DNA of 64,000 nucleotides, taken from contig CAJNDS010000247.1 of assembly GCA_905221605.1 (NCBI GenBank), forward strand, positions 419,138 to 483,137. The letters run 5' to 3'. Source of the DNA: Symbiodinium natans. Its lineage: Eukaryota > Sar > Dinophyceae > Suessiales > Symbiodiniaceae. The notes under the pieces were generated by a model. That model was not told the origin of the DNA and searched no databases. It saw only the letters and a program-made list of their open reading frames with translations. Positions 1-64,000 of the stretch are shown in pieces. The position numbers and the translations under genes were made by a program. Numbering within the stretch: position 1 is the stretch's first letter; every line of letters begins with the position of its first letter.

Positions 1-563
1 TTTTGGCTGTTCAGTTCTATGTTCTTGTCATTCTTCGATTCACAATGCGTGCGCATAGCAGGCCGGAGCCTGCAACCTTTCACGTGCTTGATCTCGCATG
101 GCCTGCATCCAGCAGTGCCGCATATTCGGCAAAGCAACTGCAGCTCCCGCTCTGGAAAAATAACGCTGCCTGGTACTCCTTGAGAGCTATGCGGAGCCCT
201 GCATATGGCGACCTGCAGTACTTGACAAACCAAGATTGCCACCAGCGGGCTGCACATGTACCTGAAGTGAAAAAGAACCAAGCCTCTCCTGCCTATCTGG
301 CTCACGCAGCTGCGACATGGCCTGTTGGGGGGTACGTCTTGCTGCTCAAGACGCGTTGATCCACAAAAGGGCCCTGCCTTCTGCTGGATGGCACGAACGC
401 GTGTGCGTGCCTAGGGCGTGGTGTGCTTGGAGACAGGGCAGAGATTGTCATTTAAACCGATGCAGCACAAACCTACCCAAGGCACTGCCACCAGCTTCAC
501 CGGCTCATTCAAGAGCTCATTCTTGCGCTGGTTGTTCAAGCGCTCCACGGCCTGTGCTTCTGC

Positions 564-830
564 TCAAGCTTGCACATATTTGCACATCCAAGCTCGAGGC
601 TGATCCAGTGACGCTTTGACAGTGTCTACCTTGTTGAACTCGTCGTCGAGGTCAACACCCCGACGCTTGTCCAGCAACACCTCGACATGAAGCGGTAAAC
701 GGATCTGCCCTCTTGGGCATTCGCCTGGAGATGCCACACAAAACGCCGGCTTTCTTTTGGCGCTCAAACGCTGCATTTCCAAAGCGATGGCAAAACGATT
801 GACTGCTCTTGACGGCATGCCTTCGAACAC
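564..830 (-). CDS. Coding-like terminal exon, unknown protein
   Basis: An 88-codon open frame on the minus strand, closed by a stop at 564. I do not recognise the protein. Its composition is balanced and protein-like: a basic stretch near residues 22-28 (RLSAKRK), then a charged segment near residues 56-68 (DKRRGVDLDDEFN). The overlapping plus-strand frames are low in charge and rich in Cys, Ala and Pro, which favours minus as the sense strand. It may start upstream through a splice acceptor rather than at its Met. It belongs to the run of minus-strand coding-like segments that fills the first 20 kb. Confidence 0.35.
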   Translation of the reverse strand: MFEGMPSRAVNRFAIALEMQRLSAKRKPAFCVASPGECPRGQIRLPLHVEVLLDKRRGVDLDDEFNKVDTVKASLDQPRAWMCKYVQA

Positions 831-858
831 ACTAGGTCACTAGATTCTTCGGCATCCC

Positions 859-2060
859 CCTGTTCGGTCTTGTACATTGCTTTGGGTTGCCCGGCTTATT
901 GGTTCTGGCGCCACTGAAACGCCTAAAGCGCAGTCTTTATCGTTCTGTGCACTAACTCTGGGGCAATTTCAGCCCAAAACATTTACAGGCAGACATCTCA
1001 CTGCGAATGTCAGGCCTCGCATGAAGCAGCATCATTCTCACAATTCGGGCAGGGCAGGCAAGGAACATGACGATTGCACCTTGCAGCTTCTAGCTGCTTC
1101 GCAGACATGCCGGGCCTTCTTCTTTTTTCCCTTTACCTCGAAGCCACCATAGATCTCCTGAACCATTAACAGTATGTTTCTTATTCTGAATATTACTATT
1201 ATATGCTTTGGGAGACGTCGTCGCTCACAGCAGTCTCGCCAAGGCACCTTGATGCTCTCAGGAGGGATGCCTTTGCTGCTGGTCCCGTCCCCCCCCCCCA
1301 ACTCTCGAATTATTGTTGGCCTCTGCTTCCCGGTTCTACTACTGCTTACCAAAGCGTTTCGCAACATGAGCCGGCATGTTGTCAAATGTGCAGTTGCACC
1401 CAACATTCTTTTGTGTAAGCCCCACGTTGCCCCGAAAGAAACCCCCCCCAACCCACCCCCGCCTCAACTTTCTTTCCGCCATGTTACAGACGAAGTGATA
1501 TCGAGCAGGTGCGCTACATCTCTGAAACCCAAAACAAAACAAAACCCTGAACCACGCTTGAGAAAAGGTTCAGTCGGCTCTGGAGCAACAAAAAAAGTGG
1601 AAGGTAATGAACAGTTTCATGCGGAGTTCAGCCAATCTTAGAGGAAACGTGAAATTGGTTGGAAAAGCACAACAGGCTTCAAGAGGCAGTGGCTCCCAGC
1701 CGACCCAAAACCTCCCCCCCCCCCCCCCCCCCCCCCCGAACCGGTACTAGAAAAATCAGAAGTTAAGAACCACGACCGTCCCATAGTGAACGCAGCTTCA
1801 GGCATAAGTCCAGATCAGTAGCGGATGACTTCTGTTGAATGCTGGATGTTTCGATACAAGTCGAAGGCGACAACCTCGGCACTCAGCTGGAGCAGGAAGT
1901 GGACGGAACGGCTCGATTAGGTAGCACCACCACACATAAGGGTTGCACGCCGCAGTTGACCATTTTGGTAGTCTTGGCGACATGTGTCGCCGATTTTGGC
2001 ATAAAGCCTTGTGCACACGTCGACTCAACTGGCGGCAGAGACCCTCAGCTCAGAGACTAT
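859..2060. other. No convincing gene; homopolymer tracts
   Basis: Several open frames cross this stretch, but none has a convincing composition. A short C run lies at about 1270-1280 and a long one at 1714-1737. It could be intron of a minus-strand gene linking the segments on either side. Confidence 0.3.
1714..1737. repeat. Poly-C homopolymer, 24 nt
   Basis: Twenty-four uninterrupted C residues. On the minus strand this is a G tract able to form G-quadruplex-like structure. Its exact length is prone to sequencing error. Confidence 0.9.
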
Positions 2061-2062
2061 CC

Positions 2063-2847
2063 TTACCACTTGCAGATGAGCCACTCTTGAAGAATTCTCG
2101 AAACCAGAGCGAGTGACCTGCAACCTTGGTAGCTTGTGCACCCCAGGCTCACTTGAAAGAGCTGCGGCTGCGCCTTGCGAGTTGCATCAGTGCAAGATTC
2201 CAGCCCTAGCATTAGCGATGACAAATCATGCCGAAAAAGCTCCAGTTTAACAGCTGCTCGGATGAGTTCCACGTTTGCGGAAAAAACAAATAAGACGTTG
2301 GCGCACAGTGCATGGACACTCGTTTCTCATGTCTCGGCCAGGATGCAATGATGCAGTCCACGTCCTTTTGCTCAAAAACCCACTTCACGAACTGTTTTTG
2401 CCGCTTGTCCGCCTGTCTTGTCCGGCAGTAGGAAACGATCCCATGCACAATCCCCGTATATCCCCGTGCTTGAAACATGGTGGTGCCTTCATGGACAAGG
2501 TCTTGTTGCCCAAGTGGTGCCGATGATCTAGTCGCGTCTTGTACCAATGTGACCTCATGCGGGGCGGTCCCAACTAAGCCTCAGCCGGAAGGCCAGGCTT
2601 GAAGTGCAGCCAAAGAAGCATCAGGTCACCAATGTTCTTCAACTTGGCCTGGCCACTGGTTCCAAGATACCATGCACACCGACTTGTAACCCGGGAGCTC
2701 CGAATTCGCAAGCTGCCTCATCCGGAGGACACTTTGGGATCGACCGAGCTGGTGTGACCGAAAGCGTGTCAACATTTCTGCCTCAGACTTGACAGACCAC
2801 TCTGCCTTCAGCACTTGGGATCCGTTACAGAGGCAGTGTGACGGCAT
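2063..2847 (-). CDS. Fragmented coding-like region, unknown protein
   Basis: Three successive minus-strand frames read like protein: 2847-2626 (73 codons), 2547-2212 (111 codons) and 2272-2063 (69 codons). The middle block has a charged and aromatic stretch around KRQKQFVKWVFEQKDVD followed by IIASWPRH. The last block ends in a Trp-rich tail (EWLICKW) before a stop at 2063. The frame changes between blocks, so they are either exons with short introns or one frame broken by indels. I do not recognise a family. Composition is far more protein-like than in the overlapping plus-strand frames. Confidence 0.35.
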
Positions 2848-3469
2848 CCATCAGGGAAGTCAACATGAAAAGCTCTCTGCCCCCCAGTCTTTGCTTCACA
2901 TATAAAGAGCACGAAGCAACCTTCCCCCATTCCCCCTTCTTCTTCTTACGGGCCTGGGCGGCCAGATCTTTAACCCAACCATGCCGCCTCCGCCGTGCCA
3001 AAACCCCCCCCACCCCCACCTCTCCCAGGGCACACAAAGGACCCTGGTCTGACGTGTCTCTGCTTTTTTTGAAGATCTCTCATTTTAAAGTCTTCGCGGG
3101 CCTGGATAATCAACTTCGGCAATCTTGCCCCGCTGGTCGAATCGACGGAGTCCTTTAATGGGCGCTGTGCCTCGCCCCCAGCCGGTTGGCGCTCGCTCTC
3201 GTTTGTCATTGCTTCTTTCTTTCTGTATCTGGTTCCTACAGTATCTGGTTGTTTCTTTCGTTCTGTCTTGATCTTCAACTTTCTTTGTACTCATTTGACC
3301 TTTCCTTCCCGTTCCTTCCTTTCTTACTTTCTGGCAGCACAGGGTCCGGCATGGCCGCCCTTTCCCACGTGCGAAGTGCTGTATTCGGGAGTCTCTGAAA
3401 CTCCCAAGCCCAGGCCGACGCGCTGACATAAGGCGTCAGGTGTTTGAAAGGATGGGTTTGATTCTTTCT

Positions 3470-3592
3470 CTTCCTCATCCTCACCCTCACTCTCTTCCTC
3501 GTCCTCGTCCTCTTCCGCTTCCGCTTCCGCTTCCTCTTCCTCTTCCTCTTCCTCTTCCTCTTCCTCTTCCTCTTCCTCTTCCTCTTCCTCTT
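3470..3592. repeat. Pyrimidine microsatellite, CTTCCT/CTTCCG hexamers
   Basis: A hexameric array starts as degenerate TCCTCACCC and TCGTCC units, passes through CTTCCG, and becomes pure CTTCCT. It creates spurious low-complexity frames: Pro-Leu on plus, Arg-Lys or Gly-Arg on minus. The long open frames crossing it are explained by the repeat. Confidence 0.95.
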
Positions 3593-4099
3593 GCGAACCC
3601 CGTCACCCCACACTCCTGCGCGCCCGACGTTTCCAAGCAGTAGCCTGACGGTGAGCACACTCTCCGCAGCGGACTCAGAAAACCCCCAAGGCCCCTCACA
3701 CCCTGTTGCCGTCAACCCTGTCTCTATTCTTCTTGGCAGGCAAGGTCCAGGCGCGAACCCCCTTGACCTGACGCCTGTACATGGGAAGGCTGAGGAAGCG
3801 AGGAGGAGTGAAATGCGATACTTTGTCCAGAAGTCCTCGTGAAGACCACAAAAGAACGCCACAGGACACCCCCGAAGAGCTGCCAACAGAAACCAAAGCG
3901 ATGGCAGAGGACACCGCCGAGGGTCACATCAAAGGCAAATGCGTGCCCTGCAAGGGGTCATGCTGTGTTTGCCCCTCAAGTCCTGTCTTGACTGCCGTTC
4001 CCTTAGTTCCGACCCTCCTCCCAACAGTGGAGGCTTTAAACTGACAAAAGACTCCATCTCTTTCAGACTTGAATGGCATTTGAGGAATGTCCCCCACAT

Positions 4100-4118
4100 C
4101 TCTCTCTCTCTCTCTCTG
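4100..4118. repeat. (TC)n microsatellite
   Basis: A short CT dinucleotide run inside a broader pyrimidine-rich tract (about 4090-4270). Confidence 0.8.
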
Positions 4119-4788
4119 TCGTCCTACCCCTTTCTTTCTGCGCAAATAACCTCCCCCCATTGGGGGAGGGGGAGGTCGCCCCCCTTCCCTCTCGCTCCCT
4201 CTCTTCATTTCCCAGACTCTCTCGATCTTAATCTTTCTGTCCCTCTCGCGTTCTCTCTCTTTCTCGTCTGGTCAGTACTCCGCGAACTGCAACTGCAACT
4301 GAGCACACGGCTGATTTCCTGCAAGGCCACATGAGTGGCTTGCAAACTCTCAACCAACACTGGCTGCACACTAATAATTAATGCCATTATGAGTCGCATC
4401 TGCTTGCAGACACTACACGGCCATAATCCCACTCCTGCAGGGAAGTCATCAAGTGAACGCGGTCTTTCGCAAATGTCCTGGGACACACACACACACACAT
4501 TTCCTGCACGTTCTGCTAAGCACGCCTGAATGATTGCGAGAACCGTTGCCGACATAATCAACCACAATCTCAGGAGAGCTGCGATTTCAGCAACCGTGGG
4601 CTCAAACCTAGAAGGACGGTAGACACAGCCCGCCGCAATATGGAGGACACCTCAACGTCTCACGCAGCAAGGTGATAGTGCTATTCACGGCCACACATTC
4701 CAGGGCCGCTCGGCCGAGCAAGAGTAAGCTGAATGGTATTCCAGGTCACTACCACACTCTCACCCGCATCGCCACGGATGATGGACAC

Positions 4789-5007
4789 CTAGGTGCTCAG
4801 GCTCCCACACGCCCCCCTGGTGGGTACTTTGGACTTCTTGAACCAAGGTAAAGGTCCAGACAAGATCTTCGACTTGCAGCAGCTCTGCAGGCTTTTGGCA
4901 AGCTCCAGGCTCTCGACAACCTCACAGCAAGGTAAACGCACAAACCATCGAAAAGTTTCCACTTCATTGCGACAACATGTCAACAACTCGAGAGTCCAGG
5001 AACTCAA
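4789..5007 (-). CDS. Coding-like exon, unknown protein
   Basis: A 72-codon minus-strand frame. Residues 13-65 look like a real protein: alternating hydrophobic and charged positions, including ETFRWFVRLPCCEVVESLEL and later PWFKKSKVPT. The opposite-strand frame of similar length is less even. No family recognised, and start and splice sites cannot be fixed. Confidence 0.28.
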   Translation of the reverse strand: MSSWTLELLTCCRNEVETFRWFVRLPCCEVVESLELAKSLQSCCKSKILSGPLPWFKKSKVPTRGACGSLST

Positions 5008-5367
5008 AACTGGAGACTCACAGCTGGCTGAAGGAGCTGTGGGACCAAAACCATCTAAACGAACTGCGAGCTTTCAGAGAATTCAGGCCGGTGCCCGCCG
5101 GCTGCGAAGTCAGGAAAGAAAGCAAATCCCAGCCTGCACACCATACTTGGAGGTTCATGGTACTTATTGCCCTAATATGGTTATGAGTACAGTTATAAGT
5201 ACACTTACAATTGGTTAAGCTTTAACATGAATATCCAAGTTTAGCACAGTGTTGCCAATTTCCCGTGCAATCGCAGGACATGTCGCACGCTCTGAATCAT
5301 GCGCGCGACACAGTACGAGACTTGTGACCGCCAACCTTGCTGGATGCCCTTGTCATTCAGCGGCGAA

Positions 5368-5595
5368 TCATAGAAAATGGAATCTCTCTGAAAGGTCATC
5401 ATTGCCTGGCATAGAACAGGAAGAGCTATGTCCCCATGTTCTCAGGCAAGCAATCAGGCCTCCTTTATCAAAGCCCGGACCAAGCGGAAAGGCAGAAAAA
5501 TCTTCCAGCCCTGCCAGGACTTTTGCCGAGCCAGCATGCACAGGGTCAAGAACTTCGACCTGCCTCGTTAAACACCGAATTCCACTGCGACTCAC
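5368..5595 (-). CDS. Coding-like exon, unknown protein
   Basis: A 75-codon minus-strand frame. Its core (around VEVLDPVHAGSAKVLAGLED and then FDKGGLIACL) has alternating hydrophobic and small residues typical of a folded domain. It ends in ERFHFL before a stop at 5368. The frame on the opposite strand overlaps it. Not recognised, and probably an exon of the same minus-strand unit as its neighbours. Confidence 0.28.
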   Translation of the reverse strand: MSRSGIRCLTRQVEVLDPVHAGSAKVLAGLEDFSAFPLGPGFDKGGLIACLRTWGHSSSCSMPGNDDLSERFHFL

Positions 5596-5729
5596 CGTGG
5601 CGAATGAAGACGATCCTTAGATCAGGAACACGCAATGCGCCATTCAACCTCCTTCCAATCTTCAACTTCCTCCCTATCGGCTACACTTGAAAAATCACAT
5701 CGGACAACTGGCAAGATCGCCCTACTGGC

Positions 5730-6524
5730 ATGCAGTTGACATGCTCCGTAGCACGAACATCGAGACAAGCTTCTTCATCCGCTTGCAATTCTGCGATGCT
5801 TTCTCCAACTTCATGTCTGTTGGCTTACAAGGCCTGCCACTTTGTGAAGCATCTCATCACGCAAGCACAGCAACGAGTGACTGTTGCAGCGTGGCATTGG
5901 CTCAGGGCCAGGCTTCTTGTCACCTTACACATGACACAGGACGGCTCAGTCTGTGCAAGAACCCCAGCACCCAGAACCCGCAAGGAAGGCTTCTGCACAC
6001 TGCAAACCAGCGGCGGGCCAAGAAGAAGTAGAAGAAGGACCACACTTGCAATTTCGCCTGCTCCCAAAAGATGCAGTGATGCACCATCTGGACCATCTGG
6101 ACAGAAACTCAAGCGATGGCCTGCCTTGGGCACAACTACAAGGGCCACCAGCGCCTGGCCAGGTTCAGCTCACAAACGCCGAAAGCAGGGTCCAGATCAT
6201 CTAGCTTCCGCCGAGTCTGAGGGCGCCACTAAATTGGCCAGTATGAGAAACAACCAGAGCATGGTCTCCTTGGCATCGGGTCGCCCAAGCCAGTTTCCAA
6301 ACGAGCACACAGCTGCGTGTGATGACAAGCTTCTGGGGACATCTTTCGCTGGCCAAGCGCGGCATGCGAGACGTCTTGCACTATGCCCACCTTGCGCAAA
6401 GGGCTCATCGGTCTCAGAGGGCTCTGTGCTTTTGCCAATTGCGGTGCTTTTGCGGTTTGTGGCCTCCGCAATGTATTCTAAGGGCCCTTGGATGGCAGGT
6501 ATCGCCGCCAGTCTCACAATGTAG
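5730..6524 (+). other. Long open frame, probably not coding
   Basis: A 264-codon plus-strand open frame, unusually long for this base composition. Its composition is poor: rich in Ser, Ala, Arg and Thr, with no hydrophobic periodicity. It runs antisense to a better minus-strand candidate at 6197-6808. I list it because of its length but think it is a shadow of minus-strand coding sequence. Confidence 0.12.
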
Positions 6525-6808
6525 TCCTGGAGCTGGGCCTCTGGCAACAAAACAAGAGCACGAGTCGCAATTGAAGGGCTGACGTCATGAAAGGACGTAA
6601 ACAGGGGGCTCCACCAGTGCTGACTACTTACCGGGGCTGATTGGGCCCTGCCTGTGCCAGGATCATCTTGGAGCCCACAGGCTCCAAAAACCCGACTTTG
6701 TCTACCCAAGCAGTGGCATGGCTTCGCGCGGACTCCGCCGCCATGCCTGGAATGGCACGATGCGCAATTCACAAGGGGCTCCATAAGAAGGTCATGCCCG
6801 CCTGCCAC
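6197..6808 (-). CDS. Coding-like exon, unknown protein
   Basis: A 203-codon minus-strand open frame. The middle third, around residues 73-115, reads as a helical segment (for example PEAQLQDYIVRLAAIPAIQG), followed by a charged Ser/Thr/Glu stretch. The ends are less convincing and may be intron read-through. No family recognised. It is on the same strand as the neighbouring coding-like segments at 5.4-5.6 and 7.5-9.1 kb. Confidence 0.3.
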   Translation of the reverse strand: MAGGHDLLMEPLVNCASCHSRHGGGVRAKPCHCLGRQSRVFGACGLQDDPGTGRAQSAPVSSQHWWSPLFTSFHDVSPSIATRALVLLPEAQLQDYIVRLAAIPAIQGPLEYIAEATNRKSTAIGKSTEPSETDEPFAQGGHSARRLACRAWPAKDVPRSLSSHAAVCSFGNWLGRPDAKETMLWLFLILANLVAPSDSAEAR

Positions 6809-7494
6809 AACGTTGCCACCCGCCAGGGCGCAACCTGACTACGGCTACCCGACTGCCACCTGGTAAACCGGAATCAGCGGCGAGGTGATGCCTTATCATA
6901 ACTTGTTGCCCTTTGTGTCAAGAATGAGCGGAGTGAGTTCGCATAACTCTTGCCAGACCAGAGCCTTCCAGATCGTTCAGTCTTTAGCATGGCTCACGCT
7001 CGCACACTGGGGTGGACACGGCATCTTGCACCGGACTGGTAGGTCCTCTGCGGCAGCTGCAACTCAAGCATAGCACACGGAAATCTAGGCCTGGAATCTA
7101 GGCACCACAACTCCAAGCGCTTGCAACAATTCCTGCAGTACCCGAAATGCCAGTGCCATCCGCAGGATTGCTGGATGCCTGCCGGCAGAAGCACAACACG
7201 TCGTCGTCATCTTTTGACTTCTCTAAGCACGGATGTTCTGTTCCCCTAAGCTTCGCACACGTTCCATCTCCACTGTGCCAGGTATACCCTTCTGCTCCTC
7301 ATTGACCCCCCTGGCAGTCAACATCAATAGCCACAAGGGGTCCAAATTCCAAACTCGCAAGTTGCAGCCCTTGAAGCTTCACGAGGACTGCAAATGAGGC
7401 ACAGATCTTTAAGGAAGCGCTCGATGGTCGCCAGCTTGTAATCGTCGCCATGATCTGGGGACATTCATGACCAGTCATCAAAGCAAAAGCCATG

Positions 7495-8482
7495 TCACAC
7501 GTTCGAAGGCTCTACTGAGCAGGCCAGGCCAACAAAAACACGGAGTGTCACCGTGGAACTAGTGTAACTCCTCACACGCAAACCACCGCACGCGGCCAGC
7601 GTCCCCATGGTGTTTTTGAGGCCGCTGCAGCGCTGCCGCATCTCCTCGGCATCCCGTTGAGCCACGAAAGGGTTGCACCTGAGCACAGGCACTTGCGATC
7701 CACGTCATGAAAGTGCTAGCAGGCGACTGGCGCGCCAGCCTTTGATAGAAAGCCTTGTCTGTCCAGGCAGCAGCCAGATCCTGCAAGGCCCACCACCGAT
7801 CTAGTGACCACAAGTGTAACAAAGAGGTGCACACTCGCATCCTTCTCCAGTTGCTTGCGACGTTGCATCCACCGACCTTGACAGAGCAGAGGAGCATATC
7901 TGGACTGACAAAGCCAACAAAACCAGCGGCAGCACCTTTGCCAGCACCAGCTTTTCCCTGCAAGAGATGGCTTCCAGGACAGAACATGACCGAGCAAATC
8001 TCCGACCTCATCAAGTAGGCTGCCATAGTTTGGGCGCGTGCCTGGCCAGTCAACACTGGCAGTCCACATCTGTCAAAGAGCCAGAAGTTGCATCGAGCAC
8101 CTTTTGGTAGAGGAAGAAGCTCGGAAACAATCTTGTTGATCAATTCCTTGTGCCTACACAGCCAATGGCAAGACAACCGTGGGCTCTGCTGGTCTCTTCC
8201 ATCATTCTTTGCACTATTTTACGCCTTAAACATGGCTGGACTTGGAATTGGGCCCCTCTCAACTTTCAGTGGGAACAACCATGGCCTGACAACGTCTGCA
8301 CGTTCTGACCTTTCTCCAGAAGTTGCTGGAACCTGGAATTTGGCACAAGGAATTGCTTTCAATGAGAACTTGCACTGGACATGGTCCACTGGTCCATCAG
8401 CGCGTGAAAAAAGTGTGAGTTTCACAAGTTCGCATTGAAAGGAAGCAAAGCCCCTCACTCCAGGACCATCCAAAGCCTGCAA
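7495..8482 (-). CDS. Coding-like exons, unknown protein
   Basis: Three consecutive minus-strand frames give a plausible protein. 8482-8219 has a charged and aromatic core (RADGPVDHVQCKFSLKAIPC). 8176-7559 (205 codons) carries HKELINKIVSELLPLPKGAR, then a Trp- and Cys-rich middle part. 7692-7495 continues with NPFVAQRDAEEMRQRCSGLK. The last two overlap in different frames, so an indel or a short intron lies near 7.65-7.7 kb. A Gly/Ala/Lys-rich stretch (KAGAGKGAAAG) in the second frame is not a proper Walker A motif. Unknown function. Confidence 0.33.
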
Positions 8483-8503
8483 GCACCATTAAGTTTAGGA
8501 TTC

Positions 8504-8540
8504 AGTGGTTAGGGTTTAAGGTTTAGGATGGGTTTAGGCA
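8504..8540 (+). repeat. Short degenerate TTTAGGG-like tract
   Basis: About five imperfect heptamers of the form GTTTAGG or GGTTTAAGG lie between two minus-strand coding-like segments, where an intron would fall. It is an early instance of the telomere-like heptamer that dominates the right half of the window. Confidence 0.55.
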
Positions 8541-9117
8541 TGTTCAGGGCACCAATCAACACCAAGAGTCAAGCGAAACGAACTGCTGAGGCACAGGCCA
8601 AGTACTCGGACAAGGATGGCAACCAGTTTGCCCCCCGCTTCTGGCTGACCTCGTGATAAGGCCCGTTGAAGTGGCTCTAGCCCATCTTCTGTCTTCCAGC
8701 CTTCGGTAGCTGTACTTGTCTTGACGGCCTTCTGGCTGAGAGGGGCTGCTGCGGCTGCTGCAGCCGGACCTGCGCAGCCCAGTGCTTGCTGGCGTTGCCA
8801 TCTTCTGTACAGATGCACCTGGCGGTGGCCATCACGTGCGCTTTGGGGAATCTCTATGGACCTTGTATCGGCATTTCATGTCAAAGCCAACAAAGCTCAA
8901 GTACAAAGCATGATGGCACATGAACCATGGACTATGTCAAGGCTTGAACGTCAGGAATGCGCTTCCAGCGTCCTCGTAAGATACCTTTGCGTGTTGCCAA
9001 CAGAAGGGTTGGACGCCACAGCCGCAGCATCGCAGGAAACAGCAGACTGAGCTCGGAGCTTCTCGTCCCCATTGCCTGGCACGATTCTGGGACTGAAATC
9101 AAGCAAAATTCCGTCAC
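8534..9117 (-). CDS. Coding-like exons, unknown protein
   Basis: Two minus-strand frames, 9117-8932 (61 codons, ending in RKGILRGRWKRIPDVQALT) and 8818-8534 (94 codons, with an Ala run and then GWKTEDGLEPLQRALSRG), look like pieces of one protein. Both lie directly upstream of the 7495-8482 segments on the same strand. No domain recognised, and splice junctions are not resolved. Confidence 0.27.
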
Positions 9118-9129
9118 CGCACGTGCGTC

Positions 9130-10460
9130 CGCCTGGAGGAAGTCAGCATCAACTGCGTGCTCTCATTCTTGGCCTCCATGCACTGATCTCCAAAGGCGCG
9201 GCCGAAAAAGAGAAACCCGGCCTCATATGCTGCATCTGCGTCAGCTTTCACCTAGATCATCGGCAAGATCAAGCAGAACCAAGCAAGAGCAAGAGCTGGC
9301 AAAGGGCTCTATTCCGCCGGCCTGCTCCACTCTCCTATAAGAGCCCTTGATGTGCAGCTTCCTTGGTCAGCTTCGTCCCTCTCTTCCGTCCGTTTCTCTT
9401 CTGTCACGCGGCCCTGGATTGGAAATCATTGTCGAGAGTGGTGGCACCGACTACTTTCCACGGAGCACAGTCGGAACGTTCCATTTAACACCACAGCCTG
9501 AATTTTTTTTAGACAGAAGACAGGTACTGCAGGCATCCACACACCACGCCAAGGATGTGATGCAGCATCCTAGAGCAGCAGCAGAGCACGGCCAAAACTG
9601 TACACTCCTTCTCGCGCTCGTCTTCCTCTTACTCCTCCCTCCCCTCCTTTGGCCTTGTTATGAGGATCTTGTTGATCTGGTTTCTCTGCGTGTCGCTCTC
9701 GTAGATTCCATTTATCATCCCGTCAAGCGTTGCCAAAGCAGAATCTCGGCGGTCCACCCGATGGATCCCATCTAGCCGATCTCGAGACTTGCAATAAAAA
9801 AATCAGCGCAAGTAAAATTGCATACCGACGCTTCCTCGTGAATTTTACATCTGAAGCTACAACATAACGCGCTGGCACAGGACCCGGCGAGGTGAGAAAT
9901 TGAGAGTTGAAATATTGGCAAAGCCCATGAGAAGCCCAGCTCGTGCAGCCACGGCTTTTTGCATATGAGTGGCATACAAGGGAGAGAAAGAGAGGGAGAG
10001 AGAAAGAAATAAATTGCTCAGGCCGTTTTACGGCTTAGGGTCGTAGGGTTAAGGGTTTAGTTTGTGGGGGCTCAAGTTAACTTTGGCGGCTTCAGGGTTT
10101 ATTCCCATTATAAGGGGAACCCTCCAAAAGGAACCCCCAAATCAAAAGATCCAACAAACAACAGCCTACATAAGCCTTCATAGGCCCCAAGGAAAGGGGG
10201 GGGGATCTGATTCCATCTTTCCGCAAGTGAAATTTTTAAGGGGTCGAAATCCATTGACGAGAAAGGAAGACGGAATCTAAACACGCAAGTCCACCACTTG
10301 TACTGCCCCCTTTGGATTCGACGCATTGTTTAGGGGGTGATGATTGCTTCGTTCATCGTCTTTTTCTCATCGCTTTGCCTTGCTTGCCCCGCCCACATGA
10401 CGTTCGCAGACATCAGACATGACTTGTGCTGCTGGTGATGGTGCGAGCTATGCCCAGGCC
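9130..10460. other. No convincing gene
   Basis: Frames here are short, or low in charge and periodicity. A purine run (GAGA-type) lies at about 9984-10008 and degenerate TTTAGGG at about 10025-10060. Probably intron or intergenic. Confidence 0.3.
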
Positions 10461-10463
10461 ACT

Positions 10464-10859
10464 TTATGATGACGGGTGGTCTTCCGTTCCCGCAAGTTCT
10501 GGATGTTCTGGTGAGTCTTCCGCTTCATGCACGCGGGCACATGTACCACACACAGCGAGAATGTAGGAGGCCCACAACTCCTTGAAGCCGTCCTTCTCCT
10601 GCAAAGAGGCATGTTTCTTCGCAAGCAGTTGGTGGCCAAGGCTTCGTACTTCATTGGCTACTTGGCTGCCAGTAAGATGTGTATTGCAAAAACACGCACC
10701 AACAATGTCGATCATCTCAATAAACAACAAGAACCCAAACAAAAAAAAAAAAACACACACACACACACATTGCCTGCCGCTCTTGGACCTGTCCACAACG
10801 TGGCAAATCTTTCCTGCGAGCCGAGGTGCGCAACTCTGAATGCAAGCCGGCAAGAACAT
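10464..10859 (-). CDS. Coding-like C-terminal exon, unknown protein
   Basis: Within this minus-strand frame the last about 65 codons read convincingly as protein (including GHQLLAKKHASLQEKDGFKE and then LWASYILAVCGTC) and end in an acidic, Pro-rich tail (EDSPEHPELAGTEDHPSS) before a stop at 10464. The upstream part crosses the AC microsatellite and is more likely intron. It follows, on the same strand, the coding-like frames at 10.9-11.5 kb and may be the last exon of that gene. Confidence 0.38.
   Translation of the reverse strand: MFLPACIQSCAPRLAGKICHVVDRSKSGRQCVCVCVFFFLFGFLLFIEMIDIVGACFCNTHLTGSQVANEVRSLGHQLLAKKHASLQEKDGFKELWASYILAVCGTCARVHEAEDSPEHPELAGTEDHPSS
10741..10769. repeat. Poly-A plus (CA)n microsatellite
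   Basis: An A run followed directly by AC dinucleotides. On the minus strand this is TG then poly-T, compatible with intronic sequence ahead of a 3' splice site of the minus-strand gene. Confidence 0.9.
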
Positions 10860-10904
10860 GACAGAAAGCTCGCAGGCTAAAGAAAAAGTGCTGCTCGACC
10901 TTGA

Positions 10905-11544
10905 TCAAGTCAACAATAGCCAACGGCTCGGGTCCCGTACAACGCATGAGGAAGACGCGAAAGGCTCTGCATCTCTTCCCGGTCGGCCTGCACGAGAGCC
11001 ATCGTCTGCATACCGACAGTGCGCCATCAGCAGTAAAGACGCAGACCGCCATGCCTCCAAACCTGCTTCTTCTGCAACAGTCTGTTCATCTTTGATGACA
11101 TCCTGCACTTCACCCCACAGAGAGTCCACAACCCACTTGGAAGGATGTAATGCTGCCTTTGCATCCGGCGAAGTTGGTCGCTCAACTTCTTGCTCTTTTC
11201 CTTTGCAACTCTTGCTCTTGAAGAGCGGGTCAGTGATACAAGTGACACCTGCTAGGCTCAATCCAAGCAGTCGGCGGCGGGTTCTTTCTTTGTCTTTCTT
11301 GTCTTGGTGCTGTGAACTGGCCTGATTGCTTGCAAGCGTTATCAGTTTGAGTACCAGCAGAGATGTTGAGTAACTTTTGGGTGCCGGCATCACGCCCCAC
11401 AGCCTGCTTGATCTTCTCAACCTTCAGGTTCCGAGCACTCGCAGAAAGCACTTGCTTCGAGCACTTGCGCATCTTCTGCTTTGCCTTGATCAAGGTGGAG
11501 TTGTTGATCTCGACGACTCTCTCAGGGGGCACCGGGGCACCCAA
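10905..11544 (-). CDS. Coding-like exons, basic protein, unknown
   Basis: Two overlapping minus-strand frames join into a plausible protein. 11544-11230 starts with a Pro-containing segment followed by a strongly basic helical stretch (INNSTLIKAKQKMRKCSKQV, then ARNLKVEKIKQAVGRD). 11420-10905 continues with KDKERTRRRLLG and an acidic amphipathic helix (LWGEVQDVIKDEQTVAEEAG). The two must be connected by a frame change near 11.30-11.35 kb, either intron or indel. A YADD tetrapeptide occurs late in the second frame but without reverse-transcriptase context. No family recognised. Confidence 0.4.
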
Positions 11545-12189
11545 AGGCCTGAGAACGAAAATGATGACAAGGACATTCCACTTGAAAAAATCAACTTAAG
11601 AAGTCTTAATTAAAACAAAAAATGACCAAACAAGGGGGGCCATCTGGGTCGACAGACTTGTATCCATCGCTGTGCTTGCAAGCGAAACCTTCCGATCGTC
11701 CCCTGGCCTTGCCGTCTTCAACAAAATGGTCACATGCAGGTGTGGCGCGGGCGTGGGCACGTGTAGGTTGGGGCGCAGTGAACAGCTACAGTTTCCTGAC
11801 GTCTGGGCCATCAGCCCGAGATGACGCCGCAGAGTTCTTGCGGTCCAACCTCAAGAGACGTTGGGCCTTTCAAGGTCTGAACCGCTCTCTGCTTCATGTC
11901 GCTGGGGGGCTTCTTTGTGAACAGGCTGCGCTGATTCAATGTCAATTTTTGCACTTCGGTGTTCCGGCCTGTTCCCGGAAGAAGCCGTCTAAATCAAGGA
12001 GCTGCTGCTACAACTACATGCCAAAACTAAGATAGCAGTGGGTCTGTGGAATGCATTTTTGGGACGAAAAATCCTTGACCTTGAAGATTTTCACAAGGAC
12101 TCCACACGGGAGAAGCTGCTTCCGTGTCTACGAACTTTGACATTGTTAAGGTCGACACAGCCCGGCGGAATGAGCCTGGAACGCTAAAC

Positions 12190-12468
12190 TTACAACAAAA
12201 ACGACGATGGCATCCACATCAGGGTCGGAATCTGAGCGGCAGGAAACAATAAGCATCCAGCAACTGTTTCCGAGCGGTGCAACCTCGGGCAAAAGGCTTT
12301 GAGAACCGCTACCGGGCAGGCTCCTCTGAACTCGCCTAAGGCAAGTGCGTGAAGCCGGCACCTGCTCGTTCTGCCACCAGCATTCCAGAAGTTGCCGACA
12401 GCATCACAGCCTGGAGAGTACTTCCTGCAAACCAATGCTCCTTCGATGCTGTGACAGTATGCACACAT
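12190..12468 (-). CDS. Cys-rich coding-like exon, unknown
   Basis: A 92-codon minus-strand frame starts with C-x2-C-H (MCAYCHS), followed by a further Cys (VCRKYSPGC) and an aromatic segment (VGNFWNAGG). The spacing could suit a small metal-binding fold, but I cannot match it to a known zinc-finger class. The last about 25 codons look non-coding. It lies upstream of the 10.5-11.5 kb segments on the same strand. Confidence 0.3.
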   Translation of the reverse strand: MCAYCHSIEGALVCRKYSPGCDAVGNFWNAGGRTSRCRLHALALGEFRGACPVAVLKAFCPRLHRSETVAGCLLFPAAQIPTLMWMPSSFLL

Positions 12469-13042
12469 GACTCAGGACCGCACGGGCTGAATGGACAAGC
12501 TGTACAAAAGGCCATTCTACCCTCCTAACCACCCGCCAACATGGCCACTAGGAACCTTTGCCCTGCTGCGGCACGCTGCACTCCGGAACTGGCCGCATGC
12601 TCGACATCAGACCCGGAAATGCTCCGAATGGCGGTCTTTTCGACTGGGGCTTCGGCTTGCATTTGGTCAAATCTGTGCTCGGTCGCTTTGCGCTCCAGCA
12701 CTTCTAGAATCCCATTCGGGATTGCCCCACGGCAATATCAGCACAATGATGAGAGGACAAACGGATGCAATAAAAGAATTACGAAAACCTGTCAACATCT
12801 GTGAGCATATCCGGGCACTGGTGGCATGCATGTGGCCGCCGCGTCAAACTCAGATCCAAAACATGCACAACTGGTTTCAGCTGTTCAATGTATATGTTCT
12901 TTCGACCCCCCCAGGCAATTGCCGCTGCCTGCATTCAAAATTGACGCATTCGACGGTTCTTGCAACATAGGAGCCACAAACCGCCACAGTACAGGTCCCG
13001 TGCCTCAGCGGCACGAAGCCCGGAATATCATAGCAGGCCACA

Positions 13043-13601
13043 TCACCTGAGTCCCGCCGCTTGCTGCACTGCAGTGTGCGCCACGTGCAAGACTGTTATA
13101 TTTTCTTTCGTTTGTCTTCTCTTCGCTTTCAACGTGATGCTCGAGGGCTTCACGCAGAGGCTGGACGTTTCCGGCAGGAAGGCCGGACAAAGTTTGGGAA
13201 AGCCTGCAACAGCAGCGATGGCAACACGAAAGCAACTCATGAATTCATTTACCAAGTGCCACTGCGTACCGTCGCACCAGCCTTTGAAGCTCTGCATCGC
13301 GATGGCGCGAAATGGCTGGGTTGATCCTCGACAACGAAATCTGTCGGCCGCACCCCGAACTTTCATAAGCCCGCCCATATAAGTAACTGCCATCTTTCTG
13401 TCTGCACATACAGAGCTTCGCTGTGCTGTTGCGGCATACGTGGAACTTCGGTATAACCAAAAACCCAAAGTTGCAAACCCCAACAGAAGATCGCAACAAC
13501 TCCGGGGCCCGGCTCGAGTAAACATCTCTCTGAGGCTTCCACGCCATGCCGTTAATGATGTTGTAGCGGTTGGTTAAACCATTCACCTCGAAACATCTCA
13601 T
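13043..13601 (-). other. Ambiguous open frames
   Basis: Open frames of 118-160 codons overlap here on minus, and of 87-140 codons on plus. Neither strand is clearly better. Pieces of both look mildly protein-like, so I assign no gene. Confidence 0.15.
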
Positions 13602-13742
13602 TGTGGCCTTTTGCCCTCTTCACATCCGTCCATCTTGCCACTATCTTGCCTGCGTCAGCCAATGCCCTCGGCCACTCTGTTTTGGTGGAGCCGTGGGCTG
13701 TTTGCCTGTGGCAAATACCTTGGAAACACAATTATTAACATG

Positions 13743-14198
13743 TCACGCCGGCCAACGCTGAGCAAAAAAACAACGGACACCTGCCTTGCCATTGATATCA
13801 TATGTGGCAGAGCGAACGGCCAGCAACTGTGCAGGATCAAGCACCAGCAAACACCATGTGTGGCTTGTAGTGCACCGGACCTTTTCTTGCGTCGTCATCG
13901 ACCTGAAACAGCAGCACATGACTACACTGATTGAAATCCCCAATGCCGAGTGATCAACAAGGCACAAAAAACATGTACTGTGGGCTAAGTGTAATAGGCA
14001 AGTGAGACATCGACATGTCTTCCGAAAAATGGTCCAGCAGTCGCGCACTTCTTTCACGATCTTGTTCCTCCAAGACTGCGCAAAGTCAATCTGTGTTCGA
14101 ACTGCGATTCCAAGCAACTTGCCTGGAGGTCGCGGCGCTGATTCCACATTACCTGTTGAGATGCCTGGCGCAGAAATGCCACAAGAAAGACACAGCAC
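13743..14198 (-). CDS. Coding-like exon, unknown
   Basis: A 151-codon minus-strand frame. Residues 8-58 look coding: a Gly/Pro-containing strand region, then LLGIAVRTQIDFAQSW and a charged helix (RNKIVKEVRDCWTIF). The remainder is Cys-rich and irregular and may be intron. No family recognised. It lies just downstream, in the minus direction, of the LINE remnant. Confidence 0.25.
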   Translation of the reverse strand: MLCLSCGISAPGISTGNVESAPRPPGKLLGIAVRTQIDFAQSWRNKIVKEVRDCWTIFRKTCRCLTCLLHLAHSTCFLCLVDHSALGISISVVMCCCFRSMTTQEKVRCTTSHTWCLLVLDPAQLLAVRSATYDINGKAGVRCFFAQRWPA

Positions 14199-14974
14199 TC
14201 ACAGAGCAATACAATGCTGCACACAAGTTTCGGACCAAAGCGCGCATACCCATTGCATGCCTCATGCTGCTGGTCATGGACCAAATGGTCAGCATTGAGG
14301 AAGTGGTATTGGCCACTGCCACCTGCACAAAACAAAACAACACAAACTAACAGTCTGCCCCTGATACATCTGCGCACGCACGTCGGGAAATGCCGGGCTC
14401 CAGGCGAGCAGCCACCCAACGAGCACCGGGTGGAAGACGAGTCGCACCAGCTGGCAGGAGATTTGGCCTGCTCATGGGTTGGCATGAACGCACTAGCATG
14501 TTACATTCTGCTGTGGCATCCGGCATTGATGATGAACTCCCAAGCTGCATATCTGCCCTGGTCGGGTGGCAACACGACTGGCAGCGGGCCCGTGCCGCAA
14601 AGTAGCTGTCACAACTCATGGCCTGGCCTGACCGTCACGCCGGCAACATGCCCCACGATCTCCACCCATAAATTACAATTGAAGCTTGGGAGACAACGGC
14701 CATCACGAGTCTTTTTTTCGGGCACCATTTGTCACCGTCGCTCATCGGAAAATTCGGGCCTTCCGCAAAACCGTGGAAGCGGGCACTTTTCTCACCCGTT
14801 CCTTTTTCTTGCTGCTTTGCAGCCCCAATGCCATTATAGAGAAGACTACGCCGGAAGCCCAAGCGCGGCAGGGCTGGGAACGACGACAAGCCCTTCAGGC
14901 ACGGAAAGGCAAGGGTGGGATGAGCCGTTTCGGAGGCAGTACTGATAAGGTAGCTCAACCCCAACAATTCCCCA

Positions 14975-15613
14975 TCAACAGTGGCCCTGTGGCGACGGGC
15001 AGTGAGAAGAGATTTCGGCGAGCGCACACGCACGCGATTGCAAAAAAAAGAAAAAGAAGGCCAGCAGGCGACGTAGGCGGCCCCGACACTTGAGCGACGT
15101 TTGGGACTCGTCGTTCCAGCGCCCTCCGACTTCGACAGCCACACGCACAGGCGCTGTGGCCCAGCGCGCATGCTTGGGTCGCGCAGCAGCCTCCAGTGCG
15201 GCACCGTCGCGGTCAGCGGCACCGCGGGCGGGTCTGCCATCCCGCCCAAGCGGGGACACGAGCGTCGCGTCACACCGGAGGGCTTTGCCGCGCTGGGTTG
15301 CGCCATAGACGACGAGATCAAGGCGCCGTCGGTCATCCGGCCGCACGCCCATAGCGGTTGTATCGGCGAACCACTGCTGCGGTACCACTCGCCCTTCCGG
15401 GCCGACCGCCTCGCGCACGACGTGCACCCATGCCTGCTCGAGCACGAAGCCTCGTCGTGCTAAGAGACCGGTGCGCGGACAAGCCGCGAAGTGGTCCCCC
15501 AACCCATCGACTCGCTCATCTCGCTCCAAACCATCCCCTCCGCAGCGGGCGCAGGCAATCGGCAAGGGGAGTCGGAGGCGGCACCACAAGGCGAGGTGCA
15601 TCAGGTCCGGCAA
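14975..15613 (-). pseudogene. LINE ORF C-terminal domain (zinc knuckle) fragment
   Basis: A 212-codon frame. Residues 11-20 are the LRLPLP motif. C21, C24, H41 and C45 form a CCHC knuckle (C-x2-C-x16-H-x3-C). Then come PRTGLLARRGF, a Trp-containing VVPQQWFADTT block, DRRRLDLV, DATLVSPL and VEVGGRW. After about residue 175 the frame runs through an A/T-rich stretch coding a Phe run (from a poly-A-like tract at 15045-15060) and loses the pattern, so the 3' part is frameshifted. In intact relatives this domain follows the reverse transcriptase and is thought to bind nucleic acid. No start codon is expected here. Confidence 0.7.
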
Positions 15614-15707
15614 ACATGGCTCGGGCGTCAGGGGTCAAAGCCGGCAACATCGTGTGTGAAGTGCGAGAACTGCGCTACGGTGCCAGCCCGGTCCCCCAAG
15701 ACCTGGC

Positions 15708-16484
15708 TCATTTGCGGCTCGGGCGGCGGCAGGGCGCGCCTGCTCGTGCCCCGGCCGCGAGTTCCTGCAAGCAGCGCTCTGCGGCGTCGGGGCGCCGCTG
15801 CTGCAACACGGGCAACGCGTCCGCCCACGCAGCCCAATAGGCCGCCGGGGCGACGCGCTCTGCATTCTCGCGCTTCGAAAACCGGTCGGTCCATGTCGGT
15901 CCGCATCTGCCGTAGCTGATGGGGAGCGGCATGCGCAAGGGGCGGCATACGAGCTGCAGAGTTTTTCTGCTGGAATGGTCGGTGAGCCATGACCCTGCTG
16001 GAGGTTCCCATTGCGAGCGCACCAAGGCCCGGGCGCTTGGACGCATGGTTTTAGACATGGCTGGCTGTAGCACGCTGTCAACAAAGACTTGGCTGCATCT
16101 GCGCAACGCGTAAACTGTCAACCATGCGGCAATGCTCCGGCCGGGCCAAGCGGGGTCCTTGGAGGATTGCTGGGCGGGCCTCCTAGCCTTCTGCCTGCAG
16201 CAGCGCGCGAGACTCGGTGCGCAGGTGAGGACGTCGTACCCGCCGGCGACAGCGGGGAGGCGGGTCCGCCAGACGCCGGGCTTTCCGCCGATTGCAGTCC
16301 CAAGCCACGCAGCGTCGCGAGATTTTTCGCATGCGCTTCTGCTTCGGTGGCGAGACCCCCAAGCATTGCGTGCACTGCACCGCGAATCTGGGTTCAAGCG
16401 CGTCGCTGGAAGTGAACGTCCACAATGAGTACTCCACAACGGCCAACGCACCGTTGATTCTCCAGCGATCCGGCGGGCATGCAA
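15708..16484 (-). pseudogene. LINE ORF middle fragment
   Basis: A 258-codon minus-strand frame. Near its end it contains an Ala/Trp-rich motif (AYWAAWADALPVLQQRRP) followed by DAAERCLQEL, which in dinoflagellate-type LINEs lies shortly before the zinc-knuckle domain. An ALVRSQ motif earlier in the frame resembles one normally found between these two blocks, so the local order may be disturbed by indels or an internal duplication. Short LGGLGLRSA-like echoes appear in neighbouring frames. The N-terminal part cannot be aligned to a catalytic core. Confidence 0.55.
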
Positions 16485-16500
16485 ACGGCAGAGCGATCAC

Positions 16501-16512
16501 CTTTTTTTTTTT
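16501..16512. repeat. Poly-T run
   Basis: An uninterrupted T run (poly-A on the minus strand) at the upstream edge of the recognisable LINE remnant. Confidence 0.85.
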
Positions 16513-17645
16513 CGATCACCTTTGCGCGTCGCTCGTCCGGGCGCTCAACATCAGCGTTGAAATCCCGCACCAAGCTTGCGCTCGAGTGGGCCTCCCCGGG
16601 AGGGCAAGAGATCGCGCGGCAGGGTGGCCTGGCGGTCCAATATGCCATGCAAGTGGGTCTGGACGAACGATGCTCCGGGGCAGCGCGCCGAGCACAACAT
16701 TCCTTGCTCGGCCTCATGGAAGCAGGTCGATGGCAGATGCTCTGCAATGCGCAACGCCGGGGTGATGCCGAGTGAGACGGCATCAAAAGGTCCCATAGGT
16801 CCCCTTGCTCACCGCCCCTGGCTTGAGCGAGAGCGTGCATGTCAGTCCCTGCGGCCCACACAAATGTGAAGGCACGAGCATACCACGTGCGCACGAAGGG
16901 CAGCTGTGCGCAGGCGCCGGGCGTGCGGCGAGGAGCTTACAACATTGCCCGCGGCTGATAAGGTCGTACGTCGCCTTTGCCTTTGCCCGTTCGAGTCAAG
17001 CTAGTGCCCTATAAGGACATGGGACAGGCTGCTGGAAAATGCTTGAAAAGCATTCACGCACTATTGCCAATTAAGTTTCCGCTTTGAACCTCTCTATGTG
17101 CGCAGCCCGGCTCGTTGTCCTTGGCCTTGAGCTCCAGCACTGCTCCGGGCTCTTTGCCTGCACAGCTGCCCTGGCCTTCCTTTCCAGCCTCCTCGGCCTT
17201 CCTCTGTCTGCCGCTGCCAATGTTGACGACCCTCCTGGCTGACTCCCGTGCGCCAGCAGGATGGCCAAACCACGGCTGCCGCGTGCTTGCCGGCTCTGGC
17301 GTAAAAAAATGCGCGAGACAAAATAAACAAATAATCTAGGACGTGCTCCGGACAAACACAACAAAGCATCATCACTCGAGCTGGCAGGATCGCGCGGGGC
17401 TCGGTCCGTCAGCGGGGCGAGCGGGGAGGTCGAGGCCGAGCTCACGGACTGGGGGGAACACGGCGCGTACGGCGCTCGCTCGGGCCTACATCGACTGCGC
17501 AAGCCCAGCAAAGCACACCTGCAAGACTAAGACAAACCCCTGGAAGCGGGTGCACGGGCAACAGAACGAAGCCGCCCCGTCAGAAACTTGATGCGCCCGT
17601 CCGAGCATTGAGCTCTGGGTGGCGGTTCATTTGCGCCGTTCGGCT

Positions 17646-18027
17646 TCATGGCAGCACAGCGACACTAGTGGTGTCCGAAAGCCAACGCCGCGGGACTACC
17701 TGACCGTCAGCTACAATGGCGTCGCCTGCGACCCACGTCCGCTCGGCGATCTTTGCTCGCCAAACCAGAAGCGCAGTGTGAGGGCAGGCCAAAGCACAAT
17801 CCCCGAACACAGCAACGAGCCTGCCACAATCCGCCACGTCCCGGGGATGGGAAGCACGACTCACTTAGAGGAAACGGGAGGCGCAAACGGTGGCAAGGCA
17901 AGCTGCATTGCTTGCGGGGGCCGTGTGGTGGCAAGCTCGCTGGTAAAGCTGTCAACCAGGCACCTGCGTGCGGCCCAGCTTGAGCACGGTTGTTCACAAC
18001 GACCTGTGCTGCCAGCAACACGGCCAT
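17646..18027 (-). mobile_element. Second decayed LINE fragment, zinc-knuckle region
   Basis: Two minus-strand frames together repeat the order of the copy at 15.0-15.6 kb. The 18027-17707 frame has a CHRLRLPFPL segment. The 17864-17646 frame has CGRL, ACPHTALLVWRAKIAERTW, and then VVPRRWLSDTTSVAVLP. The last block aligns well with VVPQQWFADTTAMGVRP of the first copy. The knuckle is damaged and the frame breaks in the middle, so it is a dead copy more diverged than the first. Being on the same strand about 2.4 kb upstream, it may be an independent insertion or a tandem duplicate. Confidence 0.6.
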
Positions 18028-18355
18028 CGGTCAGCGTTGGTGGGCAAGCGCCATTCGTGATCGCTCGCCAGCAGGCTGCCCTGCCAACGTTTGGCTCGAA
18101 GGATGTTTCGTGCCACCGGTGGTGCGCTGCGGAAGCAGCGACCCTAGAATGCTTGCAGCGGTGTTGCATATGGTTTTCAAAGTGATCCACCGTGTGTATG
18201 TGCGAAAAGAACATTGGTGGCAAATACATGGGCCAGTACGCCGATTTTTTCGGCATCAATCCTAGTCGAAACCAACCGGCACTCGTCGTTTCCGCCTCCG
18301 TTTCGATGACCACATCCTCCCACGTGTCAGCATTTAACGGCTTGCTGCAAGGCAT
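17861..18355 (-). CDS. Coding-like open frame, unknown
   Basis: A 164-codon minus-strand frame. Residues 5-75 look protein-like: NADTWEDVVIETEAETTSAG, then GWFRLGLMPKKSAYWPMYLP and a His-rich stretch. It overlaps the second LINE fragment at its 3' end in another frame, so it could be upstream LINE sequence or an unrelated exon. Confidence 0.22.
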   Translation of the reverse strand: MPCSKPLNADTWEDVVIETEAETTSAGWFRLGLMPKKSAYWPMYLPPMFFSHIHTVDHFENHMQHRCKHSRVAASAAHHRWHETSFEPNVGRAACWRAITNGACPPTLTDGRVAGSTGRCEQPCSSWAARRCLVDSFTSELATTRPPQAMQLALPPFAPPVSSK

Positions 18356-19797
18356 AAGGGGCGGTGAGCCGGGAAGCGGCTCGCGGCGACGACACTATTT
18401 GGCCACATGGAACCTGTGGGCTGCTGACGTCCGCAATCAGTTGACTCCTGGGATGCCCTGCAGCATTGCTCAGGTCTTGGCTACGCACGTTTCATGACAC
18501 CACGCTGAGCGCCGACATGCTTTGCCAGAACACTGTCCCTTCCGTTAGTGTGCCCGTTGGCAACGTCGACCGCAGTGGCACGCGGTTTTCTAAATTTTCT
18601 CAGGACTCGCCTGACCCGTTGTCGCCGCAGATCAAGCGCGATACTGGGGTTGGCGCGTTGCGGCGATAGGTGAATTATGTAGCAAAAAGCATGTACCATT
18701 CCATGCGCTGTCATGACGCGCCGTTGTGGCCCAAGGTGGCGTTGCAACGAAGCAGTACGAACAAGATGCCTCCACGTGCGATGTCAAGCGCTAGCGGCTT
18801 CCATGCAGCGTCCGCGCCCAATATTATTTCACAGCGTAGCGTGACGCACAGCTCCACGGTTCGCCTCACAGGCCACGCCGGTTGAGCGAGTGCGCGCGGC
18901 GCCAGGACGAAGCTCCCATCCGTGACGCGGACATGAACATCCATGTCATCACCGATGACAGGCGAAGCGAGATAGCTGCAGCGTGGTTTTTTTCAGTAGA
19001 CTGTGCTGTCCACGACATTGCGCTGGCAACCGCTTGCCCGAACTGCATGAAGTAACGTATTCAAGCGAGCTGAAAGCAGCGTCGGATTTGCGGCCTTGCG
19101 CCACAAACCCAAAAGGGCATGCGATTGAAAAATGCCCTCTGCGAAGTGGGGTGGCAGTGTGGCTGAACTGTTCCATGATACATGCGGCCCGCTTTCATTC
19201 GGCGCCTCATTGTGTTCCGTCAAAACCAAACGTTCGCGCAACGCAATGTTCATAACAACGGCAGGCAATTCTCAAGCAGTCATGTTCGTCACGGGCAACA
19301 ACGCGCCGCCACGCCAACGGCAGTCCCTCTTCGGACCGGGTCTGCGTGCGTTTTTGTGCAACCTGCTGCGCACAGGCTTATGGCTGGCCCGTGCGCGTCA
19401 GGGCAACATGAGAACGCAAGGCAAGGGCCAGCGGTGTGGCGCACACCAGCATGTGCAATCGGCACTTGGAACTCTCAGGTCATACTTTTCCGAGTGACCC
19501 CCACGCCCTCTACCTGGCTCGCTGGGCCAGCTGTGCCGGCAGGTACGTATTGGCGCGTCTAGAAACCTGACCCAAAGAGCAGAAATCTAGATCTTTGCAG
19601 CTTGCATCCTTTGATGTGGATATTCGTTGCACATTGCGTAGCTGAGCAAAGCCAGAAAAGAATTTTGATGTCTATTTCAGGCGCAGTGTTGAGGGTCCTG
19701 TTTTGCTAGAATGGTGCGTATCGGCGCAAAAGCTGTAACCTGCACAAAGACAACAAAAGACTGTAAAACCAACAGCTTAATGACGTAGAATTCGTAC

Positions 19798-20184
19798 CTA
19801 ACGCCATTTAGTTGCCCGATGTTTTAGACTTCTCCTGACCCTGGAACGAAAACAACGCCACACCTTGGTTCCCATCTCACGACTTCCAACCCCATGGGCC
19901 TGAAGATCCGTCTTTGCAAGGGGTTGCAGTGTGCCCACTCCGCCACGGCATGTACAATTCGTAGGGACACAAAAGGCGTGCGACCGCGACGATCGTTGCG
20001 ACAGTGGAACAGGGGTGGTGTTGAAGCAGAGTCCTGAAACTAGCATGTTGACATGGCGGCAGGCTACCCGCAAATGTGTTTGAGACGTTTTGCCAAATAG
20101 CAACGGACAGTCAAAGGATCGCTCGTCGCCCGACAGTGCTCCAAAACATATGTTGGAAACCACATACATATCATAGCATGTCAT
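19798..20184 (-). CDS. Coding-like exon, unknown
   Basis: A 128-codon minus-strand frame begins at the edge of the 10-bp satellite and ends at a stop at 19798. Residues 12-128 have a plausible composition (for example FGALSGDERSFDCPLLFGKT) and a basic C-terminus (RSRVRRSLKHRATKWR). No family recognised. Confidence 0.3.
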   Translation of the reverse strand: MTCYDMYVVSNICFGALSGDERSFDCPLLFGKTSQTHLRVACRHVNMLVSGLCFNTTPVPLSQRSSRSHAFCVPTNCTCRGGVGTLQPLAKTDLQAHGVGSREMGTKVWRCFRSRVRRSLKHRATKWR

Positions 20185-20430
20185 AACATATCACAACAAA
20201 TCATAACATATCACAACATAGGACAATATATCACAACATACCAGAAACATTGCATAATATATCATAACATATCATATCATATCATAGCATATCATAGCAT
20301 ATCACAGCATATCATAGCATATCATAATATATCATAGCATATCATAGCATATCATAGCATATCAAAGCACATCATAACATTTCATGACATAACATGGCAT
20401 GTCATAACATATCATAACATATCATGATGT
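20160..20430. repeat. AT-rich 10-bp satellite (ATCATAGCAT / ATCATAACAT)
   Basis: Roughly 25 copies of a 10-bp unit of the form CATATCATAR, with scattered substitutions. The centre (about 20275-20365) is the most homogeneous and is dominated by ATCATAGCAT. Both flanks carry the ATCATAACAT version. It has no coding capacity. Confidence 0.93.
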
Positions 20431-20731
20431 GCGGTTTGTTCGCAACATCTTGCGACTGCAGCCGTAGGCGCGCGCAAATAAACAAAACCACGCAGGCGGA
20501 ACTTGCACAGGGGCTACTCAGATTTACAGACCTGATGTAGCCTTAAACCACACATCTGTGTTAAGACTTGTGATCTTCCAGGCGCGGCCCATGGACTCCG
20601 TGCGCGAGAGTTCAAGCAGCCGTATCTTCTGTAATGTCGCAATCTTCCAGGGTCTTGAACCGAATGCAACGCCCGGCCAGCGCAAACGCAGAGAAACTTT
20701 CCGTAATATCCATTCTGTGCACGCAACGTGC

Positions 20732-20809
20732 CACACGACACGCATATGTAAACGCGTTACGTGACATGCAAACGTGAACGTGTTGCGCAACATGCAAGTG
20801 TAAGCGCGT
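20732..20809 (-). repeat. Three tandem 26-bp repeats
   Basis: On the minus strand three adjacent 26-nt units (20809-20784, 20783-20758, 20757-20732) share a pattern starting ACGCG or ACACG, then TTCAC/TTTAC/CTTAC, TTGCATG and ending near TGCGCA or CACGTA. Divergence between units is about 20-30 percent by eye. They sit inside an open frame on the minus strand, where 26 bp would shift the frame at each copy. Confidence 0.75.
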
Positions 20810-20944
20810 TGCTCCGCAGGCATCCTGTTGCGATTTCTCAACTTCGCAAAAAGTGCCTCCACATCTTTCGAAAATGATGGAATTCAACGCGCAACGTGCA
20901 ACCGGGCCGCGGATTCAAGCCCACTCTGCGCACTCACATAAACA

Positions 20945-21110
20945 ATGACAAATGCCCCTTTTCACCGCAAGTTTGATTTCTTGCACCACTGCGGGTGTTT
21001 TTCCCACATCATTGCGCGGGGCCTGCGGGGCTTTGGGCTTTTAGCTCTGAACTCCCCCCTCCTCCTCCTCCTCCTCCTTCCAGTGAAATGGTTTGATACA
21101 TGCCAATTTC
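20945..21110. other. No gene seen
   Basis: A spacer between the 26-bp repeats and the AT-rich island, with a (CTC)n pyrimidine run at about 21057-21078. Confidence 0.4.
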
Positions 21111-21600
21111 AACTTAAGAAAAAACTATAGTATTGACTTGGGTATGATTGATGAGCAAGACGATAAGATTGAATTATTAAACAACAATTGAGAAACACTA
21201 TGAATAAGATGGGTAAACGTAAAGACTGTAAACAAGTAAGTTTTCACCAAAGTGTGATGAATGTAACCAAAGATAATATATAATGGAACAACCTGAATAT
21301 TTTGTCTTTCTTATTCATCTCCTTCTTATTGAATACATAGTTATCATACTTTAAGGAATAATTACCTACATAAGTTCAACCTCCGCGAAGTTCATTCTTT
21401 GATGTTTCAAACTTATATGATATGGGTGAAGATTCTGATATTTAAACAATGTCGATACAAGTGGATTAAAACATAGTTGTTCAAGAGTAAACGAAACAAC
21501 CAGAACATTATTACAAATGGAATGGTTGAACCACTCCAACAGCCTGGGAATATCCTAAAGTTAAACTATGCCTAAAACCAAGTAAGCCCAGACCTCAGCT
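21111..21600. other. AT-rich island of foreign-looking composition
   Basis: About 490 bp at roughly 30-35 percent GC by eye, against about 50 percent or more on both sides. The longest minus-strand frame (from 21441 leftward) has no TAA or TAG for more than 100 codons but is crossed by TGA several times, and it includes a hydrophobic stretch. That would suit organellar DNA in which TGA is Trp, but chance cannot be excluded and no mitochondrial or plastid gene was recognised. Possible origins are an organelle-derived insert, a transposon fragment or an AT-rich origin-like element. Confidence 0.5.
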
Positions 21601-21674
21601 TTTACGTAAGGCGTTTCGATGAACTGCCTAACTACTATTTGGGCCCCTCCTGTTGAAGCCGGACGGTTGACCGT

Positions 21675-22451
21675 TTGGCGGTACCAAAAGCAAGCCCACC
21701 AATATGGCAAGCCCGCTCCGGGCTTTACAGACCACACACCAACGCACCGGCTGGGCAGACACTTGGACTACAACGCTACAACTACACGAAAAAAGTGGTC
21801 CAGCGGGGCCCTCCCCTTTCCTTAATTAGCCTTGTAAAACCCAAACGGGGTGTACGGTCCCACGCAGAAGAACGGAGGGATTTAGCGGGTCCCACCGAAA
21901 CCCAGCGCGGTCCCACGCAGAAGAACGCGGGTCCCACCGAAACCAGGCACGGTCCCACGCAGAAGAACGCGGGCCTCCCCGAAACCCAGTTCGGTCCCAC
22001 GCAGAAGAACGCGGGTCCCGCCGGAAGCCGGCACGGTCCCACGCAGAAGAACACGGGTTTTACCGAGACCCGGTACGGTCCCACGCAGAAGGGAACGGTC
22101 CCACGCAGTTTTAGTGCATTCCCACGCAGAAGCACGCGGGTCCCACCGAAACCCAGTGTTTTTTTTTTGAGACAGCAGCCCAGTAGGCCAATCTTGTGTG
22201 GACAATCCACTCAGGGAGAGACAGACATCTACTTAGAGAGTCCAACTGTGCAAGCTAGCGAGCGTAAAAGAAGTCGTGACTACAAAGAAGCAACCGCTAG
22301 CGCAGAGGCCCTTATTGCATGTCAACTTAACGCAAGGATAGTGGGTTTGCTTTGTGGTCTGGGTGCTAAAAAATCGGCCGCTGCGCGGGGCAGTAAGAGT
22401 AATGGCGAGCAAGTGTGCCACTCAGCAACAACCTACCTGCAGCACGCTTGA
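21675..22451 (+). CDS. Open frame over the 42-bp minisatellite
   Basis: A 258-codon plus-strand frame runs through the 42-bp array (14-residue repeats, Gly-Pro-Thr-Gln-Lys core) and into the repeat at 22.35 kb, where it reads LCGLGAKKSAAARGSKSNGE. The open state is largely explained by the repeat period, and frames stay open on the other strand too. No domain recognised. I regard it as unproven. Confidence 0.15.
   Translation: MAVPKASPPIWQARSGLYRPHTNAPAGQTLGLQRYNYTKKVVQRGPPLSLISLVKPKRGVRSHAEERRDLAGPTETQRGPTQKNAGPTETRHGPTQKNAGLPETQFGPTQKNAGPAGSRHGPTQKNTGFTETRYGPTQKGTVPRSFSAFPRRSTRVPPKPSVFFLRQQPSRPILCGQSTQGETDIYLESPTVQASERKRSRDYKEATASAEALIACQLNARIVGLLCGLGAKKSAAARGSKSNGEQVCHSATTYLQHA
21856..22156 (+). 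repeat. 42-bp minisatellite (GGTCCCACGCAGAAGAACGC...)
   Basis: About six units begin GGTCCCACGCAGAAGAA and continue with GCGGGTCCCACCGAAACC plus a variable end. Four central units are exactly 42 bp, the first carries an 11-bp insertion, and the last ones are truncated (a unit reduced to 20 bp, then a hybrid unit). As 42 is a multiple of three, a plus-strand frame keeps a 14-residue period (GPTQKNAGPTETRH-like), and two minus-strand frames also stay open. Confidence 0.92.
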
Positions 22452-22531
22452 GGACCTGGAGACTAGACACGCTAAGCGCAGGCCCAGTAGCAAGGAAGCC
22501 CACTTGTGGCATCCAAGCTGCAGCATGCCCA
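22347..22531 (+). repeat. Dispersed repeat R, copy 1 (inverted partner at 24.35 kb)
   Basis: About 185 bp match, in inverted orientation, the segment 24346-24541 (roughly 85-90 percent identity by eye). Both copies keep an open frame reading LCGLGAKKSAAARGSKS, then EQVCH and TTYL. A further inverted match continues at 22570-22606, against the 24.6 kb part of the partner, after a gap. This indicates a mobile or duplicated composite element. Confidence 0.8.
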
Positions 22532-23184
22532 GACGCCTGCTTTGTCTCTGCAGCCGCAAGCTGCAGGCTGCCAAGAAGGCCGCTTCTTGGCCAGTCCCTG
22601 CAAATTGCATAAGAATAGGTTTCCGGGATAGTGGGTTTTACTTGCCCCCTTTCAGCTCCGCGGGACACGTTTCGCTGCGCAACTGCCTGGCGCGCCTGTG
22701 AGCATGACACGGACCCTGCAGGTCAAGCACGCCGGTGCTCCTGCTAACCCTTGCCGTCAGGGCAGCGACTGCGCTGAGGTTGCTTACTGCGCGCTTTCCT
22801 TGGTCAGTAAGAGCGAGAACGCCAAGGAAGTGCATTGCGCGTTAACGCAGCGAGGTCTCTGCCCTCACAGCACGCATCCGCGTGCTATGAGCGCTGTGCT
22901 GCTACTGTGTGGCAAAACAAGTCTTTGGTCTCAACTCCTTGTGCATTCACACTTACTTGTCAACCTAACTGCAAGAAGGTGTACTGAGTGCTACGCTATT
23001 GCTACGGCCCTGGCGCTTGTGTGGGGACTGTCCTTACGGACGCGTTGGGCAGTTTAGGTGACGGAGGTTCCTTGCCTTACGGCCTACCCATACTTTCGCT
23101 TAATGTCTGTACTAGACGTGGCACAGCATTGCTATGGGTGACGGGCAACTGAGTGATTGGTGCCGGTAGGTTCTTGTGTTCCCA

Positions 23185-23481
23185 GAGCCGGCCAACAAGA
23201 GAACTGCCAGGCAGTCTGCAGCGGAGGGGCTGCAGGGACAAGAGGCGGACTTCTCGGCAGTCTGCAGCTGGGATGCTGCAGGGACTGCACGTAGGCTTCC
23301 TTGCAACTGGGACTGCTCCCGGGTCCGGGGAACCCATAGCGTTCAGGTTCGCGATCTCTTTCCGCGCTACTGCAGGGTCCTGAAGGCCCATAGGCTTCCG
23401 GTTCGCGATTTCTCACCCTGCTGCTCCCAGGTCGCAAAAGCCCATAAACCTCAGCTTCGCGATTTCTCTCCCTGCGGGTCC
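23185..23481 (+). repeat. Dispersed repeat S, copy 1 (direct partner at 24.55 kb)
   Basis: About 295 bp are repeated directly at 24552-24839 with about 90 percent identity by eye. The repeat contains CTGCAG-rich blocks and two to three about 53-bp sub-repeats with the core TTCGCGATTTCTC followed by CCCTGCTGCTCCCAGGTC. The sub-repeat array continues to about 23560 in this copy. Confidence 0.85.
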
Positions 23482-23779
23482 CGGGTCCGGGGAGCCATTG
23501 CGCTTCAAGTTCGCGATTTCTCTCCCTGCTGCTCCCAGGTCTCAGAGGCCTCGGGTTCGCGATTTCCCAATTGTTTGCTCTCTGCAGCAGCAGGCACTCC
23601 CCGGTCTCTCTTGAGCCTACCAGGCACAGCAGGGACAGGATTGTCCCTGCTGGTGTTCCAGGCACTTCTCCAGCAGGAACAGTATTGTCCGTAAAGGTGC
23701 AGCCAAAGAAAAGGCAAGAAGTTGAAGTGGAAAGAGTGAAAGGGTGTAGAATCGACAGATGTCGGGCGAAAAAACAGGT

Positions 23780-24190
23780 CGATCCGTGCAAGAGGCTTCC
23801 TGCAAGGCCGCCTTAATGGGACGCAAGAATGACCTGGGAGAAGATGGAGCCGTGCAAGGGTCGTGCAAGAGGCTTCTTGCAGGATCACCACCTAGTGGAA
23901 AAGGATGGAGCCGTGCAAGAGGCTTCTTGCAAGACCACCACGTAGAGGCAGCTGCACTAAAAGCTAAATCCTTGCAAGGGCTTCTTAGTGCGAGGTGGAG
24001 GCTTAAATCACCACCTAAGAGCAGCGGCAAGAAACGCAACGAAAGTGCGATATCCTTGCAAGAGTCTTCTTGCGAGGTTCAGGCTTTTGATGGGCAACAA
24101 AACAGCACAAAAGCTGTAGCGTTTTATGCACTCGCGAAGAGCAGAGGTTTTCTTGGACTTGCAAGAGGCTTCTTGCGAGGAGCCAAGCAG
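23780..24190 (+). repeat. Interspersed near-palindromic motif TGCAAGAGGCTTCTTGCA
   Basis: At least six copies of an 18-nt near-palindrome (TGCAAGA ... TCTTGCA, 7-bp stem) or its variants lie at irregular 45-100 bp spacing, embedded in unrelated sequence. A 195-codon plus-strand frame crosses them, giving repeated RGFLQ or EASC peptides. It has no recognised domain. Confidence 0.75.
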
Positions 24191-24345
24191 CAGTTCCTTT
24201 CCACACGCAAACTCTGGGCAGGAAAAGCTAACCCCCCTCAGAGCCTCAAACTACGACACCTACGCCTACCAGCTGTCTGGCAGGGGCGACCTACCTACTT
24301 AAAGGTCCACGGAGCCTCTTCCTACGGGCCTCCCGACTCCTCCTG

Positions 24346-24541
24346 ACTGGGCACGCTGCAGCTTGGATGCCACAGAGCCTGCAAGTAGGCTTCCTTGCTA
24401 CTGGGCCTGCGCTCAGTGTGTGTAGTCTCCAGGTCCTCAAGCGTACGGAGGTAGGTTGTTGCTAAGTGGCACACTTGCTCCCCATGACTCTTACTGCCCC
24501 GCGCAGCGGCCGATTTTTTGGCACCCAGACCACACAGCAAA
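24346..24541 (-). repeat. Dispersed repeat R, copy 2
   Basis: Inverted partner of 22347-22531. On the minus strand it reads LCGLGAKKSAAARGSKSHGE and continues through LEDLETTHTERRPSSKEAYL. It abuts repeat S copy 2 directly, so together 24346-24839 may represent the fullest version of the composite element. Confidence 0.8.
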
Positions 24542-24551
24542 ACTTAGCCCA

Positions 24552-24839
24552 GGGCCGGCCAACAAGAGAACTGCTACGCAGTCTGCAGCAGAGGGGCTGC
24601 AGGGACCTGCCAAGAGGCGGACTTCTCGGCAGTCTACAGCTGGGATGCTGCAGGGACTACACGTAGGCTTCCTTGCAACTGGGACTGCTCCCAGGTCCGG
24701 GGAACCCATAGCCTTCAGGTTCGCGATCTCTTTCCGTGCTGCTGCGGGGTCCTGAAGCCTATGTTCGCGATTTCTCACCCTGCTGCTCCCAGGTCGCAGA
24801 AGCCCATAAGCCTCAGTTTCGCGATTTCTCTCCCCGCGG
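24552..24839 (+). repeat. Dispersed repeat S, copy 2
   Basis: Direct partner of 23185-23481. It ends in CCGCGG followed by a run of about ten T (24841-24850). A similar T run follows the 42-bp array at about 22157. The T runs could be retroposition tails in minus orientation, but no target duplication was found. Confidence 0.8.
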
Positions 24840-24859
24840 CTTTTTTTTTTGGACCATTG

Positions 24860-26760
24860 CCTCTTTACCACATCAGCGGCGCAGTAGGCCGTTCTTAGGG
24901 ATCTCAATGCGAGAGGTGAAACGGAGCAGGTGCGAAAACCAAAGCAAACACACACCAAAACAAACACAAAACACAACCACCGACCAGCAGCAACCCGAAA
25001 AACAGAGCACCTAAAGTCTACGTGTCCCCCACACTCAGTACTCGAAGTCGTCGAGGAAGCCCAGTTGTGGTCGAGCTGCGCAGAGCAGTGCGGGGGGTCG
25101 CAAAATGCGAGGGTATGCCAGATCATCAAAACCACCATCATGGAGCCAGAGATGCAAAGAAGGTCAGCCGGCAAGCTGTAGTTCGAAGAGCGACAGCCGA
25201 ATTACCGACAGACACAATGAGGTACCAGGCGCACAGTGGCCAAAAGTGTAAGTACAGATGGCCAAATATCCCACGCAAGTCACCAAGATCAGTAAGGCTA
25301 GGAACGAGTCGGAACATGTGGCCCTCGAAAGTAAGGCACTTGTGCTTGAGAAACTTGAGAAGTCCTGAGGCTGCCTTATGACCTTTAGGCTTGGGACTGA
25401 TAGGGGTGCAGTCGTCAGGAAAAACCTCTCCCGGGCACGTTCAATCAGTGTGCCACATGCTCAGAGCTGACACTATCAGAAGGGAGACTACTGCAAGAAG
25501 GGCAAGGCCGGCTCAGCAGCAATCGGTAACGCACATCCTACCACTCTTGCATCAGGCGGAAAGAAAGTCTGGATTCTGGCGCAGATGTCAGCTACGAAGT
25601 CTTGCTCATCGCAGAGCACAAATTCTCGATTCTCAAGGCATCCGCTCCTTTGTCGCATAAGCTGTACAATCAGCACTTGCAACATAACAATAGGCAACAT
25701 GGCTCGATCGTCAGATCAAGAGGAAGGGGACTATCCGGAGGGTTAACAACCCGCAATTGCCTGTTGCGGCAGGACCCCACCAGGACAGGATGAGCCTCTA
25801 CCACTTGCTCAATGAGGGAAAGGCGACTGCAACAAAGACTGTTCCAACTGGCCAGTCAATCAGGAAACTGACCAGAGGGACAGGACAGCAAAGGTCATTC
25901 CTTGTATTATCACCTGAACTTGTAGCAGATTGAGATCCAGCGGAAATGCAGTCGCACGCAAGATAAGCGGGAACAGCTTGGCACCTAGTTGGGTAGAATC
26001 GAGGTTGGGCAAAACACACGCCAATTGCGTGGTAAACTGAATTCTTGTGTTCGAGGCGACCCAGTACCATTGTTTGCTGGCAGGAGCCCAACCGGTCGCC
26101 CCATGGCCAGAATCCATGGTGAGTAGCCGCAAGTAGCACAAAGGGTAACTGTTGCAAGGTGCAGGGTGGCGCACAGTATTAGATCGAGCAGCTCAGAAAA
26201 GTCCTTGGAGCAGCACAGCCTGGCCTGTTGTCTGAGAACTGTTTTAGTTGCCTCCCCGCAAATGGTGGCAATGGCATTCCAACTTACAACCCGCTGTTGG
26301 CCGGGTTAGCCCTCCAAGTGCGTGAAATTGAGAGACGTGACTGCCTCGTTTGGCAACAATGGGGGCTGCAAAGCATTGCGCACCATGGTCTCTGTCTGCT
26401 CAAGATGGCAGAACCTACTTGCCAGCCACCTCGAGGCGCCCTGCATACAGGATTGCGATCACATCAATGTGCAGCTATGAGGTGAGCTTGCTGTCATGCG
26501 CAGTTGCCGGACACGGAGCGGGTCGGGAGGCAGCCCTGCCTCCCCTCGCCTTTCAGGCTCCGATGCCAAATCAACCCAGAGCTTTTATGCGGGTGCTCCC
26601 CCCACCGCCCTTCCAAACAGATGGCCAAAGTAAGGTGGATCCAGCTGGAGGCGATTAAAGCCAATAACGTGACTCCGATTTATGAAGTGCAAGAAGAGAC
26701 ATATTAGATTATCACGGCCAAGAGAAGTGGTAGGGAATTGCTCGACCTCGCACAATTCAC
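24860..26760. other. No convincing gene
   Basis: Mixed short frames on both strands. The only protein-like piece on plus is at about 26620-26707 (QMAKVRWIQLEAIKANN...), and a degenerate copy of that DNA recurs at 33340-33400 on the other side of the palindrome. Confidence 0.3.
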
Positions 26761-26763
26761 GGG

Positions 26764-27171
26764 CTATGATAGCTCTAGAAGTTCAGACCTGGAAAAGAAC
26801 ATCGACACTCCATCCATTTTTATTTCCGACCAAAGCCGACGACTCGTGATTCTCTCTCCACACTGGTAGGCATAGATCAAGTGGTGGAAGCAGAGAAGCG
26901 GATCCCCTCTTTTCCTCAGCGCCTCCACCCTTTGACGCCTGCCGAAGCTGACATTCCGCCCTCGCTCGGTTAGTCGAGTGCTCTGAGTGTCCCTCTCTGC
27001 ACAAATCGCGCAGGTGGCATGCACACTCTTACCGAGTAGACGCATAGCACATAGCTCCACTAATCCAGTGCCATGAGAAAGGGGTGTCTTGCCATTGGGA
27101 TTGGGGTGGCCGGTTTTAAGGTATGAAACACACTGTGTGGAGCATAGCACACAAGAAAGAAGTAATGCCAT
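26764..27171 (-). CDS. Coding-like exon, unknown, running out of the palindrome
   Basis: A 135-codon minus-strand frame. From about residue 36 on it reads as protein: VELCAMRLLGKSVHATCAIC, a basic stretch (RGRNVSFGRRQRVEALRKRG), then FHHLIYAYQCGERITSRRLW, to a stop at 26764. The N-terminal part lies inside the palindrome arm and is probably not coding. No family recognised. It is the rightmost minus-strand candidate before the strand switch. Confidence 0.33.
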   Translation of the reverse strand: MALLLSCVLCSTQCVSYLKTGHPNPNGKTPLSHGTGLVELCAMRLLGKSVHATCAICAERDTQSTRLTERGRNVSFGRRQRVEALRKRGDPLLCFHHLIYAYQCGERITSRRLWSEIKMDGVSMFFSRSELLELS

Positions 27172-27269
27172 TGGAATTGGGGTGGCTGGTTTTAAGGCAT
27201 GAAAGCACCCTGGCGGACCATGATGTCATATGGCCCGCAAGAGAAAAATCCTTTGAGTGAAATAAACAC

Positions 27270-27625
27270 ATGAACATAGTAACTAAGGCATGCTTCCAGA
27301 ATGTCGCTTGCTTTTTACAAAGCGAGAACTGTCTTGGGCAGCATCTCTTCTTCAGCGGAGCCAAAGAGGTTTTGCCAGCTTTGTGGACAATAGCACACAA
27401 AGAAGTAATTGGGATTAGGGTGACTGGTTTTATGGCCTGAAAACACGCTTGTGGACCATGGCCCACAAGAAATAAAAATCACGCTGGCTTGTTTTAAGTG
27501 AAAAACACATGAACATAACTAAGCAATGCTTCCAGAATGTCGCTTGTGATTTACCACAGCGAGAAAACTGTGTTCGGCAGCATCTCTTCTTCAGTGGGGC
27601 CAAAGAGGTTTTGCCAGTGGATGCA
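27270..27625. repeat. Tandem duplication inside the left arm
   Basis: Two units of about 230 bp period each contain GAACATA(G)TAACTAAG, CTTCCAGAATGTCGCTTG, CAGCATCTCTTCTTCAG and CCAAAGAGGTTTTGCCA. The same pair is present in inverted form in the right arm (about 32805-33130), so the duplication predates the palindrome or was copied with it. Confidence 0.85.
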
Positions 27626-27999
27626 GTGTTATGCACACCCCAAGTGGCCGGTCGTCGCGCTTAAAACGATTGAAGCGATTACGAGGACACGTGGAATAGC
27701 TTTTATTTTTTGTTGAATTGTTCACTGAGTAAAGCAGAACATAATCAAAACAGTCGCCCGATGCTTTTGCTGACTGTCTGTTTTCAGTCCGAGCAACATT
27801 GTCTTTCACACATGCCACATGTCCCACGCGTGCCAAGCACATCCGACGGTTGCCCTGGTACCTCAAAACACTGAACCCAGGCCCTAAGACAAGACCTTGA
27901 AATTCCAATCCAAAAACAAAATTAATATATTTCCTGACACCCTAAGTCCATAAACCCAGCAGGTCCTGTCAGGATGTCAGGTGATGGATGAAACCGCGA

Positions 28000-28290
28000 G
28001 AGCCCCGCGCAGGGGCCAAGAAGCTCAAGAACCCAGCAATGGGTGTTCACTTGCTTTGGACCCTGAAGAAGGACCGGGCAACCCCGAAAGGGGTGTCGGT
28101 CAGAACCCCGAACAGGGGTGAGCATTTTGGATCCTAAACAAGGGTCGCTAGAACCGCGAAAGGGGTGTCGGTCAGAACCCCGAACAGCGGTGAGCATTGT
28201 GGACCTTGAACAAGGGGCGTCGGTCAGAACCCTGAACAAGGGTGCGTTTTTGGGGCCCTGGACAGGGGCCTCTACTGGTAGCACCCTGCA
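28000..28290 (+). repeat. GC-rich stem-loop minisatellite, left arm
   Basis: Repeats of a unit around GTGTCGGTCAGAACCCC followed by short stem-loops such as CCCCGAACAGGGG (4-bp GC stem). The right arm carries the inverted version at 32240-32400 with CCCCTGTTCGGGG and CCGACACTCCTTTCGG hairpins. The units differ mainly in loops, as expected if stems are maintained by compensatory change or by template switching. Confidence 0.75.
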
Positions 28291-28574
28291 CAGGGGTGTG
28301 TGTGCAGGGTGTAGGGTTTAGGGCTTAGGGCTTAGGGTTCGCCAGTGAAGTTGGCGCCTAGAGCATTGGTGGAAAGTGTCTTTTGATAACACGGGAACAG
28401 CGTGCGCAGGGCGTATCCTTGCATTAAGGGGCTCGTAGATGTCGTATGGGGCCGCCCTGCATCTTTTAGATCGTTTAAAACAGGTTTTATAGTGCTAAGA
28501 TTAGTGTTTTTTGGTGGTTTGCGGGAATTTTGACCCGAAACACTCCGTAACAAAGTGGCGGGGCGTTTGGTGGC

Positions 28575-28641
28575 CCCGAAACCAAAACAGCTGCCAAGTT
28601 AAACAAATTGTGTTTAACTTGCAGCTGTTTTTGGTTTTGGG
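28575..28641. repeat. Perfect-stem hairpin in left arm
   Basis: A local inverted repeat with AACAGCTG and AGTTAAACA on one side and TGTTTAACTTGCAGCTGTTTT on the other. Left-arm stems carry small indels. The homologous hairpin in the right arm is cleaner (31685-31752). Confidence 0.85.
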
Positions 28642-28776
28642 ACCAGCAGAGAGGAGGGGGGAGGGGAGGGGGGGGCTGTCCTGCATCTTTTAGATCGTTG
28701 TTTCCAACCTGTAAGGTGTCTCTTAGATGTCGTATGGGGTTGTCCTGCAACTTTTAGATCGTTTAACACAGGATAA

Positions 28777-29546
28777 AACACTAAACCCTAAACCCTAAAC
28801 GCTAAACCCTAAACCCTAAACCCTAAACTCTAAACTCTAAACTCTAAACCCTAAACCCTAAACCCTAAATAGGGCCGAGGGTTTAAGGCCTAGGGTTTAG
28901 GGCCTAGGGTTTAGCGCCCAGCGCTGAGGCCCAGGGTTACGGGCCTGGGGGGGGGCTCAGGGCCCCAAGTTCTAAAATTCAGTAGGTTAGGGCCTAGGGT
29001 TTACCTGTAGGGCCTAGGGTTTGGGGCCTAGGGTTTAGGGCCTAGGGTCTAGGGTTTTGGGGGTTTTGGGTCTAGGGTTGAGGGCCTGGGGTTTAGCGCC
29101 CTAGGGTTTTAGGGTTTAGGGTTTAGGGTTTAGGCCTAGGCCCTAAACCCTAGGTCCCAAACCCTAGGCCCTTGACGCTAAACCCGAAAGCTACCCTAAA
29201 CCTTGGCCTCAAAACCCTAAAGCCTAAACCCTGGGCCCTAAACCCTAGGCCTTGAACCTAGGCCCTAAACCCTAGGCCCTGAACCCTAGGCCCTAAACCT
29301 GACACCTAGGCCCTAAACCCTAGGCCCTAAACGCTAGGCCCTAAACCCTAGATCCTAAACCCTAGACCTTAAACCCTAGGACCTAAACCCTAGACCCTGA
29401 ACCCTCGGCCCTGAACCCTAGGCCCTAAAGCCTAAGCCCTACACCCTAGACCCTAAACCCTATGGCCCTAAACCCTAAACCCTAAGACCTAAACCCTAGG
29501 GTTTAGGGCCTAGGGTTTAGGGTTTAGGATTTAGGGTTTAGGGACC
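28777..29546. repeat. Telomere-like heptamer satellite, left arm
   Basis: About 770 bp of degenerate heptamers. Orientation alternates: CCCTAAA (28777-28870), TTTAGGG mixed with CCTAGGG (28873-29135), CCCTAAA mixed with CCCTAGG (29136-29489), and TTTAGGG again (to 29546). The commonest higher-order unit is 14 bp, CCCTAAACCCTAGG. The switch at 29135 is itself a small palindrome around TAGGCCTA. Non-telomeric sequence lies on both sides, so this is interstitial. Confidence 0.95.
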
Positions 29547-29679
29547 TTTAAGTAAATTGAATCTATGGACACAAAAGAGGTTTAAGTAAATTGAAGAATT
29601 ATGAAAGGAGAAAGAGTTCGGGACAAACCAAAGGACACCAATTTCACTGGCGCAGCTAGCGCAGCTCTAAAGGAAAACG

Positions 29680-29860
29680 TGACCGACAAAATGGAGAAAG
29701 ACATAGAATGACAACAAACAAAAGAAGAACACGTGTCCGCCAAGAGGAGAAATGGAGAAAGACATAGAACCACTTGAAACGGAAGATAGCAGAAAACGTG
29801 ACCGACAAATGGAAACACGGAGGAAGACATACAATGACTTGAAGCAGACAAATTTTCATA
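29680..29860 (+). repeat. Degenerate tandem repeat in palindrome spacer
   Basis: Three imperfect copies of a unit containing ACGTGACCGACAAA, ATGGAGAAAGACATAGAA and similar, about 55-80 bp apart. It has no partner in the right half. Confidence 0.65.
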
Positions 29861-30117
29861 AGCGGATTTTCAAACAGCTCACGCATTGAGCACTCAGCAG
29901 TGCAAGACGGACAAGCGTGTCATTTGATGGGACCCCGATGAGTCCTTGCCGTGGAGCCCAGAGCGGTCGGTGAGTGGCATGGCGTGAATACAGGTTTGCC
30001 GTGGGACGACAGGGAGTCTCACTCGGTACGAGCCCAGGTTCCCGGAATCGAGATCATCGAGGTTGCTGCTGGAGGTTGGCAGTTGCTCATGCCAGTTCTG
30101 GGATCGGCCGAAACCGA

Positions 30118-30149
30118 GATCGGCAAATTACCATGGTAAGTTGCCGATC
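30118..30149. repeat. 32-bp palindrome, one mismatch
   Basis: A palindrome centred on ACCATGGT whose half-site reads GATCGGCAAATTACCA, with one A/C mismatch in the other half. It is a near-identical companion of the palindrome at 30238-30263, 118 bp away. Confidence 0.95.
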
Positions 30150-30237
30150 TGCTGTGTGAAGCCCGGCTCTTTGCCCATCTTCCGCTTCAGGTCCCACGAC
30201 ATAAAATCGGCAACCAAGCCGAGCCCGACTAACAGAT

Positions 30238-30263
30238 CGGCAAATTACCATGGTAATTTGCCG
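30238..30263. repeat. Perfect 26-bp palindrome
   Basis: The half-site CGGCAAATTACCA is followed immediately by its exact complement, with no loop. With its twin at 30118 and other TCGGCA/TGCCGA half-sites nearby (about 30205-30305), it forms a cluster near the centre of the large palindrome. It could be a binding site for a dimeric protein or a terminal element of a small transposon. Confidence 0.95.
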
Positions 30264-30689
30264 AAATCGTTTTTTGCCGATGTCTGTTTTGATGTCGGCA
30301 AGTAGCTTGTGGGCTCTGCTGCCCTGAGCTCCGGCCAGCCAGGCCTTCTCAATCTTTCCCGGCCGTCTGCTCGATGCTCGGAGGTGATCGGAACCCCGTG
30401 AATTTGGGGCAGTCTGCTTTCCACAACACGGTTCACGTGTCTTCTGTCATGCCCAAAAGCCTGTGACCCATGAAGCAAACCGTAAACAACTTTCCTCCAA
30501 AACCTAAATCCCAACAAACCCAGGAAACCCAACAAACCCCAAAATTTCAGAGCTGCGCTACCTGCGCCAGTGAAGTTGGTGTCCTTTGGTTTGTCCCGAA
30601 CTCTTTCTCCTTTCACAATTCTTCAATTTACTTAAACCTCTTTTGTGTCCATAGATTCAATTTTGCAGACCAAAAGCTTAGGGTGTAAA

Positions 30690-31545
30690 TCCTATACCCT
30701 AACCCTACTAAACCCTAGGCCCTAAACCCTCTAAACCCTTGACTCTAAACCCGAGGCCCCACCCTAAACCCTTTGCCCTAAACCCTAGGCCCTAAACCCT
30801 AGGCCCTAAACCCCAGGCCCGAAACCCACGACCCTAAACCCTAGGCCCTAAACAGTAGGCCCTAAACCCTAGGCCCTAAACCCTAGGCCCTAAACCCTCG
30901 GCCCTAAACCTTAGGCCTTAAACCCCAGGCCTTAAACCGTAGGCCTTAAACTCCAGGCCCTGAACCGTACGCCCTGAACCCTAGGCCCTAAACCTTAAGC
31001 CCTATACCAGGCCCTAGGCCCTAAACCTTAAGACCTCTCGGCCCTAGACCCTAAGCTGTAAACCTTAAACAAACTGCCCCAAACCCTAAACCCTAAAACC
31101 TGAACCCCAAAACCTGAACCCTAAACCCTAGGCGCTAAACCTTAGGCGCTAAACCGTAGGCCCTGAACCCTAGGCCCTAAACCCTAAGGCCCTAAACCCT
31201 AGACCCTAAACCCTAGACCCTAAACCCTAGGCCCTAGATCCATCCGAGGCCCAAAACCCTAGGCCCCAAACCCTAAGCCCTAAACTCTAGGCCTTAAACG
31301 CTAGGCCGTAAACTCCAGGCCCCAAACCCCGAGGCCCTAAACCCTAGGCCCTGAACCCTAACCCTAGGCCCTCAACCCTAGGCCCTAAACCCTAGGCCCT
31401 AAACCCTAGGCCATAAACCCTAGGCCTTAAACCCTAGGTCCTATTTAGGGTTTAGGGTTTAGGGTTTAAGGTTTAGGGTTTAGAGTTTAGGGTTTAGGTT
31501 TGAGGGCTTAGGGTTTAGCATTTAGGGTTTAGGGTTTAGGGTTTT
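30690..31545. repeat. Telomere-like heptamer satellite, right arm
   Basis: About 850 bp, CCCTAAA/CCCTAGG oriented from 30690 to about 31441 and TTTAGGG from 31446 to 31545. The boundary matches the first orientation switch of the left arm in inverted register. Several units are degenerate (GCTAAAC, CCGTAGG, CCATAAA). It is not a chromosome end, because ordinary sequence continues on both sides. Confidence 0.95.
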
Positions 31546-31684
31546 ATCCTGTGTTAAACGATCTAAAAGTTGCAGGGCAACCCCATACGACATCTTAAGA
31601 GACGCCTTAAAGGTTGGAAACAACGATCTAAAAGATGCAGGACAGCCCCCCCCCCCCCCTCCCCCCCCCCTCCTCTCTGCTGGT

Positions 31685-31752
31685 CCCGAAACCAAAAACA
31701 GCTGCAAGTTAAATACAATTTGTTTAACTTGCAGCTGTTTTTGGTTTTGGGG
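31685..31752. repeat. Perfect 22-bp-stem hairpin in right arm
   Basis: Stem CCAAAAACAGCTGCAAGTTAAA pairs with its exact complement across a loop of about 8 nt. It is the homologue of the left-arm hairpin at 28575-28641, and extruded DNA or transcribed RNA would fold strongly here. Just outside it, long C runs (31646-31668) correspond to the G runs at 28654-28672 in the left arm. Confidence 0.93.
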
Positions 31753-32239
31753 CCACCAAACGCCACTTTGTTACGGAGTGTTTCGGGTCAAAATTTTCCA
31801 AAACCACCCAAAAACGTCCTAAGCCCCTCAACCCTAAACCCTAGACCCTAAACCGTAAATTTTGTGGGGTCCTCAAGATGTGCAAGGATGGAGGGCCTTG
31901 AATGCCTAGTTCTCCCGCCCAACATAGAGCACTCTCGCCCGCAGTCAGAGTTTTGGCTGCTAAGGTAGTTTTCTTGTTAGGGTTTAGTGTTTCCTGTAGG
32001 GTTCGACAGTGAAGCTGGCGCCTGGAGCATTGGCGGAAAGTGTCTTTTGATAACACGAGAACAGCGTGTGCAGGGCGTATCCTTGCATTAAGGGGCTGGT
32101 AGATGTCGTACGGGGCCATCCTGCATCTTTTAGATCGTGGGTTTTACAGCGCTAAGTTTATAGGGCCACAAAACAATCTAGCCTTTCAAGGCGTTACTCA
32201 TTTCCTCAACGCAACCTCAGAACCCTTAAACCCTTAAAG

Positions 32240-32400
32240 GGTTCTTGCCGACACTCCTGTCGGAGTTCCGCCGACCCCTGTTCGGGGATCGCCGACACTC
32301 CTTTCGGAGTTCCACCGACCCTTGTTCGGGGGCCAAAATTCTCACCCCTGTTCGGGGTTCAACACTGCACCCTGATTGGCAGCCTTGAGGCTGCGCAGTG
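32240..32400 (-). repeat. GC-rich stem-loop minisatellite, right arm
   Basis: Inverted partner of the left-arm minisatellite. Alternating units of CCGACACTCCT..CGGAGTTC and CCGACCC.TGTTCGGGG each contain a short perfect stem. Confidence 0.75.
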
Positions 32401-33386
32401 AACACTGGGTTCTTGACCCCTGTGCGGGCTTCCAGCATCATCCACTCATCACCTGACATCCTAACGAGGCCTGCTGGGTTTGGTTTTGTGTCAGGGTTTG
32501 GGGTTTCAGATTCAAGTTCCAGGATTAGAGGCTCGGGTTTCGGGCCTTAAGGGTTCTGACCATGACTCCTTATGTTCGGATATACCATGAAGATTGGCGA
32601 AGTGTCGAAGACTGCCACACTGACAGCATGTTACTCGGACTGAACGCAGACAGTCAGCAAAAGCATCGGGCGACTGTTTTGAGGTTATGTTCTGCTTGAC
32701 TCAGAGAACAGTTCAACAAAAAATAAAAGCTACCCCACGTGTCCTCGTGATCGCTGCAGTCGTTTTAAGCCCAACGACCGGCCACTTGGGGTGTGCATAA
32801 CACTGCACCCACTGGCGAAACCTCTTTGGCCCCACTGAAGAAGAGATGCTGCCGAACACAGTTTTCTCGCTGTGGTAAATCATAAGCGACATTCTGGAAG
32901 CATTGCTTAGTTATGTTCATGTGTTTTTCACTTAAAACAAGCCAGCATGACTTTATTTCTTGTGGGCCATGGTCCACAAGTGTTTTCAGGCCGTAAAGCC
33001 AGTCACCCTAATTCGAAAAATCTCTTTGTGTGTTTTGTCCACAAAGCTGGCAAAACCTCTTTGGCCCCACAGAAGAAGAGATGCTGTCCAAGACAGTTCT
33101 CGCTTTGTAAAAAGCAAGCGACATTCTGGAAGCATGCCTGAGTTACTATGTTCATTTATTTCACTTAAAGGAGTTTTCTTGCGCGCCATATGACATCATG
33201 GTCCGCCAGGGTGCTTTCATGCCTTAAAACCAGCTATGCTCTACACAGTGTGTTTTCATATCTAAAAACCGGCCACCCCAATCCCAATGGCAAGACACCC
33301 CTTCTCATGGCACTGGATTCACTGTCTGCGTCTGCGTACAGATGGCCAAAGTGAAGTGAACCTGGCCAGGCAATTGAAGTGCTAAG

Positions 33387-33556
33387 AAAGCGATTCCAAA
33401 AGCATCCTTTGGACAATCGATAATTTTCCTGATCCCATCGGTTCCTTTAGGCAATGCTTCTTGGTGGAGACGTTGCTTGTGGAAGAGGAAAAGCATCTTG
33501 CACGGCATCTCCCCAAAAGGCTAAACAATGACATGTCTGCTGTGGCAGGAAAGATT
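33387..33556 (+). CDS. Internal exon with GTAAG donor, unknown protein
   Basis: Bounded by an AG acceptor (CTAAG) and a GTAAG donor, this 170-nt segment has 56 uninterrupted codons of convincing composition: DSKSILWTIDNFPDPIGS, then FRQCFLVETLLVEEEKHLAR and HLPKRLNNDMSAVAGKI. It begins with two bases of a split codon and ends in phase 0. No family recognised. It starts only 70 bp outside the palindrome edge, and DNA just upstream (33340-33400) is a degenerate copy of sequence at 26617-26690. It is the first clear plus-strand exon of the right block. Confidence 0.5.
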
Positions 33557-33833
33557 GTAAGTTTAAAGGCAGTTAAGCAGGTTGAGCGCCAATAACTTTC
33601 TGGTCGCCGCTCACAACTGTTGAAACAATTGTTTGTGCAACGTAGAGGCACTGCCACAACTGCCTACGTGGAGCAGCAATAACATCCACTCTTCTTCGTT
33701 TGCTTTTCTCTTTGCTTTTCAACCTCTGAATGTCCAGAACCTCCAAGCTAATTTGCTTGCATTTCCTTAAGTACTGGACTTGGGAAGCTTCGGTAGGGTC
33801 GGGTTGTGCAGCATTTAACATTAACTTGCCGCC

Positions 33834-34055
33834 TTGGAGGCAACTGCAAGACTTTCTCAGTCCTTCGTGCTCCAACTTGGAGTAACTTGGAAAAAGAAGT
33901 GCTGTCCTATTTTGGATGAGTTGGACGAGTGCTTCAGTTGCTCTTTGAAAGAAAATTTCGCGATTTTGCTTTCTGCTGCGCCCAACCTGGCGCTGCGGGA
34001 CGCAGACGCAGTGATGAGCACACTTACACCAGGCAAGAAGACTGTTCGGGTGTGA
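33834..34055 (+). CDS. Possible plus-strand exon, strand uncertain
   Basis: A 73-codon plus frame ends in ENFAILLSAAPNLALRDADA and STLTPGKKTVRV before a stop at 34055. The overlapping minus frame at 34091-33573 (172 codons, with a basic stretch RLKSKEKSKRRRVD) is also protein-like. Plus is favoured because the neighbouring exon at 33.4 kb is on plus, but the evidence is thin. Confidence 0.22.
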   Translation: MEATARLSQSFVLQLGVTWKKKCCPILDELDECFSCSLKENFAILLSAAPNLALRDADAVMSTLTPGKKTVRV

Positions 34056-34551
34056 ATTGTGACTTGGACCTTCCAGCATAACGGTGTTCATCCTTCCCTC
34101 TTGGAAGATAACCGTGCAAGATTAAGAGGCCAAGCAAAGCTTCCCCTTTCAACTTGGCGCGCAACGGCCCAATTTGAATTACGGGAATAGCCAACAAGAG
34201 AACTACAAGGGTGGGCCCAACCCTCACAGTGGACCTGAGGACCCACGGCATCTGAACCTGGAGCAGACTGGCGGTGCACTTTTCGTGCGGTGACTGAGAT
34301 GAGCATTTGCGATGTGCCTCTCTGGGCGTATTTTGTGCTGCAGTACGTGTGTTTCCAGCCAGCAGACCATATTTGCAGGCAGCAGGCAAAGGTTATCATG
34401 CAGTTGTGCCCAGCTGGGGCACAGGTCATCGTGCCAGAACGATTTTAGCAGGTTTGCAGAAGAAGGTTTTGCCTTGTATGAACACTTTTCGTCGCGACCG
34501 ATCCTTTCACGTTTCCAGTCTTCGTAAGGCTGTGGCCAGATCAGAAATTGA

Positions 34552-35646
34552 ATGCAGCACGCATGGCCATGTGGTGTTTGCTTGCATTTCTATTTCGTTA
34601 CGCGGGCAGTGCGCTTCTTTTCACAGATGTTCTATTCCATTCATTGCTTGTCGACAGAGTCTTGCAATTCTACGACCGGGACTGTCCAAGACTCAGCAGA
34701 CCATGTTGTGCAATTCCTACATCTTAGAGTCTGTCGCCAAGTCACGCGGCATCGAGCAAGGCTATGTTTGCGTCCGGATGGTCGTCGACGCACTGTTCGC
34801 AAGCTGGTGGCGCTTCGTGACAGTCTGCGTGAGGACGTCGGTCATGTGGCGCGACGATCCGTGGTCTTCCTTTGTTTGGCAGAGCGGGTCTTGCTGCTGC
34901 TGTTTTCGAAGATCAGCTGCGTTTGCTATCCACTAATTTCGTATTATCTGACATATACGTTTTTTCTGGCTTGTGTTGCGTGTGAAGTTCGAACAGGTTA
35001 TTGCGTTCCGCCTCGCTGTGCGTCTGCAGGTTCTGCGCACGTTTGTGGCAGCTTCGGACTCGGTTCATGTTTTTTGGTTCCAGTCCATTGGCTCTTCTGC
35101 GAGCTGCGAAACTGCTCTCAGTCCAGTGTTGAGGGCAAGCGCGCTGCCCCGAATGTGTGGCAACTTTTCCGCGATGCTTTGCAGGTCCAGCTGAATTGTG
35201 TTCAGATGCTCCCGCGAAAAATCATTGCTCACAATGAGGCTTCTCCATGGATGTCGTGCGCGAGACGAGCTGCCGAATCTCTCTGGGCGTGCGAAAGTGC
35301 GCGGTTGGATGAGGCTGTGTCGTGGCTGCGGCAGGGCCTTCTCGAGCATTTGTGGAATTGCCACGTAAGAAGCGGCAGTTCTTGTTGCCTACGATCGCGA
35401 AACGTGCTGTCGCCAACAAGTTGGAACGTTTGGCGAGGTCGGAAAGCTCAGCTGCAGAAAGCTCAAAAAATGCTCATGCTTGAGGCACCGGCTGCTTTTC
35501 CCTTCGGTTGCCGTTTCGCAGACATTGCTCTTCAGCGTGTGCTGTTCGGTGGTGACAGCTTGAGTGTGCAACTTGAAGCAGCAAGTCCTCATGGGTGTAT
35601 CAGCTGTCGGCTGCGAGGACATGGACGTGCAGAGATAGAAAGGTAG
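34552..35646 (+). CDS. 364-codon open frame, unknown protein
   Basis: The longest open frame in the window. At this base composition a frame this long is unlikely by chance (rough estimate well below 1 percent for the window). The C-terminal two thirds include plausible helices (RTVRKLVALRDSLRED, RRAAESLWACESARLDEAVS) and a final domain-like stretch (KAQLQKAQKMLMLEAPAAFP, then FADIALQRVLFGGDSLSVQL). Residues about 120-190 are hydrophobic and Cys-rich and might be intron read-through. No recognised domain, and no signal peptide is claimed. The true start may lie at an upstream acceptor rather than at the Met. Confidence 0.38.
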   Translation: MQHAWPCGVCLHFYFVTRAVRFFSQMFYSIHCLSTESCNSTTGTVQDSADHVVQFLHLRVCRQVTRHRARLCLRPDGRRRTVRKLVALRDSLREDVGHVARRSVVFLCLAERVLLLLFSKISCVCYPLISYYLTYTFFLACVACEVRTGYCVPPRCASAGSAHVCGSFGLGSCFLVPVHWLFCELRNCSQSSVEGKRAAPNVWQLFRDALQVQLNCVQMLPRKIIAHNEASPWMSCARRAAESLWACESARLDEAVSWLRQGLLEHLWNCHVRSGSSCCLRSRNVLSPTSWNVWRGRKAQLQKAQKMLMLEAPAAFPFGCRFADIALQRVLFGGDSLSVQLEAASPHGCISCRLRGHGRAEIER

Positions 35647-35649
35647 GGG

Positions 35650-37850
35650 TTGTAGGGTTCGGGGTGCACATGGGTGCACCCTTTGGCGTGCGTGATCGTT
35701 ACAACAGCAAATATGGTAGGCGCTCTTGGGGCTTGTGTATATAATTTTAAGCTTCAGCCAGCAGGGAAAAATCTTCCGTAAACCCACGGCCGAACCCCAA
35801 ATCCATGCAACCCCGCACCCCGCAAGCTCCAATGTCTGGGGCCAATCATGCGCAGCCCAGGATTTCGTGTCGAAGTTTGAAGGTCTCGGGTTTGGGGAGT
35901 GCGTGAGGAGTCCAAGTTCTTGTTAGCTTTGCAGTTTGGGCATTCGACGACGTTTTGTTTAGTGGTTTGGGGGCTTCGACTGCAAGCTTTGGCAGCAGCT
36001 CCAAACAGCAGCGCCGCCTTGAAAAACAAAATCTCTGAAGCCGCACCGTCTCCCAGATCGCGTTAGTCTGTCTTTGTCAATTGTTGCCGGTGATTGCCGG
36101 TGCTTTCGTTGAGGATCATGAAGTTTCTTCTTGACGTGGCAGAGAGCAGAGGCGCACGTGCACGTGCACTCAGGCGTGGAGCACCTTTGAGGTGATCCTT
36201 GTCAATTATTTTCAAAAAACTACGCAAAATTTTGACTTGTGTTTCTACCCAGGCAGCCTAAAACAGAGGTCGTTGGTCACCTTGTTGAGCCATTCCTCTG
36301 TTTGGGTTTGGGATCCTCAAGGTTAGGGTTCTGGTTTTCAAGGTTGCCTCATACCACCGGTGTGGTAGTGGCTTATCCTAAGGCACGAAGCGACAAATAC
36401 GCCTTGAGCTCCGAATCAAACACACGTCCTTTGGTGATGGTTTTGTATCATTGGCCCCTCTACATCCTGCACCCCCCGTCTATCGGCCTCGGCCCCACTA
36501 CGAAGCAGCAGACGGCTAGTGTACACCTGAACGAATTGCCCCCAAATCCCTGAACTCTGACCCCTGAAACGAAGCTTTTGATTTTGCATGGTTTGCTTGA
36601 TTTTACGTTTGACCATATTGGGTGTCGTTGATCTTGCTGATTTAGGTGCGGCGTGGTGTTGCATTGTTTGAGCCCGCGCCGCCCTTGGAGCAAAGAAGTC
36701 CGCGCAGCATCGTCACAGACAACAGAGCAATGACAACAGCGCCGCCAAGCACGCGACAACACCTCACAAACAGGCCAGAGACACCGAGGAGGTCTCAACA
36801 CTACAGTCCGTGAGAAATCACCGTTGGGCCAGCTGCCATTTTCGCTGACAGGTGCGGATTGAGGGGCTCAGGGTTTCGGGGCTCCCCGAGAGCTTTGGGA
36901 CTGAGGGTTCCGAGTGGTTTGGGATGTTTGGGCCTCCAGGTTTGTTTTCCGATGCAGCCAGCGTGCGTGGGAACACGAAGCTTTGCGGGCTCGTGCCTTG
37001 CATTGTTTTCGGGCATGCGGGGTGCCTGTGCATTCCCGCCGCCAGTTCTACGCACGTAGGCAGCATCACGGCTAGTTAGGGGTTGCTTGTTGCATCATCG
37101 AATCATCGTGGCATTTGTGTTGAGCAGCCTCCCAACTCCAAACCTTGAACGCTCAACCTCAAGCCCGAACCCGAGTCCCTAATCCGTTTGTCCAGGTCAA
37201 GTTCATGGTCAGCGCCGGTCGTTGTGGCATCGCTGGTCGCGGCCCCGGCAGCCAATAGGTTACGACAGATGTCGCTTCAAGATCCGGGGCTATGGTTCAC
37301 GTTGCCCACGTGTTGGCCCTTTTCATGCTTCCTCTTCATATGCGCCGTTCACAGGGTTTGATCTTTCAAAGTGTCTCGAAATCGGCTGCTTTGCCGGCGA
37401 GTGTCGTGGTCCGAATAATTGTAAGTTATTTTTCCCTCGAACTCGGAGCGGCCCGTGTCCAACGGGCGCACGCTGCGCAGAATGTTCCTTAACACTTAAC
37501 AACTTTCGTACCAAACTCGTTTGAATCATCCTTCGTCTTCAGGTGGGCCCGGAATTGTTATTGAGCGTTGTTTTTTGTGCTTTGTCGAAGGGACGGCCCA
37601 CGGGCCCACAACGCGTACTTTCAGGTTTAAGGCTTCACCTTCAGGGTTTAAGATTGATGTAGCCCGCTGTGCTACCGTGCTAAGGGATGTGTCTAGTTTA
37701 CGGGTGTCGTTCAAGGCTTGCTGAGAGACTGCCACCGTGTCAAACACAGCGTCTACTTCGAGGGCCTTGTTTAGCATCCCGAGAATCTGCCACCGTGTTG
37801 AACGTTGCGTCTAAGACATAAGGGCCTTGACGAAAACGGCGTGGCAGTTG
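35650..37850. other. No convincing gene
   Basis: G-rich sequence with scattered TTTAGGG-like heptamers (for example about 36300-36340) and short frames on both strands, none with convincing composition. Probably intron or intergenic. Confidence 0.3.
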
Positions 37851-37854
37851 TATC

Positions 37855-38905
37855 GTGCAGCTTGAGGGACTCCCAAGCGAGCTTAAGAAAGTACGAAACT
37901 GACCTTCTCGACCAACTCAAGGAAAGACGTGAAACTGTCCCTCACAGCTTCACAGTCTCCCTCACAACCTCGCAGCCCCGAAAAGAAGCTTGAAGAAAAC
38001 GGTCACTCAAAGGTTCTGGCGCAAGCTTAGGGAAACCGCAAGCTTTCGGAAACACGTGAAACTGTACGTTACCCACAGGCCTTCGCAGAAGCTTAAGGAA
38101 GCACTTGAAACAGCCTCTCACAGCTTCGCAGGATCTCGGCGCAAGCTTGAAGAAACACGTGACATTGTCAAACTTACAGACTTCAAAGCCAGTATGGTTC
38201 TAGCAACCAGAGTACGTAAAACTGTTCCACAGCATTACAGGCTCCCAAGCAAGTTTACGCAAGTAGGCGAAACTGTCCCTCACAGCTTTGCAGGCTCTCA
38301 AAAAGCTGAAAGAAATGGGGGAAACTGTCCCTCACAGCTGCATAGGATAACTAGCAACCTTAAGGATGCACCTGAAACATCCTGAAACTACAAATCACAC
38401 CTTGCAGGCTCCCACGCAAGCTTCAGAAAATGAGTGAAACGTGAAGCTGCCCCTCACAACTTCACAGGCTATCAGGCAAATTTAAGGAAGCACGCGAAAC
38501 TGTCCCTCACTGCCTGGCAGGCATGCTTCTTTTCGCAGACTCTCGCGCAAGCTTAAAGAACGTGAAACTGTCCCTTACTTCGCAGGCCCTCGTGCAAACT
38601 TACGGAAGCACGTGAAGCTGCCCCTAACACCCTCGTCTCTCGTGCTAGCTTGAGGGATGCACGTGAAACTGTCTCTACTGCGCAGGCTCTCGTGCAAGCG
38701 TAAACAAGCACGTGAAACTCTGCCTTACAGACCTCAACGCCAATTTGGTTTGGGCAAACAGAGTACGTGAAACTGTCCCCGACAGCTTTAACAGCTCCCA
38801 AACAATGTCACGCAGGTACTTCAGAATGTGCACGAAACGTGCAACTGGCCCTCACAGCTTCGCAGGCCTTCAAGCAAGCTTAAGGAAGTACATGAAACTG
38901 TACGC
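37855..38905 (+). repeat. About 53-bp satellite, block 1
   Basis: Degenerate tandem units with the consensus AAGCTTAAGGAAGCACGTGA, then AACTGTCCCTCACAGCTTCG and CAGGCTCTCGCGC. Unit length varies by several bp, and divergence is high at the edges. A higher-order variant containing ACAGACCTCAA and GCCAATTTGGTT, followed by AGAGTACGTGAAACTGT, appears at about 38185, 38725 and, in block 2, 39915. Each unit carries a HindIII-type AAGCTT and a CACGTG hexamer. Open frames through it are repeat products. Confidence 0.9.
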
Positions 38906-38939
38906 TGCAACTGGGAGTCGAACGAAAGCAAGGGCGCGA

Positions 38940-39131
38940 TGCGATCCGTCCGTAAGAAAATTTTTACAGAAAAACAAAGGTCCTGATTGCATGGCAAGCA
39001 CAAATGATGCACCAATCGTAATGGTGGATCTGGTGAGTGAGTGTGGCGTGTTGTCTTCGTTTGCAGCCGCAGGCGGCGGGAAAGGCCTGAGACCCTCATA
39101 TCTTGCTTGTAGGTCAACCAACAGTAACTAG
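38940..39131 (+). other. Unique segment between satellite blocks, weak coding signal
   Basis: Between the two satellite blocks a plus frame reads MASTNDAPIVMVDLVSECGV and LSSFAAAGGGKGLRPSYL before a stop at 39131. Composition is protein-like, but the piece is short and its splice sites are unclear. Confidence 0.2.
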
Positions 39132-39634
39132 AGTGGCTGTTAAATTCAAGCGCAGCGTGAATCTACGTGAACATGGCTGTGCATGCAGGGTGCAGACATT
39201 CCGACACTCTAATGCCTGGGAGGCAAGAGGCAAGTGCAGACGCTTTGAGTGTCTGAGGAAGGGGGAGGCGAGGGTTTGGGGAGAGCAGGGTTCAATATGT
39301 TTAGCTTTCAAAGGAGAGAGAGGAGTCTTCAGGTGACAAAATATTTGCCGCGAGGGAAAGTCCTCAATAGGCCTATTACGTGGGCGGCATCGGAGCGTCC
39401 CGAGTGGAAACAAAGCAAAAACCATGCAAAACTGCAAAACCATGATATGTCTTTGAACGAAGACGTCTTGACATCACCGGGCTTTGGCGGGCTTTAAGAA
39501 TCGACCAATCTGGACGATACTTGTGCTGATGTGAAATTCTACTGCAAAAGTTCTTACGCGATTCCTGTACCGTAGAAGAGGAGACGATGCGCATGCAACG
39601 TAAGATCTTGACGGTCCCTCGTTGCAGCAACATG

Positions 39635-40180
39635 CGGCAACCCGCAAAACTTCACAGGCTCTCAAACAAGCTTGAGGAAGCACGTGACATTGTCCCTCAC
39701 AGCCTGGCATTCGCAGGCTCTTGTGCAAGCTTAGGGAAGCACGCTTTCGCAGGCTCTCGCGCAAGCTCAAGGAAACACATGCAACTGTCCCTCGCGCAAA
39801 GCATGTGAGACTGTGCCTCACAGTGTCGCAGGCTCCAGTGCAAGCTTGAGGAAACACCTGAAACAGTCTCTGACTTTGCAGGCTCTCGTGCAAGCCAAAA
39901 GAAGTGCGTGAAGTTTTCCCTTGCCGACCACAAAGCCAATTTTGGTTCTAGCGAGACTGCCCCCTCACAGCTTTACAGGCTCCCAAAGCCCCAGCAAGCT
40001 TACGCAAGTACGTGAAACTGTGTCTCACAGCTTCGCAAGCTCTCAAGCAAGCTTAAGGAAGCGCGTGAAACTGTCCCTCGCAGCCTCGCAGGCTCTCAAA
40101 GACACTCAAGGAAACCTGTCCTTCACAGCTTCGCAAGGTCTCGCGTAAGCTTGGGGAAGCACGGTTCGCAGGCTCTCGCG
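39635..40180 (+). repeat. About 53-bp satellite, block 2
   Basis: The same unit family as block 1, in the same orientation, after about 730 bp of unrelated sequence. Units near 39990-40100 are the best preserved. An insertion or loss probably split one original array. Confidence 0.9.
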
Positions 40181-40189
40181 CAGCGGGTT

Positions 40190-41600
40190 CTGGTTGTGCG
40201 TTCGTGGTTTAGGATTGTTCTTTGCTCTTCCGAGACGTGTTCCAATCTGCAAGAAACAGCTGTTGTGGACTCGTGCGAGATTCTCGGAGATCGTACGTGA
40301 GGAAGTCGGGGCGATTGTCTGTTTCTAGGACCCGAAGCCTTGCAACCCTTCTCCGTTGGCAGATCTCCTCAGCAGCCTTCAGTTTTCTCGTTGTCTTGGC
40401 AGCTCGGCCCTTAGCGATGGTTCTGTGGTTCTGTTAGAAGCTGTTATTTGCTGGGTTGGCAGACTTTTTGTTCATGCTAGTGAAAGCGGCCCCTAACCCA
40501 GTGAAGAGTTTTCACACGTTCGTGCCGCGGAGTTTGCGCTTGCGATCTTGAGAGCTGTTGTTATATGCTGAGTCTATGCCGGGACACTGGCACACGCTGG
40601 CACCAGTGGGCAGCTCGAACCCTCGGTAGAAGTAGCAGTACCTTGTTGTTTCGCGTGCAAATGCTTGGTGAGTGATTGCGCTTCTTGAGGTGGCTGTTGA
40701 CGAATGTGTCGATCAGCGCTATACCTCTTGATTGCCCAAAGTGGCTGCGGGAATGCCAGTGTTCGAAAAAATCAGCGAATGGTTGATTTCCATGAAGAAA
40801 GAAAGATAACTGACACGAGCCACGGAATGCAGACACGTGTCACCAATTTTGGCAAGAAAGATAAGACGTGAAGACACGACACGAGGACAGGACCGAAGGA
40901 CACGACACGAGGACCACGACACGAGGACATGACAATTGGGGATTTCGGGCTTATGGTTCAAAAGTCTCGGGCCCCAGCCCTCAAACCCGAAGCACTAATG
41001 CATCTCCAAAGTCCTGAGCGCATCTTCGCCTAGGCCACGTGCTTCCTTCAGCCCAACTCCTGCCGAACCTCAAAATCCCCAGCCCCAGCAACATCCTAGA
41101 AACCTTATGAGCCTCCAGCTGGCGCCCTTTTTGGCAGGCCGCCGCCTGGAGGAGGCGGCTTGGGCCTGGGCTCGCGGGGACCCGTGGGTTGTTGCGTTCG
41201 TGGGTTGTCAACAAAACCCGAACCATAGCGGGCCTAAATCAGACACTGACTGTCTTTGATGTCCAGTAGGATCTGTCAAGAAATGGGGTGGTCATCGGAT
41301 TCTTTGGGGCTTCAGGCTCCAAGGTTCAACGTCCTTCAAGCTTCCTCGAGGGTTGGTCAGGGAAAGCTGAGGAATCTACAGCCGCGACCTTTACGTGCTG
41401 TGTGGGGTTTGAGGTCCAGGAATGTCCAGGATGTTTCGTTGTGGCTTGCAGGCCACAGGGATCCGGGGCCCCGAAAGCCCCAAGCCGAACATACTCAGAC
41501 CTCCGCCTCAAACCCCGCCCCGATCCCGAGCCCTGGAACCGATGAAGTTGTCACACGTTCACGTGCATGGATGCCCCTGCCCCCCATGAAGACGTGTAGG
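40190..41600. other. No convincing gene
   Basis: Short frames only. A run of ACACGACACGAGGAC-type 10-15-bp imperfect repeats lies at about 40865-40932. Confidence 0.3.
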
Positions 41601-41613
41601 GCAGTGTAGGGTT

Positions 41614-42447
41614 TTGTTTCAGCGCGCCCTGCTAGCAAGACACCCACTCCACTTTGCAGGTCGACCTGTCGCTGCTGTGTCCAGAGCATGTGTCGGACCC
41701 GGCTCACAGGTCCCACAACGATGGTCTCTGTCTTTGTCGGGCGCAGGACTTCTCAGATTCTCCATCTGGTGCATATCCTTGTACAACTGTCGTTTTGGGC
41801 CATGGCAGAAGGGAGGCTGGTCGAGCAAGATCAAGGACGCGGCCGAGGCCAAGCTCAAGATATCTAGAGTGTGTCAGACAGAGAATCTAAGAAGCCTAGT
41901 AGTGCGCCCTCTTTGTCAAACATCGGAACATGCATTTCCTCCAAGAACAACTCTCCCTCCGTTCCCAAAGAGTAGGCTCTTGTTGAACCCTCATCTGCAA
42001 TCTGCAGATGTGCTCCGACAAGAAATACAGGTTGTTTGGAGCTCAAGATCCGACTCATGCTGCGGTGCTAGCCCCCTAGTCTTGAGGCCTGTTCTGAAAC
42101 CGCATCACGTGAGCGCTCACATGGTGGTCGCGGTTATGGCGTCGGCCCCTTACCGCACGGTTCGTCTCTTGTCCAAGGCTTTGCCGCAGAGTCAGCCACA
42201 CCATCGTCCATGCCACGTGAATCCAATTTGCTTTGTTCTGCCTGCATTTGCTGCAGTGTGGCCTTGGGCAGAACCCGTGTCGTCGTGGTTTCGCACCGAT
42301 CCGGATACTGCAAAGTCAGGATCCAGACCAGGCATGGAGCATTTGAGGAATCCTCCAAAAATCTGCCGAGTTCGTACTTCAGCACGCCCTGCTAGCAAGA
42401 CATCCATTCCTCCTTGTCGGTCGACCTTTCGCTTCTCAAGCACGTGA
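41614..42447 (+). other. 277-codon open frame spanning a tandem duplication
   Basis: A long plus-strand frame. Only a short internal piece (GGWSSKIKDAAEAKLKISRV, about 41810-41870) is clearly protein-like. The two ends are related: the block with GCCCTGCTAGCAAGACA followed by a GGTCGACCT box recurs at about 41625-41680 and 42385-42440, showing a duplication about 760 bp apart. I do not think the whole frame is one exon. Confidence 0.2.
41864..42058 (-). CDS. Coding-like exon, inverted paralogue of 42.5 kb
   Basis: A 64-codon minus-strand frame of very good composition: SRILSSKQPVFLVGAHLQIA, then DEGSTRAYSLGTEGELFLEE and MHVPMFDKEG. Its start matches, in inverted orientation, the plus-strand segment at 42510-42600, both in DNA (CGGATCTTGAG) and in protein (RILSSKQ ... 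DG-T-SLG). No domain recognised. Confidence 0.35.
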   Translation of the reverse strand: MSRILSSKQPVFLVGAHLQIADEGSTRAYSLGTEGELFLEEMHVPMFDKEGALLGFLDSLSDTL

Positions 42448-42662
42448 GAACCCTGCGTAAATCAGAGCTGTTGCACGTTGAGAGCCCAAGTAATCACGAA
42501 CGACCCTCATTCAGTTCAGTTCGGATCTTGAGTTCGAAACAATCATGTGGAAATTACACGTTTATGCTCCGGTCCGATGGCACAAGCATCTCTTTAGGCA
42601 GCCAAGAAGGGGGAAGGGGGGAAGGAGACCGGATCCTGGCTCTAGAAGCCGAGGTGAATTGA
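42414..42662 (+). CDS. Coding-like exon, inverted paralogue of 41.9 kb
   Basis: An 82-codon plus frame. The second half reads RILSSKQSCGNYTFMLRSDG, TSISLGSQEGGRGEGD and RILALEAEVN to a stop at 42662. It is related to the minus-strand exon at 41864-42058, so a duplicated, inverted gene piece is present. Unknown function. Confidence 0.3.
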   Translation: MSVDLSLLKHVRTLRKSELLHVESPSNHERPSFSSVRILSSKQSCGNYTFMLRSDGTSISLGSQEGGRGEGDRILALEAEVN

Positions 42663-42669
42663 CTTGTCA

Positions 42670-44880
42670 TTGTCATTCCACAACACGAGTGGTTTTGGAG
42701 CAGGCTGCAGGCATCAGAGTCCCAACAAATTCACCCCAGAAAACAACGACATGTTCAAATCATAGTAAGCTACAAACAGTAGTGAACAGCAATAGCAACA
42801 TTACTAATACTAATATGTACAGCCTCAAAAAGAAACATGATTTGAGAGCCCATCGCTCTCAAAAAGCCCTTCCCGGTTCCCGTGCTAATGCCTGCTATTG
42901 CCTGCTCAATACTCTGAGAGTGGTTCTTGATTTTGCATTGTATCACAGGAGTATTTGCAGAGTTCAGCCGCCAGACGAAGAATAGGATTATGCGCTGATT
43001 GCGCTGGCGCCATTGTTCTCTTCGACCGTGCACTTTGCATTGTGAATGAACTGTGACAGTTACGGATCTCTGGTGGGAACTCTCTTGGCAAGCCCCGATG
43101 CATCGTGTCCCTTTGGTAATCCGGCAGTATCCCTCCGCATTTAAAATTCTCTGCGCCTCATGAAGGTTGCCGGGATTGGAGGAAACTAAGGGCTTGGTCC
43201 TGAGTTTCCTTTAGTAACCTTGAGTTTTTGTCGCCGTTTTCGGGCTTCAAGATGATCTCATTTGTCATTTGTTACATGAATAGACCTTCTAGGGCTATAT
43301 CTTGACTAACTAGACATGGGTTCCCCCACCTTGGAAATGGAAGAATTGAACTGTGTTGGTTCACAGCGGATACCCACTTGCCCAGTTCAGCTCTGCGATG
43401 TGCAAGGCCCGGAATTTTGGCAGAGAAGACAAGGCAACTCTGTCCTTTTTCGATGTGCAACCCTAACCCTAAGATGCAAACCTAAATTGTTGGTTGCCGC
43501 CTATGTTGTTAACCAGTTGCATTAGTCAAAATGACCTTCAACTGTGTCAATCGCAATCGTTACATTTGATACCAAATGAAGTTGGAGGACCTAATATGAT
43601 GAAGAGTGTTGATTCATATGTTTAGATGACTGAAGCTCATATGTAAGTTAAAGGCCAATGGGTTATGAAACGCCAGTTACTACAATGCGTTTGTCAAACA
43701 TATGCTGCTTTGTATTCACATACTTCTCCCCCGACACATCCTAGCAAAAAGGTGTTGCTTACCTTTAGGCACAAAAAAACATGTCATTTATGCGAACAAA
43801 CACGTGTTTGTTTTTAATATACATCGCCACGCCAGTAGGTCGAGGGGGGGAGGTATATTTGCATATACATGTAATGGAATATTCACAGGCTGTTGGTTCG
43901 AATTGAAAGACGCTGCTTGAGGTAAAGTTTGCATTGCCTCACATTTTGTATGGGCATCGCATATGAAGCAGGGTATATATTTCTGTTTTTGATGACTGTA
44001 TATAAGGTTCCTTTTTAATATTGGTGAGTGTATATACTGGGTGTCCTTTTGGGGGTACAAGACATATGGCCCTTCCTTAGTAGCAACGGCTAGCTGGTCT
44101 ACTTCGGCCAAGGAAAGTTAAAGATTTGAGAACCGTTTCGGAATCTGCTGGGTTGATTGTGAGTGTGTGTGTGTGTGTGTTTTTTGTTCTGGCGGGTTCA
44201 TCTGAGTCACAGCACCAAGTTGTACAAGCAGGTTGCGGTCAAGCTCAGTCTTATTCTAACCAGGCACAGGGTTGCCACAAGGCGAGGGAGTGGAAGGCAG
44301 TGGAAGGTCAACCCATAGGGTGTGCCATGATATGCAGCATGCACATTTGACATCATTTGCAATGTGCCAAATATGTAGTGCTAGCAGAAAATGTCATGAG
44401 TTGGGATGCAACTTCTCAACTGGGTTCCGCGAAGTGCTTGCCTTTGTGTGCAAACTGCTTGATGGCTATGCGGCGTCCTTGCTGGGCTCAAACGGTCCAG
44501 GTACCACAGCTCATGCAATGCCTGGTACCCCATTTCCTGCGGTGCAAGTCGTCTCAGTTTAGGAGCGGCTGATCGAGACAAATCAAGCTTTTGTTCTAAA
44601 ATTCCAACAGAACATGGCGCAGCTAGGGGGCCCATCGTCGGTTTTTAGATGCTGTTCCAAACCACATCTCAATGACTGAATGTCGGCAACCAACAGGCAT
44701 TGGATCAACTGTGTTTGCTTGTCGTAGTAACCATGGTGGCGACATCAGCTGCAGCATACGATCTGGCCAAGAAGTTGTGCCAAGAATATGACAAGCGGAA
44801 GAAGGCAACGACATGGCTCGTCACATGAGCTTTTGCAGTCTTCTTCTTCTTCTGCTGCTGAAGTTAGTTGTCGTCTTTGC
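42670..44880. other. No convincing gene
   Basis: Moderately AT-rich around 43500-44080, with short frames only. A (TG)n microsatellite lies at 44159-44180. Confidence 0.35.
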
Positions 44881-44883
44881 CAG

Positions 44884-44944
44884 GAGGAAAAAGAGATGAA
44901 TGTCAAACAGGAAGCCAACCTGGTGCCCAGCGCGAGCAAGACAG
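44884..44944 (+). CDS. Small exon, charged, unknown gene
   Basis: A CCAG acceptor and a GTGAAA donor flank 20 codons reading EEKEMNVKQEANLVPSASKT plus one base. Charge and lack of stops support an exon, but 61 nt is short. It may belong to a gene ending at 45399. Confidence 0.35.
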
Positions 44945-45178
44945 GTGAAATTAGTCAGAAGCTGAGAAACAGGGAAGGGCTAGTCACAATGTGAACTGAC
45001 AGCCGCGGCTTTGAAAATTAGTTTTCGAACTTATCGTGAGAAACTCCGAATGATGCCCTGGACCGTTTCGGGTTGAGGGTGCTATGCAGTATGAAATTGG
45101 GATTCTGGTGTATGGTTGCCGGCCCCTTGTGGGTCTGTTGTTTCTTTGGCAGGTTGTTGACACGGGACACGGAACATC

Positions 45179-45399
45179 ATGGAACAACCCTTTTCTCTGT
45201 CTCCGCCTGTGCAAAAGAAGCCCACTCCTCATGAACTTGTTGTAGCTGCCTCTCAAGCTGGACCGGATTGTTTTGTAAACCGCAAGGTCGCAAAGTGACC
45301 GAGATTGACTACGGGAAGCATGAACAAACTGTCAAGGAGCTTGACCGCCAAGAGCGAGAGCAAGAATACGCACGCTACTTTGCACAAATGTTCGCATAG
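45179..45399 (+). CDS. Terminal exon(s), C-terminus of a TPR-type co-chaperone?
   Basis: A first piece from an ATG at 45179 reads MEQPFSLSPPVQKKPTPHEL and on to about 45275. A second, in another frame, reads TEIDYGKHEQTVKELDRQER and EQEYARYFAQMFA to the stop at 45397-45399. The final charged helix ending in MFA resembles the C-termini of TPR immunophilins such as cyclophilin-40-type proteins. That family link is inference. The frame change between the pieces is unexplained, by indel or unusual splicing. If real, a TPR-type gene ends just 0.5 kb ahead of the next TPR gene. Confidence 0.3.
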
Positions 45400-45870
45400 C
45401 TGTACGGATGGTTGGATGTTGGTTTGTTGGTGAATGGTTGGCACTAGTCAGGCTTGTCGGCCTTAGCTGCCATTTCTTCATTGCATTGTTCCTCAAGGCA
45501 TGCCTGTGTGCATGTTGTTTTTGATGTGGTGGGCCAAGGAAAGGCGACTGAAGCAGCCCAATGGTGCACATTGGACCATGAACATGGACCCAACTGCAAG
45601 AGGTGGGAGGGTAGGAGTAGAGAAATCTTTGTAGCCCAAACAGGCCGGGAGACTAAGTCACCAATTCATTCAATGCTGCCAGCTGCGCATGAACCTGGTA
45701 TGCGTTCCCATGGCAGGCCCCCAACGAGCTGCTCGCAGGACCACCAGAAGGAGTGGCAGCCGCCCGACCAGTTGGTTGAGTTTCAGAGGTGCGATAAGAT
45801 GGTCAGAACAAATCATCCTGAAATGGAATTGAAGCTGCAAGCAGGAAACGTTTGGGAGTCTTCAAGTTAG

Positions 45871-47862
45871 GCGAACTGAGGATCTACGAGCGGAGCACCG
45901 AGGAGAAAATTGCAGCAGCTGAACGCTTCCGCCAAGAAGGCAACGAAGCATACAGTCCCTCGACTTCAGTTTTGCGGGGCAGGCTGTGGATTCGCGTGGA
46001 CCATCTGAACCGAGGAAAGCGCAACTTTGGCCTGGCAGCTGTCCACTACCGCAAGGCCCTCCTACACTTCGACTACACTTTTGCAGAGACCGAGGACCGG
46101 GGCGACCTGTGACGAATGTGGACTGGGAAGGTGCTCTTCTACTCCGTCCATTTTTTAGCCAGCCATTGAAGAGTAACGTGGCGCATACGCATGTTGTCTT
46201 CGATAGCTTGTTCTTTCGGTTTGCCTGTGTACTGGCTGCCGCTGCCATTGGAGAGGATGTCTAACTCCATTGACAACCTGTCATGACTGTAAGAACCAAG
46301 TCAAGCCATAGGCACCCTTGATAGAACTTGATTTTTGGGCAGGGGGTTGTTTTCGTTTTCAAACTGGGTGGTTTCCCGACCCCCATACATTGAAATGCCG
46401 GGGGCGCATTTTTGACATCTGAATGGCTTCACGGCCCCATAGATAGAATATGGGTGCGGGGGAGGGTTGTACATGCCATGCATTTTGATGCCTTCCGGGC
46501 GAGGTGCATTTTCAGAAGGATTGGCAGCTTGCTGGTAGTTGCACTTTCGCTTGCAACTCATCTTCTATCTATGGTGTCCACCCTAATGCTGCCCAACTCG
46601 CCCCAGCCCGGTGGGGGGGGGGGGGGATGCACAAAAGGACCGATTTTACAAGCAAAGGTCCTTTTGGAAAGGCATCTTCAGGGGGGCTACCCAATGCTGG
46701 ACCCAACTCGCCTCGGTGCGGCCTGGAAGAAATTGGGTGGGGGGGGGGGAAATCATGGGGAATTCCGCGTAAGCCAAACGCTCCTTCTGGAAAGGCATCT
46801 TCAGGGTCTCACATAAGATGCAAATGATGGTACACAAGCTCTTTCGGCGGCCGAACTCATAGATAGAATATCAGAATATTGCATATTCGAGGTATGGGTT
46901 TGGACATACCCAAGGTATATTCTATCTGTGGCTTGAGGTTGGGGGGTATATATATATATATATATATATTTCGAAACCTCCGAGATTCTATCTCCTTGAG
47001 TCGTAGCCAAATGCTGCAGCACATCTGGTGCAGGAGTTGCAAAATCAGGCAGGAGGGACGTGAGTCAAACAGCCGTGAGAAGGGCCCAGGGCTGGAAGCA
47101 GTTTGTTGCTTTTGACCTCTGCGGAGGGCTTCATTTTTTTGACGATGCAGGTCGATGCTGTGAAGCTGCCATGTCTGCTGAACCTGGCAGCCTGCAAGTG
47201 CCAGCAGGCGAGGGCAAGAGCCGGCAACACAGTTTGAGAGGTGTGTGGAAGCGTGGCTTACTGGCGCATTACGGTACGGCGTGCCACAGGCAAGCACATG
47301 GTAAAGCTTACATTGTCCTGCGTCAGGGTGTGCCTCGCAGGAGGACTGGGACGAGGTGCTCACACAGTGTCGGCAGGCGCTCGAGATCAATCCTCGCGCC
47401 GCGCAGCACAGATTTTAAAAGTTCCGAAATGTTCAGAGTTTTTGGAGTTTGTGGGAGGTTGTGAGACTTTGAGAGCCCGACTGACACGTGTCACAAGCAT
47501 TGTCCTTGCGACCTTGTGTTGAAAGTTGCAGGTTGAGTGGCATGAGCACACATGAGGCTGTCAAGGCGCATTACCGTGTCGGCCTTGCCTACTTGGCCAG
47601 AGACGAATTTGAGCTCGCAAAGGCCTGGTTTGAAGGGCTGTTGCTTGTGGGAGGACGTGTGCCTTTCTATCGTGGATTCTGGGTCGCAATTGTAAGCAAG
47701 TCATGGCCATCTTGGCTGCGAAACCTCCGGTGTAAGGACGCGCTCACCAGTGCTCACGAGATCGAGCCCTCAAATGCTGACATTGTAGCTGCACTGAAGC
47801 AGCTGAAGAAGAACATGGAGGACTACAAGACACGTCGGCGCAACTTGACTCAAAGAGGGTAG
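45871..47862 (+). CDS. TPR-repeat protein (immunophilin/co-chaperone type)
   Basis: Six exons on plus: 45871-45954, 46015-about 46094, 47151-47207, 47341-47397, 47557-47636 and 47751-47862. They read RSTEEKIAAAERFRQEGNEA, YRKRNFGLAAVHYRKALLHF, KLPCLLNLAACKCQQ, EDWDEVLTQCRQALEINPR, AVKAHYRVGLAYLARDEFEL and AHEIEPSNADIVAALKQLKK, giving three TPR units. The first intron is 60 nt, GT-AG, phase 1. Introns after 47207, 47397 and 47636 need GC donors, and with them the third TPR is exactly 34 residues. The exit of exon 2 is unsettled (a GA donor or a missed exon). The layout resembles the C-terminal TPR domain of FKBP-type immunophilins, which bind Hsp90/Hsp70 tails, but no FKBP domain was found upstream. 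Confidence 0.72.
46609..46625 (+). repeat. Poly-G run inside a TPR-gene intron
   Basis: An uninterrupted G run in the long intron between TPR exons. A second G run lies at 46738-46749. The two are followed by a similar block (AGGCATCTTCAGGG, at about 46670 and 46792), indicating an intronic duplication of about 120 bp. Confidence 0.85.
46947..46970. repeat. (TA)n microsatellite
   Basis: An AT dinucleotide run in the long TPR-gene intron. Confidence 0.9.
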
Positions 47863-48005
47863 AACGCAGCCGCAGCACATTCTAACGTGTGTGATCTGGG
47901 CGACTCTCTGAATGTCCTAGGAGACGTGGCGAAAGAGATGCTTTCAGGCAAGGGCGATGAAGCTGCAGAATCTGCTGGAAAGCAGGCGCAAGTGTTGAGT
48001 CAGGG
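47863..48005 (+). other. In-frame continuation after the TPR stop
   Basis: After the TAG at 47860-47862 the same frame stays open for about 55 codons and reads like protein (LGDSLNVLGDVAKEMLSGKG, then DEAAESAGKQAQVLSQ). Either it is 3' UTR that is open by chance, the TAG is a mutation, or the TAG lies in an intron with a GT donor at 47860. Confidence 0.3.
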
Positions 48006-48050
48006 TTCTCTTTTGAGACAGGCTCCCGTTTGAGTTTGGGTGTCCTCTAG

Positions 48051-48146
48051 GCAAGCTCGCACGCACGCACGCATGCACACGCACGCACGCACACACACGC
48101 GCACGCACACGCGCACGCACACGCACACGCACACACGCACACACAC
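48051..48146. repeat. (GCAC)n/(CA)n microsatellite
   Basis: Mixed GCAC tetramers and CA dinucleotides over about 95 bp. Confidence 0.93.
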
Positions 48147-48253
48147 TGACTGTTGTCCATGTGCAGGGGTTTGCGAATGAGCCCTGACGCGAGTGTGGGT
48201 TCAAGTATGTCACAATATTTCACAGGACTTCTCAAAGTCCACAGAGCACCTTT

Positions 48254-48325
48254 GCAGGAGGAGGAGGAGGAGGAGCAGCTGCCAGAGCCGCCGACTCGCC
48301 TGGAAGCAGAGGAGGCGGGCTTTGG
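48254..48325 (+). CDS. Acidic exon, unknown gene
   Basis: A CTTTGCAG acceptor is followed by a Glu run, QLPEPPTRLEAEEAGFG, and a GTAAG donor. The GAG repeat makes the frame easy to keep open, but the flanking splice signals are good. Confidence 0.4.
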
Positions 48326-48329
48326 GTAA

Positions 48330-50690
48330 GATCAACTTTCAGTGACATCCCATGGTTCAACACATCTGCTCTTTCATCTTAATACTACCACACTATCTCA
48401 GCTTCGGCACCAACTCGAGTCACCAGTCGTCAGGGGGTGCAGGTTGCAGGGACAGAAGTGGAGACACCATGAGGAGCCCTCTTCTAGTCTTCAACTCTTG
48501 ATGGTCTAAGCCACATATCCTGTTGGATTGTCAGTGACGACCTCAGCATGTGAGACAGAACGCTCGCCCCGCTACTTTGATTGAGTCGGTTCGGAAAGAA
48601 ACAGCCAACGAGACGTGGGTGTAATTTTGAAATTGCTCGCGGGCTGTTGACTCACACTAGTGGATGCTGTTTGACATGACAATTGTTCAGACTTGCGCGT
48701 GCGCTGCTCACAAACATTCATGAGCCCCGCGGGGAGGAGTCAAAGGGAGTGCCAAACGAAGCGCCATCGGAGGCTGTGCGTTGGCTGACATGTGGGATGA
48801 TGTGGGAGAGACATGGTTTAGCACCATCCGAGCACCGGTAGGGCTGGCGAGTGGGCACCCGATACCAGTCCAACACCTCAAAACCCGGTAAGCAATCACC
48901 AGAAAGCTGATGCTAAGACTGCGGGTGGTTGTGGAATTCAGCCTTTCAGTTTCGCTGAAGTCATGGCCTCCTCCCCCCAATCCCCTAAACCTTTTGCACC
49001 TCAGGGAGGCTCTTTGCGCCGGCGCAAGGGCCGCTAGCTCAGCAGTGAGGTTTGCGACTGTCGTCCGGTGTCTTGGGGCGTTGTTGGGGGGCTGTCTAGG
49101 GTTTAGGCAGGGTAGCATGAGGCGAAGGATTGTTAATGCAAGCCTGGGGGGCGGTTTCTGCTTTTGGGTATTCTTTGCAACTACCTGTCGGGGCCAGGGT
49201 CGTGGCCGCTCGCCGAGGTGTCCCAGATAAATCCGAGGAAGGTGAGGAGGAGGAGGACGAGGAGGACGAGGCCGCTGTGTTGTGGGACCCTGCTCTTCGC
49301 TCTCCCTGTTGGTTGCCAGTTGGGGGCTTTGAGAGGTGCGGAAGCGCAAAAGTGCGCTGCAGTGCTTGCTGGTGGCGGCAGTGGGCAGGGGCCTCTTTTT
49401 TTGTCCAGGAGTTTTTGAGGAGCGGCTTTGAGGATCTTTCCAGGTCAAGGCTTTTGGAAACCACTGCACAGTTTGGGGATGTTTGGACTCCCGAGGTCTG
49501 GGTGCCCTTTCAGTGACCGCTCTCGCAGCAGCCTCAGCTCTTCGTTCTGGGACTTGATTGTAGTGTTCTGAGCAGGCGCGCCTCTTTGTGCCTTTGAGGC
49601 CGTATCGCTGAGCACCTGAGCCGAGAGAGGCATCTGTTCCGCCAGGGCAAGGCAGGTTTCACGATCCCATGCAAAGTGCTCCGGTGCAACATGCGCCGTA
49701 CGCCACTAGTCTGTGGACGAATTCGCCGCGCCTCGGCCTTCGTTCTTCAAGAACTAGGCTACATCGAGCTGTTTATGTTTGCCAGAGTCGGCAAGCGATG
49801 AAGCTTCAACGTATGCTCCGCTGGAGGCGGAAGGCTGATGCGAAGACCAGAAACTTCAGCCTCTGCCATTTGGAGCAGCCGCTGCGTCGAAGAACAAAAT
49901 TCAACATGGCATGCTCACAAAGCTGTAGCTTGGATGCTCAATGATGCTCAGCAGAAAAGCATCCAGGAGGCTTGGACAAGATTGTGGACCAGTGGACTTC
50001 GTGGTAGGCGGCTAAAGAGAGCTCCAAGCAGGCCGAACGCCTCCCTGTCCCTGGAGCTGGAAGGCCGCGACACCGGCTTTTGGTTGGCAATTCCATCGCC
50101 ATGGGGACGGCCAAAGCTTGGCCCCTGTGGGCACTGTGCCAGCCTATAGACTCAGTCCCAGCAGTCTGGCAGTAGATGTCAATCGAGAGAAGCTTCACGT
50201 GCAATGGCCATAGCCAGGCCGAACAGGCCGAACAACACGTCAGGGCGCATGGATTTCCTGCAGCAACACCATGCGAGGTTGCCTATCAGCTCTATATCCT
50301 ACATGCTTGGCTTAAGTCAAGGCACGTCTCTTGGGGGTGGGTGCAGATAGGCCGTGCCGCTTACAAGTTGCACAGGTCGATGCTTATGCTCTATGTGCGG
50401 GTGGGCCAAAGCTTTTGAGCAAATTCGTAGTCACAGGTTCACAGGTACGCTCGTGTTGGTAGTGACATGTAAATTCCCAGTGGCTCGGATCCGTTTCAAG
50501 CTGATCATAAAGCAATCCTTGGCTTGATTGAGTTTGAGCTCATGTCAGAAACCTTTCCAAATGTTTCAGAGATGGGTTTCAGGGTTTAGAGTTTCGGGTT
50601 TTGAGGGTTGAGCATGCGGGGAGTTCGGGATGGCGAAGAAGGTGGACAGGGTTGCCGGGCCCTGAAACTTTATTCGAGCTTCCCTGACAG
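48330..50690. other. No assignable gene; mixed frames
   Basis: Long frames at 48708-49469 (minus, Pro/Arg-rich) and 49130-49516 (plus, with a Glu/Asp run at about 49240-49270) overlap each other. Some plus pieces at 49.8-50.4 kb look mildly coding, but no strand or frame is clearly right. Confidence 0.25.
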
Positions 50691-50700
50691 CTGGACGCAG

Positions 50701-50867
50701 TTGACATGCGCGCTCGTTTGCTCAAGACCTCATTGGGCAAGTTCGCCAACATGCCTCAGCCAAGTTTCAGATGCGTTCAGAGCAGGGGCCTGAAGTTTTT
50801 CATTGAACCAAAACTGGTTAAACGCCCATCTGGCGGTCAGGGGCCTTTGCACCACGACAAAGCATAG
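50701..50867 (+). CDS. Coding-like exon, basic, unknown
   Basis: After a CGCAG acceptor a plus frame reads DMRARLLKTSLGKFANMPQP, SFRCVQSRGLKFFIEPKLVK and RPSGGQGPLHHDKA to a stop at 50865-50867. Composition is good. A second plus frame just downstream (about 50910-51015, with VLVMRALALLEEGRPRSRST) also looks coding, so an intron may intervene. Confidence 0.35.
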
Positions 50868-51068
50868 TGTACTTTCACCACAACTTTTTTTTTCACAGCC
50901 AGCTTGTTTTTGGCCGGATGTGCTCGTCATGCGGGCACTCGCTTTGTTGGAAGAAGGGAGGCCCCGCAGCCGTAGCACCAAAGCAAAGGATGTTGCATGC
51001 CCATTCTTGCATTGATGGGTGTTGAGTGCAAAGCCCCTTCCTTAATGAAGACGTTTGTCCCAGCGCAG

Positions 51069-51167
51069 GCGGACCATCGAGGAGTCACGAGCTGCAGCGC
51101 GCGGCTGGCATGACAGGTCGGGGCCCTTGCAGCTGGTAGACCACGTGCCAGGACACGTTCGTTCCGT
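51069..51167 (+). CDS. Internal exon with GTAAG donor, unknown
   Basis: A GCGCAG acceptor, then RTIEESRAAARGWHDRSGPL and QLVDHVPGHVRS, and a GTAAG donor at 51168. The splice signals on both sides and the residue pattern are convincing. No family recognised. Confidence 0.42.
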
Positions 51168-51395
51168 GTAAGCTACGCGTGCCAGCGACATTCCAGAATG
51201 TTTTTGCTGCTCCCTAGTGCTTCAAAGCCCGGGGGAAGCTAGCCGGCGCTTCAAGCTGACTCGAGCTTGTTAAGGTGACATTTTCAGAAAATGCGTGCAT
51301 ACTCAGGAAGTGGCCTGATGGTGAAGTCCCGGACAAGATAAAAAAGCCGCAGCCTAAAGACTCAAATTGCATGGGCAATCGGTTTTTCTCATGGC

Positions 51396-51737
51396 GTGAT
51401 AGGACACGCGACAGTTAGAGTCACCTGCATGTCCTGCAATTTTGCTCCCTTCCTTGCTTACTGGCATGAGCAACATGCAGACGAGAGACGGCTCTTTGCG
51501 GGTTTTTGCGTGACCCAAGTCCTGAAGTTGATTGACTCATGCGACGCGAGACCATGCATCCTCAGTCTCAACACAACTTGTTTTGATGTCTTGGAGCCTG
51601 AGGATAGCAGGATGGAAGCGTGCCATGAAGGACTGGAATCATTGCCATTCTCCAGCGCCAGCGCGCCTCTCTCTCCGGGCGGCATCCGCAAGCTTCATTC
51701 AACTCGCATGGGGGGTCATGTGCGTGTTCATCCTTGA
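51396..51737 (+). CDS. Coding-like open frame, 113 codons
   Basis: A plus frame reads MSCNFAPFLAYWHEQHADER, RLFAGFCVTQVLKLIDSCDA, then ILSLNTTCFDVLEPEDSRME and LPFSSASAPLSPGG. It is evenly composed, with hydrophobic periodicity, and it is followed 10 bp downstream by the exon at 51747. Unknown function. Confidence 0.35.
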   Translation: MIGHATVRVTCMSCNFAPFLAYWHEQHADERRLFAGFCVTQVLKLIDSCDARPCILSLNTTCFDVLEPEDSRMEACHEGLESLPFSSASAPLSPGGIRKLHSTRMGGHVRVHP

Positions 51738-51746
51738 TGTTCGCAG

Positions 51747-51854
51747 GACTTCATGAACCAAGATCCCAAGTTGAACGACCTGGTCGCCTTGCGGGGGCCC
51801 TTGCCTCCTCCCTGCGTGCCCCCATCGCGCCTCATGTTTGCTAGGCCCATCTGA
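51747..51854 (+). CDS. Coding-like exon, unknown
   Basis: After a TTCGCAG acceptor: DFMNQDPKLNDLVALRGPLP, then PPCVPPSRLMFARPI to a stop at 51852-51854, which may lie beyond a donor. It is likely a separate exon of the same gene as its plus-strand neighbours. Confidence 0.4.
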   Translation, partial: DFMNQDPKLNDLVALRGPLPPPCVPPSRLMFARPI

Positions 51855-51883
51855 GCTCTGTTCCGAAATCCTCATCCTGGCAC

Positions 51884-51980
51884 ATGGCGAGGTTCACGCA
51901 GAAGTTTGTGCAGCTCGGGCAGAGCCGGAACTTCACTCTCAGCACGTTGATGGAGCGCCAGAGTTCGCTTGAAGCCTTGT
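51884..51980 (+). CDS. Coding-like exon, unknown
   Basis: The plus frame MARFTQKFVQLGQSRNFTLS, TLMERQSSLEA is protein-like. It is then lost in a C/A-rich low-complexity tract (52030-52092). The Met at 51884 might be a start, or the exon may begin earlier. Confidence 0.35.
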
Positions 51981-52029
51981 GTTGTGGACTTGGGGATGGA
52001 TTGGGATGGTTTCTTGGGAACCCCTTCTC

Positions 52030-52092
52030 TCACACCCCCCCACCCCCACCCCACCCCACCCCTCCCCCCCACCCCCGCCCCCCACCCCCCCA
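52030..52092. repeat. C-rich (CCCCA)n low-complexity tract
   Basis: A run of ACCCCC and CCCCACC units, in intron position between coding-like exons. Confidence 0.9.
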
Positions 52093-52303
52093 ATTGGGAA
52101 CTTCTGCTTGTCCCGAATGTTCTGAGACTCAGAATGGCATCCCTCAGTTCCAGGACATGGCCTGGACCGTTCTGATCCTCACTTGGGAGGCATGTGCTCG
52201 TGGCTGCCCTAAATTAGGGTCACCTTTTTTCGGGTCCGTTTAAACAGGGCCCAATATAGGGACCTAAGTTTAGAGAACTGCTCATATGCTTGTTCGGAAC
52301 CAG

Positions 52304-52414
52304 AGCCTTTATTCTGCGGAGGCGGTGGTGAACGAGAAGCTCCCCGTCATGGATGAGGTTGAGCGAGGCTTCAAAGAGAAGTACGAGGACACACGGTCTG
52401 AGGCATCACAGATT
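52304..52414 (+). CDS. Charged helical exon, unknown
   Basis: From a CCAG acceptor to a GTTAGT donor, 37 codons: SLYSAEAVVNEKLPVMDEVE, then RGFKEKYEDTRSEASQI. It is a strongly amphipathic, coiled-coil-like segment. It may start the coiled-coil gene whose later exons lie at 54-63 kb. Confidence 0.45.
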
Positions 52415-52472
52415 GTTAGTTTAAGCTGGCTACATCACGTACACAATCTTGGACTGGAGTCATGAACTGGAG

Positions 52473-52580
52473 GATCTGATGAAGACACTGATGGAATGCC
52501 GGAGGCACCGCAACGGTTGGTGAAGCTGTGCACGTTCATTGCAGAGAGGTGGCGGGAGGTGTTCAGAAGTGAAAATTCTA
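52473..52580 (+). CDS. Coding-like exon, unknown
   Basis: A plus frame reads SDEDTDGMPEAPQRLVKLCT, then FIAERWREVFRSEN. An overlapping frame (HELEDLMKTLMECRRHRN) is also helix-like upstream, so the exact exon edge is uncertain. Confidence 0.35.
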
Positions 52581-52767
52581 GCATGTGCTTTTATCCTTGT
52601 GGGCGAGACGCCCGATTCATTGTCGGACTGAGTGCGTGTCAGTGAGCTTTAAGATTTATGGAAAGATTGATGGCTATCCAGCTCAAAGCCTGGTGGGCAA
52701 ACAAAGCTGCCAGACTCTCTCAGGGTGATTTTAGGCTGTGAAGGACAAGCGCTAGTCACTAGGTGCC

Positions 52768-53421
52768 ATGGCCCTCTCTTTGCGATTCCTGTCTCAAGCC
52801 TCCAAGAACATCGTGGCTCATGCACCATCGCCCAAGGCTGTGCGCACTCCCATCACACCAAAGACTCCCAAGACGCCAAGATCACCCCAGTCGCCTTTGA
52901 GTCCTTTGACTACGGCATGCTCTGGGTTGAGCTTCTTCCCAGCTGAGGAGGTCAAGCGAGTTCCCAAGAGTGGCACGGCACGGCAGCGTTCCGTCCACTT
53001 CGCTGACTCGGAAAGCAAAACTACTTGGGTTGGCAATGCGACCAGCCTGCTCAGCACACAGAGGGTCGGGGCCCTCATGGGGAACTCATTGCTTGGCGGA
53101 TTCCAACCCCAGCTACGTGTCCAAGCTGCAAACACAACCCTGCCGGACAGCCTCAGCGAGGAGGATGCCATGACATTGGCTACGGCCACACGAGCAGCGG
53201 TGTTGGCGCGTCAGGCGCGACAGGAAGATCGCTGCGTGCCAACTCCGCGCGTCTCGCTGGAGCCGACCTTTCCGGTGCTGCTCGGCCGACAGCCCAAGGT
53301 AGGCCCACCCTTACGAAGTTTCCCGGTGGATGAAGAGTCCTGTGCGCATGCTGCACGCCAAGCTTTCCTGGAGCAGCAGGAGCGCAGGGCCAGCCGAGCA
53401 ATGGTGAACTTCGTAGTGTGA
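52768..53421 (+). CDS. 217-residue protein with [S/T]P cluster and PP1-docking-like motif
   Basis: An intact single-exon frame from an ATG in CCATGG context to a stop at 53419-53421. Residues 21-46 hold about seven to eight Ser/Thr-Pro pairs (SPKAVRTPITPKTPKTPRSP), typical proline-directed kinase sites. Residues 74-78 (RSVHF) fit the RVxF consensus for docking to protein phosphatase 1, set in a basic then acidic context (ARQRSVHFADSES). Two Ala/Arg-rich helices follow (about 155-172 and 191-212). No globular domain recognised. A PP1 regulatory or targeting role is an inference from a short motif that also occurs by chance. It is the best single open frame in the window by composition. Confidence 0.62.
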   Translation: MALSLRFLSQASKNIVAHAPSPKAVRTPITPKTPKTPRSPQSPLSPLTTACSGLSFFPAEEVKRVPKSGTARQRSVHFADSESKTTWVGNATSLLSTQRVGALMGNSLLGGFQPQLRVQAANTTLPDSLSEEDAMTLATATRAAVLARQARQEDRCVPTPRVSLEPTFPVLLGRQPKVGPPLRSFPVDEESCAHAARQAFLEQQERRASRAMVNFVV

Positions 53422-53864
53422 GTGAAGTGTTACACTGATCCCCAGAGCAGCTTGATGGGGCAAAGGCTGCGATTTAAAAACGGCTGTATCGCTGCTTGAT
53501 GCGTTCTGCGGTGAGGCGTTGTACAGACTCCTCAGAAGCGAAAGTGAGCCTCCAGAGCCATCCGCGCAGCAATAGGAATTTGCGTCTCAAGGCCTGAGGA
53601 ATTCTGAGGAGCATGGTCCGCGTGGTGTCAGAGTAGCTGCTGTTTCAATGCTACTCAGCAAGTGGTCCTACCTCCAAAGCCTCTCCACAGTCCCTGAGCC
53701 GAAGAAGTTGCATAGAGCTGAAGATCCGAGCTGGGGTGCAGAGCCACGTCCCAGCTCGTGGCTTCGGCCAGCCTCCCTGTTGCTTAGAAGCTTCTCGAAG
53801 TTGTTTCCCCCCCGAAGATGCTTCTGCCAGGAAAAGGGTGCCCACCAGCGTGCTGTTTCATACA

Positions 53865-53942
53865 TATATATCTATATGTATGCATAAATAAATAAAACAA
53901 AATAAACAAATACAAATAAATAAATATATATATATATATAGC
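53865..53942. repeat. (TA)n and AAAT-rich tract
   Basis: TATA and AAATAAAT units over about 75 bp, between the RSVHF protein gene and the next exon. Confidence 0.9.
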
Positions 53943-53997
53943 TTTATTCCAGCTCCGCTTGTTTTTGACCCTGCAGCCATGCACAAGACGTCTGCAG

Positions 53998-54039
53998 AGG
54001 CAGTACCTCTCAGAGGTCGCCGAGCTTCGGGAGCTCTGG
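53998..54039 (+). CDS. Coiled-coil mini-exon
   Basis: From a CTGCAG acceptor to a GTTCAG donor, 14 codons: RQYLSEVAELRELW. It shows clear heptad-like Leu/Val spacing. Probably an exon of the coiled-coil gene. Confidence 0.45.
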
Positions 54040-54200
54040 GTTCAGGGGGCCGCCCTCTGGGGGTTGCAGTCTGCTGTGTCATGTTATTTTGGAGCCACTC
54101 TGAGACCGCAAACCTTAACAACATGTCTGAGAGCGCTGCTGATCCTAAACCCTCCGGACCACCCACGGCTGTCCTAAATTTCCCCAAGCGGCAACCACCA

Positions 54201-54251
54201 GATGATGCTGAAGGACCGCATACGCAACGCCACACTGAGCCCCTCCATGCA
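54201..54251 (+). CDS. Helical mini-exon
   Basis: After a CCACCAG acceptor: MMLKDRIRNATLSPSMQ, then GCGCTG, which could be a GC donor. Short, but the composition and junctions fit the neighbouring exons. Confidence 0.35.
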
Positions 54252-54533
54252 GGCGCTGGGCTTTACAAGAGCCGCCCATTTTTTTTCCTTGTCCTCAGTT
54301 TAGGTTCCGGCTGAAAGCCTTGCCCAATAGCACAGCTCCAAAGGTTCCTGGATGAAAGCCCTGTTTGGGGTTGCGGGTTTTGGATTCAATGGCTTCAGGG
54401 TGTAGGAACTAGTGGCAATCTTGAGGCTCGAGGCGCCTTGCATTGCAGTGGGCGGAGGCTGCGCTGGCGGAAGTCTCGGACGAAGGCGATGGCGGTGATC
54501 ACGGTATCTACCGCAGCGCCCTCGATAATCTCG

Positions 54534-54665
54534 CTCTCTCTCTCCCTCTCTCTCTCTCTCTTCTCTTTTGTTGTTTTTTTCAATTGTTTTTAGTTTTTCC
54601 TGTTTCGTTCTCTTTCTTTATCTTTCTTGCTCTTTATTTATCTTTCTTGCTCTTTCTTTCTTTCA
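54534..54665. repeat. (CT)n and pyrimidine-rich tract
   Basis: A (CT)n run at 54534-54562, followed by a TTTC-rich tract ending in an AG-like acceptor (TTTCAG) at 54666. It resembles a very long polypyrimidine tract. Confidence 0.85.
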
Positions 54666-55129
54666 GAAATGAGCTTTCAAGATGCGGGTCCTCTTTGCCA
54701 GGGCATTGGAGTTGCAGAGTTCACTCAGATTCTTAGTCTTCGGCTTCGGCGCGTTTCTGTCACTACTTTCAGAATGTAGGTCTTGGGGTGTGGAAGTTCA
54801 GTTTGCTCTCGCCCACAACACCCCAAAGCCTGTATCCCCCAACATGCCAAGAAACCGCTACCCAGCACTGTTGAGCTTATTCCTCAAGCAGCCATTGCAT
54901 GATGCTACAACCCTCAGCGTTACGCACGTTACTCAAGCAGAAGCACGTCCATTTCTGACGTCAGCACTTCCAAGAACACCATTCGCAGTCCTGTGTGCCC
55001 TGAGTTTTTCTTAGTTTTGTGTGCTCCAAGCATGTGAAGGGCTCGGGCCAACCAAGCAATCCTCCTTATCTCCTGCCATTGGCGCAAAGTGCATGATGAA
55101 CTGGCATGTGAGGATTTCAGCCTGAGATA

Positions 55130-55222
55130 GCCCTCGACGAGAAGACCCGAGAGTACTTCAAGGCTGGCAAGCGCCCATGCGAGTTGTCTGCCTTACTGGG
55201 GCTTGTGGAAGTCGCGAGCTAG
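55130..55222 (+). CDS. Coding-like exon, unknown
   Basis: A plus frame reads IALDEKTREYFKAGKRPCEL, then SALLGLVEVAS to a stop. The charged first half is helix-like. It belongs to the plus-strand series. Confidence 0.3.
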   Translation, partial: ALDEKTREYFKAGKRPCELSALLGLVEVAS

Positions 55223-55494
55223 ATAACCTCTACTTGCAGCTTTGAGAGCTGGTAGCCAGCCAAGAGCACTATTGTGGTTTTGGCATCAGTTTAATGATGT
55301 GGGTATTTCCGAAAATAGGGGACCCCTTGTATACCCCCTTATACACTTTCATCCTTACTACAGGACATCCCCAAAAGCTCGGAAGCCCCCCCATGTTTGG
55401 CAGCCATATCAACGCTCCGGAGCCATAGTGGTCTCCAGCCCCAAGTCCCAAATTCAGACCGAACCAAAGAAATCCTAAAAGCAAAGCTCTAAAG

Positions 55495-56120
55495 TCAGAA
55501 GTCTGCACGAATTTGAAAGCAACATGAGCGAAAAGTACAGCAGTGCCGTCTTCCTGCACAATGCGCACGTAGTGTGGGGTGGCATTCTTTAAACGACCAT
55601 AGGCCCAACGTGCGCGATAAGATGTTTTCGGCCATTGTAATCCCACAGGCAGCAATGCAAGAGAACATGAAGATCGCTCTGACGAAGGGCGCGCAGCCAA
55701 GACTCTGGCTGTCTGGAGCATTGTAGCACGCAAGTTCTGCTAGGTATGCGTGTGCAGCAGAAGCCGCATAAGCACATTCTTCTTTCGTCATGGTAGGTGT
55801 GGGAAGGCCTAGACGGTGGATCTGTGTCTGTGCGGGTGCTACTTTCAGCGTCCTCGCATCAGGCGCCGCGGCCGCTGGTGAGACGATGCGACCTGACCGT
55901 TCTTTAAAGGGTTTGGGCGCCAGGGTGCTTTCGAGTAGAAGCAGAACGAGCTGTTGAGGGTGTAGTGCAAGGCCGTGCCAGGAAGATTGAAAGTGGGTGT
56001 GCTTTCCTGAAATGCAGTCTTTGTCTGGCCTTGGGCAGTTTTACATGCGTGCAAAACCTTCCACACGACACATTCCACGAGCAGCATGCAAGGGCAGCTA
56101 GCGTCACTGAAGACCTTCAC
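55495..56120 (-). CDS. Possible minus-strand gene inside the plus block
   Basis: Two minus frames of good composition: 55791-55495 (MTKEECAYAASAAHAYLAEL, then FVRAIFMFSCIAACGITMAE) and 56120-55845 (MKVFSDASCPCMLLVECVVW). Both begin with Met. A plus frame over the second (55965-56162) is also protein-like, so the strand call is weak. If real, it would interrupt the otherwise plus-strand series. Confidence 0.25.
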
Positions 56121-56380
56121 AGTTCTGAAGGCGGCATCGTTGACCGCAGTGGCGGGGCATAAGGAGTAGGGATGTCAGAGCCCAAGCCCTTGGCTGAGGG
56201 GTAGGTTTGCTTACTTCGCCCGTAAGTACCCTCGCCTGTATGTACCCTGAGCTCGTAGCAAGCCGTATACAGGCACGGGCCCTGTGTAGACCCTCAAACG
56301 GTCACCTTCCCCGAGGGGCCAACACACAGGTCCTTAGCCAGACCCAAGCCCCTCGAACATCATCTGCCCGGGCCAGACAG

Positions 56381-59300
56381 CTACTCATGGCCCAGCTGAA
56401 CGATGCCCAAAGCGAGTCCCGAACTGAGCCTTCATATTGTCGAGGGCGTGGTAGAACGGTATGAGTGCTTGCAGAGTCTGGGCTTGAACTCAACGGGTGT
56501 CTTCATCTTCAAGTTCCTTAGGACAGGCGCCCAGTGCAGGCCGCATTTCGGAACGCCACAGAAAACCTGAGGCTGGAGAAGCTCAGAGAGCAGCTTGTGC
56601 CGGCCCAAGAGAGAGTTGACGACATCTTGAACCTCCGCCAATTTGGGGTCCCTTCTGCTTGAAGGCGCTTTTGAAGGCAATTCTAATCCTTTCTGGGCAT
56701 GCAAGGATTTCCATCTTCAGGAAGCTCATACAGTCCTGACAGGGAGTGCTGGCTTCCATGAGCCATTGTAGCACGGCTGACATCTGAAACGCCCGCCAAG
56801 GAAGCTGCTCTGCTGCAGGCGCAGCTCAGTGAGGGCATGGAAAAGCGACCGCCGCCGCCGAGGCACGCGTGGAATACTGCCATACGCCCTACAATCCCTT
56901 GATTCTGAGCACTCTTGCACGGCTACGTGTCCGAAAGCCCCTGGCATTGTAGCGGCATAACTACACAAGCTCTCTTCCTTTGCCTTTGATCCGCTGGCAC
57001 GACAGAGTAGCTGTGAAACCATGCCCGATTCCTAGAAGGCCCGGCCGCTTTATGGCGGTTTACGAAAATAGGGGGACCCCTATGGACCCCTAATAGAGAT
57101 CCTCAAATGATAGGATCCCCCTTACTTGATAGGATCCCCTTACTTGTGGGGCCCTACACATCCCACACACCCGCTTTATCACCCTGCCAAGTCCTCAAAA
57201 CCCCCCCACCCCATATGGCGAGGAAGGTGTCTGTGGTGGACACGTCCTCCCAGGAGCAAGTACGGGGCCATGGCTTTGCTTACGTTCTGTTGTGCTCTCC
57301 GGCGGTGGTGGGGGGTGGGGAGGTTTTGGGTAAACCATGGCTCTTTGATTTCTGTGTTGAGATTGTCCTGCGAGCTTTGACTCTGCTAGCTGGTAGGGAG
57401 GCGGTGTAGCCGTAGCGGAAAACGTTCGCTCGCCCCAACTTGGTCTGTACACTGGCAGAACCTTCAGATCTACATTCGCCCATCTTTGTTGTCCAATGCC
57501 CTTTCAAGTAACCAACCGTCAAACCTTCACACCATGAGCCCTTCACCTTCCTAAACTAAACGCGAAGTCCAGAGTCAACAATCTAACCTCCAACAGTCAT
57601 CAACCCCGAACCCGTAGAAACTCTGCTCAGCCGGAACACTAGTTTACGGAAGATGCTTTTCAGTATTCGCTTGAGCGGAAGTTGAGCGTCTGCGATACAA
57701 GCCTTGTACTGTCGTGAACCAGAAAAGTTCCTAGCACGCGTTTCCTGTGTTCGGTCCTCCTCAGGCCAAAAAAGCAGAATCTGTACATCCTGAAATGTAA
57801 AACAAGAGATAGCACAATAGGCCATAAAGTATGATGTATGGCTTACACTACATCACAAAGGGGCACAGAACGAACAACAAAAATGTAGTACAACCGGGGT
57901 AATTAAGTACAATCTACTTTTAATTCTCATTAGAGAACCACTGACTAAGTCCCTCCAAGATACCCTAAACCCTAAACCCTAAACCCTAAACCCTAAACCC
58001 TAAACCCTAAACCCTAAACCCTAAACCCTAAACCCTAAACCCCAAACACTACTTCCTAAACCCTCCCAAAGCCATTTTGGCGAGGCAAAGAAACTCCAGG
58101 CAGAGTTAGACGCCCTGCGCTCCGAGCTCGGCCCTTGGAAAGGCTTGGTCTCAAGCTTCGGAAAGGGGAAATTAGGGGAATTAGGGTGTAGGGTTTAGGG
58201 TTTAGGGTTTAGGGTTGACGGTGTAGGGTTTATAGGGTTAAATCAAGGGCAGTCGTAGGACGCTTTGAGGTTAGATTCCACCGGGTGACAGGCCGAAGAA
58301 TGCTGTGAGCCCTGCTTAAGCTCCGAACGAAGCACGGTCCTCCGTCTCGATTCCCACAAAGACCAGCTGCTTAAACCCTAAACCCTAAACCCTAAACCCT
58401 AAACCCTAAACCCTAAACCCTAAACCCTAAACCCTAAACCCTAAACCCTAAACCCTAAACCCTAAACCCTAAACCAGCCTCAAACATACCCAAGGTTCGA
58501 AGCCGCGAAGCAGGACTCCGAGAGGCATCGTGGCATCCTCCAGGCGAGGCGCTTGTGCTTGTGCCCCTCTGAGGTTCCAGTCGAAGCCGGTTTAGGGGTT
58601 ATTAATAATAATGATAATAATAATAGTAAAAAGAGTCATAATAGTAATAGTAGTAATATTATTAATCATAGTAAAAATGATAATAATAATAACAATAATA
58701 ACAATAAGAATATTGTAGAACTCGGACTCGCTCTGCACCTTCCCCGCCGCTGCATGGAATTGGTCTCTCGGGCTCCGGAGAGACAAGCCCCACTTTCTCT
58801 TTTGGCCGCAGCAATGCTTTGCTCACGAATCCCTCATCCTGAGCCTGAGAGGCCGCAGACACCCTAAACCCTAAACCCGAAACCCTAAACCCCAAACCCT
58901 AAACCCTAAACCCTAAACCCGAAACCCCAAAGCCCAAACCCTAAACCCTAAACCCTGTCATGCAGAGCCTGCGGCATCCTGCAAGGTGTTCGGCCTCGAT
59001 GCCAATGCTTCCCTTGACGATGCCAGGACATTCTCTCGATCGATCGTGCGGATTTGGGAGCTTTCGGGGGATGTTGGGGCAACTTTTCGTGTCCTCCACT
59101 TTGGTTGCTCCCGGAACCTGAAAACTTCATGGTTCGTCCGGATGCTTGGGGGGGCCTGGGCTTGACACTGTGGGCCAGTTCCTGCAATCGTGGGGAGTGC
59201 CCTGCGGAAGAGAGGCTGCAGTGAACTGCAGTGTAACAGGGGACTGCAAGAAGGGAGTCTGACTTTCAGAGCTGACCACACGCCTTGTCTCTACATCTCT

Positions 59301-62300
59301 GCGCCGTGAAGCCCTGAACGAAGGAAGCTCTGGGACTCCCTGAACACACCGGTGGACGACTGGTCTGAGGAGGCTCAGAAAGTTTCTTGGGGCTCTGGAA
59401 TTCTGGGGTCTGACTGAAAGGCTTGTCGACTTAGGCTTCTTGGTACTCTTGGGTTTTGAGTTGAATGCAGATCCTTTTTTTCTGGCCGGTCCTGTGCGAC
59501 GTCCGCGAGGACTGCTGAAAAGATTGGGCTCTGAGGAGTGAGTTCTCCTGCAGGGCCTGCTGGAGCGTGAGCCACGACTCGCCATGACTCGCCTGGTCAT
59601 TCGAGAGGAAGACTCACTTCCCACTCACACGGGACAGGGAAATGGCAAGGTCAACAATGAGGGGGCCTCGATGCATGTTTCCCACCGCAGCCTGCACTGG
59701 GCTTGTTGGCTGATGGCTGGCCATTGCAACTCAGGTCGTGATGCTATGTGAGGTGCGACATAGAGGTGGGAACTCAGGCTGTGCTTCCAAAGCACATGTA
59801 AGTTTTGTAAAGAGGTATGGCCAGACTCTCTGGACTCCTGCTCCCTATACCAGCCCTGTATTATGATTCTTGCCTGCCTCGCGTGCCAAACGCCGCCACC
59901 CCCCACACCTCTCTGAGCACGGCGTCGTGGCATTCCTTCCGCACGGCGGCTCATGGGATTGACCGTGGCAGCCATCTCTGCCTGCACCGTGCATTCTTCT
60001 CATGTCATCGCGCCCTTGATGACTCAGCCCTGCATAGACTTCGACTGCAGCCTGACCAGCCGATTCCAAGATTGATCACTGTGGAAACCAATGCTTTTCA
60101 GTTATGTGGATTGGATGAGCTCTCATGAGCCTTCACCCACGTCACCCAAAACAGAAGGTTGAATGGTGAGGGATCGGTTAAGTTTAACATCCCATAACGC
60201 ATGGCTTCATGGCTTTTATAAGGGGCTTGGCTACGAAAAAAGTGGCCGACCGCAGCAGATTGCAGAGGTTCCCAATTTCATCGCAGAAGGTGCGTGATGA
60301 AACCTCTGCAGAATTTAAGTGGTGTGGGTACGAGGTCGGCAGAGAACATCTGAAGACACTGCTCCCTGTGTAGTTCCCGAATATTCCCTAATGTTCCGTT
60401 ACATGCCCAGGTGCAGAAGCTACGCGAGAAGAACAAGACCCTGCGGCAACAGTCGAAGACGCTGGAGGAGGAGCTAGCAGAGTCCGGAACCCAGCTTGGA
60501 GGTTTCGGATTTCTTTCTGCTCATGAGACAGGGGGCTTAGATGACATCTGACATCTTTGCTTCTGGTATTGGGGCAACTCAGCTAATTGTTTGGTCTGTG
60601 GAGGTTTGCCATGATTGTAAATGTTGGCCGCAGCTGTGTGTCCTCCTCTCGCTTTAGGGTCTCACTATGCACGCCCGGAGCCCAGATGCTAAGCGAACCC
60701 CAAGCCCGGAGCCCTAAGCCCGAAGCCCGAAGCCTTAAAACCCTAAGCCCCAAACCCAACTGCTTCGACTCCTCTGAGGTTGAAGAAGAAGAACCACGAG
60801 GAACTCTGCCGGAAGCTCCAAGGCCAAGTCACCGCGCGAGCCACAGAGTTGGCTTGCGGGCTGCGGCGGTTGACTGCCGTTCGGGCTTTCCGGACCTTTA
60901 GGGTTTGGGGGCTTGGGGGTTTAGGGTTTAGGGTTTAGGGTTTAGGGTTCCCCTAACCCCCAAGGACAGAAAGCTACAAGCTGGATCCTGGAGTACAGCG
61001 ACAGCACTGGACAAGAAATGTTGTTTTGTAAAGAGGGTACCATCAGTTTCCGAAATAAGCCACCTCAAAGCATGCGGGTGTCCTCGAATTCTTGACCCAG
61101 TCCTCGGATCCCCCAAATCAGCATTTCCGGCCGCGGTTCCCCCCCCCCATGTCTTCTTAAACGCTGCCGTCACCGTAGCTGCACGGCCAAGGACCTGCAA
61201 GCAGAGGTCGAGAAACTCAAGAGCCCCAGCTGCAAGAGACGCTACTCGCGCGGCTAGTCAGGTCCGGGAGGCTTTCGGAAGCGCTTAGAATGTAAAGCAG
61301 TCGTTAAGCTCTGAACCCTGGCAGGTTGTACGGGCTGAGGGAGGGCTTAGGGTACATTTCGCAGGCGGCCAGGACGGCAAGCCGTCGGAATCGGCCGTGT
61401 GTACGATTAGCACGCACCGAAAAAGAACCCTGCACTAGGCCTGTCTACATCCACGACTTCAGACTCCACGGCTCTCCGCACCGAGTGAAACCTCCCAAGC
61501 CACGGGTCCCAAATCGGCCGGTTCCGAGGCAGCAGCTGGCCACCAAGAACATCCCATCGAAGGGCCGGGGCACCTGTGGGGTGACCGTGTTGCCGTTTAA
61601 ACTTCTTGGTACTGGAGCGTCGAGGGCCGCAGAGCTTGTTAAGAGGCGCTGCGCCCCGAGGCGATGAGAAAGAGGACATGGAAGCGCTGAAGAGGCCCAA
61701 GGGACAAGGGAGGTCTCAGGTTGTGAGGCAAGTTGCATGGTTTGAGGCAGGCTTTGATGCTCCGAGGGTAGCTCGCCTCCTTCACAGGCTTCAACTTCCG
61801 TGATTGCTCAGTTGCGCACAGGAAGGCTGAATGGGCTTCATTGGGCTTCAGTGCATGATGGCGCAAGGACTTGTACTGTCATTCTGCAGCGTGCACTCAG
61901 CAAATCGCAGGCAGCTGGCATTGTTGAAGAAGCAGGTCGAATCCCAGGGCAAGGGCGACGCCCACGGCCCAGCCTGAAACCCCCTTGCATCCTTTGCCAT
62001 TGACTTCGAAGCCTCAGCGGGTAGCCTGTGAGCCGTCGAAGTGCTCCGAGTGCGTGCCTCTGCAATGTTCTTGGTTTGCACCTGCGAAAACGAAAAGCGA
62101 AGACTCGGACTTCGTATTTTCCGTCAGATGCTCTCTCCGGACTTCATGTTTTGAGCATTAGCAGGATTCGGGGGATGTGGGCTTCAGCTCCCAGGCCATG
62201 AAGGACCTGATGAAGCAGAACGAAGCGCTGGACGGGCTTTGTTTAGGGTAGGGAGACCTCCAGGCATCGTTTGCCCGCTTTGCAGACCCCACCACCGAAA

Positions 62301-63411
62301 TCTGAGAACCTGCAGTTGGGCGTGCCGGGCTGAGACTTATCTGGAACCTTGTTGGCGGAAGTTAGTTTAGGAGGGCTTGGAATTTAGGGTACTTTTTTTG
62401 GGGGTTGGGCCCTGAGCCTTGACGCTCCCCCCCGAGCCAGGAGTCGGAGCTCGCGAAGCTGAAGCAGCAGCTGTCGGAGAAGGTGGCGGAGGTCCAGGAG
62501 ACAACCAAGGCCATGGACTGGGGTTATGGGTGTTCGGAAACTTCAGGGGTTCTTCAGCTGCGGGTTTTCTGTAGGGATGCGCGTCGGGGTAGGCCCAATT
62601 GTGGTTGACAAAAACCCTCAACCGTAAATGTGCGGCGAGGGCAAATCTCGGCAGGCAATCGGCTTCAGTTTAGGATTTTAGGGTTGGCGTTTATACGGTT
62701 TTATGGGCTTTGGGGTTTTGGGGTTTTGGGTCAAGAATTTGGGGGCTTGGGCTTGGCTCAAGGCTTACAGGGTCGGTGGTGAACCCTCATGTTGGCATCT
62801 GAACTGCCAGGCAGCGGAGACGGCGAGGAGAGCGATTCAGGGTTGTGTTTTTTCTTCTCGGGGGTATGCTTACTTTTTCCGGTAGCTGAGCTGTATTTTG
62901 TTTTAAACTGTTGGGTTGTTAATTTTGTATATGATATCTGAATACAACAAGTCTCATTCTCATCGAAGGTGAACCGAACATGTCAGAAGATTCCTCCGCT
63001 CCTGGATGCTGAGCTCTGGCCCTTGTTTATTGCATGGCTTTCAACGCCAGCAGAAGTTGCGCGGCTCGACGCTTCCCAGGAGGCAGTCTACGGACCTCAT
63101 GAGCCAGATGGAGCTCATGCGAAAGGAGCTCGAGCGAGCCAAGAAGGACTCGAGTTGGATAGGGTTCCAGCCGTAAACCCAAGAGCCCAATGCCTAAACT
63201 TCAAAGAACAGTGCCTTGCTCACCACAAGATCGCACATGTTTGGAACTTGTAACCCTGAACCCGAAACCCGAAACCCTAAAGCCCTAAAGCCTAAAGCCT
63301 AAACCCTAAACCCTAAACCATAAAGCCTAAAGCCCTAAACCCCAAAGCTGTAAACCCCCCCCTAAAACCCTAAACAAGCTTGAACAGGACCTGGCCGAGG
63401 AGCGCCGCCTC
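56381..63411 (+). CDS. Multi-exon coiled-coil protein gene with telomere-like repeats in its introns
   Basis: At least 13 short plus-strand exons show heptad spacing of Leu/Ile/Val with many Glu, Lys and Gln: 56381-56427, 56540-56647, 56801-56850, 58085-58130, 58333-58368, 58514-58543, 60411-60501, 60779-60851, 61192-61221, 61911-61948, 62195-62235, 62441-62522, 62811-62841, 63080-63163 and 63379-63411. Examples are ENLRLEKLREQLVPAQERVD, VQKLREKNKTLRQQSKTLEE, ESELAKLKQQLSEKVAEVQE and LMSQMELMRKELERAKKDSS. Most have AG acceptors and GT or GC donors. Not all neighbouring phases match, so exons are missing or edges are off by a few bases. It is probably a long cytoskeletal, tethering or structural protein. 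No globular domain or known family was recognised, and it could be more than one gene. Confidence 0.55.
56540..56647 (+). CDS. Coiled-coil exon, 36 codons
   Basis: From a GTGCAG acceptor to a GTCCCT donor, in phase 0 at both ends: AAFRNATENLRLEKLREQLV, then PAQERVDDILNLRQFG. This is the longest clean exon of the coiled-coil series. Confidence 0.55.
57963..58044 (-). repeat. Near-perfect (CCCTAAA)n array, about 11 copies
   Basis: Eleven or so uninterrupted CCCTAAA heptamers (TTTAGGG on minus), ending 41 bp before the coiled-coil exon at 58085. The homogeneity contrasts with the degenerate arrays at 28-31 kb and suggests recent expansion. Confidence 0.97.
58190..58250 (+). repeat. Short TTTAGGG array, opposite orientation
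   Basis: Three perfect TTTAGGG units plus degenerate ones (TGTAGGG, TTATAGGG) just downstream of the 58085 exon, facing the array on its other side. The exon thus sits inside an inverted pair of telomere-like arrays. Confidence 0.93.
58373..58474 (-). repeat. Perfect (CCCTAAA)n array, about 14 copies
   Basis: The longest perfect heptamer array in the window. It begins directly after the coiled-coil exon at 58333-58368, within a few bases of the putative donor. Confidence 0.97.
58514..58543 (+). CDS. 30-nt micro-exon with GC donor
   Basis: A GAAGCAG acceptor, ten codons DSERHRGILQ, then GCGAGG, the same donor hexamer used after the TPR exon at 47151-47207. Very short, but the shared donor motif and helical composition support it. 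Confidence 0.4.
58597..58712. repeat. (AAT)n-type trinucleotide tract
   Basis: AAT and GATAAT units with scattered substitutions over about 115 bp. Confidence 0.92.
58861..58955 (-). repeat. (CCCTAAA)n array with variants
   Basis: About 13 heptamers, including CCCGAAA and CCCCAAA variants. It lies directly before a plus-strand coding-like segment. Confidence 0.95.
58956..59165 (+). CDS. Coding-like exon, unknown
   Basis: A plus frame reads SCKVFGLDANASLDDARTFS, RSIVRIWELSGDVGATFRVL and HFGCSRNLKTSWFVRMLGGA to a stop at about 59163. It is well composed but not coiled-coil, so it is either a globular part of the same protein or another gene. Confidence 0.33.
   Translation, partial: CHAEPAASCKVFGLDANASLDDARTFSRSIVRIWELSGDVGATFRVLHFGCSRNLKTSWFVRMLGGAWA
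59170..60410. other. No convincing gene
   Basis: Overlapping frames on both strands (59127-59624 minus, Ser/Arg/Pro-rich; 59817-60128 plus) without clear preference. Likely a long intron or spacer between coiled-coil exons. Confidence 0.25.
60411..60501 (+). CDS. Coiled-coil exon, 30 codons
   Basis: From a GCCCAG acceptor to a GT donor: VQKLREKNKTLRQQSKTLEE, then ELAESGTQLG. Textbook coiled-coil composition. With the exon at 62441 it is the most convincing member of the series. Confidence 0.6.
60904..60950 (+). repeat. TTTAGGG array in a coiled-coil-gene intron
   Basis: About six heptamers, the last four perfect, in the intron between the exons at 60779 and 61192. Confidence 0.95.
62441..62522 (+). 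CDS. Coiled-coil exon, 27 codons
   Basis: From a CGAGCCAG acceptor to a GTTATG donor: ESELAKLKQQLSEKVAEVQE, then TTKAMDW. Clear heptads. The flanking introns carry degenerate TTTAGGG and GGTTTTGG tracts. Confidence 0.6.
63247..63377 (-). repeat. CCCTAAA-type array, degenerate, abutting an exon
   Basis: Units such as CCCGAAA, CCCTAAAG, GCCTAAA and CCCTAAA run up to the AG acceptor of the coiled-coil exon at 63379. The acceptor itself lies in TAAACAAG, which suggests the repeat supplies sequence at the 3' splice site. Confidence 0.93.
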
Positions 63412-63461
63412 GGACTCAGCGCTTCCCTCCCCAAATGAAGGCTTACGGTTTAGATTTGATG

Positions 63462-63492
63462 AGTATATAGGGTTTAGGGTTTAGGGTTTAGG
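63462..63492 (+). repeat. TTTAGGG array, about four copies
   Basis: Short perfect array, opposite in orientation to the one at 63247-63377. The two flank the last coiled-coil exon. Confidence 0.95.
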
Positions 63493-63611
63493 ATTGAGAA
63501 TCATGCCCCTGAGCCCTGAAGGTTCAGGGTTTCGGGTTTGAGGGCTCATCAGAGGGTTTCCCCCCAAAAGTAGGGGTACCCATTTCTTGGGGTCCCACAC
63601 TAAGGGTTCTA

Positions 63612-63802
63612 TAGAGAGAGAGAGAGAGAGAGAGGGAGAGATTGATAGATAGATACGCCGACGAAGACCGTGACACCAAGGGCGCGCCCAGCGCGCGGAG
63701 GTTCAGGGACTTCTGCCCTGTCCTCCATGCCCGGTAGAAGAAGAAGATAGATAGATAGATAGATAGCTAGATAGATAGATAGATATATATATATATATAT
63801 AG
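63612..63802. repeat. (AG)n, (GATA)n and (TA)n microsatellites
   Basis: AG run at 63612-63636, GATA units at 63641-63654 and 63737-63784, then TA at 63784-63801. Confidence 0.95.
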
Positions 63803-64000
63803 AAGGGGTAGTGAGTAGAGTGCTTAAAGGGCGTAGCGTTCAAGGTTGAAGAGATTCCCTATCATGATACGGAACCAGTGGTTTAGGGTACCCCAAAATC
63901 GAGGCCCTGATCTAGAAGACTGCCCACGTCGCGCGTTTGTTTTGCTTGTGAGTTTGTAAGTTTTCGTGGGCGCTTTTAGCAGGCCCTGAATCTACACGTG
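63803..64000. other. No feature seen
   Basis: Short terminal stretch without convincing frame or repeat. Confidence 0.4.

Follow-up and report, generated by a model that had tools for sequence, protein, structure and literature searches.

Short internal arrays of telomere-type repeats are known from human and horse as interstitial telomeric sequences (ITSs), which occur in introns and not in exons; in human, none lies in an exon and 31% lie in introns, a distribution compatible with random insertion (PMC7215372). In dinoflagellates, whose telomere unit is TTTAGGG (PMC11453091), introners with complementary intron ends able to fold were described in Amoebophrya (PMC7789003), in Prorocentrum (PMC10666404), and in a survey (PMC9860276). 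G-quadruplex and G-run motifs at splice sites are likewise G-rich, more frequent on the non-template strand, and enriched near 5' splice sites (PMC9065059, PMC5778605). Plant telo boxes are internal telomere motifs with a preferred position in genes, enriched in 5' regions and first introns, with no relation to splice sites in the account drawn on here (PMC3022908).

Here, we show that in array-bearing genes of the dinoflagellate Symbiodinium natans (759-Mb assembly), telomere-type arrays near exons have a fixed polarity: on the sense strand, 3' splice sites are closely preceded by CCCTAAA and 5' splice sites are followed by TTTAGGG, and exons are thus bracketed in the order CCCTAAA-exon-TTTAGGG. 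In contrast to human ITSs, these arrays are far more abundant and are tied to splice sites in position and strand. They differ from G-run motifs in being telomere-type tandem arrays with the complement placed before the 3' splice site. We found no report in the literature of telomere-type repeats in introns polarised around exons.

The 64,000-nucleotide stretch analysed (the window) carries on its plus strand a coiled-coil gene with very small exons, as the initial annotation had proposed. Ortholog alignment established this gene: across 355 aa it shares 83% of residues with a Symbiodinium microadriaticum protein, and there are no stop codons; the family match, the S. microadriaticum coiled-coil protein AK812_SmicGene34292, is identical at 457 of 556 residues, and at 296 of 355 in the tiny-exon part. 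Spliced alignment to two orthologs, P0121 and P0122, set the exon boundaries and gave 25 exons of 17-71 nt (mean, 43) spanning 54000-63420 (Table 1). P0122 runs on for about 430 residues past the last of these, its C-terminal part falling outside the window. The alignment score with P0122 was 2068, versus 623 on the reverse strand and 596-666 in eight shuffles. A chain of coiled-coil-like exons on the plus strand scored 47.8 (60 Markov shuffles: mean, 6.1; maximum, 16.3; reverse strand, 15.0), a score unspecific by itself, considering values of 71.7 at 1-11 kb on the minus strand and 40.4 at 42-53 kb. Low-complexity Glu runs account in part for the 71.7. Four weaker pieces upstream of 51069 were excluded from the N-terminal exons of P0121.

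The presence of small exons, as first read from the sequence, was confirmed, although their number and sizes (about 15, of 30-108 nt) gave way to 19 exons of 17-71 nt overlapping 56381-63411. The exon proposed at 58085-58130 is real with its end at 58125, and the one at 63379-63411 is probably real with limits shifted to 63388-63420, whereas 58333-58368 is not an exon: both orthologs join 58085-58125 directly to 58495-58543. The introns fit the dinoflagellate spliceosomal type, for which Table 2 of PMC10666404 gives reference values, with mixed donors (GC, 17; GA, 9; GT, 5; 31 introns) and AG/G acceptors in 30 of 31 introns under a scoring that favoured AG/G and in 23 of 27 under neutral scoring, versus 29% for AG dinucleotides across 53-64 kb in general. 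With respect to target site duplication, a short AGGAC repeat was noticed at a single intron.

Table 1. Exons of the coiled-coil gene and telomere-type blocks in the window
Feature	Position	Strand	Remark
Eight upstream exons, alternative N-terminus of P0121	51069-51116, 51307-51345, 51603-51630, 51747-51790, 51892-51952, 52154-52189, 52322-52387, 52473-52504	+	Spliced alignment to P0121
First exon, S. microadriaticum-like form (ATG at 52768)	52768-53417	+	Spliced alignment to P0122
Ten tiny exons without nearby arrays	54000-54030, 54214-54252, 54458-54512, 55113-55162, 55649-55688, 55863-55887, 56377-56415, 56572-56596, 56801-56862, 57223-57259	+	Boundaries identical with P0121 and P0122
CCCTAAA block, 11 perfect copies (57963-58039), then degenerate	57963-58064	+	Ends 20 nt before 3' splice site 58085 (38 nt by mechanical limits)
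Exon AKKLQAELDALRS	58085-58125	+	11/13 residues identical to P0122
TTTAGGG block	58172-58239	+	Starts 46 nt past 5' splice site
CCCTAAA block, 14 perfect copies (58376-58473)	58372-58475	+	Ends 19 nt before 3' splice site 58495
Exon FEAAKQDSERHRGILQ	58495-58543	+	12/16 residues identical
CCCTAAA block	58861-58956	+	Ends 29 nt before 3' splice site 58986
Exon VFGLDANASLDDA	58986-59026	+	10/13 residues identical
Two exons	59324-59372, 60411-60481	+	Spliced alignment
Degenerate CCCTAAA-like block	60694-60757	+	Ends 21 nt before 3' splice site 60779
Exon LKKKNHEELCRKLQGQVT	60779-60833	+	13/18 residues identical
TTTAGGG block	60897-60949	+	Starts 63 nt past 5' splice site
Eight exons	61192-61220, 61529-61563, 61661-61694, 61911-61959, 62195-62230, 62441-62509, 62811-62827, 63080-63146	+	Spliced alignment
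Short degenerate C-type match, 14 nt; exception to the rule	62615-62628	+	182 nt before next 3' splice site
Degenerate TTTAGGG-like block; exception	62670-62730	+	160 nt past 5' splice site
CCCTAAA block	63252-63375	+	Ends 12 nt before 3' splice site 63388
Last window exon with homology, DLAEERRLGLS	63388-63420	+	Weakest match, 5/11 residues
TTTAGGG block	63448-63495	+	Starts 27 nt past exon 63388-63420
Second G-type block, 22 nt	63523-63544	+	+102 from exon 63388-63420

Heptamer arrays inside introns and close to exons, some of them perfect, had been noticed beforehand and are indeed present, with 11 and 14 perfect CCCTAAA copies in two of them and further blocks of both types up to 63.5 kb. 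Beyond 28.3-31.9 kb and 57.9-63.9 kb, only three exact heptamers occur in the window. On a contig of 1,035,246 bp, the arrays sit at about 477-483 kb; they are non-terminal and as such probably interstitial telomeric sequences. Each of the five CCCTAAA blocks that reach 20 nt, a threshold that omits the 14-nt match, stops 12-29 nt short of a 3' splice site, at branch-site distance, when limits are set by hand; this was equalled in 3 of 200,000 random placements, and shuffling each block within its own intron gave 3e-5. With mechanical limits, the five blocks end 13-38 nt before the splice site (all within 40 nt; 6 of 100,000 placements), and counting the 14-nt match as well, five of six C-type blocks lie within 40 nt (35 of 100,000). 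On the TTTAGGG side, the window gene alone gave no significant result with mechanical blocks (3/5 or 3/6; p ~0.06 and ~0.10, respectively), and three of four hand-limited blocks start no more than 63 nt past a 5' splice site (p ~0.035).

An independent set of 42 dynein AAA_6 exons from 14 contigs, picked by HMM hit and scored over 150-nt flanks, showed the same polarity. Upstream flanks held 94 CCCTAAA and 6 TTTAGGG heptamers, downstream flanks 10 and 72, respectively, and 23 exon sides carried only the expected orientation versus 3 with only the opposite one (p = 8.8e-5). The suspected non-random relation between arrays and splice sites thus held in the five window blocks and then in independent exons. 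Counter-examples are four TTTAGGG copies immediately upstream of C1812:1173029 and CCCTAAA immediately downstream of C1971:276752. Some introns have C or G blocks of unchanged orientation reaching many hundreds of bases away from the splice site, which is not required of a local splice signal. The flanks of 8 of the 14 contigs are free of arrays, and arrays are therefore dispensable.

Compared by eye, array-loaded and array-free dynein loci have intron positions in common: an acceptor before A-(L/M)-(H/G) in three loaded and two unloaded loci, before V-G-x-F in two and one, and before V-F and WGCFDEF in one and one each. Thus, the arrays colonised pre-existing introns; on these shared positions, the introns predate the arrays. 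This bears on the proposal that the heptamers spread as introns, a mobile introner-like family with telomere-like terminal inverted repeats creating the introns. Introners that carry inverted repeats at their two ends have been described in dinoflagellates (PMC7789003, PMC10666404), and an intron with G at its 5' end and C at its 3' end has the layout of an inverted repeat. Spacers share some sequence, though little (1 similar pair in 59 C-to-G spacers, 6 in 35 G-to-C spacers), and the six pairs would suit such a family, although degenerate heptamers among them may contribute. Against recent gain, however, the introns at the compared dynein loci were not newly made, and none of 12 window-gene introns from an early exon set had perfect inverted repeats of at least 8 nt at its ends (search for 8-20 nt within 30 nt of both ends, donor side widened by 12 nt). 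Moreover, direct repeats in 54-64 kb are heptamers, simple repeats, and short families, and inspection by eye showed no conservation of splice-adjacent sequence from intron to intron. We consider this origin improbable. Nor was the gene chopped up by the repeats, as had been thought: 26 of 31 measured introns lack a CCCTAAA block ahead of the 3' splice site, and the phenomenon is genome-wide.

About 2.37 million overlapping (CCCTAAA)3 matches occur in the genome, so the repeats are not special to this gene. The window is even array-poor, with 30 such 21-mers versus about 200 per 64 kb expected from genome counts. Extrapolation from 18 systematically sampled 10-kb stretches gives about 700,000 runs of at least three copies. 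In this sample, C-to-G gaps concentrate at 60-150 nt (48/76), whereas G-to-C gaps do not (15/76), and coding scores are higher in C-to-G intervals than in G-to-C intervals (p = 4e-5), all other intervals (1.5e-7), or array-free DNA (1.6e-9). Coding segments called without use of the arrays were arranged as C-exon-G in 10 cases versus G-exon-C in 1 at threshold 12; the contrast was weaker at lower thresholds (35 versus 13 at threshold 8).

Polarity might also arise from break healing with no role in splicing. Telomerase would extend both 3' ends at intronic double-strand breaks, leaving TTTAGGG on the left and CCCTAAA on the right before the ends rejoin; introns would then read G then C, with exons resembling telomere-capped fragments, independently of gene strand. 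In mammals, ITSs are known to have inserted at double-strand breaks (PMC7215372), and the polarity is symmetric under reverse complement. Both introns with HMM-hit exons on either side (C1971:273742-274925 and C1812:1167090-1168813) have G blocks followed by C blocks, with a single switch whose relative place differs. However, healing does not predict nearness to exons, yet all five window-gene C blocks adjoin 3' splice sites, and in one intron of C1812 G blocks spread over about 1.4 kb with other sequence between them, where repeated events should have left C partners. We regard this origin as rather unlikely.

There is little probability of a neutral load, in which arrays insert anywhere, are purged from exons, and owe their polarity solely to purifying selection that removes cryptic splice sites. 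AG/GG and GGGTTT both occur in TTTAGGG, and CCCTAAA has neither; a C-type array has no G and hence no GT, GC, GA, or AG, so donor and acceptor dinucleotides are absent from it. The distribution of human ITSs (PMC7215372) also agrees with this account. It explains the avoidance of 3' intron ends by G-type arrays, but not the rarity of C-type heptamers past dynein 5' splice sites.

We favour, while giving it about an even chance, the explanation that telomeric repeats inserted in introns and were kept where their orientation was compatible with splicing, perhaps serving to mark splice sites or to form stems between intron ends; the pattern is observed, and function is what we infer from it. Interstitial telomeric repeats would keep inserting or expanding within introns, for example at break repair, and would last mainly where orientation and position suit splicing. 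A C-type array would supply a C-rich tract with CTAAAC ahead of the acceptor, a G-type array would supply G-runs behind a degenerate GC/GA/GT donor, and in an intron carrying both, the two ends could pair into a long hairpin. The arrays thus probably do the work of the composition, G-rich at 5' ends and C-rich at 3' ends, also seen in heptamer-free introns of the window gene (n = 19, strict), or at any rate take its place; in those introns, GGG reaches 39.5/kb at 5' ends versus 13.2 at 3' ends, and CCC 17.1 versus 28.9. The arrays may supply splice-site sequence, as first suggested, with the CCCTAAA blocks at branch-site distance, but CTAA was not clearly enriched at 3' ends of array-free introns (2 in 960 nt versus 6 in 5,993; also 2 in 760 versus 5 in 4,033). 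Judged from sequence, the arrays may mark or influence the position at which RNA is spliced.

It is tempting to speculate further, if only tentatively and with some doubt, that telomere-type repeats are genome-wide strand-coded splice landmarks, CCCTAAA signifying "exon starts next" and TTTAGGG "exon just ended," the two pairing inside an intron into a stem that joins splice sites whose degenerate GC/GA/GT donors are unrecognisable alone. In dinoflagellate genes, exons are short and numerous and donors degenerate, and those dinucleotides alone do not explain splice-site recognition. If true, a strand-coded genome-wide association of repeats and splice sites would tie the biology of telomere repeats to splicing and to the growth of introns, and would offer a simple new feature for gene prediction. 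The effect of intronic telomeric repeats on splicing, a question raised in PMC7215372, would become directly testable.

Pairing across exons offers another reading, a highly improbable one, in which an exon's upstream C array pairs with its downstream G array and causes exon skipping or circular RNA. Flanks pair far above shuffles for 3 of 25 exons, namely 58085-58125 (z -12.8), 60779-60833 (z -4.7), and 63388-63420 (z -7.5), with whole-segment folds at z -9.5, -5.7, and -4.0, respectively. Such pairing is absent at the other 22 (z -2.5 to +1.6), routine skipping of conserved exons would harm, and pairing follows from polarity and need not cause it. With regard to the intron-end stems of the favoured explanation, among 24 window-gene introns, only one paired strongly from end to end (58126-58494, z -7.8), and in a dynein intron one stretch folded with its two ends together (z -9.9).

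The tiny-exon coiled-coil gene of the window first appeared in coding composition, in which the forward strand of 53-64 kb carried a coiled-coil-like exon chain scoring 47.8, compared with 15.0 on the reverse strand and a maximum of 16.3 in 60 Markov shuffles. Because composition also scored high in other parts of the window (71.7 and 40.4), homology was needed for a gene model. A search with the joined exons, whose candidates were limited to 0.55-1.75 times the length of the query, returned no relatives, and the widened search identified orthologs. Two full-length relatives matched with 49-50% identity to the rough model, P0122, the 994-aa hypothetical protein AK812_SmicGene34292 of S. microadriaticum, and P0121, a EukProt entry of 1,021 aa. 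Spliced alignment of either ortholog produced one and the same set of 25 exons, preceded by different 5' parts that both join at 54000 (see the table), which suggests alternative promoters or first exons. The model is free of stop codons, its tiny-exon part is 83% identical over 355 residues, and the P0122 alignment scored 2068 (reverse strand, 623; eight shuffles, 596-666). The initial annotation had described this chain as some 15 small exons of coiled-coil type; it lacked several exons, and the one it placed at 58333-58368 does not exist according to the homology-based alignment. Neither the gene model nor P0121 or P0122 gave a Pfam match above curated cut-off, and no PDB entry matched at E 0.01. 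P0121 carries a precomputed PF28159.1 annotation, which our Pfam scan of this protein did not return. The gene is cut by 5 kb of N directly after the window (contig C247, 483138-488137), and the alignment past this stretch, in search of its continuation, was unconvincing.

Exons of this gene average 43.4 nt (range, 17-71; n = 33, comprising the 25 and 8 upstream exons), and the median intron length is 241 nt (n = 31). Donors were GC (17), GA (9), and GT (5), and acceptors were mostly AG/G, a count partly built into the alignment scoring; with neutral scoring, 23 of 27 acceptors were of this kind versus 29% of all AG. Mixed donors and AG/G acceptors fit dinoflagellates (Table 2 of PMC10666404). 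This table gives mean exon lengths of 98.7-239.9 bp in six of seven columns and 578.7 in the seventh, with 8-17 exons per gene, and on these figures many short exons are ordinary in dinoflagellates. At 43 nt, the mean in this gene is unusually short even for this group.

The reported TTTAGGG and CCCTAAA arrays, including perfect ones of 11 and 14 copies, were recovered. The window contains 76 runs of exact heptamers, of which three are single heptamers and the others group into two clusters, at 28.3-31.9 kb and at 57.9-63.9 kb. Limits of array blocks of at least about 50 nt were set by hand and predate the homology-based exons. With these limits, five CCCTAAA blocks end 20, 19, 29, 21, and 12 nt upstream of a 3' splice site, a closeness reached by random placement in 3 of 200,000 trials (p = 3e-5 when each block was shuffled inside its own intron). 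Blocks of either type shorter than 20 nt and one TTTAGGG block near the window end (see the table) were left out of this test and restored under mechanical limits, which gave distances of 38, 21, 33, 24, and 13 nt (6 of 100,000 random placements), or 35 of 100,000 when a sixth CCCTAAA-type match of 14 nt, 182 nt from its 3' splice site, was included. Placement of TTTAGGG is less clear, with blocks 46, 63, 160, and 27 nt downstream of 5' splice sites under hand limits (p ~0.035) and, for blocks of at least 20 nt under mechanical limits, 54, 63, 199, 45, and 102 nt (p ~0.06). In 26 of the 31 introns, no CCCTAAA block precedes the 3' splice site. These results supersede earlier tests on composition-based exons, in which p was 0.0001-0.011 when criteria were taken singly and 0.005 for a sum without thresholds. 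The 12 nt AGCCATTTTGGC, immediately upstream of the exon at 58085, are identical to part of the dinoflagellate spliced leader, perhaps by chance.

Independent exons came from 53 HMM hits to dynein AAA_6 (PF12774), of which 24 exons were used initially and later 42 short ones on 14 contigs, 11 hits being dropped as long matches or open frames. Their 150-nt upstream flanks held 94 CCCTAAA and 6 TTTAGGG, and their downstream flanks 10 and 72, respectively. Only the expected orientation was present on 23 exon sides and only the opposite on 3 (p = 8.8e-5, with exons within a gene non-independent). Flanking arrays occurred on 6 of the 14 contigs, with the expected orientation in the majority on each, and were absent from 8. 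Exceptions occur at C1812:1173029, which has four TTTAGGG copies upstream, and at C1971:276752, which has CCCTAAA downstream. At some of the dynein exons, no more than a few bases separate the HMM hit from TTTAGGG. Together, the homology-based polarity tests cover one protein family and one gene. Array load was sharply locus-dependent among the dynein loci.

In the S. natans assembly (759,417,921 bases, 2,543 contigs), in which the window occupies C247:419138-483137, the 21-mer (CCCTAAA)3 had 1,184,385 forward and 1,185,204 reverse matches, overlapping ones included, and its reversed control 33 and 41. Perfect runs of at least three copies made up 6,097 of 195,000 bases in 20 stretches, and 14 of 18 stretches away from the window contained at least one such run. 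Given this abundance, the window is poor rather than rich in arrays. The 18 stretches, each of 10 kb at the same coordinates, came from contigs spaced 30 apart between C10 and C520, a sample that covers the first fifth of the list. In them, gaps running from CCCTAAA to TTTAGGG were concentrated at 60-150 nt (48 of 76), and those of the opposite kind were not (15 of 76). In coding-like character, scored by window-gene codon use, C-to-G spacers exceeded G-to-C spacers (p = 4e-5), all other spacers (p = 1.5e-7), and array-free DNA (p = 1.6e-9). Coding segments called blind to arrays were bracketed as C-exon-G in 10 cases versus 1 as G-exon-C at threshold 12, and in 35 versus 13 at threshold 8; the codon model is small (1,728 nt of CDS), with dynein exons added for these calls. 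A strand test within C-to-G intervals was uninformative, the arrangement being symmetric under reverse complement, and AGG profiles around array ends were confounded by degenerate repeats. That the polarity reflects a neutral load of arrays seems to us very unlikely.

C-to-G spacers were nearly all distinct (1 similar pair among 59), and G-to-C spacers were more alike (6 among 35). The six pairs may be degenerate heptamers or shared intron elements, and they add weight to the idea that introns arise from introner-like elements, an origin we consider very unlikely. At dynein loci, splice positions are common to array-loaded and unloaded contigs (see the table), which argues against introns born from arrays, one of the possibilities raised in the initial annotation. 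Judged from these loci, the arrays appear younger than the introns they occupy.

Features of the window and dynein acceptor positions on contigs with and without arrays
Feature	Coordinates	Strand	Loaded contigs	Unloaded contigs	Basis
Candidate small-exon chain	10589-14075	-			composition
Retroelement-like frame	14978-15634	-			
Second heptamer cluster	28310-31859				
Candidate small-exon chain	44563-48004	+			composition
Weak TPR match	47485-47859				
P0121 5' part, small exons	51069-52504	+			spliced alignment
P0122 5' part, 650-nt first exon	52768-53417	+			spliced alignment
25 exons from P0121 and P0122	54000-63420	+			spliced alignment
Perfect array, 11 copies	57963-58039				
AGCCATTTTGGC	58070-58081				
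Intron folding end to end	58126-58494				
Perfect array, 14 copies	58376-58473				
TTTAGGG block	63523-63544				
Acceptor before A-(L/M)-(H/G)			C1971, C1812, C96	C1757, C1852	by eye
Acceptor before V-G-x-F			C1971, C96	C1757	by eye
Acceptor before V-F			C1812	C1899	by eye
Acceptor before WGCFDEF			C96	C1757	by eye

L177, a stretch with dynein exons, has two of its three such exons inside C-to-G gaps and the third flanked by CCCTAAA blocks on either side. The two introns flanked on both sides by HMM-hit exons (in L177 and a second such stretch, L178) change once from TTTAGGG to CCCTAAA blocks, early along one intron and late along the second. The rest of L177 includes a small TTTAGGG block within a CCCTAAA zone and an intron that begins with CCCTAAA blocks. 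One L177 stretch folds end to end (z -9.9, approximate boundaries). In the window gene, a single intron clearly did so (z -7.8), and pairing of intron ends as a general trait of this gene was rejected (1 of 24 introns); an earlier test on its incomplete exon set found none. Instead, the two flanks of three of its exons pair with each other (z -12.8, -4.7, and -7.5).

Heptamer-free introns of the window gene (n = 19, strict) contain GGG at 39.5/kb at the 5' end versus 13.2 at the 3' end, and CCC at 17.1 versus 28.9. CCCTAAA, lacking G, could form neither donor nor acceptor and would supply a C-rich tract with CTAAAC, and TTTAGGG would supply G-runs downstream of exons. Since such intron ends already exist without heptamers, and given the array composition, we infer that interstitial telomeric repeats were retained in a splicing-compatible orientation; a positive role is possible. 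The heptamer was not supported as the branch-site consensus, and a branch-site role is unproven because CTAA is not clearly enriched in array-free introns. The strongest rival to retention by splicing compatibility is break healing by telomerase, which would generate the same polarity mechanically and without a role in splicing.

Literature searches, which covered few subscription journals, gave no title or abstract opening on telomere-type repeats at intron ends, and the mentions of TTTAGGG found in dinoflagellate papers concern telomeres. What published work already documents is the presence of interstitial telomeric repeats in introns, of inverted repeats in introners, and of G-quadruplexes at splice sites.

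The second heptamer cluster consists partly of degenerate 14-mers (CCTAGGCCCTAAAC); its C and G arrays directly abut as palindromes, and no gene was identified in it. In the protein collection, 309 relatives of the retroelement-like frame reached E <= 0.001, and both named ones among the best 120 of these are from Symbiodinium. Neither the viral and prokaryote loci from heptamer pattern scans (at least 128) nor a direct viral scan contained a relative of this frame. Scanning the window against Rfam and for tRNAs gave no hits. Composition suggests two further chains of candidate small exons, near which lies a weak TPR match. The matches listed for (CCCTAAA)4 include numerous bacterial contigs, among them ones of Pedobacter and Chryseobacterium, and nine viral stretches from IMG/VR contain arrays of TTTAGGG type with 4-15 copies.
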